Shown here: positions 1-54,325 of the stretch, one piece after another
Layout: each line of letters opens with the position of its first letter
Numbering within the stretch: the stretch's first letter is position 1
Assembly: GCA_015488115.1 (NCBI GenBank)
Contig: WFOK01000023.1
Span: 1 to 54,325 of the forward strand
Reading direction: 5' to 3'
Length of the DNA stretch: 54,325 nucleotides
From: Mariprofundaceae bacterium
GTDB lineage: Bacteria > Pseudomonadota > Zetaproteobacteria > Mariprofundales > Mariprofundaceae
Translations under genes and position numbers: made by a program
The notes under the pieces: model-generated
What the model was told of the DNA's origin: nothing
The model's input: the letters and a program-made list of their open reading frames with translations, nothing else
Databases searched by the model: none

Positions 1-7
1 GCAACCA
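1..7 (+). tRNA. possible 3' tail of a tRNA (partial)
   Basis: The window opens with GCAACCA, which fits the end of a tRNA acceptor arm plus CCA; initiator tRNA-Met of enterics ends this way. It is followed within 11 bases by a plus-strand hairpin with a T run. Only seven bases are visible, so this is a guess from the CCA tail and the terminator that follows. Confidence 0.25.
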
Positions 8-17
8 AATTTATCAA

Positions 18-50
18 GGGCTTACGGCATCACACCGTGAGCCCTTTTTT
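18..50 (+). terminator. rho-independent terminator, plus strand
   Basis: A 10-bp stem (GGGCTTACGG at 18-27 pairing with CCGTGAGCCC at 35-44, one G-T wobble) is followed directly by six T at 45-50. The orientation fits a transcript entering from the left of the window, perhaps the tRNA suggested at 1-7. The stop codon of mogA (22-24) lies inside the stem. Read on the minus strand the hairpin lacks a good U run, so it may end the Mo-cofactor operon only weakly. Confidence 0.65.
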
Positions 51-600
51 CATCTCCATTAGTCGCGTGCTTGGGACGGAAAGCCCGACATTGATCCGGA
101 TCTGTTTCGAGGTACGGCCCGCCGATCAAATCAATGCAATAGGGAACCGCCGGGAACACGGCGTTCAGGCAGTCATCAATGGCCGAGGGCTTGCCCGGCA
201 GATTGATGATCAGGCACGCTCCGCGAACCCCCGCCGTCTGCCGCGAGAGGATGGCGGTCGGAACGAACTTCAGCGATTCCTGACGCATCAGCTCGCCGAA
301 GCCGGGAAGCATCTTTTCGCACACCGCCTCGGTGGCCTCGGGCGTGACGTCGCGCGGCGCGGGGCCGGTGCCGCCCGTCGTGACCACGAGGCAGCAGCCG
401 GCCTCGTCCGCCAGCTCACGCAGCACCTGCTCGATGGCGCCCCGCTCGTCGGGAACGAGCCGGGATACGGCCTCCCAAGGCGAGGTCAACACGCGCGCAA
501 ACCACGCGCGCATCGCCGGCCCTCCCAGATCCTCGTATTCGCCGCGGCTTGCGCGGTCGGACACGGTCACGAACCCGATTCTTGCCTTCTCCCCACTCAT
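22..600 (-). CDS. mogA: molybdopterin adenylyltransferase MogA
   Basis: 192-residue protein of the MogA/MoaB family, which adenylylates molybdopterin before MoeA inserts molybdate. The signature TTGGTGPAPRDVTPEAT lies about 80 residues in, and the INLPGKPSA stretch of the family follows near residue 130. I chose the ATG at 600 because it overlaps the moeA stop as ATGA, the pattern used throughout this operon; an upstream in-frame start at 621 would overlap moeA further and adds no conserved residues. It is the last gene of a 14-gene minus-strand run starting at nirB. MogA and MoaB are hard to separate by eye; the C-terminal extension and the moeA neighbour favour MogA. Confidence 0.9.
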   Translation of the reverse strand: MSGEKARIGFVTVSDRASRGEYEDLGGPAMRAWFARVLTSPWEAVSRLVPDERGAIEQVLRELADEAGCCLVVTTGGTGPAPRDVTPEATEAVCEKMLPGFGELMRQESLKFVPTAILSRQTAGVRGACLIINLPGKPSAIDDCLNAVFPAVPYCIDLIGGPYLETDPDQCRAFRPKHATNGDEKRAHGVMP

Positions 601-1835
601 ATCCCTGCCTCCTTCGCCCACGCCATTTCATCCAGAAGCTGAACGGTCACCGTCGCGCCCTCGGGCAGCGCCTCGACCTCCTCGGGAACGACGATGAAGC
701 CGTCCGCCTCGGCCATCGAGCGTAGCACCCCACTGCCCTGCGCGCCCGTGGACTCGGCCACGAACCCGCCGGATGCGTTCCGATGAATGCGCGCGCGGAC
801 GAAGTGCATGCGCCCGGCGCGGTCGCGCAAGGGGTGCGCAAGCCTCGCCTCGACCGTCTGCCGGAACAGGCGCCGGTGACCCATCATGCGCCGCAGGGCC
901 GGGGCGACGAACTGCTCGAAGCAAACCATGCTGGACACCGGGTTCCCCGGCAGTCCGAACACGCATTGCCTCTCCTGCCCCGTGCCGAAAGCCAATGGAT
1001 GACCGGGCCGCATCGCCACGCGCCAGAAGTGCATCGTGATGCCAAGCGATTCCAGCACGGGACGCACGAAGTCGTGATGACCGACGGAAACGCCGCCCGA
1101 GGCAAGCAACACGTCGCTGTTCAGCCCCTCGGCGAGCTTCGCCTTCAGCTCGATGGGATTGTCGCGCGCGATGCCCAGCAACCGCGCCTCGATGCCCAAG
1201 GCCTTGCACTGGGCATACAGCGCGTGGCTGTTGGCATCGGGCACCTTCGTTTCGTCCAGCGGCTCGTCCAGCGCCTCCAGCTCGTCGCCCGTGGCCAGGA
1301 TCGCCACCTCGGGCCGCCCGAACACCGTCGCCTCGCGGCACTTCACCATCGCCAGCAGCGCCAGCACGCCGGGCGTGATGGTCGCGCCGACCTGCACCGC
1401 CGCGCTGCCACGCATCAGGTTCTCGCCCTGCGGGCGGATGTTCGCACCCGGCTTCGGCGCCTTCAGGATGCGCACGCGATGTTCCGCCGGCTCCTCCGTG
1501 TCCTCCACGCGCACCACGGTGTCCGCCCCTGCCGGCACGGGCGCGCCGGTCATGATGCGCGCGGCCTTGCCCGGCAGCACCTTCGCCCGAGGCATGTGCC
1601 CGGCGCGGATGTCATCCACCACGTCCAGCTCGCAGGGGCCATCCCGCAGGTCATCATGGCGCACCGCGTAGCCGTCCATCGCGGAGACGTCGAACGGCGG
1701 GTGGTTCCGGTTTGAAATCACGTCCTCGGCGAGCACGCGCCCCAGACTCTCATGCAGCGGCACGCGCTCCCGGCCCACGGGCCGCACATACTCCAGAATG
1801 CAGGCCTGCGCCTCCGCAACGCTCAGATAACCCAT
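597..1835 (-). CDS. moeA: molybdopterin molybdenumtransferase MoeA
   Basis: 412 residues, the usual MoeA length. MoeA inserts molybdate into adenylylated molybdopterin, releasing AMP and giving active Mo-cofactor. Visible family features are an N-terminal segment with DVSAMDGYAVR, the GAPVPAGADTVVRVED stretch, the GDELEALDEPL segment, and the central ASGGVSVGHHDFV with GLPGNPVS of the MogA-like fold. The ATG at 1835 follows a GAGGAG Shine-Dalgarno eight bases upstream and lies 5 bp after the mobA stop. A longer start at 1868 would run back into mobA. Its 3' end overlaps mogA by 4 bp. Confidence 0.94.
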   Translation of the reverse strand: MGYLSVAEAQACILEYVRPVGRERVPLHESLGRVLAEDVISNRNHPPFDVSAMDGYAVRHDDLRDGPCELDVVDDIRAGHMPRAKVLPGKAARIMTGAPVPAGADTVVRVEDTEEPAEHRVRILKAPKPGANIRPQGENLMRGSAAVQVGATITPGVLALLAMVKCREATVFGRPEVAILATGDELEALDEPLDETKVPDANSHALYAQCKALGIEARLLGIARDNPIELKAKLAEGLNSDVLLASGGVSVGHHDFVRPVLESLGITMHFWRVAMRPGHPLAFGTGQERQCVFGLPGNPVSSMVCFEQFVAPALRRMMGHRRLFRQTVEARLAHPLRDRAGRMHFVRARIHRNASGGFVAESTGAQGSGVLRSMAEADGFIVVPEEVEALPEGATVTVQLLDEMAWAKEAGI

Positions 1836-1840
1836 CCTCT

Positions 1841-2434
1841 TCACTCCTCGAACCTCGCTCTCGCCCACCGCAGCGCATCAGGCGTGTCGATGTCCATCAA
1901 TTCGTGTTCGGTGCCCCGCGACCATTCGGATTCCGGCAGCAGGCAGGCGTCCAGATCGTCCAGCAGTCCCATCATGCTGAACGCACGCTGCTCGATGCAT
2001 CGCTCCACCACTGCCAGGGCATCCCGCGAATAGAACGCAACCAGGGGCTGCGGCACGCCCCGCCACACGGGTGCCACGGCCTGCCGCCCATCGCGTGCAC
2101 GCGCCAGGCGATCGATCAAGGCGCGGGAAACGAATGGCATGTCGCAGGCGAGCACGAACAGCCACGGCGTCTCCGAGCGCGCGAGCGCCGCGGCCACGCC
2201 CGCGATCGGCCCCTCGACCCCCGGCGCATCCCACACCTGGGCGCAATCCACCCCCGCGCGCGGTGTGCGCCCGCCGATGAACACCTCGGCGAACAGCGGA
2301 TGCACGATATCCAGAGCGCGATCCAGCAGGGAGCGGCCGGCCAGCTTCACGTCGGCCTTGTCCCTGCCCATGCGCCGGGATTGGCCGCCACAGAGGACGA
2401 CGGCCGTGGCATTCGGGATGATTGCGCCCCTCAT
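1841..2434 (-). CDS. mobA: molybdenum cofactor guanylyltransferase MobA
   Basis: 197 residues. MobA attaches GMP to Mo-molybdopterin to form the guanine dinucleotide cofactor used by bis-MGD enzymes such as the nitrate reductase encoded in this operon. The nucleotidyltransferase motif LCGGQSRRMGRDKA lies near residues 14-27 and the metal-binding LACDMPF motif near residue 95. The start at 2434 overlaps the mobB stop (ATGA). The open frame extends far upstream of this ATG, but that part is the shadow of mobB. Confidence 0.93.
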   Translation of the reverse strand: MRGAIIPNATAVVLCGGQSRRMGRDKADVKLAGRSLLDRALDIVHPLFAEVFIGGRTPRAGVDCAQVWDAPGVEGPIAGVAAALARSETPWLFVLACDMPFVSRALIDRLARARDGRQAVAPVWRGVPQPLVAFYSRDALAVVERCIEQRAFSMMGLLDDLDACLLPESEWSRGTEHELMDIDTPDALRWARARFEE

Positions 2435-2937
2435 GGCCGCGCCTCTTCCAGCCAGCGGCGGATGAACGCGGCGACGGCTTCGGCATCGTTCAGATCCAGC
2501 ACCGGCACATCGGCCTCCACCGCCAGGTCGTCGGCGGCCACCGCCACGAGGCCGTCGCCCATGAGCGGACGGCGCCCCACCCCCGTTCTCACCACCTCGA
2601 TCTTCGCGCCCGGCATGGACGAAAAGCCCTCCGCCAGCACCAGATCGGCGTCGGGGAAGAAGCGGGCGGCAAGGCTTGCAGGCGAGGGCTGTGGAGGCGT
2701 GGAGCACACGAGCCGCATGTGCGCGGGACCGACGAGCAGAGTGCCGTGCGCGCCAGCCTCGAGGTGCCGCCACGAATCCTTGCCCGGCGCGTCGGGATCG
2801 AAGCCGTGATGGGCATGCTTGATGGTCGCCACGCGCAGGCCGAACGCCACGAGCCCCGGCAGCAGACGCTCGATCAGCGTCGTCTTGCCGCTGCCGGAGG
2901 AGCCGGCGATGGACAGCACGGGCGGGCCCGCCGTCAT
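2431..2937 (-). CDS. mobB: molybdopterin-guanine dinucleotide biosynthesis adaptor MobB
   Basis: 168-residue P-loop GTPase that assists MobA. The Walker A sequence GSSGSGKTTLIERLL is at residues 12-26, followed by the IKHAHHGFDPDAPGKDSWRH segment typical of MobB and the LVLAEGFSS motif near residue 100. The start overlaps moaE by 4 bp and the end overlaps mobA by 4 bp, so translation of the three is probably coupled. Confidence 0.93.
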   Translation of the reverse strand: MTAGPPVLSIAGSSGSGKTTLIERLLPGLVAFGLRVATIKHAHHGFDPDAPGKDSWRHLEAGAHGTLLVGPAHMRLVCSTPPQPSPASLAARFFPDADLVLAEGFSSMPGAKIEVVRTGVGRRPLMGDGLVAVAADDLAVEADVPVLDLNDAEAVAAFIRRWLEEARP

Positions 2938-3356
2938 GGATGGGGTGTGACCCAGCGCTCGCCGGCCGGGGTATCCTCCCGCTTCCAGATGGGCACGCGC
3001 CGCTTGAGCTCGTCGATCAACCAGCGGCAGGCCTCGAACGCCGGCGCGCGGTGTTCGGCGCCGACGATGATCAGCACGATCTGTTCGCCCGGCGTCACGC
3101 GCGCCACGCGATGCACGATGCGCGTCTCAATGATGTCGAACCGCTCCAGGGCCTCGTCCCTCAGCGCGCCGAGCGCCTTGACGGCCATCGGCGCATATTG
3201 CTCGAACGTGATGGCCGCCACCGCCCGCCCCTCGGAGAAGTCGCGGGCGCAACCGAGAAAAGTGGCGATGCCCCCGATGCGGGAGGATGCCTGCCGCAGC
3301 GCCGTCACCTCCGCCTCGATGGAGAAATCCGCTTCCTGCACACGCACCGCGTCCAC
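2934..3356 (-). CDS. moaE: molybdopterin synthase catalytic subunit MoaE
   Basis: 140 residues. MoaE is the large subunit of molybdopterin synthase, converting precursor Z (cPMP) to molybdopterin with sulfur carried on MoaD. Family features are the FLGCARDFSEG stretch near residue 34, the VHRVARVTPGEQIV segment, and the active-site KRRVPIWKRE near residue 118. It starts with GTG one base after the moaD stop (TGA-C-GTG) and overlaps mobB by 4 bp. Confidence 0.93.
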   Translation of the reverse strand: MDAVRVQEADFSIEAEVTALRQASSRIGGIATFLGCARDFSEGRAVAAITFEQYAPMAVKALGALRDEALERFDIIETRIVHRVARVTPGEQIVLIIVGAEHRAPAFEACRWLIDELKRRVPIWKREDTPAGERWVTPHP

Positions 3357-3357
3357 G

Positions 3358-3588
3358 TCAGCCCCCCGAGAACGGCGGCATCAGCGCCACCTCGTCGCCA
3401 TCGTGCACGCGGACGCGCCAATCCCGCACGATGTCGTGATTCACCGCCACCAGCAGTGCCTCCTCGTCCCGACAACCCGCGGCTGTCACGACATCCGCCA
3501 CGTCGGCCACGGCATCCGCGTCCAGCCTGAACTCCCGGCGGCCTGCCCGCTCGGCCACGGCGCCGAACAGCAACACGCGCACGCTCAT
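3358..3588 (-). CDS. moaD: molybdopterin synthase sulfur carrier subunit MoaD
   Basis: 76-residue ubiquitin-like protein ending in PPFSGG. The terminal Gly-Gly is the site that is adenylylated and thiocarboxylated to carry sulfur to MoaE. The start VRVLLFGAVAERAG is typical for the family. The ATG at 3588 overlaps the moaC stop; a longer frame extends upstream only as a shadow of moaC. No MoeB-type activating enzyme is seen in the window, so thiocarboxylation of MoaD must use a protein encoded elsewhere. Confidence 0.92.
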   Translation of the reverse strand: MSVRVLLFGAVAERAGRREFRLDADAVADVADVVTAAGCRDEEALLVAVNHDIVRDWRVRVHDGDEVALMPPFSGG

Positions 3589-4073
3589 CGGGCACTCTCC
3601 CGACGCCAGTCGCCACTCTTGCCGCCCCGCTTCTCCTCGAGGCGGATGTTCGTGAGCGTCATGTCGCGATCCACGGCCTTGCACATGTCGTAGATCGTCA
3701 GCAGCGCGGCCGACGCCGCCGTCAGCGCCTCCATCTCCACGCCCGTGGCCCCGCGACACTTCACGCGCACCGCCACCTTCAGGCCGCTGCCATCCGGCAG
3801 CTCGGAGAAGGCTGCCTCCACGCCGGAGAGCATCAGCGGATGGCACATCGGAATCACCTCCGGGGTCTTCTTGGCCGCCATGACCGCCGCGACATCGGCC
3901 ACGGCCAGCACGTCGCCCTTGGCCACCCGTCCTTCCCGAATGCGCGCAAGCGTTTCGGGTCGCATGCGGATCTCGCCGGTGGCAAGCGCGCATCGCACGC
4001 TCTCGTCCTTGGCCGAGACGTCCACCATGCGCGCCCGTCCCTGCTCGTCGAAATGGCTCAGCCCTGCTTCCAT
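3585..4073 (-). CDS. moaC: cyclic pyranopterin monophosphate synthase MoaC
   Basis: 162 residues. MoaC converts the MoaA product to cyclic pyranopterin monophosphate. Family motifs are IPMCHPL near residue 76, the GVEMEALTA segment, and IYDMCKAVDRDM, with a C-terminal KRGGKSGDW. I chose the ATG at 4073 because GGAGAG lies six bases upstream; an ATG at 4088 is in frame but has no better ribosome site. The gene overlaps the end of modC by 16 bp. Confidence 0.93.
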   Translation of the reverse strand: MEAGLSHFDEQGRARMVDVSAKDESVRCALATGEIRMRPETLARIREGRVAKGDVLAVADVAAVMAAKKTPEVIPMCHPLMLSGVEAAFSELPDGSGLKVAVRVKCRGATGVEMEALTAASAALLTIYDMCKAVDRDMTLTNIRLEEKRGGKSGDWRRESAR

Positions 4074-4747
4074 GCTGTCTCTCCGCATGTCGTTTTCCCC
4101 AATGCCGCACCGTCCGCGGATTCATGGATCAAGCGTCCGTTGCGCATGTGCCAGCGCCAATCGGCGATGGACGCATCGTCCGGGTCGTGGCTCACCAGAA
4201 TGAGCGGCACGCCGAGTCTTTCCCGCATCGCGGCAAGCACCGCCCGCAGACGGGCGCGAACGGCTGGGGCCTGCGCGGACAACGGCTCGTCCAGAAGCAG
4301 CAGGGCCGGCCGGCGATAGAAGGCCCGCGCCAACATCACCCGCTGGGCCTCGCCCCTCGAAAGGGAAGCCGGAACGCGTGTCAGCAGTTCATCCACCTCA
4401 AAGGCCATGCACACCTCACCCAACCAGGCGGTGGACTCGCGCTCCGCACCCAGGCGAATGTTGGCGGCCACATCCAGCCATGGGAGCAGCACCGTCTCGG
4501 CCCAGACGAAGCCCACGCGCCGACGTTCCGGAGGCATGCAGACGCCTCGGTCCGTATCGAGCCAGGTCTCCGTTCCCACGCGAATCAGCCCACGGGCCGG
4601 ATGCAGCCCGGCAAGCGCTCTCAGCAGGGTCGTCTTGCCCGCGCCATTGTCTCCGGTGATGAGCACAATGCCGTTGTCAAAGCATGCCGTCGCCTCCAGA
4701 CGCAGTCCGTTTTCGCCGCCATGCGCATGCATTCGCAGTTCGTTCAT
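4058..4747 (-). CDS. modC: molybdate ABC transporter ATP-binding protein ModC, short form
   Basis: 229-residue ABC ATPase energising molybdate import. Walker A is GDNGAGKTTLL (about residues 32-42), the signature is LSRGEAQRVMLARA, Walker B is ALLLLDEPLS, and the H-loop is VSHD. Typical ModC proteins run to about 350 residues with a C-terminal molybdate-binding TOBE/MOP domain; this one stops soon after the H-loop and lacks it. The next gene (moaC) overlaps its end in another frame, so the short form appears native rather than a sequencing break. The start overlaps the modB stop as ATGA. Confidence 0.88.
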   Translation of the reverse strand: MNELRMHAHGGENGLRLEATACFDNGIVLITGDNGAGKTTLLRALAGLHPARGLIRVGTETWLDTDRGVCMPPERRRVGFVWAETVLLPWLDVAANIRLGAERESTAWLGEVCMAFEVDELLTRVPASLSRGEAQRVMLARAFYRRPALLLLDEPLSAQAPAVRARLRAVLAAMRERLGVPLILVSHDPDDASIADWRWHMRNGRLIHESADGAALGKTTCGETAWKQG

Positions 4748-5412
4748 GGCCGCACATCCGCCATCATTGCGGGCGAGCGCCGATAAACCAGCGACAGCAC
4801 CAGCACCGACACGCCCAGCAACATCAGCGCCAACATCGCCGCATCCCGGTCGTTCCCCATCTCGACGAACTCGAAGAGCGCAATGCTCGCCACCCGCGTC
4901 TCTCCGGGAATGGAGCCCCCGACCATCAGGATCGCCCCGAACTCGCCCATCGTGTGCGCGAACACCAGGCCCGCAGCCACGAGCATGCCCTGCCGCGACG
5001 CCGGCAATACGACGCGGCGCAGCAGGGTAGCCCCTTGCAAGCCCTGCATGCGGCCCAGCTCCAGCCACGGCCCGGGCAGGGCGCGATACGCCTGCAGCAT
5101 CGGCTGCACCGCGAACGGCAGGCTGTAAAGCAGGGAGGCCACCACCATGCCGGAAAAGGAGAAAGCGAGCGACGCGTCGAACAAGGCCTGCCACGCCCGC
5201 CCCAGCAATCCCGCAGGCGCGGTCAGCAGCAGCACGTAGTAGCCCAGCACCGTGGGCGGCAGCACCAGCGGAAGCGCGATCATCACCTCCAGCATCGCCC
5301 GTCCGCGAAAACGCCTGCGGGCCAGCAGCCATGCCAGCGGAACTCCGACCATCAGCAGCAATACCGTCGTCACCGCCGCCAGTTTCAGCGAAATCCACAT
5401 CGCAGCCATCAT
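4744..5412 (-). CDS. modB: molybdate ABC transporter permease ModB
   Basis: 222-residue inner-membrane permease with about five hydrophobic segments. The transmembrane-domain signature ALPLVLPPTVLGYYVL lies near residues 45-60 and the EAA-loop-like ELGRMQGLQGATLLRRVVLP near 136-155, which contacts ModC. The start overlaps the modA stop and the end overlaps the modC start, each by 4 bp. Confidence 0.93.
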   Translation of the reverse strand: MMAAMWISLKLAAVTTVLLLMVGVPLAWLLARRRFRGRAMLEVMIALPLVLPPTVLGYYVLLLTAPAGLLGRAWQALFDASLAFSFSGMVVASLLYSLPFAVQPMLQAYRALPGPWLELGRMQGLQGATLLRRVVLPASRQGMLVAAGLVFAHTMGEFGAILMVGGSIPGETRVASIALFEFVEMGNDRDAAMLALMLLGVSVLVLSLVYRRSPAMMADVRP

Positions 5413-6065
5413 CGGGCATCCTCCGCCAGACGGGCGCCGAGCGCCGCCACGGCGGGCGCATCGGAGAGATTCACGAGGGTATAGTGCACCTCAGCCAGAT
5501 GCGGCCCCTCGCAATCCACGGAAACGAAACCGCCAGCAACCAGTCCATGTTCGACCATCAGGCGCGCCTGAAGGGCATTGCGCGCATAGACGAGTCTCGG
5601 CCGTAGCCGAGGCCATGCTCCCAGCCGCGCCAAGGCGTCACGCGCAGATGCCCCCATCGGCGCCACGCGGGGGTCGGCAATCGCAATGCGCCCGGGCCGG
5701 GCCGCCAGCGCCTCGCGCACGTCGGTCGCCACTTCATTGCCTAGGCGCAAACCCACGCAGCCGCGCGCAATGCGGCGAACCGGCCGATGCAATCGTCGGG
5801 CCAGGCGGGCATCGGCGGAGATGAACAGGTCAAACGGCGCACCTCGCCGAATCTGCTCATACAGCCGGCCACTCGAACCCACGACCCAGCGCACGCGTTC
5901 ATGACGCTCTTGCTCAAAACCCGAGGCCCGCGCCCGGGCTTCGGGATAAAAACTTGATGCGACGGCCACGGTGATCGTCCCTGCCGTCCCGGCATGACCG
6001 GCGGCTGGCCATGCCAGCCACAAGGCCAGGAATCCGATGCCAGCACGCTTCACCCATCGCGCCAC
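5409..6065 (-). CDS. modA: molybdate ABC transporter substrate-binding protein ModA
   Basis: About 218 residues with a signal peptide (basic ARWVKR, hydrophobic core, cleavage after AGHA). This is the periplasmic molybdate-binding protein feeding ModBC. Visible features are AVASSFYPEARA, the GSSGRLYEQIRRGAPFDLFISAD ligand-binding region and IAIADPRVAPMG. There is no ATG in a suitable place. I prefer GTG at 6065, with GGTGG six bases upstream and 2 bp after the moaA stop; GTG at 6053 and TTG at 6071 are alternatives. The sequence is somewhat divergent from classical ModA. Confidence 0.85.
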   Translation of the reverse strand: MARWVKRAGIGFLALWLAWPAAGHAGTAGTITVAVASSFYPEARARASGFEQERHERVRWVVGSSGRLYEQIRRGAPFDLFISADARLARRLHRPVRRIARGCVGLRLGNEVATDVREALAARPGRIAIADPRVAPMGASARDALARLGAWPRLRPRLVYARNALQARLMVEHGLVAGGFVSVDCEGPHLAEVHYTLVNLSDAPAVAALGARLAEDAR

Positions 6066-6067
6066 GT

Positions 6068-7090
6068 TCAACCACCGATCTGAATCATCGAGCGCTTTTC
6101 CGCCCCGGCATCGAACTCGTAGATGCCGATTTCGGGCTTGATGAGCGCCGCGCGCAGAAACACGGCCCGAATCTCGTCGTCCGTACATCCTCCGCGAAGC
6201 AGATCGCGCAGGTTCAGCTGCCCATCGGCGGGCAGGCAGGAGCGCAGGCCGCCGTCGGCGGTGAGACGCAGGCGATTGCATCCCTCGCAGAACCGCGCCG
6301 ACATCGGCGTGATGAACCCCACCATGCCGCCATTCCGCATGGCCCAGTAACGCGCCACGTCCTGGCTGCCCGCCAACGGGCGCTTGCCGGCCAGACGCAT
6401 CCGCACCTCGTCCCGGCGCAGCAATTGATCGATGCCCAGATAACGTCGGTTCCAATCCAGCCCTCGCTTCATCGGCATCAGTTCGATGAAACGCAAGGTC
6501 AGACCCTCGCGAGCGGCGAAGTCCATGAGCGCGGGCGCCTCGTCGTCATTGACGCCGCGCATCAGCACGCAGTTGATCTTGATCGGCTCAAGCCCCACGC
6601 GCCGCGCCGCCTCGATGCCGCGCAGCACCCCGGACAGTTCACCGCCCGTCAATCGCTGGAAGCGCAGGGAGTTCAGGCTGTCCAGACTCACGTTGACGCG
6701 CATCAGACCAGCATCCGCCAATGCCCTGGCATGGCGCGCGAGCAAGGCGCCGTTGGTGGTCATGGCCAGATCCCGAATGCGCCCCAACCCGACCAGCATG
6801 CCGACCAGCCGCGGAAGGTCGCGCCGCACCAGGGGCTCGCCGCCGGTGAGACGTATTTTCGTCACGCCCAACTCCGTCGCCACGCGGGCAATGCGAGCGA
6901 TTTCCTCGAAACTCAACAATCGCTCGCGGGCCTCGCTCCTCCAGTCTCCGGCCGACGGCCGGCAATAATCGCAACGCATGTTGCAGCGATCGGTCACGGA
7001 AATGCGCATGTAGCTCTGCCTGCGGCCAAAGCGATCCACCAGCCCCGGAGTCGGCGGACGGGAAAAGAAGCGAATGGGCGCCACCCTCAT
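6068..7090 (-). CDS. moaA: GTP 3',8-cyclase MoaA
   Basis: 340-residue radical SAM enzyme for the first step of Mo-cofactor synthesis from GTP. The N-terminal cluster motif is CNMRCDYC (about residues 36-43), the LTGGEPLVRRDL segment follows, and the C-terminal cluster is FCEGCNRLRLTADGGLRSCL. The protein ends in Gly-Gly, as MoaA does. The start at 7090 overlaps the nasA stop by 4 bp. Its place directly after the nitrate reductase gene ties cofactor supply to its main consumer. Confidence 0.94.
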   Translation of the reverse strand: MRVAPIRFFSRPPTPGLVDRFGRRQSYMRISVTDRCNMRCDYCRPSAGDWRSEARERLLSFEEIARIARVATELGVTKIRLTGGEPLVRRDLPRLVGMLVGLGRIRDLAMTTNGALLARHARALADAGLMRVNVSLDSLNSLRFQRLTGGELSGVLRGIEAARRVGLEPIKINCVLMRGVNDDEAPALMDFAAREGLTLRFIELMPMKRGLDWNRRYLGIDQLLRRDEVRMRLAGKRPLAGSQDVARYWAMRNGGMVGFITPMSARFCEGCNRLRLTADGGLRSCLPADGQLNLRDLLRGGCTDDEIRAVFLRAALIKPEIGIYEFDAGAEKRSMIQIGG

Positions 7091-9765
7091 CGCGCCAGCA
7101 ACCTCTTGATCTCCGGCACGCAGGAACCGCAACCCGTGCCGGCCAGCGTGGCCGATTTCAGCGCATCCAGCGTAGCCGCGCCGCCTTGCATGGCCGCCAG
7201 CAACTCCTTCTCGCCCACATTGTTGCACGAACAGACGATGCAACCCTTCGTGTCCTCCTTGTTCACCGGCCCGCCGGGCGCGAGCAGGAACGGCCGCAAC
7301 TCTCCGACATCGCGGCCATCCAGCATCAGCTTGCGCAGCCAGAGCGCTTCGGCCACCTCGCCGCCCACCCATCGCACGGCCACCAGCCGCCCGTCCTCCA
7401 GCCATGCCTTGCGATGGATGGCATGCTTGCGGTCCACATAGGTCAGGGTTTCCATATCCCGCCCCTGTTCCAACAACTGATCCAGACGCCGATATTTCTC
7501 CCGGGTCAGCGGCTTGACGCAGGCCAGTTCCACGGTCGTGACCGGATGATCGTCTCCGGCGCAATGAACGACGCCATAGGTGTAGCCCTCGATCATGGCG
7601 CGTCCCAGTTCAAGACGCTCGCCGGCCAGCAGCATCATGCCCTGCCATGTCGGCTCGAAACGCTCGACCTCGACAGCGGAATGCTTGAATTCCGGTTGCT
7701 TGGACAATGTATCCACGAACATGCCCGTCAAGCGGTTCACACGACCGGTCCGGGCATTGAGCTGTCCCCAATGCATGGGGAGAAAAACCACACCCGGACG
7801 GATGTCCTTATCCAGAGATAAAGGCACAATGGCTTCTCCTCGCCTGGAACGGACCCGGACCAGCCCATCATCCTCAAGTCCCCGCACCGATGCATCCTGA
7901 GGATGCATCTGGAGCACGGGGCGAGCCATGTGCTGCATCAAACGCGGTACATGGCCCGTCTTGGTCATCGTATGCCACTGATCGCGAATCCGCCCTGTGG
8001 TCAGCGACAGTGGATAGTCTTCATCGGTGGGTTCAGCCACCGGACGGAAACGCACAGGAACGAAACGGGCCTTGCCATCCGGTGTTTCGAAACGCCCATC
8101 CGCATAGAGCCTGCGCGTCTGGCCGGGCCGCGCGCCTTCCGGAAACGGCCACTGCTGCGGGCCATGCTCCGCAAGCAAACGATAACTCAGCCCGGTGATG
8201 TCCAGGTCGCGTCCTCGCGTGAGTTCCCGATGTTCATTGAACACATCTTCCGGTCGTTTCCAACCAAACGCATCCCGCCAATCCCGGCCCATTCTGCTTC
8301 CGAGACGAATGGCGAGGTCTGCAACGATTTTCCAGTCCGGTCGTGCCAAGCCGGGTGGAGGTACAGCCTGCTGCACCAGACTGACACAGCGCTCGGAATT
8401 GGTCAGCGTACCACTCTTTTCCGCCCACCCAGCGGCAGGAAAAAGCACATGCGCACAGCGGGTGCTGTCGGTGGGATGGTAGGCATCGGACACGATGACC
8501 AATTCCGCCCGTTTCAAGGCCCTCTCCACCCTGTCCAGATCAGGCAAGGACACCAAAGGATTGGTGCAGGCAATCCAGATGGCCTTGATGCGACCTTCAT
8601 CAAGAGCCTCTATCATCTCCGTGGCAGTCAGGCCGGGCTTGTCCGGTACCGATTCCACGCCCCAGAAGTCCGCCACCTCGCGCCGATGGTCGGGATTTGC
8701 ATAATCCCGGTGCGCGGCCAGCATGTTCGCAAGCCCGCCCACCTCGCGTCCGCCCATGGCGTTGCTCTGGCCAGTCAGCGAGAACGGGCCGTTGCCAGGT
8801 TGACCGAGCTTCCCCGAAGCCAGATGCAGGTTGATGAGTGCATTGCCATTGTCCACGCCAGACGAGGACTGATTCAGTCCCTGGCACCAAAATGACAATG
8901 TGTCATTATCAGCAAACCAGTGCGCCGCGCGCACGATGTCCGCCGCGTCCACGCCGCAAATCTCCGCCGCCTTGCCAGGCGTCATGGCCCGGGCGTCGGC
9001 CTGCACCCGATCAAAACCCTCGGTGCATTGCTCAATGAATGCACGATCCACCATGCCTTCCCAGAGCATCACGTTGAGCATCGCCTGCATCAGCGCGATG
9101 TCCGTGCCCGGCCGGATGGGCAGATGGAGGTCCGCGATGGACACCGTATCGGTACGCCGGGGGTCCACAACGATAACGCGCAAATCAGGATTGGCCTCCT
9201 TGGCCGCCTCCATGCGTCTGAAGAGAATGGGGTGGGCCCAGGCCGGATTGGCGCCAATGATGAAATAGCAGCCAGCGCGTTCAATATCATCATAACATGT
9301 GGGCGGCCCATCGGCGCCAAAGGCACGCTTGTAGGCCACCACCGCCGAAGACATGCACAAACGCGAATTCGTATCCACGTTGTTGCTGCCGATGAAGCCT
9401 TTCATCAGCTTGTTGAACGCGTAATAATCCTCGGTCAGCAGCTGGCCGGAAATGTAGAAGGCCACGGCATCCGGCCCATGCTCGCGAATGATGTCAGCAA
9501 ACCTTCCGGCAGCGAAATCCAGAGCGGTATCCCAGTCCACGGGTGCAAACGGCATGCGCACATCCGTCCGGAGCTGCGGCTTCAGCAAACGGTCCTTGGT
9601 ATGTATCGTATGATGAAGTTCGCGCCCCTTTGAGCAGAGCATGCCCCAGTTCGTCGGGTGCCCCTCATCACCCCCCAAGGCGATGATCTCCGTGCCACGC
9701 ACCTCCAGGCGGATGCCGCAGCCGGTGCCACAGTACGAGCACACACTACGCCTGAGCTGAATCAT
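7087..9765 (-). CDS. nasA: assimilatory nitrate reductase catalytic subunit
   Basis: 892-residue cytoplasmic bis-MGD molybdoenzyme reducing nitrate to nitrite. An N-terminal [4Fe-4S] site is formed by CSYCGTGC near residue 9 plus a Cys in MLCSKGRELH near 44. The SRLCMSSAV motif near residue 138 holds the likely Mo-ligating Cys. The molybdopterin-dinucleotide-binding domain (LTTGRIRDQWHTMTKTG) starts near residue 580. The C-terminal 60 residues add a BFD-like [2Fe-2S] domain with CIVCSCNNV and GTGCGSC. No NasC-type NADH-reductase subunit is adjacent, so electrons may come from ferredoxin, flavodoxin or a protein encoded elsewhere. It overlaps nirD and moaA by 4 bp each. Confidence 0.94.
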   Translation of the reverse strand: MIQLRRSVCSYCGTGCGIRLEVRGTEIIALGGDEGHPTNWGMLCSKGRELHHTIHTKDRLLKPQLRTDVRMPFAPVDWDTALDFAAGRFADIIREHGPDAVAFYISGQLLTEDYYAFNKLMKGFIGSNNVDTNSRLCMSSAVVAYKRAFGADGPPTCYDDIERAGCYFIIGANPAWAHPILFRRMEAAKEANPDLRVIVVDPRRTDTVSIADLHLPIRPGTDIALMQAMLNVMLWEGMVDRAFIEQCTEGFDRVQADARAMTPGKAAEICGVDAADIVRAAHWFADNDTLSFWCQGLNQSSSGVDNGNALINLHLASGKLGQPGNGPFSLTGQSNAMGGREVGGLANMLAAHRDYANPDHRREVADFWGVESVPDKPGLTATEMIEALDEGRIKAIWIACTNPLVSLPDLDRVERALKRAELVIVSDAYHPTDSTRCAHVLFPAAGWAEKSGTLTNSERCVSLVQQAVPPPGLARPDWKIVADLAIRLGSRMGRDWRDAFGWKRPEDVFNEHRELTRGRDLDITGLSYRLLAEHGPQQWPFPEGARPGQTRRLYADGRFETPDGKARFVPVRFRPVAEPTDEDYPLSLTTGRIRDQWHTMTKTGHVPRLMQHMARPVLQMHPQDASVRGLEDDGLVRVRSRRGEAIVPLSLDKDIRPGVVFLPMHWGQLNARTGRVNRLTGMFVDTLSKQPEFKHSAVEVERFEPTWQGMMLLAGERLELGRAMIEGYTYGVVHCAGDDHPVTTVELACVKPLTREKYRRLDQLLEQGRDMETLTYVDRKHAIHRKAWLEDGRLVAVRWVGGEVAEALWLRKLMLDGRDVGELRPFLLAPGGPVNKEDTKGCIVCSCNNVGEKELLAAMQGGAATLDALKSATLAGTGCGSCVPEIKRLLAR

Positions 9766-10076
9766 GCACCCACCCGCAGCAGCACCCGGTCGTCCTCGAT
9801 TCTCGTTTCAAACACGCGCACACAACCTGAATCGGGCGGCGCGACCTCGCCCGTATCCAGGTGAATGCGCTGATTGTGCAACGGGCAAAGAACATCGCGG
9901 CCAGAGACAATACCCTCGGCCAGCGGACCACCCTTGTGCGGGCAGCGGTTCTCGACCGCACGCACCGAATCATCGCTGAGGCGAAACAATGCGATCACTG
10001 CATCCGCCGTCCGCACGGTACGTCCCGCCCCTTTCGGAATCTCATCCAGCTTGCAGACCTCAATCCAGTCGCTCAT
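9762..10076 (-). CDS. nirD: nitrite reductase small subunit NirD
   Basis: 104-residue Rieske-like protein, partner of NirB in NADH-dependent nitrite reduction to ammonium. The Rieske-fold motifs CPHKGGPL and CPLHNQRIH are both present with Cys-His pairs intact; many NirD proteins have lost them, so this one may still bind a [2Fe-2S] cluster. I chose the ATG at 10076, ten bases after GGAGG, which gives the family-like start MSDWIEVCKLDEIP. An ATG at 10085 overlaps the nirB stop but lies one base from the GGAGG. Confidence 0.9.
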   Translation of the reverse strand: MSDWIEVCKLDEIPKGAGRTVRTADAVIALFRLSDDSVRAVENRCPHKGGPLAEGIVSGRDVLCPLHNQRIHLDTGEVAPPDSGCVRVFETRIEDDRVLLRVGA

Positions 10077-10081
10077 CGTTC

Positions 10082-12523
10082 TCATGCCTCCACCCGCACG
10101 GGAATTTCAATGGGTTCATATTCCTTGAACCGCTCCGCCTGCTCGATGCGCTCCTGCCAGGGATCGGTCGTGAGCGTGGCAAGATAGGCATCGCATCGCG
10201 CAGCCAGTGCCTTGCGGTTCTCGACATCCTCCACCACGGCCTGCTTGACCTTGTCCAGGCCAATGCGCTCCAGCCAGGGTGCCGTGCGCTCGTTGTGCCG
10301 CCCGGTTTCGCGGTAGTGCTGCAGATAAGCCTTGGTGATTTCCATGACCTCCTCATCCGTCTCCACGATGCAGAGCAGGTCGCAGGCGCGTACCTTGACG
10401 CCGCCATTGCCGCCGACATAGATCTCCCAGCCACCTTCCACGCCAACCACGCCCAAGTCCTTGATGGTGGCCTCGGCGCAATTGCGCGGGCAGCCGGAAA
10501 CCGCGAGCTTGACCTTGGCCGGGAACCACATGCGTTCCAGTTCCTTTTCCAGGCGGATGCCCATCGAGGTCGAATCCTGCGTGCCAAAGCGGCACCATTC
10601 GGAACCCACGCAGGTCTTCACGGTGCGCAGCGCCTTGCCGTAGGCAAAACCCGAAGGCATGTCGAGGTCGCGCCACATCGGAATCAGGTCTTCCTTCTTC
10701 ACGCCCAGCAGATCAATGCGCTGGCCGCCGGTAATCTTGACCGTGGGCACGTTGTATTTCTTGGCGATGGTGGCGATGCGAATCAGATCATCGGGCGTCG
10801 TCTCTCCACCGTAGATGCGGGGAATCACCGAGAACGTGCCATCCTTCTGGATGTTGGCATGCATGCGCTCATTGGCGATGCGGCTGGTTCGATCGTCCTC
10901 GGCCTCGCCCGGAAACAACATGCCGACGTAGTAATTGATGGCCGGCCGGCAAACATGGCAGCCCTCGCCTTCCCAGCCCAGCGTTCGCATCACCTCACGC
11001 ACGGAAAGCAGGTGCTTTTGCCGGATTTGCTCCTTGACCTGTTCATGGGTCATGTCCGTGCAGCCGCACATCGGGTCCTCGGTGGACTCCACGAAGGCCG
11101 TGCCCAGCGTGGCCGCCAGAATCTGATCCACAAGCCCCGCGCAGCCTCCGCAGGAGCCCGCCGCCTTGGTGCAGGCCGTCACTTCCTTGCGGCTCGTCAG
11201 CCCCTCCTTGACGATGGCGTCCACGATCTGCTTCTTGGAGACGCCATTGCATCCGCACACGATGGTGTCATCGGCCATCTGCGCTGCCTGATCCACGCCG
11301 GAATGCCCGGAATCGCCCAAGCCCGAGGCGGAAAACAGCAGCGTGGAACGCATGTCGGAGATATCCTTCCCGTCCTGCATCCACTGGAAGAACGTCGGCC
11401 CGTCCGCCGTATCGCCAAACATGACGACGCCCTTGATGCGGTCATCTTCGAGCACCAGCTTCTTGTAAACGCCTCCGTGGCGATCGAGCAGTTCCACCAC
11501 GTCCGCGCCCGGGCCGCCCATGAAATCGCCGGCCGAGAACACATCCACGCCCGAAACCTTCAGCTTGGTGGACGTCACCGAGCCTTCATAGCGCCTGAGC
11601 CCCTGCCCCGTGATCTGGTAGGCGAGTACCTTCGCCTGCTCGTAGAGCGGCGCGACCAATCCATAGGTCTTGCCGCGATGCTCGACGCACTCGCCCACGG
11701 CATACACGGCCGGATCGGTCACCGTCTGCATGTGATCGGTCACCACGATGCCCCGATTGCAATACAGGCCGCTCTGCTCGGCCAGTTCGATATTCGGCCG
11801 AATGCCGGCGGCCATCACGAGCAAATCGCACTCCAGTTCGCCGCCGTCCTTGAAGCGCAACCCTTCCACCCGCTCGCCGCCAAGAATCTCCGTGGTCAGC
11901 GTCGAAACGCGGAATTTCATGCCCTGGCGCTCCAGCGCATCGCGCAGCATCTCGCCGGCCACCTCATCCAGTTGCATGTTCATCAGCGTGGCTTGATCGT
12001 GGATCACGGTCACGTCCATGCCCAGATTCATCAGCCCCTTGGCCGCCTCCAGTCCAAGAAGACCGCCGCCGATCACCGCAGCCTTCTTGTAGCGCTTGGC
12101 CGCCTCCATCATCGTTTCGCAGTCCTCGATGTCCCTAAAGCCCATCACCCCCTGCTTGTCATGACCGGGAATGGGGATGATGAAGGGCTTGGAGCCGGTG
12201 GCGATGATGAGATTGTCATATTCAGCTTCGACCCCATTCTCCGCGCGAACCAATTTCCGGCTGCGATTGAGTTCCACCACCTTGCTGCCGAGATGAAGCG
12301 TGATGCCGTGACTTCGATACCACTCCTCGTCATTGAGGATGATGTCTTCGATGGTCGTATCGCCGGCGAGAACCGGAGAAAGCATGATGCGGTTGTAATT
12401 CGGCCAGCGCTCAGCCCCGAAAATCGTAATATCGAACATGTCCGGGGCCGCCGCGATAATTTCCTCAATGGCCCGCATACCGGCCATGCCATTGCCGATC
12501 ATCACCAGTTTTTTCTTGCCCAT
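10082..12523 (-). CDS. nirB: nitrite reductase [NAD(P)H] large subunit NirB
   Basis: 813 residues. Sirohaem flavoprotein reducing nitrite to ammonium with NAD(P)H. It starts with an FAD-binding domain (VMIGNGMAGMRAIEE) and an NAD site (AAVIGGGLLGLEAAKG near residue 150), followed by a BFD-like [2Fe-2S] domain with VCGCNGVSKKQIVD and AAGSCGGCAG, and a C-terminal sulfite/nitrite reductase half with CVGSEWCRFGTQDS and AVSGCPRNCAEA, which binds siroheme-[4Fe-4S]. It is the first gene of the 14-gene operon. GGGAG lies seven bases before the ATG, and an exact sigma-54 promoter sequence lies 38-53 bp upstream. Confidence 0.95.
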   Translation of the reverse strand: MGKKKLVMIGNGMAGMRAIEEIIAAAPDMFDITIFGAERWPNYNRIMLSPVLAGDTTIEDIILNDEEWYRSHGITLHLGSKVVELNRSRKLVRAENGVEAEYDNLIIATGSKPFIIPIPGHDKQGVMGFRDIEDCETMMEAAKRYKKAAVIGGGLLGLEAAKGLMNLGMDVTVIHDQATLMNMQLDEVAGEMLRDALERQGMKFRVSTLTTEILGGERVEGLRFKDGGELECDLLVMAAGIRPNIELAEQSGLYCNRGIVVTDHMQTVTDPAVYAVGECVEHRGKTYGLVAPLYEQAKVLAYQITGQGLRRYEGSVTSTKLKVSGVDVFSAGDFMGGPGADVVELLDRHGGVYKKLVLEDDRIKGVVMFGDTADGPTFFQWMQDGKDISDMRSTLLFSASGLGDSGHSGVDQAAQMADDTIVCGCNGVSKKQIVDAIVKEGLTSRKEVTACTKAAGSCGGCAGLVDQILAATLGTAFVESTEDPMCGCTDMTHEQVKEQIRQKHLLSVREVMRTLGWEGEGCHVCRPAINYYVGMLFPGEAEDDRTSRIANERMHANIQKDGTFSVIPRIYGGETTPDDLIRIATIAKKYNVPTVKITGGQRIDLLGVKKEDLIPMWRDLDMPSGFAYGKALRTVKTCVGSEWCRFGTQDSTSMGIRLEKELERMWFPAKVKLAVSGCPRNCAEATIKDLGVVGVEGGWEIYVGGNGGVKVRACDLLCIVETDEEVMEITKAYLQHYRETGRHNERTAPWLERIGLDKVKQAVVEDVENRKALAARCDAYLATLTTDPWQERIEQAERFKEYEPIEIPVRVEA

Positions 12524-12560
12524 GCCAAGACTCCCTAACTCGTGGATTCACACCCATCCA

Positions 12561-12576
12561 AGCAAGCGGTGTGCCA
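12561..12576 (-). promoter_or_regulatory. sigma-54 promoter of the nirB operon
   Basis: Read on the minus strand this is TGGCAC-ACCGC-TTGCT, an exact match to the -24/-12 consensus TGGCAC-N5-TTGCW. The predicted transcript start is near 12550, leaving a leader of about 27 bases before the nirB ATG at 12523. The position and strand fit transcription of the nitrate/nitrite reductase and Mo-cofactor operon. Confidence 0.85.
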
Positions 12577-12753
12577 AAACCGTCCAGGATCAGTACTGAG
12601 CCTTGCCAGCCTCTGAGTTCATGCCGCGCATCGGGAATAGATGAGCTTCGCTGCCCTCATGATGTGCATAAGAAGTGGGCACGATCAGGCTGTGCTGCCT
12701 ACTTGTTAGGCTTATTGGATGCCCAAGGTGATATCTAGGGCCCGAAAAGACTT
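12577..12753. promoter_or_regulatory. shared control region between divergent nitrate operons
   Basis: This is the 177 bp between the two sigma-54 promoters. Activator sites for both operons should lie here. I see GTGC/GCAC half-sites at 12664-12667, 12679-12682 and 12692-12695, but their spacings (11 and 9 bp) do not match the GCAC-N7-GTGC NtrC consensus, so I do not assign them. No gene is visible. Confidence 0.4.
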
Positions 12754-12769
12754 TGGCACATGGCTTGCT
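12754..12769 (+). promoter_or_regulatory. sigma-54 promoter of the nitrate transporter operon
   Basis: TGGCAC-ATGGC-TTGCT is an exact -24/-12 match on the plus strand. The predicted transcript start near 12780 leaves a leader of about 28 bases before the ATG at 12808. It mirrors the nirB promoter in both sequence and leader length. Confidence 0.85.
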
Positions 12770-12807
12770 CAACGCGGAACAAACCCGAAGCAAGGAGAAG
12801 CATCCGC

Positions 12808-14310
12808 ATGAGTATCCGGCAGAGTGATTTTCGCTTATGGTCATTCCATGGCCCGATAAAGATCCTGCATCTTTCATGGCTAGCCTTCTTCATCAGCTTT
12901 GTTGTCTGGTTCAACTTTGCCCCGCTGCTGGCTGCCATTCGCGAGACATTCCAGCTTACGGATCAACAGGTGAAGCTCCTGCTCATTTTGAACGTGGCGC
13001 TGACCATTCCAGCCCGCATTCTCATTGGCATGTTGGTGGACAAGCATGGGCCCCGCATCACGTTCTCTGTTTTGCTGGCCTTGGGATCAGCCGTCTGCTT
13101 TCTCTTCGCCTTTGCCGACAGTTTCGAAAAGCTGGCCATTTACCGTTTTCTTCTCGGCTTCGTGGGTGCCGGGTTCGTCATTGGCATCCGACTGGTCTCC
13201 GAGTGGTTCCCGGCCAGGCAGGTTGGCATGGCCGAGGGTATCTATGGCGGCTGGGGAAACTTCGGCTCCGCCTTCGCCGCCATGACCCTACCTGCGCTGG
13301 CCGCATGGATAGGCGGAGCATTCGGATGGCGATATGCCGTAGCAGCCACGGGCGCGATAGCCTTGATTTACTCCTTCGTGTTCTATGCCTTGGTACGCAA
13401 CAACCCCAAGGGCACCACCTATTATCGCCCGAAAAACCTCGGAGCCATGGAAGTAAGCAGCAGGAAGGACTTCGTTCTCTACTGCTTGATGAGTGCTCCC
13501 TTGTACGTGGCACTCGGCGTGCTGGCCTGGAAGATCGGTCCCGCCAACCTCGGCATCTTTTCGAGCCTGGAGGTTTCCATCATCAATAGCGGCCTGCTGA
13601 TGCTCTATGTCTACCAAATCATGCAGATCCATCGGGTCAACCGCAGCCTATTCGCGACGAATCCAAGACCCGTTCCGGACATTCATCGCTATCGATTCAA
13701 GCAGGTCGCCGTTCTTGATCTGGCCTACATGGTGAGCTTCGGATCCGAACTGGCCGTGATCTCGATGCTACCCCTTTATTTCTACGATACCTTCAGGGAC
13801 AGCGCGCATCTTACCATGACCCAGGCAGGGCTTATCGCATCAGTGTTCGCGGGCATGAACCTCATCATGCGTCCGGCTGGTGGCTGGCTCAGTGACCGCT
13901 TCGGACGCAAGCGTACACTGGCTGCGACGCTTGCCGGGACGGCCATTGGTTACGCTGCGCTCGCCCAAATGGACACGACATGGCCGATATCCGCCGCTGT
14001 GGCCGTGGTCGTTTTCACCTCCCTGTTCGTCAATGCCGGCAATGGCGCCGTCTATGCACTGGTGCCGCTGATCAAGCGCCGCCTCACTGGCCAGATCGCC
14101 GGCATGGTGGGGGCCTTTGGCAATGTGGGCGGCGTCGTGTTCCTGACTGTTCTGTCCTTTGTCAGCGCATCCCAGTTCTTCCTCGTGATCGGTGCAGTCG
14201 CGATGCTCGTATGGATTGTGGTACTCTGGGCACTCGATGAGCCTAGGGGGTACATGTATGAACAGAACGATGACGGCACCATTGAAAAGATTCCCGTGGA
14301 TGCGCACTGA
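12808..14310 (+). CDS. NarK-type nitrate/nitrite transporter (MFS)
   Basis: 500-residue inner-membrane transporter with about 12 membrane segments, of the nitrate/nitrite porter family. Both nitrate signature regions are visible: GGWGNFGSAFAA in the N half and NAGNGAVYALVP in the C half. Arginines in the IPARILIG and LIMRPAGGW segments match the two substrate-binding arginines of NarK. The ATG at 12808 has AAGGAG ten bases upstream and lies downstream of the predicted sigma-54 start. An in-frame ATG at 12760 would lie inside the promoter, so it is excluded. Divergent from nirB, it most likely imports nitrate for assimilation. Confidence 0.92.
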   Translation: MSIRQSDFRLWSFHGPIKILHLSWLAFFISFVVWFNFAPLLAAIRETFQLTDQQVKLLLILNVALTIPARILIGMLVDKHGPRITFSVLLALGSAVCFLFAFADSFEKLAIYRFLLGFVGAGFVIGIRLVSEWFPARQVGMAEGIYGGWGNFGSAFAAMTLPALAAWIGGAFGWRYAVAATGAIALIYSFVFYALVRNNPKGTTYYRPKNLGAMEVSSRKDFVLYCLMSAPLYVALGVLAWKIGPANLGIFSSLEVSIINSGLLMLYVYQIMQIHRVNRSLFATNPRPVPDIHRYRFKQVAVLDLAYMVSFGSELAVISMLPLYFYDTFRDSAHLTMTQAGLIASVFAGMNLIMRPAGGWLSDRFGRKRTLAATLAGTAIGYAALAQMDTTWPISAAVAVVVFTSLFVNAGNGAVYALVPLIKRRLTGQIAGMVGAFGNVGGVVFLTVLSFVSASQFFLVIGAVAMLVWIVVLWALDEPRGYMYEQNDDGTIEKIPVDAH

Positions 14311-14323
14311 AGCCAACGCGGAC

Positions 14324-15634
14324 ATGACTCCATCATTCAGATGGATCATGCTCTTCCTTTTTTTTGCAGGACTCCTTGCGTGCCTCTGCCCCACTGCCAA
14401 TGCGGCAGGCTGGGACACCAGCATCGACTTCCGGACGCGTCTCCAGTCATTTGCAAATCGCGATTTCAACGCAAGCCTCCGCGATGATCAGTGGTCTTTC
14501 GACAATCGTCTCTACCTCAAGATGCATGGCAACCTCGGAGCCGGCCTCTCAGCCTGGCTGCAGCCACAGGCCGTCTTCATCAGCAATCATGCACCCAACG
14601 GCACGAGCCAGCGCCTCACACAGGCGGATTTGCTTCAAGCCTGGTTGCAGTATGATGTGGAAACCCAAGGCACCCGGTTCAGCGTAAGATTTGGCCGACA
14701 ACAACTGGTCTATGGTGACCAGCGTCTGTTGGGCCACCTTGGCTGGAAGGACGTAGCCCGAACCTTTGACGGCATCAAGCTCATGCTTCATCGTGATCAC
14801 TTGAGACTCGACGTGTTTGCGGTTCACCCCGCCGACATCGGTCAGATGACGCCAAATCCTGCCTCCCCCCACGGCAGTGCGTTGGTCACGTGGGAAGACC
14901 GAACGCTCATCGGCGGCTATGGAACATGCTTCATCGGCACAAAAACAGGGGTGGATGCCTATTTCATCAACTGGAGACATAATCAGCGCGCCGCTGTTGG
15001 AAAAGGGCGGAACGTCCAGACCTTCGGCGTACGAACGTTTGGCTCTTGGCAGGGATTCGATGCCACGTTCGAGGCGGCCTTTCAGCGCGGCACATGGCAA
15101 AACGGCATCGCCCAGAATGCCTCGGCATTCGCGGCAAAGGCGGGGTATTCCCTTGAGTTCTGGCATACGCGAGTCGGCATCGAATACGATTTCAGCCCCG
15201 GGGATGACAAGGCGGACCCAGCCACACACAAGAATTTTGTCTTCCCCTTTCACACCAACCACATGCATTATGGTGAAATGGACTACTTTTCCTGGGCAAA
15301 CATGAAGGACTTTCGCATTTCACTGAGCACCTCCCCCATCAGCGGCCTGACGTTCACCGGGAGCGTTCATTTCCTTTCCCTCGACAAGGCCCGGGGCGAT
15401 TGGCTCAATGTCGTTGGCACGGGCACGGTGTTCCCAGGTGCGCCCAGCTATATCCAGACCCGCGCGGGGACAGAGATTGACCTCAAGGCCATCTACAAAA
15501 CGCCCCGCGTTCCCGGCCTGGCACTGGTGGCGCAATACGCCCTGTTCAATCCCGGGGCTGCAGTCGCCGAGCGCAATGGTGGCCGCGCCGACACGGCCCG
15601 GTTTGCCTACGCATTCGCGCATTATGTCTTCTGA
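14324..15634 (+). CDS. outer-membrane porin, alginate-export (AlgE-like) family
   Basis: 436 residues with a signal peptide (FRWIMLFLFFAGLLACL, cleavage after TANA) and alternating beta-strand pattern to a terminal aromatic (HYVF). Motifs such as FRTRLQSF, LQAWLQYD and FSVRFGRQQLVYGDQRLLG are typical of the alginate-export porin family. In a nitrate operon it more plausibly serves as an outer-membrane channel for nitrate than for alginate; that is inference from context. It starts 13 bp after the transporter; the upstream ATG at 14300 is possible but gives a poorer signal peptide. Its end overlaps the kinase gene by 11 bp. Confidence 0.82.
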   Translation: MTPSFRWIMLFLFFAGLLACLCPTANAAGWDTSIDFRTRLQSFANRDFNASLRDDQWSFDNRLYLKMHGNLGAGLSAWLQPQAVFISNHAPNGTSQRLTQADLLQAWLQYDVETQGTRFSVRFGRQQLVYGDQRLLGHLGWKDVARTFDGIKLMLHRDHLRLDVFAVHPADIGQMTPNPASPHGSALVTWEDRTLIGGYGTCFIGTKTGVDAYFINWRHNQRAAVGKGRNVQTFGVRTFGSWQGFDATFEAAFQRGTWQNGIAQNASAFAAKAGYSLEFWHTRVGIEYDFSPGDDKADPATHKNFVFPFHTNHMHYGEMDYFSWANMKDFRISLSTSPISGLTFTGSVHFLSLDKARGDWLNVVGTGTVFPGAPSYIQTRAGTEIDLKAIYKTPRVPGLALVAQYALFNPGAAVAERNGGRADTARFAYAFAHYVF

Positions 15635-17354
15635 GCCGCTGGGCACCCCAGTGGAAGCGCCACGTATTCTGGCCGGACAGGCCAGCAGTGCCGGCATCAA
15701 GCCGCATAACGAAGACAATTGCGGCATCCACATTCCCCGCAACCGTTCCGAACTGGCGCACAAGGGCATTGTGGCTGTGATTGCCGATGGCGTTGGCTCC
15801 AGCGAAGCCGGACGTGAGGCTGCCGAATATTGCGTGCTTGGTTTCATTGCCGATTACTACAGCACGCCGGAATCCTGGAGCGTCAAGACCTCGGGGCAAC
15901 GCGTCATCCGCGCCATCAATGCCTGGCTTTACAGCCAGGCACAACGGCGAGGAATGGGCATGGCTTCCACCATGGCCGTGGTCATCCTCAAGTCCGCCAG
16001 CGCCCACCTGTTTCACGTCGGGGATTCCCGCATCTGGCTACTGCGCCATGGCGAGCTGCACCAACTCACCCAGGATCACCGACTGATCGTGGATCGTCAC
16101 AAGTCCTTCCTGGCACGTGCCATAGGCGGCGAGCATGAGGTGCACGTCGATTATGACCGCATCATGCTGGAAGAAGGCGACCGCCTCATGCTGACGACAG
16201 ACGGCGTCCATGACTGGCTGGATGCCGGACAGCTGGCATCCATGGCCGGCAACAATCATCCTGAGGAGGCGGCGCAGAACATCATCGAGGCAGCGCGACG
16301 GGCTGGCAGCGATGACAACCTGACTTGCCAGATCATCGAAATGGTTGCGCTTCCAGACATGAGCGGCGAAGAGTTCTTCCGCCGGTTGACGGAGCTTCCG
16401 TTTCCGCCCCCGCTGAGCGCTGGCATGAACTTCGATGGCTACCGGATCATCCGCGAACTGCATGCGAGCCCCACCGTGCAAGTCTACCTGGCCGAGGATC
16501 CGGAAGCGCCCGTGGATAACAACCCTGTTGTGCTGAAAACGCCTTCCGTTCACTTCGAGGACGACCCGGCCTACATCGACCGTTTCGTTCATGAGGAATG
16601 GGTGGGACAACGGCTTGATCACCCGAATGTTTTCAAGGTTCTGAAACCAAGGCGAAAGCGACGCTTCCTCTATTACGTGGCAGAATACCTGGACGGACAA
16701 TCATTGGCACAGTGGATGCTCGACCACCCCCGGCCGGAACTGAGCGAGGTACGCCGCATCGCTCATCAGATCATCGCGGGATTGCGTGCATTTCATCGGC
16801 GAGAGATGGTGCATCAGGACATCAAGCCCGAGAACATCATGATCGACCGCCACCAGCAGGTAAAGATCATCGACTTCGGCTCCACGTTCGTGGCCGGGCT
16901 CGACGAAATACATTCCCCCCTCGCGCGTCCCGATGTTGAGGGCACGGCAAACTACATTGCTCCGGAGCTGTTCGATGGCTTTCTGCCATCGCCAAAATGC
17001 GACATGTATTCACTGGGCGTAACGCTGTATGAAATGCTCTCGGGTGGACATTTCCCTTATGGAAGCGTTGATCGGGCCCGCAGACACCGCCGCTACGATT
17101 ACACGCCCATTCGGCATTACAACCGTGATGTGCCAATATGGATGGATGAAGCGATCCGCCGCGCCGTGCATCCGGACCCCGATCGCCGCTACGGCACCTT
17201 CTCCGAATTCGAGACTGACCTGAATCACCCGAACCCGAGCTTGATGAAGTCCACATCGCCTCTGCTCGAACGTGATCCCGTGACCTTCTGGCGAGGACTT
17301 GCCATCATCCTGTTTGCCGTAAACCTCACCCTGCTGCTCCTGCTGTCGAGATAA
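15624..17354 (+). CDS. PP2C phosphatase / Ser-Thr protein kinase fusion, membrane-anchored
   Basis: 576 residues. The N-terminal PP2C domain (about 15-235) has NEDN at 29-32, IADGVGSSEAG, GMASTMAVV, HVGDSRIW and SDDNL, covering the metal-binding aspartates. The kinase domain (about 270-540) has a Lys in VVLKTP (residue 305), HQDIKPEN (catalytic Asp 399), DFG (Asp 417) and APE. The glycine loop is degenerate and the HRD motif reads HQD. A single hydrophobic segment ends the protein, so both domains probably face the cytoplasm. P. aeruginosa has a similar protein next to nirBD and the nitrate transporter. The ATG at 15624 lies inside the end of the porin gene, implying coupling. Confidence 0.9.
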   Translation: MSSEPLGTPVEAPRILAGQASSAGIKPHNEDNCGIHIPRNRSELAHKGIVAVIADGVGSSEAGREAAEYCVLGFIADYYSTPESWSVKTSGQRVIRAINAWLYSQAQRRGMGMASTMAVVILKSASAHLFHVGDSRIWLLRHGELHQLTQDHRLIVDRHKSFLARAIGGEHEVHVDYDRIMLEEGDRLMLTTDGVHDWLDAGQLASMAGNNHPEEAAQNIIEAARRAGSDDNLTCQIIEMVALPDMSGEEFFRRLTELPFPPPLSAGMNFDGYRIIRELHASPTVQVYLAEDPEAPVDNNPVVLKTPSVHFEDDPAYIDRFVHEEWVGQRLDHPNVFKVLKPRRKRRFLYYVAEYLDGQSLAQWMLDHPRPELSEVRRIAHQIIAGLRAFHRREMVHQDIKPENIMIDRHQQVKIIDFGSTFVAGLDEIHSPLARPDVEGTANYIAPELFDGFLPSPKCDMYSLGVTLYEMLSGGHFPYGSVDRARRHRRYDYTPIRHYNRDVPIWMDEAIRRAVHPDPDRRYGTFSEFETDLNHPNPSLMKSTSPLLERDPVTFWRGLAIILFAVNLTLLLLLSR

Positions 17355-17477
17355 GTCACCGGGCCCTTGGCAAGCGTCCTGGATGATCTCGCCGTGCTCG
17401 ATTCCGAGCATAAGACTGGGCGCCATTGCTGGAGACAAGCGGATGGCTTGCATCCTCAAGGGCACGCCATCCCGCAT

Positions 17478-18068
17478 TCATGAGTCAAACGCCCAGGCAA
17501 GCCAACGGGATCGACCCCAGCCAGCCATCTCGATGATCAGCAGTGCAAGCACCGCCAATGTCGAGCCGATCAGCAAGGCAACCGCTGGTCCGAACAACCA
17601 TAGCACACTCGCCTCGGCTCCCTGCGGACCTAGCTCCACCGTTCGCAACCCCATCAAAATCCATGCTGGCGGATAAAGCAATGCACCAAGTCCAAAACTC
17701 CAGCCCAATAAACGCTTCCAGATCGACTTCAATGAAGAAGCGGCAACCAGCAGTAGCATAATGATGACGAGCATTCCAATACCCATGAAATGAATATGAC
17801 CGCGCAGCAGCCTCTGCATCGCATCCGTCGCCAGGCTGCCTGAATGGGAGTGCTGCCCTTGCAACATGCTGTCCATGTCGTGCCCATGCATCATATCATC
17901 CGCATGGTCATGGGGTTCCATGATTTGGGACATAAGGGCGCTCTGTCGCTCAAAATCGCCGTGCAATTGTTCATGGTGCGTAGCCAGATAAACTGCCCAC
18001 AGTTCGCCACACAATAATGCCAGCATTCCCATCAGCAAACCGTGGCGGACAAGACGTATTCTTTTCAT
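17478..18068 (-). CDS. membrane protein with His/Met-rich periplasmic segment
   Basis: 196 residues, not recognised. One N-terminal hydrophobic segment is followed by a polar stretch rich in His, Met and Asp (about residues 45-80, with several HDH, HGH and HSH clusters), then three membrane segments starting at GHIHFMGIGMLV. The His-rich loop suggests metal binding. It overlaps the preceding 61-residue membrane protein gene by 4 bp (ATGA). Both follow the cytochrome-porin gene but lie beyond its terminator. It converges with the kinase gene; the 123-bp gap between them shows no terminator. Confidence 0.7.
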   Translation of the reverse strand: MKRIRLVRHGLLMGMLALLCGELWAVYLATHHEQLHGDFERQSALMSQIMEPHDHADDMMHGHDMDSMLQGQHSHSGSLATDAMQRLLRGHIHFMGIGMLVIIMLLLVAASSLKSIWKRLLGWSFGLGALLYPPAWILMGLRTVELGPQGAEASVLWLFGPAVALLIGSTLAVLALLIIEMAGWGRSRWLAWAFDS

Positions 18069-18250
18069 GATACGCCTCCATCATCAGCTTGAACCACCCT
18101 GCAGCGAAGCCTGCGGGACTGATAATTTCCAATGCAAGTCACCAGTAATACGATGAAAATCACCAGATACATCAAAAGCACCTCCCCGGTTTGGTAATGA
18201 ATTGTGTCACTGAAAAAGGTTCCAAGTTTTGATCCTTCCTGAATATGCAT
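18065..18250 (-). CDS. small single-span membrane protein
   Basis: 61 residues with one hydrophobic segment (EVLLMYLVIFIVLLVTCI, about residues 23-40) and a basic C-terminal tail. AAGGAG lies six bases before the ATG, which argues for real translation despite the small size. It is translationally coupled to the 196-residue His-rich membrane protein and is probably its partner. Function unknown. Confidence 0.65.
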   Translation of the reverse strand: MHIQEGSKLGTFFSDTIHYQTGEVLLMYLVIFIVLLVTCIGNYQSRRLRCRVVQADDGGVS

Positions 18251-18276
18251 TTCGTTCTCCTTGTATGCATCTCAAT

Positions 18277-18308
18277 CAAACAAAACGGGGGTGGCTGTTG
18301 CCACCCCC
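18277..18308 (-). terminator. rho-independent terminator after the cytochrome-porin gene
   Basis: A perfect 9-bp GC-rich stem (GGGGGTGGC at 18287-18295 against GCCACCCCC at 18300-18308) with a four-base loop is followed on the minus strand by GTTTTGTTT. It lies 6 bp after the cytochrome-porin stop and separates it from the small membrane gene pair. Confidence 0.85.
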
Positions 18309-18314
18309 ACAAAC

Positions 18315-19679
18315 TCAGAAAGCCAGATCAACGGCCATCAATCCTGTCGTGAAATCCTGAAGCGTTGTACCCGCCAGTGTCATGCCGGCATTGGTGACCA
18401 AATTGCTCGTACGTGTGGCTGATGCAATGGCCTGCACATTTTCGGCAATCTGATAGGCACCATACAGCGTCAAGTGCTGAGTTGCCTTGGGCTTGAACTT
18501 CGGCATGCCCCCCATCTGCAGCTCAGCCTGGCTATAATCCCATTTTCCGCCAATCATCAACCCTTCGCTAAAAATCCATTCACCAGCCACCGTAAAGGCC
18601 TTGACCTTCAGCGTCTTTCCCGCGGCATTGCGATTCTTGCCAAACGTAAATGCCCCCCATGCCTGCAAGGGCTCTCCATAATTGATCGCAAAATCAACTC
18701 CATAGCGGGAAACATCGGTGAAGGTCATTGGCGTGGCCACACCCATCATATTCATATACATGGCCGATTCCCCGCCCATTAGATCGCTTGACCAGTTCTT
18801 CGCCTGGTAGTAGTAAATTCCGACGATATGATCACCCATGATCTCCTGGGCCAGTCGCGCAAAGACTCCCTGGGCTAAGCGATTGTTCAGATTAGTATTC
18901 TTGCCATAGTTGAAATAGGCGAGATTGTAAGCTGTGCCGATGCCGGTGTCGCCATCGGTCGTTCCATGAATGGCCACTCCATCGCCCATCATCAACATCG
19001 TGCCTCCATTCATGATCGCTGCATCCACGGTACCAAAGCCAAGTGGCCTCCGTGACATCATTGTCATGCCATAGCCGACATTGGTCTGCACTCGGCCAAC
19101 ACGAATCTTCAACAGATCGCTGACATAATATCCGCCTTCAAGCATGCCGATGCCGTTCTGATTGGCATCCAGCCACCAGAACCAGTTGTCATATGAGCCG
19201 GATGAAATAAGTCCCAATTCCCCGAAGCCAAACTTGAAATTGCGAACCAAGCGGCCTGTGGCCGGATCCTCGATCAGGGCACCATCAAGCATGCCGAACT
19301 GATGTCCCGGCATGGCCGGCACGACCTGACCAGCCGCCGTCACACCCTCGATCGGTCCCGCACCGGAATACAAAATCTGAGTCCGCAACGTGAACGGGAA
19401 GTTGCTCGGAACAATAGCCTTGTCACCTAAATCAGCGTTTTTGCCAGGACCGGCCTGCATGTCCAGATCATCACGACCAGCGGCAAAGCGAAAGCCCCGC
19501 TCGCGAAACGCAACCCCCATCTTGGTCAATTTTGGAAACATCGTGTGGCATGAATTGCAGGACAGACCGTACTTTCGGGCAAAGACCGGAATCGCATCCG
19601 CATCCTCGGCGAAAAAGGCCAACGTGCCAACCAATGCAAAAGAGCAGACAAGCATCGTCATCATTAGTTTTTTTCTCAT
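18315..19679 (-). CDS. Cyc2-like fused monohaem cytochrome c / outer-membrane porin
   Basis: 454 residues. A signal peptide ending near ADA (residue 29) is followed at once by a single c-type haem site, CNSCH at 41-45, in the context FARKYGLSC and FPKLTKMGVAFRERGF. The remaining 390 residues show the alternating pattern of a beta-barrel ending in VDLAF. This layout, with a haem domain plugged onto a barrel of about 16 strands, is that of Cyc2 and related porin-cytochrome fusions, which carry electrons across the outer membrane in iron oxidisers. Family membership is inferred from architecture; the substrate (Fe(II) or another donor) cannot be told. GGAGGG lies nine bases before the ATG. Two TTCCCG-N4-CGGGAA-type sites lie upstream and a strong terminator follows. 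Confidence 0.78.
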   Translation of the reverse strand: MRKKLMMTMLVCSFALVGTLAFFAEDADAIPVFARKYGLSCNSCHTMFPKLTKMGVAFRERGFRFAAGRDDLDMQAGPGKNADLGDKAIVPSNFPFTLRTQILYSGAGPIEGVTAAGQVVPAMPGHQFGMLDGALIEDPATGRLVRNFKFGFGELGLISSGSYDNWFWWLDANQNGIGMLEGGYYVSDLLKIRVGRVQTNVGYGMTMMSRRPLGFGTVDAAIMNGGTMLMMGDGVAIHGTTDGDTGIGTAYNLAYFNYGKNTNLNNRLAQGVFARLAQEIMGDHIVGIYYYQAKNWSSDLMGGESAMYMNMMGVATPMTFTDVSRYGVDFAINYGEPLQAWGAFTFGKNRNAAGKTLKVKAFTVAGEWIFSEGLMIGGKWDYSQAELQMGGMPKFKPKATQHLTLYGAYQIAENVQAIASATRTSNLVTNAGMTLAGTTLQDFTTGLMAVDLAF

Positions 19680-19736
19680 AAGAATTTACCCTCCGCATGT
19701 TTAAAAATCGCCCGCAGCAGCGAACAACTCAAAGGG

Positions 19737-19752
19737 AGAAACTTCAATGCCA
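19737..19752 (-). promoter_or_regulatory. degenerate sigma-54 promoter candidate for the cytochrome-porin gene
   Basis: On the minus strand this reads TGGCAT-TGAAG-TTTCT. The -24 half is good, but the -12 half has T in place of the conserved G. No better GG-N10-GC match is present in the 240-bp gap. The paired activator sites would lie about 134 and 165 bp upstream of the predicted start, within the range of sigma-54 enhancers. Confidence 0.35.
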
Positions 19753-19852
19753 AGGGGTAGATACGGGCATGCTAATTCTCCGATATTCTTGATAATCAAC
19801 TATAAATCAGATGGTTGCATGATCTTCGAGTCCGTGCCTTCAACTCGAAATT

Positions 19853-19868
19853 TTCCCGGAAATGGGAA
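19853..19868. promoter_or_regulatory. activator-site candidate A (TTCCCG-N4-TGGGAA)
   Basis: One mismatch to the dyad TTCCCG-N4-CGGGAA found intact at two other places in this locus. Its centre is 31 bp from site B, about three helical turns, as expected for cooperative binding of NtrC-family dimers upstream of the cytochrome-porin gene. Confidence 0.6.
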
Positions 19869-19883
19869 TCACCACCGATTCCC

Positions 19884-19899
19884 TTCCCGTATCCGGGAA
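19884..19899. promoter_or_regulatory. activator-site candidate B (TTCCCG-TATC-CGGGAA)
   Basis: Perfect 6-bp inverted repeat with a 4-bp spacer. With site A and the GGGAATC/GATTCCC repeat between them it forms a nested palindrome over 19851-19901. Probable target of the response regulator encoded at 20774-22060. Confidence 0.65.
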
Positions 19900-19919
19900 A
19901 ACTTCAGGCGCCAGCCGCC

Positions 19920-20633
19920 TCAAAATTCCAGCTCGAGATTCAGCTTGAGATTCCCATAGGCCAGGCCAGCATTGACATCCATAAGCCAGCCCAGCTCGAC
20001 CTCGAAATCATCGAAGGGCTCCATGGTCAGCACAGGCCCGACAAGATGCGACTGCCGATCTGGAGGCAGGAAGCGATTGATTGCGCCGAGGCCACCATAG
20101 GCCTCAACAGCCAGCTCGATGGCCTGAAAAGCATACCGGGAGCGCCATGCATAACCCAGAAACGGCCCCCCTTCTCCCGATGCCAGCGTCTGCTTCAGGG
20201 CCAGGTTGGCCGTGTGCGTCCAGTGTCCGATTCGCTTTTCCAGCAAAAGCTTGCCTTCCAACACATCGGACTTGCGGCTGGATGGCGCAGCCCAGATGTA
20301 TTCCGCGTAAAGCCCCCAGTCCAGGCCCACCCATTTCGGGGCTGACAAGACAAAGATATTTTCCCATTTGCTCTCGGCATAGGCGTACCCACCACCGTTG
20401 CCGGGTTTCTCGAACACTATATACAGGCCGCTGCTCCACCAGTCGCGCAAGCCATATGAAAGTTCAAGCTGATGTTTCGTGAAGCCGTCCTTTGCCGGAT
20501 TGGCATCGAACACGACATCAGTCTGGGTTTCCAGTTCCAACACGCCCTGCTCGGCATGCGGGGAATAAACCTTCTTGGCCCAGGAAACCTGTGGCACAAG
20601 CAACAGCATCATCAAGGCAATCATTTTCGGCAC
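19920..20633 (-). CDS. small outer-membrane beta-barrel protein
   Basis: 237 residues with a signal peptide (PKMIALMMLLLVPQVSWA) and a strand-rich mature part beginning KKVYSPHAEQGVLELE and ending in LELEF, typical of an outer-membrane barrel. Function is not known to me; similar-looking proteins occur in other proteobacteria. I chose the GTG at 20633, six bases after AAGGAG, because the sigma-54 promoter at 20659-20674 predicts a transcript start near 20648. The upstream ATGs at 20651 and 20666 would therefore not be transcribed. It lies between the response regulator and the cytochrome-porin genes, so it may act with the latter. Confidence 0.75.
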   Translation of the reverse strand: MPKMIALMMLLLVPQVSWAKKVYSPHAEQGVLELETQTDVVFDANPAKDGFTKHQLELSYGLRDWWSSGLYIVFEKPGNGGGYAYAESKWENIFVLSAPKWVGLDWGLYAEYIWAAPSSRKSDVLEGKLLLEKRIGHWTHTANLALKQTLASGEGGPFLGYAWRSRYAFQAIELAVEAYGGLGAINRFLPPDRQSHLVGPVLTMEPFDDFEVELGWLMDVNAGLAYGNLKLNLELEF

Positions 20634-20658
20634 GGAAATCTCCTTTTCCATGCCGTAT

Positions 20659-20674
20659 TGCAACAATCATGCCA
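20659..20674 (-). promoter_or_regulatory. sigma-54 promoter of the outer-membrane protein gene
   Basis: On the minus strand TGGCAT-GATTG-TTGCA matches TGGCAC-N5-TTGCW at all but one base and keeps the invariant GG and GC. The predicted start near 20648 leaves a 15-base leader with AAGGAG before the GTG start codon. Paired activator sites are centred about 86 and 118 bp upstream. Confidence 0.75.
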
Positions 20675-20725
20675 TTAATCTGTTTCTCAAGGGCATTGAA
20701 CAACAGCGAAAATCTTGGCCGGGAT

Positions 20726-20741
20726 TTCCAGTTTCCGGGAA
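20726..20741. promoter_or_regulatory. activator-site candidate C (TTCCAG-TTTC-CGGGAA)
   Basis: Differs from the perfect dyad only in one half (TTCCAG). It is centred 32 bp from site D and about 86 bp upstream of the predicted sigma-54 start. Confidence 0.6.
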
Positions 20742-20757
20742 GGATCGCGAAAATACC

Positions 20758-20773
20758 TTCCCGTCTTCGGGAA
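20758..20773. promoter_or_regulatory. activator-site candidate D (TTCCCG-TCTT-CGGGAA)
   Basis: Perfect 6-bp dyad with a 4-bp spacer, directly after the stop codon of the response-regulator gene and about 118 bp upstream of the predicted start of the outer-membrane protein transcript. Confidence 0.65.
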
Positions 20774-22060
20774 TCAGTCTTCCAACTTTCGATACAGTGT
20801 GGAAAGACCTATGCCGAGTTGCCTGGCCGCACGGGCCTTATCTCCCCCGCATTCCGCGATGGTGCGCCTGATCCAGTCCCTCTCGAATTGCTGCACCGCC
20901 GCTGCAAGTGTTTGCGGCTCGTCGGCAACATGCTCCTCCCCGTCATCCTTGAAGATCAGGGATCGCTCGAGATAATTACGCAGTTGCCTTACGTTGCCGG
21001 GCCAGCTCTGCTGCCGGATCTTCTGCACCAGCCCTAAGGGGAGCGACACGTCCAAAAGCCCCATCTCGGTCGCCAGCTCGGCGTAGATCCGTTCGGCCAG
21101 GGCGATCAGATCCTCCTGTCTGTCCCGCAATGGCGGAATGTCGATGGTCAACACGGACAGGCGGTAATAGAGATCGCTGCGAAAGCCCTCTCCCTGAACG
21201 AGTTCTTCGGCAGGCACATTCGTTGCCGCGATGATGCGCCCCAGGAAGCGCTGGTCCTTGGTGCTGCCTAGGGGACGAAACACGCCGTCATCAAGCACAT
21301 GCAACAGCTTCGCCTGCAACAACAGGGGCATGTTCCCGATCTCATCCAGGAACAGCGTTCCCTCGGCAGCCTCGTGCAGCAATCCCTTCTTGTGCTGATC
21401 GGCACCAGTGAATGCCCCCTTGCGATAGCCGAAAAGCTCAGACTCGAGAAGGTTTTCAGGGATGGAAGCGCAGTTGACGCTGACAAACGGCTTCTCACAG
21501 CGCTTGCTGCTAGTGTGGACCAACTTGGCCAGCAGGCCCTTCCCCACGCCGGTCTCACCGGTGATCAGCACCGGCGAATTGGAAGCCGCAGCCATCTCGG
21601 CCATCCGTCGCACGCGCTGCATAGCCCGAGAGTTGCCCAGAACCGCAAGCTTGCTCTCCGCCAACTTGCGTCGGGCCTTGCGACGCACCTGCCCGCGAAG
21701 CTGCTGCATCTCCTTCAGGCGATAAAGTCGGGCAAAGAGTTCGTCGAAACGGATTGGCTTGGTGATGTAGTCGTATGCCCCCTGGCGAATGGCCTGTATG
21801 GCCAGGTCGCGATAACCAAAGGCTGTCATGAATATCACCGGAATGTCGTGCGATTGCGCCTTACAGTAGCCCAGCACAGAAAAACCGTTTCCATCCGGAA
21901 GGTTGATATCGCTGAGAATCACCTCAGGGGTATCCTCTTCCAGACATCGAAGACCCTTATCCAGCGAGTCGGCCTCAAGCGTCTGGAATCCTTCATCCTG
22001 AAGCATCTCGGCGATGCCGGCGCAGATTCTTTGTTCATCCTCAATGATCAGCACCAGCAT
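20774..22060 (-). CDS. NtrC-family sigma-54 response regulator
   Basis: 428 residues in three domains. The receiver has Asp 51 (ILSDINLPDG) as phosphorylation site and Lys 101. The AAA+ domain has Walker A GETGVGKG at 168-175, the sigma-54-contacting GAFTGA at 215-220, and Walker B TLFLDE at 235-240. A Fis-type helix-turn-helix ends the protein (DKARAARQLGIGLSTLYRKL). I chose the ATG at 22060 because GGAGG lies five bases upstream; an ATG at 22075 lies before that site. It overlaps the kinase gene by 20 bp, so the two form one system. Likely targets are the dyads at 19.85-19.90 and 20.73-20.77 kb. Confidence 0.92.
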   Translation of the reverse strand: MLVLIIEDEQRICAGIAEMLQDEGFQTLEADSLDKGLRCLEEDTPEVILSDINLPDGNGFSVLGYCKAQSHDIPVIFMTAFGYRDLAIQAIRQGAYDYITKPIRFDELFARLYRLKEMQQLRGQVRRKARRKLAESKLAVLGNSRAMQRVRRMAEMAAASNSPVLITGETGVGKGLLAKLVHTSSKRCEKPFVSVNCASIPENLLESELFGYRKGAFTGADQHKKGLLHEAAEGTLFLDEIGNMPLLLQAKLLHVLDDGVFRPLGSTKDQRFLGRIIAATNVPAEELVQGEGFRSDLYYRLSVLTIDIPPLRDRQEDLIALAERIYAELATEMGLLDVSLPLGLVQKIRQQSWPGNVRQLRNYLERSLIFKDDGEEHVADEPQTLAAAVQQFERDWIRRTIAECGGDKARAARQLGIGLSTLYRKLED

Positions 22061-23558
22061 CGGAGCCTCCTTCATCCAACGGGAAGATCATCCGGAAACA
22101 ACATCCGTGTTCATCGTTGCGCAGCAGGATCAGGTCCCCATGCATGCGCCGCATCAGATCCCGGCTGATGGCCAAGCCAAGGCCACTCCCCTCGCCCCTC
22201 GGCTTGGTCGTGAACAAGGGAGAAAATATTTTCTCCTCGACCTCCCTTGACAGGCCGCCTCCCTGGTCGCTCACGTCGAGGTACATGGCTTTCTCATCCG
22301 CGCTTGCCTGGATCGCGATTTCATCGCCGACCCGAGAAACATCCACAGCATTGAGCAACAGATTGACTAAAACCTGCTGTACGACATCCTCAGCTACTAT
22401 AATCCCGGGCAGCGAATCCGGGATATCCACCCTGAAACGGATACGCTTGGAATGCTTCGCAAGCCGAACAAGCCCGAGAGCCGCCTCGATGCAGGCGTGA
22501 ACATCCAAGTCCTGAATCTGGCTTTCAGCATGACGCCCGAAATCGAGCACGTTGCGGATGATCCCTTCGGTCCGGTTCAGCTCTTCCATGCAGGCCGCCA
22601 GTTGCTGCCTGCAGGCCTCCAGGTCACCCTGTTCAAGCTTCCTGATGGCCAGTTCCTGCGAAACCCTTGCCGCAGCCAGCGGATTGCCGACCTCATGAGC
22701 AATACTTGCCGTCATCAAGCCCAGCGCATGCATCTTTTCCTGATGCGCGGCATAGCTCTTGGCTTGCACGAGCTCACGGTCACGCTGGTCAAGCGCCCTG
22801 CTCATCCGGTTCAACGCCCGAACGAGATCGCCGATCTCATTGTCACCAACATCCATCGTGACGGGAGAAAAATCGCCCCGACCAATGCGCCCCACCTCTC
22901 GTCGCAACAGCGAGAGCGGCCGGACAACACGCAGGAACACATAGCCGGCAACGCCAGCAAGGATGATAAACAGAGCTACGAGCGAAACGATAAAATCTTC
23001 CCGCATATCCAGATGCAGACCTCGCACCATCTGCATCGACACGTTAACCCCCTGATCCATGCTTTGATGCTTGCGTGACATGAACCATGAAAGCCTGCCT
23101 AGGGCCTGATCTAGCTCCTGCATCAGGATCGGCCCTTCCATGTTCCCGGTAGCAAACGGCAGGGAGAAGATGCGCATGGCCAGCGCATGAAGCCTTTCCA
23201 GGCTCTGGTCGAATTCGGCCCGTTCGTCAGGTTTCAGGTTCACCTCGCCAGCAAGTTGTTTCACCCGGAGCTCGGTCTGCCTGAATTTCCGAACATAGGA
23301 CGGTGAACCGGTAATCAGAAAATCATGGACATGCGCAACCATCGAGCGTACCCGCATCTCCAGGTCATGAAGGTGGTGACTCTCATGGTTAGCCTCCTCG
23401 ATCTTGACGGCCATGTCGTGAATGGTCGAGATGTCCCGCAACTGGTGCCAGCCAACAAATGCCACAAGGGAAAACACGACCAGCAGCAACAAGGCTAGGA
23501 CTGCGGTCATCCCCAAGCCCGGAAATGGCACGGCAGTCCTGCTAACTCTGCCTTGCAT
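22041..23558 (-). CDS. membrane sensor histidine kinase
   Basis: 505 residues. Two membrane segments (about 16-38 and 189-210) enclose a helical periplasmic sensor of 150 residues, followed by HAMP (about 211-263), a dimerisation helix with the phospho-acceptor in ASIAHEVGNPL (His 288), and an ATPase domain with NLLLNAVD, DQGGGL and GSGLGLAIS. It is the partner of the sigma-54 regulator downstream, with overlapping genes. I chose the ATG at 23558; a GTG at 23585 is in frame but has a weaker site. The sensor resembles four-helix-bundle ligand or redox sensors; no haem or metal motif is obvious. It overlaps the FTR-like gene by 17 bp. Confidence 0.9.
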   Translation of the reverse strand: MQGRVSRTAVPFPGLGMTAVLALLLLVVFSLVAFVGWHQLRDISTIHDMAVKIEEANHESHHLHDLEMRVRSMVAHVHDFLITGSPSYVRKFRQTELRVKQLAGEVNLKPDERAEFDQSLERLHALAMRIFSLPFATGNMEGPILMQELDQALGRLSWFMSRKHQSMDQGVNVSMQMVRGLHLDMREDFIVSLVALFIILAGVAGYVFLRVVRPLSLLRREVGRIGRGDFSPVTMDVGDNEIGDLVRALNRMSRALDQRDRELVQAKSYAAHQEKMHALGLMTASIAHEVGNPLAAARVSQELAIRKLEQGDLEACRQQLAACMEELNRTEGIIRNVLDFGRHAESQIQDLDVHACIEAALGLVRLAKHSKRIRFRVDIPDSLPGIIVAEDVVQQVLVNLLLNAVDVSRVGDEIAIQASADEKAMYLDVSDQGGGLSREVEEKIFSPLFTTKPRGEGSGLGLAISRDLMRRMHGDLILLRNDEHGCCFRMIFPLDEGGSDAGADH

Positions 23559-23970
23559 GCCTTTCCCGCTCCCGCTCTTCGGCACGATGCTTCAGCAGTC
23601 GTCCCTTGTCCGGTGTCGGATCCCGCACCAGACCATAGGCATCGCGACCTGGATGCTCCGGCGGCAGGTACTCAGTGATCGGCAGGCCCGATTCGGTCAC
23701 GAACAGCAAACAATGACAATATTTGTAGATCTGCATCTCGTCGCATGGACATATCCAGCTTCGCCGCTTGATCTCCTGCTGCTTGTCAGGGTAGAAGCGG
23801 CATGGACAAAGTGGCTTCCCCAATTCGTCAAGATGACGTGCCAGCCCAAGCACGACGGCCTCGGTCACTTCCGGGTCCGGATGCGTTGTCGTACCGGACT
23901 TGCGCGTATAATTCGCGACCAGTCGTCGGATGCGTTCCATGCTTTCCTTACTTGGCCCCGGATTGCTCAT
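23542..23970 (-). CDS. ferredoxin-thioredoxin reductase catalytic-subunit-like protein
   Basis: 142 residues. The protein carries CPC (Cys 55, 57), CPC (74, 76) and CHC (85, 87) with spacings of 16 and 8 residues, exactly as in the catalytic subunit of plant and cyanobacterial FTR. There, four of the cysteines ligate a [4Fe-4S] cluster and two form the redox disulfide. FTR reduces thioredoxin-type disulfides with electrons from ferredoxin. No variable (FtrA) subunit is seen. I prefer the second of two adjacent ATGs (23970), spaced six bases from GAGG. It is the first gene before the overlapping kinase and regulator genes and sits just past the MITE-like element. Confidence 0.85.
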   Translation of the reverse strand: MSNPGPSKESMERIRRLVANYTRKSGTTTHPDPEVTEAVVLGLARHLDELGKPLCPCRFYPDKQQEIKRRSWICPCDEMQIYKYCHCLLFVTESGLPITEYLPPEHPGRDAYGLVRDPTPDKGRLLKHRAEERERERHARQS

Positions 23971-23982
23971 CATCCACCTCGC

Positions 23983-24234
23983 TTAACCCGGATTTTTCAT
24001 GTGATCGCAAATGGATGGCGCCGGATGCGCGAGCTCGGGGCGCGCATGCAGGCAAGAAGCATGGCTGTCGCTATGCTTCGCAGCCAAAGACGTGCATCCA
24101 GCCCGTGCAGACAAGCCAAGCGCCGCGAAATGCGGGGCCCCATCTTCAACAACACGTCCATGCCGATGCAACCCCTTTTTGTGTTTCGACATTTCAAATC
24201 CCGGCGCATGGTCATCATGAAAAATCCGGGCTAA
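23983..24234. mobile_element. MITE-like element with 19-bp terminal inverted repeats
   Basis: TTAACCCGGATTTTTCATG at 23983-24001 is repeated inverted at 24216-24234 with a single mismatch. The 252-bp unit holds no convincing gene and fills the gap between ccdA and the FTR-like gene. Its right end supplies the TAG stop codon of ccdA. A TAA target duplication is possible but not clear. It looks like a non-autonomous insertion element; the parent transposase family is not identified. Confidence 0.65.
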
Positions 24235-24989
24235 ACCAACAAGCCTTCGATATCGGCCAGCGGCGGAAACAGGTCAAGCAGCCAACCGGACACGATGCTG
24301 AAGCTGCCCGCAAAGATCATCATGCCCACAATGATCAACAATCCCCCGGACAGTTTCTCGACAAGCACCAGATGACGGCGAAACCCTTGAGACCAGCGCA
24401 GAAATGCATCGGTCGCGAGTGCAGCCAGCAGAAATGGAATGGCTAGCCCGAAGGAATAGAGGGCAAGCAACGCAACCCCCCGCATCATTTCCTCTTGCGC
24501 GCCGGCTATCGCCAGGATGGCACCGAGAATCGGGCCCACACACGGTGTCCAACCAAACGCAAAGGCTGCCCCTAGCACCAGTGCGCCCATCCCCCTGCTT
24601 GCGTCCACTGCGCGAGCATCGAAACGCGCCTCCATCATCAGAAATGGAATTCGTATGAAGCCGGCGTAATGCAGTCCGAAGGCAACGATGACGATGCCAG
24701 CCACTTTCCCAAGTGAGGCCATATGCGCAAGCAGCCATTGTCCAATCATGGATGCGGAAGCGCCCAGCAGCACGAACACCATGCTGAATCCGGCAATGAA
24801 CCATAGCGACTGCACCACTGCCCGCCTACGAAGGGCAATGCCTGTGCCCGCTCCCCGGACCAGCCGCAGTTGCTCCACAGATTCCCCCGAGATATAGGAA
24901 AGATATGCCGGCACCAATGGCAGAACGCATGGGGAAAGAAACGACAACAAACCAGCCAGCCAGGCCCCGGCGAAGCTCACCTCAATCAT
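24231..24989 (-). CDS. ccdA: CcdA-type thiol-disulfide transporter
   Basis: 252-residue inner-membrane protein with six or more membrane segments. CcdA/DsbD-core proteins pass reducing equivalents from cytoplasmic thioredoxin to periplasmic thioredoxin-like proteins. The paired active cysteines are in SPCVLPLVPAYLSY (near residue 21) and TPCVGPILGAIL (near residue 150). The gene starts 9 bp after the copper ATPase stop. Its stop codon lies in the end repeat of the MITE-like element, so the last residues may not be ancestral. The TlpA-like protein at 30.6 kb is a plausible recipient. Confidence 0.9.
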   Translation of the reverse strand: MIEVSFAGAWLAGLLSFLSPCVLPLVPAYLSYISGESVEQLRLVRGAGTGIALRRRAVVQSLWFIAGFSMVFVLLGASASMIGQWLLAHMASLGKVAGIVIVAFGLHYAGFIRIPFLMMEARFDARAVDASRGMGALVLGAAFAFGWTPCVGPILGAILAIAGAQEEMMRGVALLALYSFGLAIPFLLAALATDAFLRWSQGFRRHLVLVEKLSGGLLIIVGMMIFAGSFSIVSGWLLDLFPPLADIEGLLV

Positions 24990-24998
24990 CGACTTTTC

Positions 24999-27707
24999 TC
25001 ACAAGCGAACGCGCCGCAGCCTGAGCGCGTTTGAAATCACCGACACCGACGAAAAGCTCATGGCCAGGGCCGCGATGATCGGAGACAACAACAGGCCGAA
25101 GACCGGGTACAACGCGCCGGCTGCCACAGGCACACCGGCAGAGTTGTAGACGAAGGCAAAGAACAGGTTTTGGCGAATATTGCGCATGACGGCGCGCGAC
25201 AGTCGGACCGCGCGTACGATGCCGGTCAAATCGCCCTTGACCAAGGTAATGCCTGCCGATTCCATCGCAACATCGGTGCCGGTACCCATCGCAATGCCAA
25301 CATCCGCGGCCGCCAGGGCAGGCGCATCGTTGATGCCGTCACCAGCCATCGCCACCACGCGTCCTTCGGAATGCAGGGCGCGCACGACCTCTGCCTTGCG
25401 CTCCGGCATCACCTCGGCTTCAAAGCGATCGATGCCTAGCTTCTTCGCAACCGCTTTCGCTGTATCGCGATTGTCGCCGGTCAGCATCACGACCATGAGA
25501 CCCTCCTTGTGCAAGGCCTCGATCGCGGCTGGTGTCGTCTCCTTGATCGGATCGGCCACGGCCAGTGCACCCGCCAGCCGACCGGAGACGGCAACATGGA
25601 TCACGGTTGCCCCCTGACGCTGGAAATTGCTCACCCACTGACGCAATCCGGATACATCGGCCCCCACCTCCGCCATCATTGCAGCATTGCCGAGCGCAAT
25701 CCTTTGACCATCAATGTCGGCGAACACCCCCTTGCCCGTGACGGAATGGAACGAAGATGGGCGCTTGGGTGCAAGCCCCCGTTCGGTTGCCGCGGCGATG
25801 ATGGCCTCCCCCAGTGGGTGCTCGCTGCCCATTTCCACGCTGGCCGCCCATGCCAGAAGCTGTCCCTCTTCAAAGCCCTCCACAGTCTTCAATGCCACGA
25901 GGGCGGGCTTGCCTTCGGTCAACGTGCCCGTTTTGTCAACGACGACAGTATCCACCTTCTCCATGGTCTCCAGCGCTTCCGCATTGCGAATCAACACGCC
26001 GACCTGGGCACCGCGACCGGTGCCGACCATGATCGAAATTGGTGTGGCCAGGCCAAGGGCGCAAGGACAGGCGATGATCAGCACCGCCACCGCATTCACA
26101 ACCGCATGGGCCAGACGCGGCTCGGGACCCCAGACGCCCCAGACCGCAAACGTGACCACAGCCACGGCAACCACGGCCGGTACGAAGTATCCGGCCACCT
26201 TGTCCGCCAATTTCTGAATCGGCGCCCTCGATCGTTGAGCCTCGGCAACCATCTGCACGATCTGCGCCAGCAGGGTTTCGCTTCCGACCTTCTCGGCCCG
26301 CATCAACAGGGTTCCGTTGCCGTTCACGGTCGCCCCGATCAGCTTATCGCCCTCGCGCTTGCCCACCGGCACCGGCTCGCCGGTTACCATCGATTCATCC
26401 ACATGACTTTCGCCCTCGACGACCACGCCATCCACCGGCACCTTCTCGCCCGGCCTGATGCGTAACAAGTCACCAGGCCGAACCTGGTCCAGCGGCACGT
26501 CCTTCTCGCTTCCGTCTTCCATGATCTTGCGCGCGGTCTTCGGGCTCAGTCCCAGCAACATCTTGATTGCTTCGTTCGTCTTTGAGCGAGCGCGCAATTC
26601 CAGCACCTGCCCCAGCAGCACCAGGGTCGTGATCACCGCTGCAGCCTCGAAATACACGTCGACAAGCCCGCCTTCCATGCGCATCACAGGCGGGAAGATG
26701 TCGGGAACGAGTAGCGCGACAACGCTGTAAAGCCAGGCCACGCCGACGCCCAGTCCGATCAGTGTGAACATGTTCAGGTTCCAGCTTTTCACTGACAGCC
26801 AGAAACGATCGAAAAACGGCCAGCCACCCCACAGCACGACGGGGGTCGCAAACAGGAACTCAATCCATTGCACATGCCGCATCGACAAAAATGAAGGCAG
26901 CCAGGAAGGCGCCAGATCGGCCACCATGGCCAAGGCGAAGACTGGCGCGGCCAATACGACGCTGAAGCGAAAGCGACGGCTCATGTCTTCCAGTTCGGGA
27001 TTGGCCTCCTCGGCGGCAACCGTCCTGGGCTCCAGCGCCATCCCGCACTTCGGGCAGCTTCCCGGCTCGTCGCTGACGATTTCCGGATGCATCGGGCAGA
27101 CATATTCGGTCTTTTCAGCAACGGGCATCGGGGCGGCCATCGGCTCCAACGCCATGCCACAGATCTTGCAGATGCCCGGCCCTTGCTGTTCCTGCCCCGG
27201 GCACATCGGGCAGAAATACATGGCATCCTTGTCCGCCTCCGTCTTCGGTGCAGGCTTGTGCTCGTGGTGGCAGGACGTGTCCTTGCCCTCGTATGCCTCG
27301 GGGTCACCCCGGAACTTCTCGATGCAGTGCTCGGAGCAGAACAGATATTCGTGGCCGTGATGATCTACACGGTTGGTCGAGTGCCGCGGCACCTTCATGC
27401 CGCAAACCGGGTCGATGGCTGCATCTTCTGGCAGCCATTCGTTCGGGTTGTCATTGAAGCGTGCCAGGCAATGTTCGCTGCAGAAACGGAACACTGCGCC
27501 GCGGAACGTGCGCTGATGAGGTGCATCTTCTGCCACCCTCATGCCGCAAACCGGATCGCGGTCAGGAAGTCCCACATAGCGGTGCGGTTCCCTGGCAAAA
27601 CGTTCCCTGCATTGCTCACTGCAGAAATGCCAGCGCTGACCGTTGATTTCCATACTTCTGGCCTCATTCTCTTCGACGTTCATGCCACACACCGGATCGG
27701 TTCTCAT
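24999..27707 (-). CDS. copA: CopA-type copper-translocating P1B ATPase with three YHS domains
   Basis: 902 residues. The N-terminal 230 residues hold three YHS modules in tandem (each DPVCGM followed by FCSE.C; about 1-49, 50-97, 98-145) and two short Cys-rich metal-binding modules (YFCPMCPG with [10 protein letters not shown], and YVCPMHPE with [10 protein letters not shown]). The ATPase core has the CPC transport motif ([13 protein letters not shown]), the phosphorylation site DKTGTLTEG, the HP motif GSEHPLGEA and [10 protein letters not shown]. The CPC motif supports Cu(I)/Ag(I) export. The usual GMxCxxC domain is absent. I chose the ATG at 27707 with AGGAGA upstream. Confidence 0.92.
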
Positions 27708-27778
27708 GGTCTTCTCCTGTTCCTTTCCATCATTTAAGCAGGACGGACAAGGGATCTCCCCTGTCCGCCTTCCTCGAC

Positions 27779-28096
27779 TCAATCTTCCGGGTTGTCCGCC
27801 CGCTCATGGTTTTCGTGCCTGCCGCTTTCCACGTGCTTGCAATGCCGTGACCCCGACATCATCGATCTCCGATCGCCAGTGCACGGATTGGCGCCGGCTG
27901 GATGATGCATGGCGTGCATGTCCTTCTGCTCGTCACCCTGTTGCCGAGCCTCGGCTCCCATCATTGGATGATGCATACCCTCCATGTGCTTGCGATGCTG
28001 GGCATCGCCCATGGCCCCTGTTTCGCCAGCACCCCCGATCCCGGAAAGCATCAGCATCAAACCCAGCACTCCCATCCATCTCGTTGCCTTTTGCAT
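27779..28096 (-). CDS. small secreted His/Met-rich protein, probable metal binder
   Basis: 105 residues: a signal peptide ([22 protein letters not shown]) and a short mature part rich in His and Met ([18 protein letters not shown]), with two cysteines. Such composition is common in periplasmic copper-binding proteins of cus/cop loci. AAGGAG lies six bases before the ATG at 28096; longer frames start in non-coding sequence. It lies 71 bp upstream of the copper ATPase gene on the same strand. Confidence 0.7.
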
Positions 28097-28261
28097 GACT
28101 TGCTCCTTTCTTCTCTCACTTCCAGGGTGCTCCGTGACAAGCCTTGGTCGTCCCCGGAGAGCACCATCCGGGGATGATTCATTGAGATGCAGCATGGCCA
28201 TGGCGCTGAATGCAAGGGCATACATCCACGACGCATCGCTGTTGTCTGCGGGGTTTCAGCA

Positions 28262-29191
28262 TCAGCAGTCTCCTGCTGGACGCATTGTCTGCTGCACATG
28301 TTGTTGCAATGTCGCCGGATTCGACATCAGTTGCTCAAACCACGGAGTCATCAGCGCGCGTGCCTGGCGGAATGCCTGCCGCTGAACCTCATCACCGCCC
28401 TCAATCCGGGGCCAACTTAGATCGGGGAGGCGGGGCTCCAAAACGACAATCAGTGCAGCACAACCACATGGACATTGACGGAAAACCAGGGGAGCGCTTC
28501 CGAGATACCAGGGACGGTTGCGAAAGATCAGGGTATCCAGAATGGCCACCATCGGCCACCCATGACCAGTGGCTTCAACCCCATGGAAGCCCTGCAGGCG
28601 CGTTGCTACATGATGCACGATCACCACATCGAGATGATGACGGCAGCAGATCGCATCCGTCGGTCCCAGATCAATCACGCCACCATCGCAATAATAGCGA
28701 TCGCCGATTCTCACTGGCTGGTAAAGCAAGGGCAGACAGGCACTGGCAACCATCGCCGTTGCAAGCTCGCCTCTGGAAAACATGACCTTCTCTCCATTGG
28801 CAAGGCAGGTGGCAATCGCGTGAAACGGTATGTGACAATCTTCAAATGATGCGGCCGACAAGTACCGCCGGCAAAACGCCAATGGCACATCGTGACCGGC
28901 AATGCCGGTAAAGCTGCGACCACGATCCCGCACCAGCCGCCACAATGATCGTGGCAACGAGCCGGGCCGCCAGAAATCCTGCTGCCGCAGGCCCGCAAGC
29001 GCCGACAGCCAGTCGGCCAAAGACGTGCCGCTGGCATAAATGCCGCCGACAATGGCGCCAGCACTGCATCCGGCCATGGCCGAAAAACGCACCCCCATCT
29101 CGGTCAGGGCCTGAAGCAGGCCGGTATGGGCATAGACGCCGCGCACCCCGCCAGCGCTCAGCACCAGTCCGATTCGGAGAGGATGATGCAT
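28262..29191 (-). CDS. patatin-like phospholipase
   Basis: About 309 residues of the patatin-like family. The oxyanion-hole glycines (LSAGGVRGVYAHTGLL), the nucleophile Ser in AGCSAGAIVG and the Asp of CDGGVIDLGP form the complete Ser-Asp dyad. No signal peptide is evident, so it is probably cytoplasmic or membrane-peripheral. It starts about 20 bp after the PII-like gene; a GTG at 29206 with GAGG nearby is an alternative start. A lipase inside a copper-efflux operon is unexpected. A 165-bp gap with an 8-bp hairpin (28151-28174) but no U run separates it from the next gene. Confidence 0.85.
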   Translation of the reverse strand: MHHPLRIGLVLSAGGVRGVYAHTGLLQALTEMGVRFSAMAGCSAGAIVGGIYASGTSLADWLSALAGLRQQDFWRPGSLPRSLWRLVRDRGRSFTGIAGHDVPLAFCRRYLSAASFEDCHIPFHAIATCLANGEKVMFSRGELATAMVASACLPLLYQPVRIGDRYYCDGGVIDLGPTDAICCRHHLDVVIVHHVATRLQGFHGVEATGHGWPMVAILDTLIFRNRPWYLGSAPLVFRQCPCGCAALIVVLEPRLPDLSWPRIEGGDEVQRQAFRQARALMTPWFEQLMSNPATLQQHVQQTMRPAGDC

Positions 29192-29211
29192 CAGCCGTTC
29201 ACCCACGCACC

Positions 29212-29541
29212 TCAGCCATGACCATTGTCCGGAACCTCCGCTTTTGTCCGGATACAGAACAGGTGTTCGACCGGCGATACGGCGACAATGCCGTCACCCG
29301 ACAATCCGGTATGCGCGACATTCACGATGCTGCGCGCTATGTCCTGCGCTCTGAACGCCGGGCAAAAGATCTCGATGCGTGCATAGCGCGTCATCAGATC
29401 CGAGCGGTAGAAATTCCTGTATTCGCCATAGCCGTGCACCTGACTGACGCTGATGCCATCCACCTGCATGGACTGCAGAGCGCGCTCGACCGCCTCGAGC
29501 CTTTCTGTCGCGATAATGGCTGTGATTTTCCGATAATTCAT
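29212..29541 (-). CDS. PII-like signalling protein (heavy-metal-efflux-associated type)
   Basis: 109 residues with the PII fold pattern: ITAIIATERLEAVERAL at the start and GDGIVAVSPVEHLFCIRT near the end, matching the GDG...V...RT signature. The T-loop region (VHGYGEYRNFYRSDL) does not resemble the GlnB/GlnK T-loop with its modifiable Tyr. A PII-like subgroup (PII-NG) is known to neighbour CusA-type efflux genes, which fits this position. Ligand and partner are unknown; nucleotide sensing linked to efflux is inference. Confidence 0.82.
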   Translation of the reverse strand: MNYRKITAIIATERLEAVERALQSMQVDGISVSQVHGYGEYRNFYRSDLMTRYARIEIFCPAFRAQDIARSIVNVAHTGLSGDGIVAVSPVEHLFCIRTKAEVPDNGHG

Positions 29542-29550
29542 GGCCTGCTC

Positions 29551-30042
29551 CTATCCTGCCCTGGGAGGGCGGTTACAGCAGGCACCTGCCGGAACCGCCA
29601 GATTGTCCAGTTCATTGCGCTCGCTGTAGTGAACCCAGCGCCGACGCAAATGTTCCCAGCCGTGATCGATGGGACCTGCGCCGGCCTGCTCCAGCTCATG
29701 TTCGATCTGCGCCAATGTGATACAGGTCAAATCATATTCGACCTTGCAGCGACCATGGAGCACATCGGCCTTGCGCACCCCGGGCAATGCCGAAAGACAT
29801 GCATGAACCGCATCATCCGGCATACCCTGGATGCGAAAGCTTCGCTGCTTGACCACGGGCTCCCGCCCTTCCATCAAATATAGCTGGGGACGTGCAGCAA
29901 AATTTTGTCGGCAAATCAAGCTGCAAAGGCGATAGCGCACGCCCAGATGAACGTATTCAAAACCCGTCGCCATCACAGCTCGGCCGCAGACAGGGCAGGA
30001 TCCGCCCAGATCCGCTTCATCCCTGGCTTGCCGGATTTTCAT
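29551..30042 (-). CDS. YHS-type Cys-rich protein with HMA-like domain lacking CxxC
   Basis: 163 residues. The N-terminal half has CPVCGRAV and LCSLIC, a YHS/TRASH-like zinc-ribbon pattern for metal binding. The second half (about 67-125) follows the heavy-metal-associated fold (SFRIQGMPDDAVHACLSALPGV) but has Asp-Asp where metal-binding HMA domains carry CxxC. The C-terminal tail has a CC pair. It may be a cytoplasmic metal sensor or chaperone; the role is not established. It overlaps the upstream gene by 26 bp and precedes the PII-like gene by 9 bp. Confidence 0.65.
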   Translation of the reverse strand: MKIRQARDEADLGGSCPVCGRAVMATGFEYVHLGVRYRLCSLICRQNFAARPQLYLMEGREPVVKQRSFRIQGMPDDAVHACLSALPGVRKADVLHGRCKVEYDLTCITLAQIEHELEQAGAGPIDHGWEHLRRRWVHYSERNELDNLAVPAGACCNRPPRAG

Positions 30043-30472
30043 AGCTCACACCGACAAAATGCTTGGTTCCATCCTTGGTCTTGAACAACACCATCAGGCG
30101 ATGCTCCCCGGGATGGGCAAGGTCATAGGCTGCCATCCACCAAGGCCCCATCTTCATCATCATTTTTGATTCGGACGCCCCGTTCGGATGCACGACCTTG
30201 GAATTGACTGCCAGCAGTTTCACCGGCGCTTGTCCTTTTTCGACCTTCACCATCAAGTGATACGGCCCGCCCATCGGATTGTCCTGCACAGCCCTCATGA
30301 CATGGAAGCGAACCGTGTAGCCATCCACTGTCGCCTGCTCCATCCATGCTCCCGACTGCATGCTCATGCCCTGCCCATGCATGCCGCCCCCGGTGGAGCC
30401 AGCCATTGCCGATGGAACCACTGCCATGACCAATGCAGCAGCCAGCATGCCCATTCGAATGCTTCCTTGCAT
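30017..30472 (-). CDS. periplasmic Met-rich protein, YtkA/FixH-like fold
   Basis: 151 residues with a signal peptide (SIRMGMLAAALVMAVVPSAMA) and a Met-rich start to the mature protein (GGGMHGQGMSMQSGAWME), followed by an immunoglobulin-like beta domain (VDGYTVRFHVM, GGPYHLMVKVEKG, HRLMVLFKT). Met clusters suggest Cu(I)/Ag(I) binding. The ATG at 30472 has GGAGG seven bases upstream, better placed than for the ATG at 30478. The fold assignment is tentative; the cus-operon position supports metal handling. Confidence 0.65.
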   Translation of the reverse strand: MQGSIRMGMLAAALVMAVVPSAMAGSTGGGMHGQGMSMQSGAWMEQATVDGYTVRFHVMRAVQDNPMGGPYHLMVKVEKGQAPVKLLAVNSKVVHPNGASESKMMMKMGPWWMAAYDLAHPGEHRLMVLFKTKDGTKHFVGVSYENPASQG

Positions 30473-30496
30473 ACTCATTCCTCCTTTGTCGTCCGT

Positions 30497-30637
30497 TCAA
30501 TGTCGATGCTCAAACACATAAGGGGATTCGTCCTGATGGGTGACCGGATCCCCGGTATGCTCCCAGCCGGCGCCGTCATGCAAAGCACTGCAGCCGGAAA
30601 GCAATACGAAAAAAAACCAAACCCCAAACGCTCTCAT
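30497..30637 (-). CDS. 46-residue lipoprotein
   Basis: A short frame with a clear lipoprotein signal: MRAFGVWFFFVLLSGCSAL, with the lipobox Cys at residue 16, then a His/Asp/Glu-rich tail (AGWEHTGDPVTHQDE) ending in HRH. AGGAGG lies five bases upstream of the ATG at 30637, which directly abuts the tlpA-like stop. The ribosome site, lipobox and tight placement make it likely to be real despite its size. The His-rich tail in a copper operon suggests metal binding; function unknown. Confidence 0.68.
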   Translation of the reverse strand: MRAFGVWFFFVLLSGCSALHDGAGWEHTGDPVTHQDESPYVFEHRH

Positions 30638-31210
30638 TCATCCCTCCTGCGGCGGCACCCGCCCCGTTTTCTCAATGGCATGCAGAATCGCCACGACCTC
30701 TGGATCCGCCCATGGAAAAGCCCCGTTCACCTTTTCGACGACAACCCCCTCTCGGTTGATCACAAAGGTTTCGGGATACTTGAACACACCAAGTCGGGGG
30801 GCGGCAACCTGCTTCCCGTTTTGGTCCCAAAACACGGGGAATACGATGCCGTGGTCACGCATGAAGGCGCGAACATCGTCCGCGTGGCTGTCCACAGCCA
30901 GGCCGACGACGAGGAAACGATCCCTTGGCAACAACCGGGAAAGACGAATCAGATCCGGCATTTCCTGCCTGCAGGGAGGGCACCAGGTTGCCCACACATT
31001 GAGCACGACCACCTTGTCCCGGAACAGCTCGGAGCTGCTCACGCTCTCCCCATCCAGTGACATCAGCGAAAACTCCGGCATCGGCAACCCCTTGGCCGGC
31101 AAGACAGGCGACTCCTCATCCCCGCAGGCGCTCAAGACCACCGCCAGCCCCAACAACACAAGCATGCCGATGACTGCTCGCTTCCATGGCATTTCCATCG
31201 GGTTCTTCAT
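30638..31210 (-). CDS. TlpA-like thioredoxin-fold lipoprotein
   Basis: 190 residues. A lipoprotein-type signal (VLLGLAVVLSACGDEE, Cys about residue 29) is followed by a thioredoxin fold with the active site WCPPC near residue 76 and the cis-Pro in KYPETFVI. TlpA/ResA-like proteins reduce periplasmic disulfides, for example in cytochrome c or copper-site assembly, and receive electrons from CcdA. The start overlaps the DUF411 stop by one base (TGATG). Confidence 0.87.
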   Translation of the reverse strand: MKNPMEMPWKRAVIGMLVLLGLAVVLSACGDEESPVLPAKGLPMPEFSLMSLDGESVSSSELFRDKVVVLNVWATWCPPCRQEMPDLIRLSRLLPRDRFLVVGLAVDSHADDVRAFMRDHGIVFPVFWDQNGKQVAAPRLGVFKYPETFVINREGVVVEKVNGAFPWADPEVVAILHAIEKTGRVPPQEG

Positions 31211-31665
31211 CAGTCCGCCTCCGGGTAATGCCGGAATACCCGGCCGTGTGCATCGCGACCGAATGCAATTACGTCAAACCCCCGCAGCGGCAGGCCAGCC
31301 GACTGCATGCCCGGGGCATGACGGGGCATGCCAGGGGCGCTCAAGCCGACAATAGCCGGCCGCTCTCGCAGCAGACGGCGAACATCCTCGGCCGGCACAT
31401 GCCCCTCGATGACATAACCATCGACAATGGCCGTATGGCATGAAAACAAGCGGTCGGGCACCTGATGAGCCCGCTTGAGGCGTTCGAGATCCCCGGTCGT
31501 CTGCTCGATCACGCTGAAACCGGCATCGCGCATGTGTCTGGCCCAGGAAGTGCAACAGCTGCATTCCGGCGATTTGTAGACATGCACTTCCGCTGCCATG
31601 GCCGCTCCCGACAGCAGCGGGCCAAGTGCCAATCCCATGATCATGATTCGCCAGAATATGCTCAT
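31210..31665 (-). CDS. DUF411 periplasmic metal-binding protein
   Basis: 151 residues with a signal peptide (IMIMGLALGPLLSGAAMA) and the DUF411 pattern: VYKSPECSCCTSWARHM, SCHTAIVDGYVIEGHVPAEDV, then LSAPGMPRHAPGM. DUF411 proteins are often encoded with copper-resistance genes and are thought to bind copper in the periplasm. It overlaps cusA by 4 bp. Confidence 0.87.
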   Translation of the reverse strand: MSIFWRIMIMGLALGPLLSGAAMAAEVHVYKSPECSCCTSWARHMRDAGFSVIEQTTGDLERLKRAHQVPDRLFSCHTAIVDGYVIEGHVPAEDVRRLLRERPAIVGLSAPGMPRHAPGMQSAGLPLRGFDVIAFGRDAHGRVFRHYPEAD

Positions 31666-34600
31666 ACCTGCTCCTTGCTACGTCGTTTTTGTTCTTGCCA
31701 TTCGAGGATCATGCCGTAGATCACGGGCAGCACGACCAGACTCAGCAGCGTCGTGGTCACCATGCCGCCGATCATCGGCGCGGCGATCCTTTGCATGACA
31801 TCCGACCCCGTGCCGCCACCCAGCATGATCGGCACCAGCCCCGCGATCACGGCCGTGGCCGTCATCGCAATCGGGCGTACGCGCTTGGCCACACCGCTCT
31901 GCACGGCATCGTGCAGGGTTTCCCGGTCCAACGCGCCACGGCCATCCCCGCGCATCGCGGCCACTTCCTGGTCGATGAAGGTCAGCACCAGCACGCCGAT
32001 CTCGGCGGCCACGCCGGCAAGTGCGATGAAGCCCACGGCAACGGCCACACTCAGATTGAAGCCGAGCCACCAGACCAGCCAGAAACCGCCGATCAGGGCA
32101 AACGGCACGCTGAGCATGACCACGACCGGCGCTGTCAGATTGCGAAAATTGAAATACAGCAACAAAAAGATCAGCAGCAAGGTCGCCGGAATCACGATGC
32201 GCATCTTCGCCGCCGCCCGTTCCATGTACTCGAACTGACCGGACCACTCGAGCGTATAACCGGCCGGCAAATCGACCTGCTCGTCAATGACCTGTTTGGC
32301 CCGCGCCACATAACCTCCGATATCCGAGGTTGAGATATCGACATACACCCAGGCATTCGGACGGGCATTCTCGCTCTTGATGGACGGCGGCCCGCGGCGA
32401 ATGCCGATATCAGCCACAGCCTCGAGCGGTATCTGCGCCCCCGTGGGCGTTGGAATCAGCACACGTCCCAGTGATTCCGGATCGGAGCGGTAATCGCGTG
32501 GATAGCGCAGGTTCACCGGATAGCGCTCAAGACCCTCGACCGTCTGTGTCACATTCATGCCGCCGATGGCCGAAGAAATGATGTCCTCGACATCACCAAC
32601 GGTCAGGCCGTAACGCGATGCCCGGTCGCGATCGATGTCGATATCGAGGTAATAACCCCCCGCGGCCCGGTCGCTGAAGGCGGAGGTCGTTTCGGGCAAG
32701 GTCTTGACCGCGCGCTCAATGGCCTCGCCGACCTGCTGCAGCACATTCAGGTCCGGCCCGGACACCTTGATGCCGATGGGCGTCTTGATGCCCGTGGACA
32801 GCATGTCGATGCGCGTCTTGATCGGATAGGTCCAGGCATTGGCCATGCCCGGAAAATGGATGGCGGCATCCATTTCCTGCATCAGCTCCTGCGTCGTCTT
32901 GTCCGGATCCGGCCATGCTTCTCTGGGCTTCAGGCGGACAATGGTCTCGATCATGGCCAACGGCGCGGGATCGGTGGCTGTGTCGGCGCGTCCGACCTTG
33001 CCAAACACCGACTCAACTTCCGGAAACGTCTTCAGAATCTTGTCGGTCTGCTGCAAGAGCTCCTTGGCCTTGGTGATCGAAATGCCCGGAAAGGTCGTCG
33101 GCATGTACAGGATGTCGCCTTCGTCAAGCGGTGGCATGAATTCCGAACCGATCCTCGACAAGGGCCATGCCATCGAAACCAGCAGCGCCAGGGCCAGCAG
33201 CAGCGTCGGCCATTTCCGGCGTAAGGCAAGACGCAACAGCGGACCATGAGCCCATTGCAGTGCGCGGTTCACTGGATTTTTCTCCTCCGGCAATACCTTG
33301 CCGCGAATCAGCCAGCCCATCAGCAGCGGCACCAGCGTCACCGCCAGCAAGGCCGAGCCCAGCATCGCATAGGTTGCGGTGAAGGCCAGCGGCTTGAACA
33401 GCCTCCCCTCTTGCGCCTCAAGCGTGAAAATGGCCATGTACGACACCGTGATGATCAGCAGGCTGAAAAACAGCGCTGGCCCGACCTCTCGCGATGCCCG
33501 ACCGATGGCCAGCCAGCGCTCGCCTGAAGTCAGCGCCGCACCCTTTTCATGCAGGGCGCGTTCCAGATGTTTGTGCGCGTTCTCGATCAGCACGATCGCG
33601 CCATCGACCATCGCGCCCAGCGTGATGGCGATGCCGCCAAGGCTCATGATGTTGGCCGCAAGCCCCTGCCATTTCATCAGCATGAATGCGATCAGCACGC
33701 CCAGCGGCAATGTGATGATCGCCACCAGAGCCGAACGCGCATGCATCAGGAACAACACGCAGACCAGCGAGATGACGACAAACTCCTCGATCAGCTTGCC
33801 CTTCAGGTTGTCGACCGCGCGCTCGATCAAACCGCCACGATCATAGGTCGGCACGATTTCCACGCCTTCGGGGAGCCCCGCCTTCAATGCCTCAAGCTTC
33901 TGGCGCACGGCCTTGATTGTCGTCAGCGCATTCTCGCCATAGCGCATGATGATCACGCCACCGGCAACCTCTCCCTCGCCATTGAGTTCGGCCAGGCCCC
34001 GGCGCAACTCCGGTCCGAGATGAATGCTCGCCACCTGCTTGAGCAACACCGGCGTGCCGTGGGCATCAACGCCGACCGGGATGCGTTCGAGGTCTCCGAT
34101 GCCGCGCAAGTATCCCTTGCCCCGCACCATGAACTCGGTTTCCCCCATCTCGATCAGCCGCCCGCCGACATCGCGATTGCTGCGCTGGATCGCATGCTTG
34201 ACCTTCGAGAGTGGAATGCCGAATTCGGCCAGGGCATTGGGATCCACCTCAACCTGATATTGCTTCACATAGCCGCCGATGGATGCCACTTCGGCCACGC
34301 CGGGAACGGTCTGCAAGGCATAGCGCAGATACCAGTCCTGAATCGAACGCAGTTCAGCCAGATCGTGTTTCCCGCTCCTGTCCACCAATGCATATTCGTA
34401 AACCCAACCCACGCCGGTGGCATCCGGCCCCAGCGTCGGCGTCACGCCATCGGGCAGGCGGCCAGCGACATAGTTCAAGTACTCGAGCACACGCGAGCGG
34501 GCCCAATACATGTCGGTGCCGTCCTCGAAGATGATGTACACGAAGGAAAAGCCGAAAAACGAGTAGCCCCGGACCACCTTGGCGTAGGGCACGGCCAGCA

Positions 34601-34817
34601 TGGCCGTGGTCAGCGGATAGGTCACCTGATCCTCGACCACCTGCGGCGACTGCCCGGGGTATTGGGTGAACACGATCACCTGGACATCGGACAAATCCGG
34701 AATGGCATCCAGCGCGATCGTGCGTACCGCAAAGATGCCCGCAGCCGTGATCATGCCGGCGAACAGCAGCACGATCAGCTTGTTGCGCAGGCTGGCGTCG
34801 ATGATCTTGCCGATCAT
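31662..34817 (-). CDS. cusA: CusA/CzcA-family heavy-metal efflux RND pump
   Basis: 1051-residue inner-membrane proton-driven pump with 12 membrane segments and two large periplasmic loops, the usual family length. The TM4 stretch GAMVDGAIVLIENAHKHLE resembles the Cu/Ag (CusA) subgroup more than the Zn/Co/Cd (CzcA) pattern. The start (SLRNKLIVLLFAGMI, ALDAIPDLSDVQVIVFTQYPGQSP) is typical. Substrate Cu(I)/Ag(I) is supported by neighbouring DUF411, Met-rich and CopA proteins rather than proven. It overlaps cusB and the DUF411 gene by 4 bp. Confidence 0.93.
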   Translation of the reverse strand: MIGKIIDASLRNKLIVLLFAGMITAAGIFAVRTIALDAIPDLSDVQVIVFTQYPGQSPQVVEDQVTYPLTTAMLAVPYAKVVRGYSFFGFSFVYIIFEDGTDMYWARSRVLEYLNYVAGRLPDGVTPTLGPDATGVGWVYEYALVDRSGKHDLAELRSIQDWYLRYALQTVPGVAEVASIGGYVKQYQVEVDPNALAEFGIPLSKVKHAIQRSNRDVGGRLIEMGETEFMVRGKGYLRGIGDLERIPVGVDAHGTPVLLKQVASIHLGPELRRGLAELNGEGEVAGGVIIMRYGENALTTIKAVRQKLEALKAGLPEGVEIVPTYDRGGLIERAVDNLKGKLIEEFVVISLVCVLFLMHARSALVAIITLPLGVLIAFMLMKWQGLAANIMSLGGIAITLGAMVDGAIVLIENAHKHLERALHEKGAALTSGERWLAIGRASREVGPALFFSLLIITVSYMAIFTLEAQEGRLFKPLAFTATYAMLGSALLAVTLVPLLMGWLIRGKVLPEEKNPVNRALQWAHGPLLRLALRRKWPTLLLALALLVSMAWPLSRIGSEFMPPLDEGDILYMPTTFPGISITKAKELLQQTDKILKTFPEVESVFGKVGRADTATDPAPLAMIETIVRLKPREAWPDPDKTTQELMQEMDAAIHFPGMANAWTYPIKTRIDMLSTGIKTPIGIKVSGPDLNVLQQVGEAIERAVKTLPETTSAFSDRAAGGYYLDIDIDRDRASRYGLTVGDVEDIISSAIGGMNVTQTVEGLERYPVNLRYPRDYRSDPESLGRVLIPTPTGAQIPLEAVADIGIRRGPPSIKSENARPNAWVYVDISTSDIGGYVARAKQVIDEQVDLPAGYTLEWSGQFEYMERAAAKMRIVIPATLLLIFLLLYFNFRNLTAPVVVMLSVPFALIGGFWLVWWLGFNLSVAVAVGFIALAGVAAEIGVLVLTFIDQEVAAMRGDGRGALDRETLHDAVQSGVAKRVRPIAMTATAVIAGLVPIMLGGGTGSDVMQRIAAPMIGGMVTTTLLSLVVLPVIYGMILEWQEQKRRSKEQV

Positions 34818-36184
34818 TGGCCGCCCCCCTGGATGGCTGCTGGCATCTCCATGTCTTCCATGTTCATGTCGGACATATCCATGTCTTCAGGGACGGCAGC
34901 AGCCTGTCGCGGAGCCACCATCTTGGCCGCGGCCTCGCGAATCGAGGATTCGGAGTCGATCAGGAACTGTCCGCTGGTCACCACAAGCTCCCCGGCCCGC
35001 ACCCCCTGCAGAACCTCGACCTGTCCATCAACGACCACGCCAGTTTTGACGACCCGGGGCTCGAACTTTCCATCCGCCATGCGAACGAACACATGCGCGC
35101 GCTTGCCGGTCTGCAGCACCGCCTCACGCGGGATGAAGACCCCCTGCCTGCGGGCGCTGGCCAGCACCCGGACATCGCCGAACATGTCTGGCTTCAGGCT
35201 GCCGTCGCGATTGTCGAATTCGATGCGCACCTTGTTGGTTCGCGTCTTGGCATCCAGATAGGGATAGATGTAGGTGATGCGACCGTTGAATTCCCGCCCG
35301 GGCAATGAAGGCACCGTCAGGCGGGCCTGGTCGCCGACATGCACCCATGGAATCTCGTATTCATACAGATCCGCCAGTACCCAGACCGTCGAAAGATCGG
35401 CGATGCGGAACAGCTCCGTCGTCGGCATCACATGCGCCCCCTCGCGCACACCGATGTTCGTCACCACGCCGGCAGCCGGGGCATGGATGTGAAGATTCTT
35501 GCTGACCTTGCGCGTTTTCTGCAGTTGCTGGATCTGATGCTCGGGCACATCGAAAAAGCGCAGCCGGGTCAGCGATGCATCCAGAAGGCGCCTTGCGCCC
35601 TCGCGGATATCCGGATACGGACTGTTCTTCAATCGGTCCCAGTTCGTCAGCGCCAGCAGGTATTCCTGCTGCGTGGCCACCAGTTGCGGCGAATACAGCG
35701 CCAAAAGCATCGTGTCCTTGGCCACGAATTCGCCAGTCTTGTCGACGAACAGGCGGTCCACCCATCCCTCGACCTTCGGATGCAGCGTGATCAGCCGGGT
35801 TTCATCGAACGTCACCCTTCCAACCGTCGTGATCTCGCGCATGACCTCCCGCTGCACCGCGCGTGCCGTGCGCACGCCGATGTTCTGGACAATCGTCGGG
35901 TCGATGCTCACGGTTCCCGCCGGAGATACGCCCCCCCCGGCTGCGTCCTCCGGACAGACCGGGATGTAGTCCATGCCCATCGAATCCTTTTGGAACGTCG
36001 GGCTCGTGATCGAGGGATTCATCGGATTGCGCCAGAACAATGGCTGCTGGCCACCCGCACAAGGGCCGTCACCTTCGCCCTGCAAAGCCCTTTCAGCCGT
36101 TTCTGTTTCCGGCGCAAACCACTGGCCGATGCCCCAGCCCAGTGCAAGCGCCGCAACCATGCCCATCACGAATGTCCTGTTCAT
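34814..36184 (-). CDS. cusB: CusB-type periplasmic adaptor of the efflux pump
   Basis: 456 residues. An N-terminal membrane anchor/signal is followed by a small metal-binding module (LFWRNPMNPSITSPTFQKDS then MGMDYIPVCPED), as in CusB, then barrel-sandwich, helical-hairpin and beta-barrel regions (ITTVGRVTFDE, HIHAPAAGVVTNIGV, LADLYEYEIPWV). The C-terminus is rich in Met and Asp (EDMDMSDMNMEDMEM). It links CusA to CusC and passes metal to the pump. It overlaps both neighbours by 4 bp. Confidence 0.92.
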   Translation of the reverse strand: MNRTFVMGMVAALALGWGIGQWFAPETETAERALQGEGDGPCAGGQQPLFWRNPMNPSITSPTFQKDSMGMDYIPVCPEDAAGGGVSPAGTVSIDPTIVQNIGVRTARAVQREVMREITTVGRVTFDETRLITLHPKVEGWVDRLFVDKTGEFVAKDTMLLALYSPQLVATQQEYLLALTNWDRLKNSPYPDIREGARRLLDASLTRLRFFDVPEHQIQQLQKTRKVSKNLHIHAPAAGVVTNIGVREGAHVMPTTELFRIADLSTVWVLADLYEYEIPWVHVGDQARLTVPSLPGREFNGRITYIYPYLDAKTRTNKVRIEFDNRDGSLKPDMFGDVRVLASARRQGVFIPREAVLQTGKRAHVFVRMADGKFEPRVVKTGVVVDGQVEVLQGVRAGELVVTSGQFLIDSESSIREAAAKMVAPRQAAAVPEDMDMSDMNMEDMEMPAAIQGGGQ

Positions 36185-37524
36185 TGAATGATGCCTTCCT
36201 TGTTCTTGAATTCTTCTTCCGATTCGATACCGATCGCCGCCAGCAGTCGCGCCTTGGCCTGATGAGCGCGGGCAATCTCACGCCAATAGCGGATCTCGGT
36301 GTTGAACTCGGTCAGTTGTGCGCGAACGAGGTTCAAAAAATCGACCTTGCCGGTTTGATAACCGGCCAGCATCGATGCCGTCGTCTGTCGCGCCTGCGGC
36401 AGGATGCCTTGATCGAACAGCACCACCTGCTCGCGCGCCAGCCGGAAGTCTGTCGCCGCCGCCTCAATCTCGGCATCGACCTGATTGACCATGTCCTGAA
36501 GCGAAAAATCGGCCTTCGCCTTTTCCGCCTTGCGCTGATCGACCAGGCGGTCCTGCTTCGTGCTGGCATAGAGCGGCACGGTCATGCTCAACATGATCGA
36601 TGCAAAGTCCGTCCGGGAACGGCCTGTTGCCGGATTGAGGCCCGAGCGCAGGCCATAGGCCGCGCCAATCTTGAAATCGGGGTAATGCTCCTTCTCGGCC
36701 AGCGCTACCATGCGTTCGGCTGCCTGCGTCCGATGATCCATGGCCAGCAACAATGGCCGTTGCATGCGCGCCCATTGCTTGAGCGCGGGAATATCCTTGG
36801 AGATCCTGGCCAGCCGGTGCGCGCGCATCGGCGGAAGGCGCACTGGCGCTCCCGCGGGACGGCCCAGCAACGCATTCAAGGCCGTGGCCTCACGCACCCG
36901 TTGAGCCTGAAGCTTGAGCTCCTGCTCGGCGAGATTGGAAAGCTCCAGTTGGGCAAGCAACACATCCTGCTGCAGCCCCTGACCGGTGGCATATTTCGTC
37001 TCGGCGATCCGCACCAGCCCTCGCAGCAATGCCTGATTGTGGCGCACGATGGCCAAGGCCTTGTCGAGCCAGACAAGATTCCACCAGCGGATACGCACAT
37101 TGCGCAGCAGCATCAGCCGGAATTCACGTTCGTCATGTCGCACGGCCTCGGCCACGAAGGCCGCAGCCTGTCGCTTCAGCTCGAGCTTGCCAGGAAACGG
37201 AATGGCCTGCGCAACACCCAGTTGAAGCTGGGTCATGTTCTCCTGGGACAACGAAAATGAATCAACCGGCAGGTTCATTGCATTCAGGCTGATGACCGGG
37301 TCGGGCAGGCTGCCGACCTGTGGCGGGATCTCGGCCATGGCTTCGGCTTGCGCATGCTGCGCGGCCAGCCCCGGATTGTGCTCCAGGGCCATGGTCTCGG
37401 CTGCGGGCAATGTCAACGCCTCGGGCATGCCAGCCGCCAGGACGGGCATCGCACCCAGGCCAACCGCCGCCACGGCGGCGCCCCGCAGCCATCGCATGCT
37501 CCGTGAAATCAATGCAATTTGCAT
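36181..37524 (-). CDS. cusC: TolC-family outer-membrane efflux protein CusC
   Basis: 447 residues with a signal peptide (GAAVAAVGLGAMPVLAAG) and two repeats of the long helical TolC pattern (ETMALEHNPGLAAQHAQAEA, and ARMQRPLLLAMDHRTQAAER). It forms the outer-membrane exit duct of the CusCBA system. It leads the overlapping cusCBA block and overlaps cusB by 4 bp. An 88-bp gap separates it from the small protein gene upstream. Confidence 0.9.
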   Translation of the reverse strand: MQIALISRSMRWLRGAAVAAVGLGAMPVLAAGMPEALTLPAAETMALEHNPGLAAQHAQAEAMAEIPPQVGSLPDPVISLNAMNLPVDSFSLSQENMTQLQLGVAQAIPFPGKLELKRQAAAFVAEAVRHDEREFRLMLLRNVRIRWWNLVWLDKALAIVRHNQALLRGLVRIAETKYATGQGLQQDVLLAQLELSNLAEQELKLQAQRVREATALNALLGRPAGAPVRLPPMRAHRLARISKDIPALKQWARMQRPLLLAMDHRTQAAERMVALAEKEHYPDFKIGAAYGLRSGLNPATGRSRTDFASIMLSMTVPLYASTKQDRLVDQRKAEKAKADFSLQDMVNQVDAEIEAAATDFRLAREQVVLFDQGILPQARQTTASMLAGYQTGKVDFLNLVRAQLTEFNTEIRYWREIARAHQAKARLLAAIGIESEEEFKNKEGIIQ

Positions 37525-37612
37525 GAAAAAAGCCTCCTGCTCCGGAAATATCGCATTGCTCGTGCAATGCGCGCTGCAGCCTCATTGCCGCAGCATCAGC
37601 AGAAGGCTCGAA

Positions 37613-38053
37613 TCAGATTCGAATGCGTTGGGTTGTGCTGTAAAGAAGTGAAGACGACCGGGGCGGGCCCGTCGTCAGACGGATGGAATCGATGCCCGAG
37701 GCCGCCGGCACATGCTCGATTTGCGCGATTGGAAACAAGGCCACGAACTGGGCCGAAAACGCCGGGGCCTCACCGGTGGAAAGCTTGGCGTATTTTTCTC
37801 CATCGTCACAATGGAAACAGGCATCATGCCCGGAATCATGCCGGCTCTCACCTGCGGCATTCGCAAGATCCGCCTTCGGGCAGTGCACGGCCATATCCTC
37901 GGCCATGGGGCCTTCCATCGCATGGGCCTGGCTGGAAAGAAGGCAGAAGCCGGTGACCAGCACCTGCAAGGCAAAAACGCCCGCGCTCAGGGCAGAAAGC
38001 CCCAGCTTCACGCGATTGGATATGCGGCCGAACATCGACATGCGACCAACCAT
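37613..38053 (-). CDS. hypothetical secreted protein with HC..CxxC-like site, head of the cus operon
   Basis: 146 residues. A hydrophobic signal segment (LGLSALSAGVFALQVLVTGFCLL) is followed by a mature region with AVHCPKAD and HDACFHCDDGEKY, Cys/His pairs able to bind metal. Small proteins of this kind often precede cusC-type genes. No enzyme family is recognised. AAGG lies just before the ATG at 38053; an ATG at 38038 is an alternative. The 76 bp upstream should hold the operon promoter, but I see no convincing -35/-10 pair. Confidence 0.65.
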   Translation of the reverse strand: MVGRMSMFGRISNRVKLGLSALSAGVFALQVLVTGFCLLSSQAHAMEGPMAEDMAVHCPKADLANAAGESRHDSGHDACFHCDDGEKYAKLSTGEAPAFSAQFVALFPIAQIEHVPAASGIDSIRLTTGPPRSSSLLYSTTQRIRI

Positions 38054-38129
38054 ATACCTTTCTGCACATCAAGACAAGGGCAGGCACCCCGCACCGTCCG
38101 CTAGAAGCCTCTAAAGACTCCCGCTCCCT

Positions 38130-38738
38130 TCACCCCCTGCATTTGACACCCAGGAAACGGCAGCGGCGGACAAGCATCGACCAGCGTGGCAGAAAGGCCG
38201 GCACGCGCCTGCGGTAGTCCGCATATTCCGCGTGTGCCCGCAGCATGCGCTTTTCCTCAAAGCGGGAACCGATCAGGAAGTAAAGACAAATGCACAGGGC
38301 GAGATTCAGGCTGTTGAACGTTTGCACCGGGCTGGCCAACAGCAGCATCATGAAACCCGTATACATCGGATGGCGCACCCAGCGATAGACGCCGGTCTCG
38401 TGGAAGGGATCCCAATCTTCATCGGCCGCGGCCAGACCGAGAAAGGCCCGCGCATTGAAGGTCCGAAACGATGCGACGACGAGGACAAGTCCGGCAAGCT
38501 GAAGGGCCACCAAAACCCAACGACCCGCCCCATGAACGGCATACAGGGGAGCATCCGGCAAGCCATGCACGTACCCAAGCCAGAGCATCGTCGCTGCCAC
38601 GGCAAGGACCGAGTAAAACAGCCGATAAGCCCGCCGGCTCAGGCCAAGCCGCATGCCGAGATCCTTGCATGCCTGCGTGGCCAGCAGACTGTGCACGATT
38701 GCAAACAGGAAGCCCGAAAGCCAAATCTTCCAGATCAT
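38130..38738 (-). CDS. NnrU/isoprenylcysteine-methyltransferase-like membrane protein
   Basis: 202 residues with about five membrane segments. The C-terminal half follows the ICMT/PEMT pattern: GVYRWVRHPMYTGFMMLLLA, then SRFEEKRMLRAH and YADYRRRVPAFLPRW, which form the SAM-binding region. The N-terminal half resembles NnrU, linked in some bacteria with denitrification. Substrate unknown. It overlaps the aldehyde dehydrogenase gene upstream by 4 bp. Confidence 0.8.
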   Translation of the reverse strand: MIWKIWLSGFLFAIVHSLLATQACKDLGMRLGLSRRAYRLFYSVLAVAATMLWLGYVHGLPDAPLYAVHGAGRWVLVALQLAGLVLVVASFRTFNARAFLGLAAADEDWDPFHETGVYRWVRHPMYTGFMMLLLASPVQTFNSLNLALCICLYFLIGSRFEEKRMLRAHAEYADYRRRVPAFLPRWSMLVRRCRFLGVKCRG

Positions 38739-40093
38739 GCTCCCCCGACGACACTCTTGATGTTCACAAACTCTCGCAGGCCGAACGCCCCCAGCTCCCG
38801 TCCGTACCCGCTCTCCTTGATGCCCCCGAATGGCAGGCGGGGATCGGAAACCACGAAACTGTTGATCGCGACATTGCCCGCCTCCAGGCTGGCCGCCAGT
38901 TCCAGCGCATGTTGCTCATCCCTGCTGAAGATGCCGGCGCCGAGGCCATATCGGCTGGCATTGGCAAGATCGAGGGCCTCCTGCTCATCCCTGGCGCCGA
39001 TCAAGACGGCCACCGGCCCGAACAACTCCTCCTCGAAGGCCGCCATGCCCGGGCGAACCTCTTCAAGCAGGGTCGGCGGATAAAGATATCCCGGTCCGGC
39101 GGGCATCTCGCCGCCCAACACACACCGGGCACCCTGGTGAAGACTGCGCATGACTTGATCATGCAAGCTCTGGCGCAAATCCTCGCGCGCCAGTGGTCCG
39201 ACCTCGGTGCTTTCCTGCATCGGATTGCCGCAACGCACGGCGCGCAGCCGCTCCAGCACGCACTCGCGGAAGGCATCATAGACGTCGTCAACGACGATCC
39301 AGCGCTTGGCTGCAATGCAGGTCTGGCCCGAATTGAGCATGCGGCCGGCAACGCATTGCCGGGCCGCATGCTCTATGTCCGCGTCCGCCAGCACGAGGTA
39401 TGGGTCCGACCCCCCAAGCTCCAGGACACTCTTCTTCAGATGGCGACCCGCCAGGGCCGCCACGGCCCGCCCGGCCCGGCGGCTTCCGGTCAGGGAAACG
39501 GCCGCAATGCGGCTGTCTGCGATTAGTTCCCCAACGGTTGCGATGTCGATGATCACCTGGTTGCAAGCCTCGATGCCGGCTTCATGAAACCAGCGCACAA
39601 GCATGTCCGAGCAATGACCGACATTCGGGGCATGCTTGATGAGAACGGCATTGCCTGCCAGAAGGGCCGGAACCGCAAAGCGAAACACCTGCCAGAATGG
39701 AAAGTTCCAGGGCATGATGCCGAAAATCAGACCCAATGGCTCATAGCGAACCCAGGCGCGCCTGCCGTCCAGGTCCACCGGCTCCGGCTGAAGGAAGCGG
39801 CCGCCATGCTCGGCCATGTAGCGACATAGCCATGCACACTTGCGGACCTCGGCCCTGGCCTGGGTGATCGGCTTGCCCATTTCCCGCACCATGATCCTTG
39901 CCGCATCGTCGATGCCCGCCTCGCACAATGTGGCCAATCTGACCAGGCATGCCGCGCGCTCGGAAAGCGAGCGTCGCCGCCATTGGCGCTGGATCGAGCA
40001 CAGGAGATCAATACGTTCGTTCACCCGGCGCGCATCATCCAGCGGCAAGACCGACCAGCATTCGCCTGTCCAGGGATCAATGGATTTCCACAT
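38735..40093 (-). CDS. NAD(P)-dependent aldehyde dehydrogenase, succinate-semialdehyde type
   Basis: 452 residues. The catalytic Cys is in NSGQTCIAAKR (about residue 258), the general base Glu in LELGGSDPYL, and the cofactor region in PWNFPFWQVFRF and SLTGSRRAGRAV. The sequence is close in style to the short (about 455-residue) Sad/YneI group of succinate-semialdehyde dehydrogenases, though the substrate is not certain. GGGGAGG lies seven bases before the ATG at 40093. Confidence 0.87.
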   Translation of the reverse strand: MWKSIDPWTGECWSVLPLDDARRVNERIDLLCSIQRQWRRRSLSERAACLVRLATLCEAGIDDAARIMVREMGKPITQARAEVRKCAWLCRYMAEHGGRFLQPEPVDLDGRRAWVRYEPLGLIFGIMPWNFPFWQVFRFAVPALLAGNAVLIKHAPNVGHCSDMLVRWFHEAGIEACNQVIIDIATVGELIADSRIAAVSLTGSRRAGRAVAALAGRHLKKSVLELGGSDPYLVLADADIEHAARQCVAGRMLNSGQTCIAAKRWIVVDDVYDAFRECVLERLRAVRCGNPMQESTEVGPLAREDLRQSLHDQVMRSLHQGARCVLGGEMPAGPGYLYPPTLLEEVRPGMAAFEEELFGPVAVLIGARDEQEALDLANASRYGLGAGIFSRDEQHALELAASLEAGNVAINSFVVSDPRLPFGGIKESGYGRELGAFGLREFVNIKSVVGGA

Positions 40094-40149
40094 GGGCCTG
40101 CCTCCCCGTTTCATGGCATGGCGCTGAACAAGCCAGCGGCCACGCAGCA

Positions 40150-40175
40150 AAAACGCCCGCAGATGCGGGCGTTTT
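40150..40175 (-). terminator. rho-independent terminator after ssb
   Basis: An 11-bp perfect inverted repeat, AAAACGCCCGC / GCGGGCGTTTT, with a four-base loop. On the minus strand it is followed by TTTTTGC and lies 5 bp after the ssb stop. It is symmetrical and could work in both directions. Confidence 0.88.
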
Positions 40176-40179
40176 CATG

Positions 40180-40638
40180 TCAGAACGGAATATCGTCGTC
40201 TGCCGGCATGTCCGGGAAATCGGGAGCGCCTGCGAACGGATCGGCCTCCTTTCCTCCGCCATGACTTGGCAACCCTTCCGAAGGCGCGGCTCCTGTTTCG
40301 CGGGGACCGGCCGTGGCGGCGCCAAGCATCTTCATCTCACTGGCGCGGATTTCCGTCGTGTATCGATCATTGCCCTCCCGATCCTGCCATTTTCTGGTCT
40401 CGATCCGGCCCTCGATGAACACACGACTGCCCTTTCTCAGGTACTGACCGGCGATTTCCCCAAGACGTCCCCACAGGACGACCCTGTGCCATTCGGTCCG
40501 CTCCTGCGGCTCGCCATTGCGGTTCTTGAAGCGCTCGGTGGTCGCCAGCCGAATGTTGCACACGCATGTACCGTCCTGCGTATAGCGCGTTTCCGGATCA
40601 GCTCCCAGATTCCCGATCAGAAAGACCTTGTTCAGCAT
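40180..40638 (-). CDS. ssb: single-stranded DNA-binding protein
   Basis: 152 residues. The OB-fold start is typical ([17 protein letters not shown], then [20 protein letters not shown] and [17 protein letters not shown]). A Gly/Ala/Pro-rich linker leads to the acidic tip DDDIPF, which recruits partner proteins at replication and repair sites. It lies downstream of uvrA on the same strand; in enterics the two genes are divergent. Confidence 0.95.
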
Positions 40639-40706
40639 CCATGCCCCCTATGCTCGCACTCCCGAAGGAGACGGAACCAGCAGACTAGGGGGTGGAACGC
40701 CGGCTT

Positions 40707-43532
40707 TCAACCATCCGTTCTGGCCAGATGCTGCCGCAAGTAGCGCCCGGTCCAGGAGGATGGACAGTCCATGATCTGTTCCGGTGTGCCGGCAATGATC
40801 ACCTCGCCGCCCCCGTCGCCTCCTTCGGGCCCCATGTCCACGATCCAGTCCGCCGTCTTGATCACGTCGAGATTGTGCTCGATGACGATCACGGTATTCC
40901 CCCGATCCACGAGGGCATGCAGCACGTCCAGCAACTTGGCCACGTCATCGAAATGGAGACCGGTCGTCGGCTCATCGAGGATATAGAGCGTGTTCCCCGT
41001 CGCCCTCCTGGCCAGTTCCCTGGACAACTTGATGCGCTGGGCCTCCCCACCGGACAACGTCGTTGCGGACTGCCCCAGACGGATGTAACCCAGGCCCACC
41101 TGTTGGAGCGTTGCCAGACGGTTCTTCAATTGAGGAATGGCTGCGAAGAACGCAGCCGCCTCATCCACGGTCATGTCCAGCACATCGGCGATGGTTTTTC
41201 CACGGTAGCGAATGTCCAGTGTCTCGCGATTGTACCGCTTTCCCTGGCAGGACTCGCAGTGCACATAGACATCCGGAAGAAAGTGCATCTCCACCTTGAT
41301 GATGCCATCGCCCTGGCAGACCTCGCAGCGCCCCCCCTTCACGTTGAACGAAAACCGTCCGGGTTTGTAGCCCCGCGCCCTGGCTTCCGGCACCTGGGCA
41401 AACAGCTCGCGGATGGGCGTGAAAACGCCCGTGTAGGTGGCCGGATTGCTTCGGGGCGTCCGGCCGATCGGACTTTGGTCGATATCAATGACCTTGTCGA
41501 CAAGACTTTCCCCGATCAAGGCCTCATGCATGCCGACCCGTTCCGTCTTCAACCCCTTGCTGCGCGCGAAGGCCCGGAACAGGGTGTCAAGCACCAATGT
41601 GGACTTGCCGCTGCCCGAAACCCCGGTCACGCAACAAAAACGACCTATGGGAAACCTGGCCTCGACCCCCTTGAGGTTGTGCTCGCTGCAGCCGCGCACG
41701 CCAATGACGGGATGCCCGGGAGCAACGGGGCGTCGTTCGGGGACGGGAATCACCTTGCGTCCCGACAGATAATCCGCCGTCAGCGTATCGGCCTTCAAGA
41801 TGGCATCCAACGGCCCCTGGGCCACGACCTGGCCACCATGCTCGCCGGCCCGGGGGCCCATGTCGATGATCCAGTCGGCCGAACGAATCGCATCCTCATC
41901 ATGTTCAACGACGATGACCGAATTGCCCAGATCCCGCAGGCGCCTCAATGTTGCAAGCAAACGGTCGTTGTCGCGCTGATGCAGCCCGATGGATGGCTCA
42001 TCGAGGATGTAGAGCACCCCGACAAGAGCCGAACCGATCTGCGTGGCCAGCCGGATGCGCTGCGCCTCTCCGCCCGAGAGCGTGCCGGAGGCCCGATCCA
42101 GACTCAGATAATCAAGGCCAACCTCGATCATGAAGCCCAGGCGGGCACAAATCTCTCCAAGCAGCCGCTCGGCAATGGCAAGCTGGGCCGGGCCAAGCCT
42201 GAGCCCCTCCACCCATGCCTTGCATGCACGCAGCGGCATGGCCACAACTTCCGGCAGCGACTTGCCTTCTATGCGCACATGACGGGCCGCGAGATTCAGC
42301 CGGCTGCCTTCACAGTCCGGGCAGGGAATCGTGTTGATGTACTGCGAGAGCATCTCCCGCACGTCATCATTCGTCGCTTCCCGGTAACGGCGTTCCAGGC
42401 TCGGCAACACGCCCTCGAACGGTCGCTCGACCATGCGCCTGCGCCCACCCATCTCATAGCTGAAGCGAACCTTTTTCCTGCCCGTGCCATAGAGAATCGC
42501 CTTCTTCGCCTGTTCCGGCAGATCGCCAAACGGCACATCCATGTCAATGCCAAGGTGCATGGACACAGCCTTGAGGGTCTGCTGGAACATGAATGTCTCG
42601 CGCCCCGCCCAGGGACGGATGGCACCCTCGGACAGGGAAAGACCAGGATCGGGCACCACGAGATCCGGATCAAACACCGTTCTGCTTCCAAGGCCATCGC
42701 AACTCGGGCATGCCCCCATCGGGGAATTGAAGGAAAAAAGGCGCGGCTCGATCTCCGGATATGAGATGCCGCACGCGGCGCAGGAAAATCGCTCCGAATA
42801 CAGGTGCTCCTCGCCATCGATCAGTGCGATGAGCATGCCATCCCCGTAACGCAGCGCTGTTTCCACGGAATCGGCAAGCCTGGTGCGAATGCCTTTCCGA
42901 ATGACCAGGCGATCCACGACCAGCTCGATGTCGTGCTTGGTGTTGCGGTCCAGCGGGGGCACATCCTCAAGTGGATGAATCTCGCCATCAATGCGGACCC
43001 TCACAAAGCCATCCTCTCCGGCCTTCTCCAACTCCCTTCGGAACTCGCCCTTCTTTCCTCGCGCAATCGGCGCCAGCAACTGCACGCGCGTTCCCTCCTC
43101 AAGGTGCTCGAGACGCTCGATGATCTGACTGGCGGGTTGCGAGCGGATGGGCTGACCACAACCGTGGCAATAGGGCTGGCCAATGCGGGCAAACAGCAGA
43201 CGCAGATAATCGTAAACCTCGGTAATCGTTCCCACCGTCGACCGCGGATTCCTGCTCGTGGTCTTCTGTTCGATGGAAATGGCCGGGCTCAGGCCCTCAA
43301 TGGCGTCAACATCGGGGCGTTCCATCATGCCAAGAAACTGCCTGGCATAGGCTGACAGCGACTCGACATAGCGCCGCTGCCCCTCGGCATAAAGCGTGTC
43401 AAAGGCCAGGGACGACTTGCCGGAGCCGGAAACGCCGGTAATGACCACAAGCTTGTCCCGCGGGATCTCAAGCGAGATGTTTTTCAGATTGTGCACCCGT
43501 GCGCCTTGCACCTTGATGCTCGGACCGTCCAT
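40707..43532 (-). CDS. uvrA: excinuclease ABC subunit UvrA
   Basis: 941 residues, full length. UvrA is the damage-recognising ABC ATPase of nucleotide excision repair. Two ATP sites are present ([20 protein letters not shown] and [16 protein letters not shown]), each with its signature (LSGGEAQRI) and Walker B ([26 protein letters not shown]). Zinc-module cysteines are in [10 protein letters not shown] with CPSCDGLGS and in CEVCQGDG with CESCQGKRY. The gene lies between priA and ssb. Confidence 0.97.
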
Positions 43533-43560
43533 GTCTTGGCTCCTTGAATGCGAGCGGCGA

Positions 43561-43588
43561 ATTTTACCTGCCGCCTTGCCATGGGCAA
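43561..43588 (-). promoter_or_regulatory. candidate sigma-70 promoter of uvrA
   Basis: On the minus strand TTGCCC and TAAAAT are separated by 16 bp, with the predicted start near 43554, about 22 bases before the uvrA ATG. No CTGT-N8-ACAG LexA box is seen in the 60-bp gap. Confidence 0.4.
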
Positions 43589-43592
43589 TGCG

Positions 43593-45743
43593 CTACATCA
43601 GATCATACGGATCGACGTCCAGTTGCACGCGGACGCCGGGTCCGAAGGCCCGACGCACCAGCAGGGGAGCAAGCTTCCAGGGTAGGCTGCGCCGATGGGC
43701 GTCGCGGACCACGAGCTCGACACGGAACCGGCCGGCCAAACGCTCAATCGGGCAGTTCATCGGACCGACAAGGTCGACATTCCACCGCTGGGCCTGCTGT
43801 CTCAAGATGCCAGCCATGTGCTCCGCCGCCTTCCAGGCGCTTTCGTGACGTCGGGAACTGAATACCAGCCGGACCCACCGGGCATAGGGCGGAAACCCGA
43901 GCGCACCACGCAACTGCAGCTCTTCGTCGAGCACCACCGGCTCAGTTCCGGGAGCAAGACGCTTGAGCCAGACGGAATCCGGCATGCGCGTCTGAATCAG
44001 TACCCGGCCGGCATGCTCGCCGCGGCCACAGCGCCCCATCACCTGAATCATCTGCTGCCACCATCGTTCTCCGGCCCGGAAATCGGGCAGCCCCATGCCC
44101 AAGTCGGCATTGAGCACGCCCACGAGCGTGACATTCGGGAAGTGATGCCCCTTGACAAGCATCTGGGTTCCGACCAAGCCGTGAATCCGACCATCCGAAA
44201 AGGCCCGCAATACCTCCTGCAGCGCAGCCATGCTGCGCACCGAATCGCGGTCAAAGCGCGCAAAGCGGTGCTCAGGGAACTTCTCGGTCAGCCACTCCTC
44301 GATGCGCTCGGTCCCCTCCCCCAGCGGGAGCAACTCGCTTTCTCCACAGGCCTCGCATGCGGGAGCAACCTTTCTGGCATAATTGCAGAAATGGCACCGC
44401 AGCCTTGATGCCCTCCGATGCAGGGTCAGACGCATGCTGCAATGCGGGCACTCCGCAATATGACCACAAGAGCAGCATTGCAAGGCCGGTGCGAATCCGC
44501 GACGATTGAGAAAGAGGATCAGTTGTTCTCCCCGGGCCAGGGTCTTTTGCATGGCCTCGGCCAGCGGAGGGCTGATCAGGACATCCCGACCAAGGCTTTT
44601 CAGATCGATGATCTCCGGCTCGGGGGGCACTGGTGCGGCGATACGCTCGGGCAATTCGAGAAGCCGGTAATGCCCCTCCCTTGCAAGGCGCCAGCTTTCG
44701 AGGCTGGGCGTGGCCGAACCCAGCACGATGGGAACCTTCAGCTCCTGGGCAAGCAGCACGGCCGCATCGCGCGCCGAGTAGCGAATGCCCTCCTGCTGCT
44801 TGAATGAGGCATCGTGTTCCTCGTCCACGACGATCATGGCCAGTCTGGGCAACGGCAGGAACAACGCCGAGCGCGTGCCGATCAGCACATCAATGTCTCC
44901 GAGGCGGGAAACCATGCTCCATTTCTCCCGCTGCGAGAGTCCGGAATGCCATACGCCGACACCCCCGCCGAAACGCGAACGTACGCGTTGAAGCCACATG
45001 GGGGTCAGACCGATCTCCGGCACCAGAACGAGCACCTGGCGGCCCTGCTCGATCCAGCGGGAGGCAGCCTGCAGATAGACCTCCGTCTTGCCTGATCCCG
45101 TGCATCCGAAGAGCAGGAATGGGGCGAACGCCTCACCGGCCGCCATGATCGCCTGCAAGGCTTCAGCCTGCCTGTCCGTCAGTGCATGGGGCGCATCTTC
45201 CATCGCCCGGTCCTCCATGACAGGCACGGCCTCGCGAACCTTGACAAGCCCGAGCTGCAAGGCCTGATCCAGCAGCCAGTTGGCATGCGGGACTGCAGCC
45301 CTGGCGATGACCGTCTCCCGCTTCAGGGCCCTTCTGCGCCCGCGCCAGGCCGCGCCAAGGGGGGCAAACCGCTCCGGTAGCCCCTCAGGCCGGGAACATT
45401 CAAGCAAGGCGGCATCCCTTGCCTGGGCCCAGGCAAGGGCCATCTCCCAGACCTCTCCCTCGGGAGCAAGATAATAGCGGCGGAAACGCTCCAGCCACCT
45501 TGTTCGTCGTTCATCGTAGCATGAAACGCGATCCAGCCTGTCGATGACATCGTGAACGCGCTCCTTGTCAAGCCCGGGGGGCAAGCTGTCCGTGACGGAG
45601 AGAACAAGGCCAAGACGCGTGCCGCGTCCCAATGGAACGCGAACACGAATGCCCGCAACGGGCTCGCCCAAATGCCCCGGCCAGCGATAGGTATAGACAT
45701 CATGCAATGGAGCAAACACGGCAACATTGACCAACATCATCAT
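43593..45743 (-). CDS. priA: primosomal replication-restart helicase PriA
   Basis: About 716 residues. PriA reloads the replisome at stalled forks. The helicase domain has Walker [17 protein letters not shown] in [13 protein letters not shown], and IVLGSATPS. The zinc-binding insertion has paired cysteines ([13 protein letters not shown], then CHFC and [10 protein letters not shown]). Three ATGs lie in tandem (45743, 45740, 45737) after GAGG; the exact one is unsure. A longer frame to 45779 would overlap the polysaccharide gene further. Confidence 0.95.
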
Positions 45744-45747
45744 GGCC

Positions 45748-47610
45748 TCAGGAGGCCGCACCCTGCTCTGGTTCGCCATACTCGGGCACGAACCGATGCA
45801 ACACCTCCTTCAGATCCGAAACGTCCCGCCGCCGACAGTCCTCACGCAATTTGGCCAGAAGCCGCTGCAGCTCCCCCCAGTCCACGCTCCGGCTGGCTGC
45901 CAGAAGCACCTTGGGATGCCTGGTTCTGCGGCATTGCTCGCCTTCATGAAACAGTTCCTCGTAAAGCTTTTCACCCGGTCGCAGGCCGGTAAAGCGAATC
46001 TCGATATCGCGGTCCGGCTCCAGCCCGGCAAGCCGTATCATCTGTCTGGCCAGATCAATGATCCTGATGGGCTCTCCCATATCCAGGACGAAAATCTCGC
46101 CACCCTCCCCCATGGCCGCCGCCTGAAGGATCAGGCTGACCGCCTCCGGAATGGTCATGAAGTATCGCGTGATCTCCGGGTGGGTCACGGTCACCGGACC
46201 TCCGGCGCGGATCTGCTTCTCGAACAGCGGCACGACACTGCCCGCCGAACCCAACACATTGCCGAAGCGCGTCGTGATGAAGGCCGTGCCAGGCGAACGC
46301 GCATTCAGGTTCTGGCAATAGATCTCGGCCGCCCGCTTGGTGGCGCCCATGACATTGACGGGATTGACGGCCTTGTCCGTGGACACCTGGATGAACTTCT
46401 GGACCGCAAAGCGTACGGCCAGATCCGCAAGCTGACAGGTGCCCAGAATGTTCGTCTTGACGCCCTCGACCGGGTTCTCCTCCACCAGGGGCACATGCTT
46501 GTAGGCCGCGGCATTGAGCACGATCTCGGGCCGAAAGTGCTCGAAAATCCAGGCCATACGCTCGAAATCCCGAATATCTCCCAGCAACGCATGGCAGCAG
46601 TCCCCATGTTGACGGGGCTTCAGTTCCTGTTCGATGCTGTAGAGGTTGTACTCCCCATGATCCACCATGACCAGCATGGCCGGATCATATTCCAGTATCT
46701 GTCTGCACAGCTCCGAGCCGATCGAACCTCCAGCGCCAGTCACGAGCACCTTGCGTCCCTTGAGAAAGGTCCTGACATCCTCAAGGTCATGGCGAATCGG
46801 CTCGCGCCCAAGCAGGTCCTCAATGCGTATTTCCCTGAGCCTCGAGACCTCGACGCGCCCGTCGGCGAGATCTGCCACGGAGGGAAGCGTCCGGCAGGGT
46901 ATGCCGGCCTCCCGGCTCAGGTCGAACACGCGCCGAATCAGCTTGGGCGTGGCGGACGGAATGGCCAGCAGAACCGCCTCCGCGCATGTCTTGCGCGCGA
47001 CACGCGGCAATTCCTCGATGCTCCCCGCAACAGGCACGCCGTGAATCTCCTGGCCCTGCCGCCGGGGACTGTCATCGAGAATCGCAACGGGCTCGTACTG
47101 CGAACCCTTGATCAGATCCCGAACCAGCAGCTCGCCGGCCCGACCCGCGCCGACCACGATGACCGGTTTGCGATCCTCGACCGCAAGGTTCACCCGCCTG
47201 TCCTTCAGCCAGCGGTACAAAAGCCTGTCCCCGGCCAGGCCCACAAACAGCAGAAGCGGGTAAAGGACGAAGGCCGACCGGGGAACAAGCTGCAGGCGCT
47301 GCCAGATGAACAGCGCGAGAAAGGTCAGCAAGGCGCCCAACGCCACGGCCTTGGCAATGCGAACCATGTCCGGCAGCGAGGCAAAGCGCCATACCCCCCG
47401 ATACAGGCCGAAAAGCCAGAACATGACCAGATGCATAACACTGGCCACGAACATCATCCTGTTCATCGTGCCGGCAAAGTTGGAGGGAATCTCCCCCATG
47501 TTGAAGCGGAGCCAAAAGGCCAGGAAGACGGCCAGCGGAACCCAGGCGAGATCATGAAGAAAAGCCGCCCAGCGATTGCGAAGAAGGATATGCAGGCGCA
47601 TCGACGGCAT
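45748..47610 (-). CDS. CapD/WbpM-type membrane nucleotide-sugar 4,6-dehydratase
   Basis: 620 residues. Four N-terminal membrane segments are followed by a first Rossmann region (IVVGAGRAGELLV) and a C-terminal SDR domain with LVTGAGGSIGSELC, STDKAVNPVNVMG and TRFGNVLGSAGSV. WbpM/PglF-like enzymes convert UDP-GlcNAc to the 4-keto-6-deoxy sugar, the first step to QuiNAc-type residues for O-antigen or glycoprotein glycans. It lies directly after the initiating transferase gene, as in many O-antigen loci. Confidence 0.92.
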   Translation of the reverse strand: MPSMRLHILLRNRWAAFLHDLAWVPLAVFLAFWLRFNMGEIPSNFAGTMNRMMFVASVMHLVMFWLFGLYRGVWRFASLPDMVRIAKAVALGALLTFLALFIWQRLQLVPRSAFVLYPLLLFVGLAGDRLLYRWLKDRRVNLAVEDRKPVIVVGAGRAGELLVRDLIKGSQYEPVAILDDSPRRQGQEIHGVPVAGSIEELPRVARKTCAEAVLLAIPSATPKLIRRVFDLSREAGIPCRTLPSVADLADGRVEVSRLREIRIEDLLGREPIRHDLEDVRTFLKGRKVLVTGAGGSIGSELCRQILEYDPAMLVMVDHGEYNLYSIEQELKPRQHGDCCHALLGDIRDFERMAWIFEHFRPEIVLNAAAYKHVPLVEENPVEGVKTNILGTCQLADLAVRFAVQKFIQVSTDKAVNPVNVMGATKRAAEIYCQNLNARSPGTAFITTRFGNVLGSAGSVVPLFEKQIRAGGPVTVTHPEITRYFMTIPEAVSLILQAAAMGEGGEIFVLDMGEPIRIIDLARQMIRLAGLEPDRDIEIRFTGLRPGEKLYEELFHEGEQCRRTRHPKVLLAASRSVDWGELQRLLAKLREDCRRRDVSDLKEVLHRFVPEYGEPEQGAAS

Positions 47611-47636
47611 GCTTCACAAAATCGCGGGCGCGGCAA

Positions 47637-48614
47637 TCATTCCGCGGCTGAGAACCTCCTCCAGCGCCAGTCCACCCAGACACTGAGCAGAACCAGGGCA
47701 ATGCCCCAGGCCATAAGCGCTCCGGGCACCCAGTCCGGATGATCGAGCAGCGCCATGGCGCTGCCCCCGGTCATGCTCATGAACAGGTATTCCGCGCTCA
47801 CGGTTCGCCCATGTCCCCAGCCCATGCGCACGAGACGTTGATAATAATGCTCCCGGTGCGCCCGCCAGACACGCTCGCGTTTCACGATGCGCTTGATCAG
47901 CGTCACCGTGGCATCGGCAATGAACGGGAGAAAGACCAGTATGGGGAACCACAGCGGAAACACATCCCATTGCACGCCAAGAATGGCCATGGCAGCCGCC
48001 AGAAAGCCCAAGGTGACCGAGCCGACATCCCCGAGAAAGATCTGGGCCGGAGGCACATTGAAGCTCAGAAAGCCAAGCGCAGCCACGGAAATGACCCAGT
48101 TGACATAGGTGAACATCATGTGCTCGGAAAACCAGCCGGCAAGGCCGAGAAACATGAAGCCAATGCCGGCCATTCCGCTAGCAAACCCGTCCATGCCGTC
48201 CATGAAGTTGTAGAGGTTGGCCATCCAGACAGTGGCCAGCACCACGCCCAGCATGATCAGGGGATGGGCGCCGATCAACAAACCGAAGGCCAGGCCGGTC
48301 GCGGCCGCAACCTGCACGATCAACCGGACGACAGGCGAAAGGCCAAACAGATCGTCCAGAAAGGACACGACGGCCACAATGGCCGTGGTCAGCGCTACGA
48401 CTGAAAGCGCGGGATTCCAGCCGAGACCAAACCAGATCGTTGCCCAGCCACCGATGATGCCCGCAATGACGGCAAGCCCGCCTGTTCTCGGAACCGGCCT
48501 GACATGGAGCGAGCGCTCATTGGGCTCATCCAGCACGCGCAAGGGCGGACGCCTGGAGGCCAGCCATGAGGTCAGAAGCAGCGCAAACAGAAATGAGGTC
48601 CCCAAAGCAAACAC
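47637..48614 (-). CDS. WecA/WbpL-type undecaprenyl-phosphate sugar-1-phosphate transferase
   Basis: About 325 residues with ten or so membrane segments. It starts polysaccharide units by moving a sugar-1-phosphate from UDP to undecaprenyl phosphate. Key motifs are FLDDLFGLSP, the Asp-rich ANLYNFMDGMDG and FLGDVGSVTLGF, plus the cytoplasmic HREHYYQRL. I chose the GTG at 48614, six bases after GGAGG, giving a family-like start; an ATG at 48713 is in frame but would add 33 hydrophilic residues and overlap the ligase gene. Confidence 0.9.
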   Translation of the reverse strand: MFALGTSFLFALLLTSWLASRRPPLRVLDEPNERSLHVRPVPRTGGLAVIAGIIGGWATIWFGLGWNPALSVVALTTAIVAVVSFLDDLFGLSPVVRLIVQVAAATGLAFGLLIGAHPLIMLGVVLATVWMANLYNFMDGMDGFASGMAGIGFMFLGLAGWFSEHMMFTYVNWVISVAALGFLSFNVPPAQIFLGDVGSVTLGFLAAAMAILGVQWDVFPLWFPILVFLPFIADATVTLIKRIVKRERVWRAHREHYYQRLVRMGWGHGRTVSAEYLFMSMTGGSAMALLDHPDWVPGALMAWGIALVLLSVWVDWRWRRFSAAE

Positions 48615-48693
48615 CACGTACCTCCATCGTCTCCGGTTCAGGCCATGAACACTGCCGCATTCAATGCCATTTTTCAGCCTGTTTAAGTGCCCA

Positions 48694-50010
48694 TCAAGAG
48701 CATGTGTCAGCAATTCCCGTCATTGATCTGGCCGATGCGGACGCAAATGCAGCCCCCAATAGAAGCACGGCCAGAACGGCCGAGAAATGTTGCTCCATGG
48801 AAATCGAGAACAACCCATCGATCACCAGGGCAAGCCCGGGCAGAAACATCAAGGGCGCAGTCCAGTAGGCAGACCAGTCCATACGCCATCCCTGCCATAA
48901 CCAAACGGCATAAAGCAGCAGCAGGCTTGCAAAGCCGCCCACTCCCCAGCGGGCAAGCACCAGCAGGTACTGGTTATGCGGGTGTGCAAGCTGCAGCCTT
49001 TCCCGAAACATCCGGGCATACACCGGTCTTGCCTGGGACAAAAACGAGCCGGTGCCAACCCCCAGCCACGGGTGCTCTCGCCAAAGTTCCCATGCGGCAC
49101 GCAGAACCTTCACACGCTGCTGCAGGGAATTCGCCGCAAATTTCGCACTCTTCGTCTTTGCATGCTCCGCTTGATGCTGCCAGGCAAGCCATGTCCCCGT
49201 GATCCGCTCATGCGCCGGACCCAAGCCCAAGGCCAGCGTCACCATAAGCGACATGCCTCCAAGCATCCCCAGCATGCGGGCCATGCCAAAACGCTGCGCG
49301 CCCCATCTGCCCAACACAACCAGCATGAGCATCAGCATCAGCACATAACCTGCGCGTCCCTGGGCCATGAACACCTCCACCGCCGACCACAATGCCAGAA
49401 ACAGGCAGGCCCACCGCCAAGGTTTCCGTTTCAGATGAAGGCCAAGGTGCAACATCCATGCCCCCCAAACGGCATACACAAAGCCAAAACCGATATGGCC
49501 AATATGGCCTGTTGCATTGCGCATGCTCGACCCGTCCGTGGAAACATGGACCATTCCCAAGGCTTGCAGCACACAATAACCCAGGTGCAGCGTCAAGCCG
49601 AATGACAGCGCCATCAACACGCGATTGCATGTGCGGCGCTCCCTCAGCAAGGCCGCCAGCGCCGGAAGCAACAGCCAAAACCAGTGATGCCCCAGCACCG
49701 CAAGACCGTTCCGCGGATTGCTGCTCCATAACAAACCCAGCAACACCCATGACAGGTAAAGAGACAAAACCCCCAGGAACAGGCGGTGCCGTTTCCACAA
49801 CAGGAGACACCCGCTCAGCCACTGACCGGATAGCAGGCTCATTCCCAACACCACGCCAAGGGCGATGTTCGTCAGTGCAACAGAAAAGGGAAATGCAAGC
49901 GCCCCGAGAATCAGCGCGGATATGGCCATTGCATTCATGGCCGTGGACGAGCCTGCATTCATCCCGCTGTTGTCCATGATCCGGTCTTCGCTATCAAAAG
50001 TGTTTTTCAC
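48694..50010 (-). CDS. O-antigen ligase / polymerase family membrane protein
   Basis: 438 residues with about 11 membrane segments and one large periplasmic loop. The ligase signature is clear: WREHPWLGVGTGSFLSQA followed by AHPHNQYLLVLARWGVGG. Such proteins join O-antigen to lipid A-core (WaaL) or polymerise repeats (Wzy); sequence alone does not decide. It starts with GTG at 50010, with GAGG ten bases upstream. The 133 bp between it and the 2-epimerase gene shows no terminator. Confidence 0.85.
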   Translation of the reverse strand: MKNTFDSEDRIMDNSGMNAGSSTAMNAMAISALILGALAFPFSVALTNIALGVVLGMSLLSGQWLSGCLLLWKRHRLFLGVLSLYLSWVLLGLLWSSNPRNGLAVLGHHWFWLLLPALAALLRERRTCNRVLMALSFGLTLHLGYCVLQALGMVHVSTDGSSMRNATGHIGHIGFGFVYAVWGAWMLHLGLHLKRKPWRWACLFLALWSAVEVFMAQGRAGYVLMLMLMLVVLGRWGAQRFGMARMLGMLGGMSLMVTLALGLGPAHERITGTWLAWQHQAEHAKTKSAKFAANSLQQRVKVLRAAWELWREHPWLGVGTGSFLSQARPVYARMFRERLQLAHPHNQYLLVLARWGVGGFASLLLLYAVWLWQGWRMDWSAYWTAPLMFLPGLALVIDGLFSISMEQHFSAVLAVLLLGAAFASASARSMTGIADTCS

Positions 50011-50143
50011 CTGCTTGTTTCCTCGGAATCCATCCGGACAATTGACGACTCATGGAATTGCCGGGGCCGCGGGGGCAAATCCAATGGTCGCTCTCGGCAT
50101 GCATCTGCTGCCGCATGCGTGGCCGTGCATGGCTCCAGGCGCG

Positions 50144-51265
50144 CTATTCGCGCCAGACCGTGCGGCGAACATACCCCGCATAGCTCTGGATGATTCGCGC
50201 CACCTGCACGGAAACCGGCCCTCCCTCATAATCCGACACCACGGGGGCCTTAAGACCTCGGTCCGTCTGGTCCAGCACCATCGCCACGGCATCGAGCAGG
50301 GACTGCGGCGCGATGTCCGACATGATCAGGGTTCCCTGGTCCATGCCCTCGGGGCGTTCATGCGCCTGCCGAATCGTCACGGCCGGAAAGCCGAGCAGGG
50401 CGCTTTCCTCGGTAATCGTGCCACTGTCGGAAATGACACAACGGGCATGCTGCTGCAGATGCACATAGTCGAGAAACCCCATGGCGGGCAGGAATCGGAT
50501 GCGCGCATCCACCTTCCCATGTGCAAGCGCCACCAAGCGCTTGCGCGTGCGCGGATGCACGGCAAAGATCACCGGCAAGTCATAGGAACGCACCAAAGCG
50601 TTCAATGAGAGCAACAGGGCGGAAAGCCGCTCGGGCTGGTCCACATTCTCCTCGCGATGCGCACTGACAAGAAAATAGCCCTTCCGCTGCAGATCTAGAC
50701 GCGGCAACACATCGGAGGCCGCAATCTTCGGCGCATAATATTCAAGCACCTCCTGCATGCAGGAGCCCGTTTTGATGACTGTTTCCGGCCGAATGCCTTC
50801 GGCCAGCAGATAACGGCGGGCGTGTTCGGTCAGGGGCATATTGATATCGCTGATATGATCAATGATGCGACGATTAAGCTCCTCGGGCACACGCTCATCA
50901 AAACAGCGATTGCCGGCCTCCATGTGAAACACCGGAATCCTTCGCCGCTTGGCCGCGATGGCGGACAAGCAACTGTTCGTGTCTCCGTACAGCAAAACGG
51001 CATCGGGCGTCTCTCGTTCCAGGATGCCATCCACCTTCTCGATGACCTGCGCAATCGTTTGGGCAGGCGTCTTTCCCGCCGCATCAAGATAGTGGTCGGG
51101 GGGCCTGATCTCCAGATCATCGAAAAACACCCGGTTCAGCTCATCATCATAATTCTGCCCGGTGTGCACCAGAACATGCTCGAAACAGCGGTCCAGCTCG
51201 GCGATCACGCGACTGAGCTTGATCAGTTCGGGACGTGTGCCGACAATGGTCATCACCTTCATCAT
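50144..51265 (-). CDS. UDP-N-acetylhexosamine 2-epimerase (WbjD/FnlC/QnlC type)
   Basis: 373 residues of the non-hydrolysing 2-epimerase family. Visible are TIVGTRPELIKLSRVI, HTGQNYDDELNRVFF, HMEAGNRCFDERVPEE and SDSGTITEESALLGFP. In the L-FucNAc and L-QuiNAc pathways this enzyme performs the last C2 inversion; classical WecB is an alternative. The start overlaps the dehydratase/epimerase gene by 4 bp, and the enzyme set in this operon favours the L-sugar role. Confidence 0.85.
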   Translation of the reverse strand: MMKVMTIVGTRPELIKLSRVIAELDRCFEHVLVHTGQNYDDELNRVFFDDLEIRPPDHYLDAAGKTPAQTIAQVIEKVDGILERETPDAVLLYGDTNSCLSAIAAKRRRIPVFHMEAGNRCFDERVPEELNRRIIDHISDINMPLTEHARRYLLAEGIRPETVIKTGSCMQEVLEYYAPKIAASDVLPRLDLQRKGYFLVSAHREENVDQPERLSALLLSLNALVRSYDLPVIFAVHPRTRKRLVALAHGKVDARIRFLPAMGFLDYVHLQQHARCVISDSGTITEESALLGFPAVTIRQAHERPEGMDQGTLIMSDIAPQSLLDAVAMVLDQTDRGLKAPVVSDYEGGPVSVQVARIIQSYAGYVRRTVWRE

Positions 51266-52326
51266 GCAAGCAGCTCCCCACCCTCGGCAAGCGAGGCCAT
51301 GCCGGGCAACAGACGATGCCTTTCCAGCAGGCGGCGCGTACCTTCGAGGTCCAGCACATTGTCCGCCGAACTGAACTCACGCTGCAGCACCCGCGGAGTG
51401 TCAAACTCTGCATTGAGCTCCGGCAGCATCGATCGAATCGCGAAATAAGCGCCACGCCGGATCGTGTGATGCGCCTCTTCATCGGAGACCATGATTTCGT
51501 GCATCTTCTCGCCCGGTCGGATACCTGTAACCCGAATTTCGATGTTGCGTTCTCCAACCAGGGCCCTGGCGATATTACCAACCGTTGCCGATGGTATATC
51601 AGGCACAAAGATCTCTCCCGGCTCGGCATCGCGCAAGGCAGCGAACACCGTATCCACGGCCTGTTCCAGGCTGAGCAGAAATCGCGTCATTTCAGGCACG
51701 GTCACGGTGACCGGTCCGCCATGTCGAATCTGATCAAGGAACAGCGGAACCACCGAGCCGCGCGAGGCCAGCACATTGCCATAGCGCACGCAGATAAAGC
51801 GCGTGGAAGGATTCAACACATTGGCCGAGGTGAAAATTCGCTCCTGCACGGCCTTGGTCATGCCCATCACATTGACCGGCTTGGCCGCCTTGTCCGTGCT
51901 GATGCCGATCACGGTTTCCACGGGATAGGCGTTCTCGCGGATGGCCTGCACGATATTCATGGCTCCGATGCAATTGGTCAGCACGGCCTGCTCCGGGAAA
52001 TACTCACAGGTCGGCACCTGCTTCAGGGCTGCTGCGTTGATCACCACATCCGCATCCCTGAGCGCCGAACAGACATCGCGGTAGTCGCGCACATCGCCGA
52101 TGCGAAACTCCAAAGCCTGACGGAAATTGTTGAAGATGACCTCATCCGTGGTCACGGTCTTGTGCAGGTAGGCCATGCGCATATCATGCTGTTTGGCCTC
52201 ATCGCGACTGAGCACGATGACCTTGCGCGGCGTGCCGAGCTCCCCGGCAAGCAGACGCCTCACCAACACCTTGCCCATGGAGCCGGTTCCTCCGGTCACC
52301 AATACCGACTTGTCCTGTAAAATCAT
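51262..52326 (-). CDS. UDP-GlcNAc 4,6-dehydratase/5-epimerase (CapE/WbjB/FnlA type)
   Basis: 354-residue SDR enzyme with LVTGGTGSMGKVLVRRLL at the start, STDKAAKPVNVMGMTK and VRYGNVLASRGSVVPLF. The GTGSMG form of the NAD motif and the AKQHDMR segment are typical of the CapE group, which makes the UDP-4-keto-6-deoxy-L-sugar from UDP-GlcNAc. It overlaps both neighbours by 4 bp. Confidence 0.88.
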   Translation of the reverse strand: MILQDKSVLVTGGTGSMGKVLVRRLLAGELGTPRKVIVLSRDEAKQHDMRMAYLHKTVTTDEVIFNNFRQALEFRIGDVRDYRDVCSALRDADVVINAAALKQVPTCEYFPEQAVLTNCIGAMNIVQAIRENAYPVETVIGISTDKAAKPVNVMGMTKAVQERIFTSANVLNPSTRFICVRYGNVLASRGSVVPLFLDQIRHGGPVTVTVPEMTRFLLSLEQAVDTVFAALRDAEPGEIFVPDIPSATVGNIARALVGERNIEIRVTGIRPGEKMHEIMVSDEEAHHTIRRGAYFAIRSMLPELNAEFDTPRVLQREFSSADNVLDLEGTRRLLERHRLLPGMASLAEGGELLA

Positions 52327-53192
52327 GAAGCTCGCTCCTGAATCTGCCCGGCCAGCTCCGCCAGCATCGCATCCCAGGACGGCGGCTGATAGCCGGTTCG
52401 TGCTCTAAACCTGGATGCATCCAGACTTCGGTCGCACGCAAAACCATCATCCCGCAGCAGCTCGACATCCCGGCGGCCCAAATGCCTTGAGAGCTTCTGC
52501 AACAAATCATACTTGCTGATCGGCTCGCTGGCCACATGCCACAAGCCGGACAAGTCTCGGTGCCGCAACAGGATCCGCTCGATGATGCGTGCCATTTCCA
52601 GCGTTGTGAAGCCGCTGTAGATGGCGCGCGTAAATCCCCTCACCTGCCCCCGTTGCGCCAGAAACCATTCAATCAGGCTGCGCTTTCTGGCCAGCTCCAA
52701 GCCGATGATCGAGGTGCGCAATGTCACCGTATGCGCCTCCCGCACCTCCCCGAGCAGCTTGCTGCGGCCATACAGATCGCGCGCGTCCTCCCAGTCATCT
52801 TCCGTGTACATCCCCTTGCGGCCTGAAAACACGCAGTCCGTGCTCAAATGAATCAGGCGCGCCCCGATCTCGCCACAGAGCAGGCTCAGACGATGGGGAA
52901 GAAGGGCATTGATCTCAAGGCTCAGAATCGCATCGCCGGCCTCGTCGCGCTGCTTGACGATGCCGATCGCATTGACCACCGCCTCGGGCCTGAAGGCTTT
53001 CACCACCTGCTCGACAGCGGAAAAATCGCGCGCATCAATGCCATAGAAGCTGTTCTCCGCTGAAAACAACCCGTAATGCGCATAATGGACGGCATCGTTC
53101 CTGAGCGTTACGCGCACGTCATGCGCATGTTGCCACGACCGAAGCAGTTGATGCCCCAGCATGCCATCCCCTCCCAGAATCAGGATTCGCAC
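52323..53192 (-). CDS. RmlD-like nucleotide-sugar 4-reductase (WbvR/QnlB type)
   Basis: 289 residues resembling dTDP-4-dehydrorhamnose reductase: ILILGGDGMLGHQLLRSW at the start, HLSTDCVFSGRKGMYTEDD and the catalytic DLYGRSKLLGE (YxxxK). It lacks the C-terminal cupin domain of WbjC/CapF, so the set looks more like the L-QuiNAc pathway, whose C4 reductase is RmlD-like, than L-FucNAc. It starts at GTG 53192, four bases after AAGGAGG, overlapping the glycosyltransferase end by 13 bp. Confidence 0.83.
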   Translation of the reverse strand: MRILILGGDGMLGHQLLRSWQHAHDVRVTLRNDAVHYAHYGLFSAENSFYGIDARDFSAVEQVVKAFRPEAVVNAIGIVKQRDEAGDAILSLEINALLPHRLSLLCGEIGARLIHLSTDCVFSGRKGMYTEDDWEDARDLYGRSKLLGEVREAHTVTLRTSIIGLELARKRSLIEWFLAQRGQVRGFTRAIYSGFTTLEMARIIERILLRHRDLSGLWHVASEPISKYDLLQKLSRHLGRRDVELLRDDGFACDRSLDASRFRARTGYQPPSWDAMLAELAGQIQERAS

Positions 53193-54325
53193 ACACCCTC
53201 CTTCACTGCGTCCTGCATCCAACCCTCCAGGCGATCGATCAGCATGTCCCGTTCAAAATGCCGTTCGTAATATTCCCGCCCGCGCATACCCATGGCCTGC
53301 CGTTGCGCTTCCGGCATGCGGTAAAGGCGAAGCGCGGACTCGGCCAACGCCGCGCCATCTTCCGCCGCCACGGCAAAGCCGCAGCCGGCCTCCTGAACCA
53401 CGCGCGCACCTTCGCCACTGAGCGCGGCCAGCACGGGCCTGCCACAGGCCATGTAGGACTGGATCTTGCTGGGAATCGTTTGTGCAAAAACCGGCTCATC
53501 CTTCAGTGTCACGAGCAATGCATCGGCATGGGCGAAAAAATGCGGCATCGTTTCAGCAGCATAGCGACCTGCAAACGTCACGCAATCCTCCAGTCCCAGG
53601 CGCCGAGTCTGCTCGCGCATCCATGCCAGGCGACGACCATCACCGATGATGATCCACTGGATGGCAGGCTCGACTTTCAGCCGGCGTGCCGCATCGAGAA
53701 TGGTCTCCAACGACTGCGCCTCGCCAAGATTGCCGGCAAACATGATCCGGAATCCCCGCGGCAGCTCGATGGCCGGCAAGCGGGCATCCTCCCTTGGCAA
53801 TGGCCGGTAAAACGCCTCGGCCCAGTTTGGAAAGAACACGGTGCGCGAACGATCGGCACCGGCGCGAACAGCGGGCTCAATAAAAGCCCGGGACTGCACC
53901 AGCACGCGATCGCAATGGCGATAAATCCAGCGCACCATGCGCCCAACCACTTTCAGCACGGTGGGCGATTCCACCGCTCCGGCGGCCGTCAGGCTCTCCG
54001 GCCACAAGTCCTGCACCCAGAACAGCATCGGCGCCTTTTTCAGCCAGCGCATCACGATGGCCGGAATGCCCACCGTGAACGGCGATGGCTCATAGACAAA
54101 CACCACATCGAAATCGTGTTTCCTGAAATACCATGGCGCCAGCAGGCAACCAGAGCACGCAAAGGAGGCATAGTTCAGGGCCAGTTGCCAGCCCCGGCCC
54201 TGACGGCGCACAAACACCGGCGTGCGGTACACCGGCACGCCATCCATGCAATCATGCCGCTTTTGCCACCAGCGATAGCCCTCAAACAGCCTGCCGCCCG
54301 GATAATTGGGCATGCCTGTCAGCAC
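53180..54325 (-). CDS. GT4-family glycosyltransferase, WbuB-like (5' end cut)
   Basis: 381 residues visible; the frame is still open at the window edge and the sequence begins at LTGMPNYPGGRLFEGY, which in WbuB-like proteins lies some 30-40 residues in, so the start is outside. Donor-site features are MFAGNLGEAQSLE, GDGRRLAWM and PSKIQSYMACGRPVLAALSGEGA. WbuB-type enzymes add L-FucNAc or L-QuiNAc to the growing glycan, matching the three sugar-nucleotide genes downstream. Confidence 0.85.
   Translation of the reverse strand: MLTGMPNYPGGRLFEGYRWWQKRHDCMDGVPVYRTPVFVRRQGRGWQLALNYASFACSGCLLAPWYFRKHDFDVVFVYEPSPFTVGIPAIVMRWLKKAPMLFWVQDLWPESLTAAGAVESPTVLKVVGRMVRWIYRHCDRVLVQSRAFIEPAVRAGADRSRTVFFPNWAEAFYRPLPREDARLPAIELPRGFRIMFAGNLGEAQSLETILDAARRLKVEPAIQWIIIGDGRRLAWMREQTRRLGLEDCVTFAGRYAAETMPHFFAHADALLVTLKDEPVFAQTIPSKIQSYMACGRPVLAALSGEGARVVQEAGCGFAVAAEDGAALAESALRLYRMPEAQRQAMGMRGREYYERHFERDMLIDRLEGWMQDAVKEGVCES

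Follow-up and report, generated by a model that had tools for sequence, protein, structure and literature searches.

PORCYT, a methionine-rich Cyc2-like cytochrome-porin encoded in copper islands of Zetaproteobacteria

The window, which is the whole 54,325-nucleotide stretch of Mariprofundaceae DNA analysed here, encodes a Cyc2-like fused single-haem cytochrome-porin of 454 residues, named PORCYT in this study (positions 18315–19679; genes, promoters, and protein features lie on the minus strand unless stated otherwise). PORCYT may be a paralogue of the iron oxidase Cyc2 that has specialised in copper and functions as a copper(I)-linked electron conduit, perhaps as a cuprous oxidase, and we assign a probability of about 0.5 to this reading. 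The original prediction, made from the sequence alone, described a Cyc2-type or uncharacterised fusion in a setting not known to have been reported. The architecture, the two-component system, and the copper locus were confirmed, but the protein type itself is not new and very probably matches the Cluster 3 Cyc2 noted by McAllister et al. 2020 (PMC7029218). What is new is that PORCYT orthologues sit in copper islands with genes for CopA, CusA, DUF411, and Met/His-rich proteins; that the clade is rich in methionine, with about 26 methionines per protein and the conserved ones concentrated in predicted outer loops; and that a dedicated sigma-54 two-component system adjoins PORCYT, whose upstream region in nearly every genome contains a -24/-12 box, which is conserved, and a palindrome of the enhancer type.

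Architecture and phylogenetic position of PORCYT

PORCYT begins with a signal peptide of 29 residues ending in EDADA (19593–19679), and its first haem cysteine is residue 41, 12 residues past the signal peptide, as had been proposed. The haem c site CNSCH (residues 41–45, 19545–19559) is the only CXXCH motif of PORCYT, and none of the further proteins called within the window contains one. The Cyc2 motif consists of AXPXFAR[Q/K][T/Y], a single CXXCH, and PXL, which in PORCYT correspond to A29-I-P31-V-F33-A-R-K-Y37 (AIPVFARKY), C41NSCH45, and P49KL51, in agreement with the consensus of the AXPXFAR-CXXCH-PXL type given by Keffer et al. 2021 (PMC8406198). The haem potential reported for Cyc2PV-1 is 208 mV (PMC8406198).

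The AlphaFold2 model, calculated with 25 orthologues, has a pTM of 0.72 and a mean pLDDT of 70.8, and contains 16 long strands forming a predicted beta-barrel of residues 97–453 (18321–19391). The C-terminal residue is phenylalanine, as is typical for outer-membrane barrels. Cyc2 proteins are defined by a C-terminal 16-strand outer-membrane barrel and at least 365 residues, and PORCYT is predicted to share this organization, with an OprO-like barrel. The top Foldseek matches of the model are exclusively porins, and OprO has the best query TM-score, 0.54, among the matches listed. OprO served as the template for Cyc2 in the study of Keffer et al. 2021 (PMC8406198), and the reported structural matches of Cyc2 itself are OprO and OprP. 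The haem plug (residues 16–94) and parts of the methionine-rich loop are modelled with pLDDT below 50, and therefore the geometry of the ligands cannot be read from the model. The cytochrome-barrel architecture of the original prediction is thus borne out by the Cyc2 motif, the 16-strand model, and its porin-like matches, and PORCYT was not placed in a family with a known role other than electron transfer. Searches of Pfam, NCBIfam, and PDB sequences gave no confident family for PORCYT, and the multicopper oxidase domains that characterise CueO and PcoA gave no Pfam or NCBIfam match. PORCYT is not a chance open reading frame, because full-length orthologues with 53–68 % identity are present in more than 20 genomes.

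The orthologues belong to Mariprofundus, Ghiorsea, and other Zetaproteobacteria, plus one outlier, and include those of two type strains in culture, M. ferrooxydans PV-1 (L049) and M. micogutta ET2 (L051). Judging by these names, the host of the window DNA is almost certainly zetaproteobacterial. With 40 % identity, L072 is the most divergent of the orthologues, and it does not come from a named zetaproteobacterium. A profile search of 398 genomes drawn from the phylum matched PORCYT in two families of this order only, and the distribution is patchy, with about one third of same-family genomes carrying the gene. A scan of the genome collection with PORCYT as a single protein returned no match, whereas an alignment query did recover the orthologues; a plasmid search with PORCYT had no match. 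Some Ghiorsea genomes have two PORCYT loci (L058 and L065; G163 and G273).

The window genome (1.69 Mb, 98.65 % complete) also encodes an ordinary Cyc2 of the Cluster 1 type (430 residues, FARQTGAACLSCH, G000:C7:11906-13198), and this type is present in nearly all relatives as well. At G036:C314 (locus L017), two matches to ordinary cyc2 with the same length and score are separated by about 2.2 kb, apparently through a tandem duplication. In the phylogenetic tree, which the original prediction had suggested building, the PORCYT clade forms its own long branch with a support of 100/100, separate from the ordinary zetaproteobacterial Cyc2, and PORCYT is thus not a member of Cluster 1, the clade of Cyc2 from neutrophilic iron oxidisers. 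Cluster 1 Cyc2, including Cyc2PV-1, resembles PORCYT in the signal peptide, the AXPXFAR-CXXCH-PXL haem plug with one haem, and the 16-strand barrel. PORCYT differs from it in belonging to a separate clade, in having FARKY in place of FARQT, in a two to three times higher methionine content, and in its copper locus and own regulator.

McAllister et al. 2020 found Cluster 1 cyc2 in all zetaproteobacterial OTUs and Cluster 3 additionally in fewer of them, the functional difference between the two being unknown (PMC7029218), and the function of Cluster 3 was rated the most uncertain among Cyc2 clusters (Keffer et al. 2021, PMC8406198). Judging by the FARKY motif, the host range, and the two reported cyc2 types, PORCYT very probably represents the zetaproteobacterial Cluster 3 Cyc2. 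Both are a second cyc2 type with FARKY, found in a minority of Zetaproteobacteria including Ghiorsea and Mariprofundus. In contrast, the neighbourhood, regulation, and metal-ligand features described here are absent from McAllister 2020 and Keffer 2021.

Copper genes and methionine residues of the PORCYT clade

The copper genes of the window span positions 24231–37524, which confirms that PORCYT lies beside a copper-handling locus. Pfam matches identify a CcdA/DsbD-type transmembrane protein (24231–24989), a CopA-type P-type ATPase with YHS/HMBD metal-binding domains (24999–27707), and a DUF411 protein (31210–31665). Locus comparison adds a Met/His-rich secreted protein, P30017 (30017–30478), which is a conserved member of the copper cassette, and the CusA-CusB-CusC type efflux genes (31662–37524). 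The P30017-type family often has two copies per copper locus and no Pfam match. The copper locus also contains a patatin-like phospholipase (28262–29206), kept in M. micogutta (58 %), and a P-II-like protein (29212–29541), which recurs next to CusA in relatives.

Neighbourhoods were compared by mapping the window genes with tblastn around each PORCYT orthologue in 27 loci, many of which are on short contigs. Copper genes other than that of TM196, a membrane protein described below, were found near PORCYT in 19 of the 27 loci (CopA, CusA, DUF411, P30017), and TM196, the histidine kinase, and the sigma-54 regulator in 22 each. As a control, copper genes were near ordinary cyc2 in none of 17 loci of related genomes, within up to about 10 kb on each side. 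In the locus of the distant orthologue L072, CusCBA and a His-rich secreted protein adjoin the PORCYT gene. The copper link of the PORCYT clade is strong, and a link of cyc2 to copper islands was not found in the open-licence PMC full texts searched. In genomes that lack PORCYT, the cassette CusCBA-P30017-TM196-CopA-DUF411 stands alone, and therefore the genes for the kinase, the regulator, and PORCYT constitute a module added to the cassette.

Downstream of PORCYT, the second gene of its transcription unit encodes a 61-residue protein with a single transmembrane segment (18065–18250), which has homologues in four other loci (L047, L048, L052, and L070). The stop codon of this gene is overlapped by the gene for TM196 (17478–18068), a membrane protein of 196 residues whose periplasmic loop is rich in histidine and methionine and which has a four-helix model and the conserved motifs HE-LHG-FE and HSHSGSLA-DAMQRLLRGHIH-MG. 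TM196 is present in 11 of 12 PORCYT genomes (Fisher p 3e-4) and is a conserved member of zetaproteobacterial copper cassettes, also of those without PORCYT. No confident family was found for TM196 in Pfam or PDB sequence searches, and a fold search had no match at E<=0.001, its weak hits being four-helix membrane proteins, MAPEG enzymes and styrene oxide isomerase among them. Since the fold matches are weak, we claim no haem or copper role for TM196. On the plus strand, a fusion of a PP2C phosphatase and a Ser/Thr kinase with a C-terminal transmembrane helix (15624–17354) adjoins genes for a NarK-type nitrate transporter and an alginate-export-type porin.

Members of the PORCYT clade contain 26.2 methionines per protein on average, compared to 10.0 in ordinary Cyc2 and 5.8 in distant FARKY homologues, and methionine makes up 4.4–7.0 % of the mature proteins of the clade versus 0.8–3.2 % of ordinary Cyc2. 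Among columns with at least 90 % conservation, methionine occupies 17 of 173 in the PORCYT clade, one of 60 in ordinary Cyc2, and none of 33 in the distant FARKY homologues. Such counts are inflated by the greater uniformity of the PORCYT clade (63 % mean identity versus 41 %), and the share of methionine among conserved columns (10 % versus 2 %) and the raw methionine content are therefore the fairer measures. Eleven of the 17 conserved methionine columns are in predicted extracellular loops (p 3e-4), with the predicted topology placing positions 123 and 130 in loop 1, 205–228 in loop 3, and 307–318 in loop 5. Conservation and model topology together delimit two methionine-rich predicted extracellular loops, between strands 5 and 6 (M205, 207, 208, 223, 228, 230, and 231; 18987–19067) and between strands 9 and 10 (M307, 309, 311, and 318; 18726–18779). 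The conserved methionine-rich loops thus line the predicted outer face and the pore of the barrel. Clusters of thioether groups are typical ligands of Cu(I) and Ag(I). Within the window, the methionine content of PORCYT ranks third, behind a small permease and TM196. The methionine conservation does not extend to L072, which keeps 11 of the 23 aligned methionines of the window PORCYT, no more than expected from its overall identity.

Two-component system, promoters, and enhancer sites

A dedicated two-component system at the PORCYT gene, which the original prediction had proposed, was verified by Pfam matches and locus comparison. The response regulator (20774–22075) consists of a receiver, an AAA+ domain, and a Fis helix-turn-helix, belongs to the sigma-54-dependent type, and adjoins PORCYT in nearly all loci. 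The sensor histidine kinase (22041–23585) has conserved histidines and methionines in its periplasmic domain (N--SH-LH--E and NMEGP in the alignment of 21 orthologues), which is consistent with metal sensing. Directly upstream of the kinase gene is that of a ferredoxin-thioredoxin-reductase beta-chain-like protein (23542–23973), in the same order as in M. ferrooxydans PV-1 (L049). The system resembles the copper-sensing CusRS and CopRS in the combination of a histidine kinase and a regulator in a Cu/Ag efflux locus and in the histidines and methionines of the sensor domain. It differs from them in that the regulator is a sigma-54 activator of the NtrC/ZraR class with a distinct palindrome.

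The PORCYT gene is preceded by a sigma-54-like -24/-12 box, TGGCATTGAAGTTTCT (19737–19752), which has a constant position in the zetaproteobacterial loci. In every such locus aligned, TGGCAN-N5-TTTCT is found between -94 and -70 relative to the start codon, and the flanking bases vary. The -12 element in most of these promoters is TTTCT and not TTGCA/T (GC to TC), with TTGCT/A or ATGCT in a few. The palindrome TTCYC-N6-GRGAA, a putative enhancer, is located about 100 bp farther upstream than the box and occurs in 25 of 28 PORCYT upstream regions, compared to 0.02 expected from shuffled sequences. Three copies in the window are exact: two of them precede PORCYT (19853–19868 and 19884–19899), and the third, TTCCCGTCTTCGGGAA (20758–20773), lies upstream of the gene for OMP248. 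The whole genome has nine against roughly six expected by chance, according to our estimate, and three of the nine are at the PORCYT locus.

OMP248 is a small outer-membrane-barrel-like protein (19920–20624) found in five loci (L051, L066, L069, L074, and the window). Its gene has a near-perfect sigma-54 box, TGGCATGATTGTTGCA (20659–20674), which overlaps the annotated start of the 248-residue protein (region 20659–20773), so that the start is probably at 20624, to which we have re-set it. The -24/-12 promoter, enhancer, and sigma-54 activator that together define a sigma-54-dependent regulon are all present at the PORCYT locus. From the palindromes and sigma-54 boxes before PORCYT and OMP248 it follows that both genes are very probably under the control of the neighbouring sigma-54 regulator.

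Putative role in copper(I)-linked electron transfer

Of the iron-oxidase porin suggested by the original prediction, the Cyc2-type architecture stands, but the copper context and methionine-rich loops favour copper over the default role in iron oxidation. We infer the oxidation of Cu(I) by PORCYT from sequence and gene context. In the proposed mechanism, the kinase would sense periplasmic copper or silver, and the sigma-54 activator would bind TTCYC-N6-GRGAA and switch on PORCYT, the downstream small membrane proteins, and OMP248. The methionine-rich vestibule may bind Cu(I) at the outer membrane or beyond it, with the environment or CusCBA as the source. The electron would pass from Cu(I) through the haem plug to periplasmic cytochromes and a terminal oxidase, and the less toxic Cu(II) would remain outside the cell. 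The haem potential of Cyc2PV-1, 208 mV, is compatible with the acceptance of an electron from Cu(I). PORCYT could thus fill the role of a cuprous oxidase, which elsewhere falls to CueO or PcoA, by means of the electron-conduit design of Cyc2. The more specific proposal that it is an outer-membrane cuprous oxidase, which oxidises Cu(I) at the surface, feeds the electron into respiration, and provides a haem-based alternative to CueO and PcoA, is tentative and stands at somewhat less than even odds.

The likeness to CueO and PcoA is an analogy of role, comprising the proposed Cu(I) oxidation in a copper-resistance locus and a methionine-rich substrate region. PORCYT differs from them in being an outer-membrane haem conduit and not a soluble periplasmic oxidase, with no relation in sequence or fold. 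A search of the window genome for a CueO/PcoA-type multicopper oxidase gave no match at E<=1e-20, and the same search was positive in E. coli. However, PORCYT and PcoA-type multicopper oxidases are not mutually exclusive. Three PORCYT genomes (G011, G018, and G025) encode both, so that PORCYT is no simple replacement, and the absence from the window genome is only supportive.

The metal handled by PORCYT is probably copper and not iron, and the protein should hence not count as evidence of iron oxidation. The cyc2 gene, including Cluster 3, is a genomic marker of iron oxidation in FeGenie (PMC7005843), and both Cluster 1 and Cluster 3 have been described as involved in iron oxidation (PMC11427306). 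If the PORCYT clade serves copper, calls based on cyc2 overcount iron oxidisers, and the question of what separates the two clusters in Zetaproteobacteria (PMC7029218) receives a direct and testable answer. If PORCYT is a cuprous oxidase, copper(I) could become a usable electron donor, and the zetaproteobacterial Cluster 3 Cyc2 would not be an iron oxidase. The orthologues in the cultured type strains make the copper response measurable.

The principal alternative is that PORCYT is a second Fe(II) oxidase for other iron or oxygen conditions, and that its copper neighbours reflect vents rich in both metals. The full Cyc2 signature and predicted fold agree with this, as do the iron-oxidising hosts, the oxidation of Fe(II) by the Cluster 3 protein Cyt572 of Leptospirillum (PMC8406198), and the counting of Cluster 3 as iron oxidation by FeGenie and later papers (PMC7005843, PMC11427306). 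We nevertheless consider it unlikely, at about half the weight of an even chance, given the copper linkage of 19 of 27 PORCYT loci versus none of 17 for ordinary cyc2, a methionine enrichment not found in ordinary Cyc2, and the locus's own sigma-54 system and enhancer sites. In addition, no conserved iron-pathway gene was seen in the PORCYT loci in the tblastn comparison.

The methionine-rich outer loops would equally suit the binding of Cu(I) or Ag(I) without redox chemistry. PORCYT could accordingly be a barrel for copper or silver passage or binding, with the haem plug as a gate or redox sensor and without net electron transport, and such a function fits both the Cus efflux genes of the locus and the small barrel OMP248, which belongs to the same regulon. 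It is an improbable one, since it would render the complete conserved haem domain of Cyc2 superfluous, and an exit through the outer membrane is already supplied by CusC. Less probable again is a reversed flow, in which electrons would leave through PORCYT to reduce Cu(II), Ag(I), or some other oxidised metal outside the cell and so serve its uptake or detoxification. FeGenie lists Cluster 3, present in Geobacter, as possible iron reduction (PMC7005843), but the reduction of copper would increase its toxic form within an efflux-type island, and the hosts are metal-oxidising chemolithotrophs. The patchy distribution among same-family genomes could also indicate that PORCYT has an unrelated function and rides on mobile metal islands as a passenger, a reading to which we give very little chance, as the gene order, promoter, enhancer, and methionine pattern are conserved across many genera.
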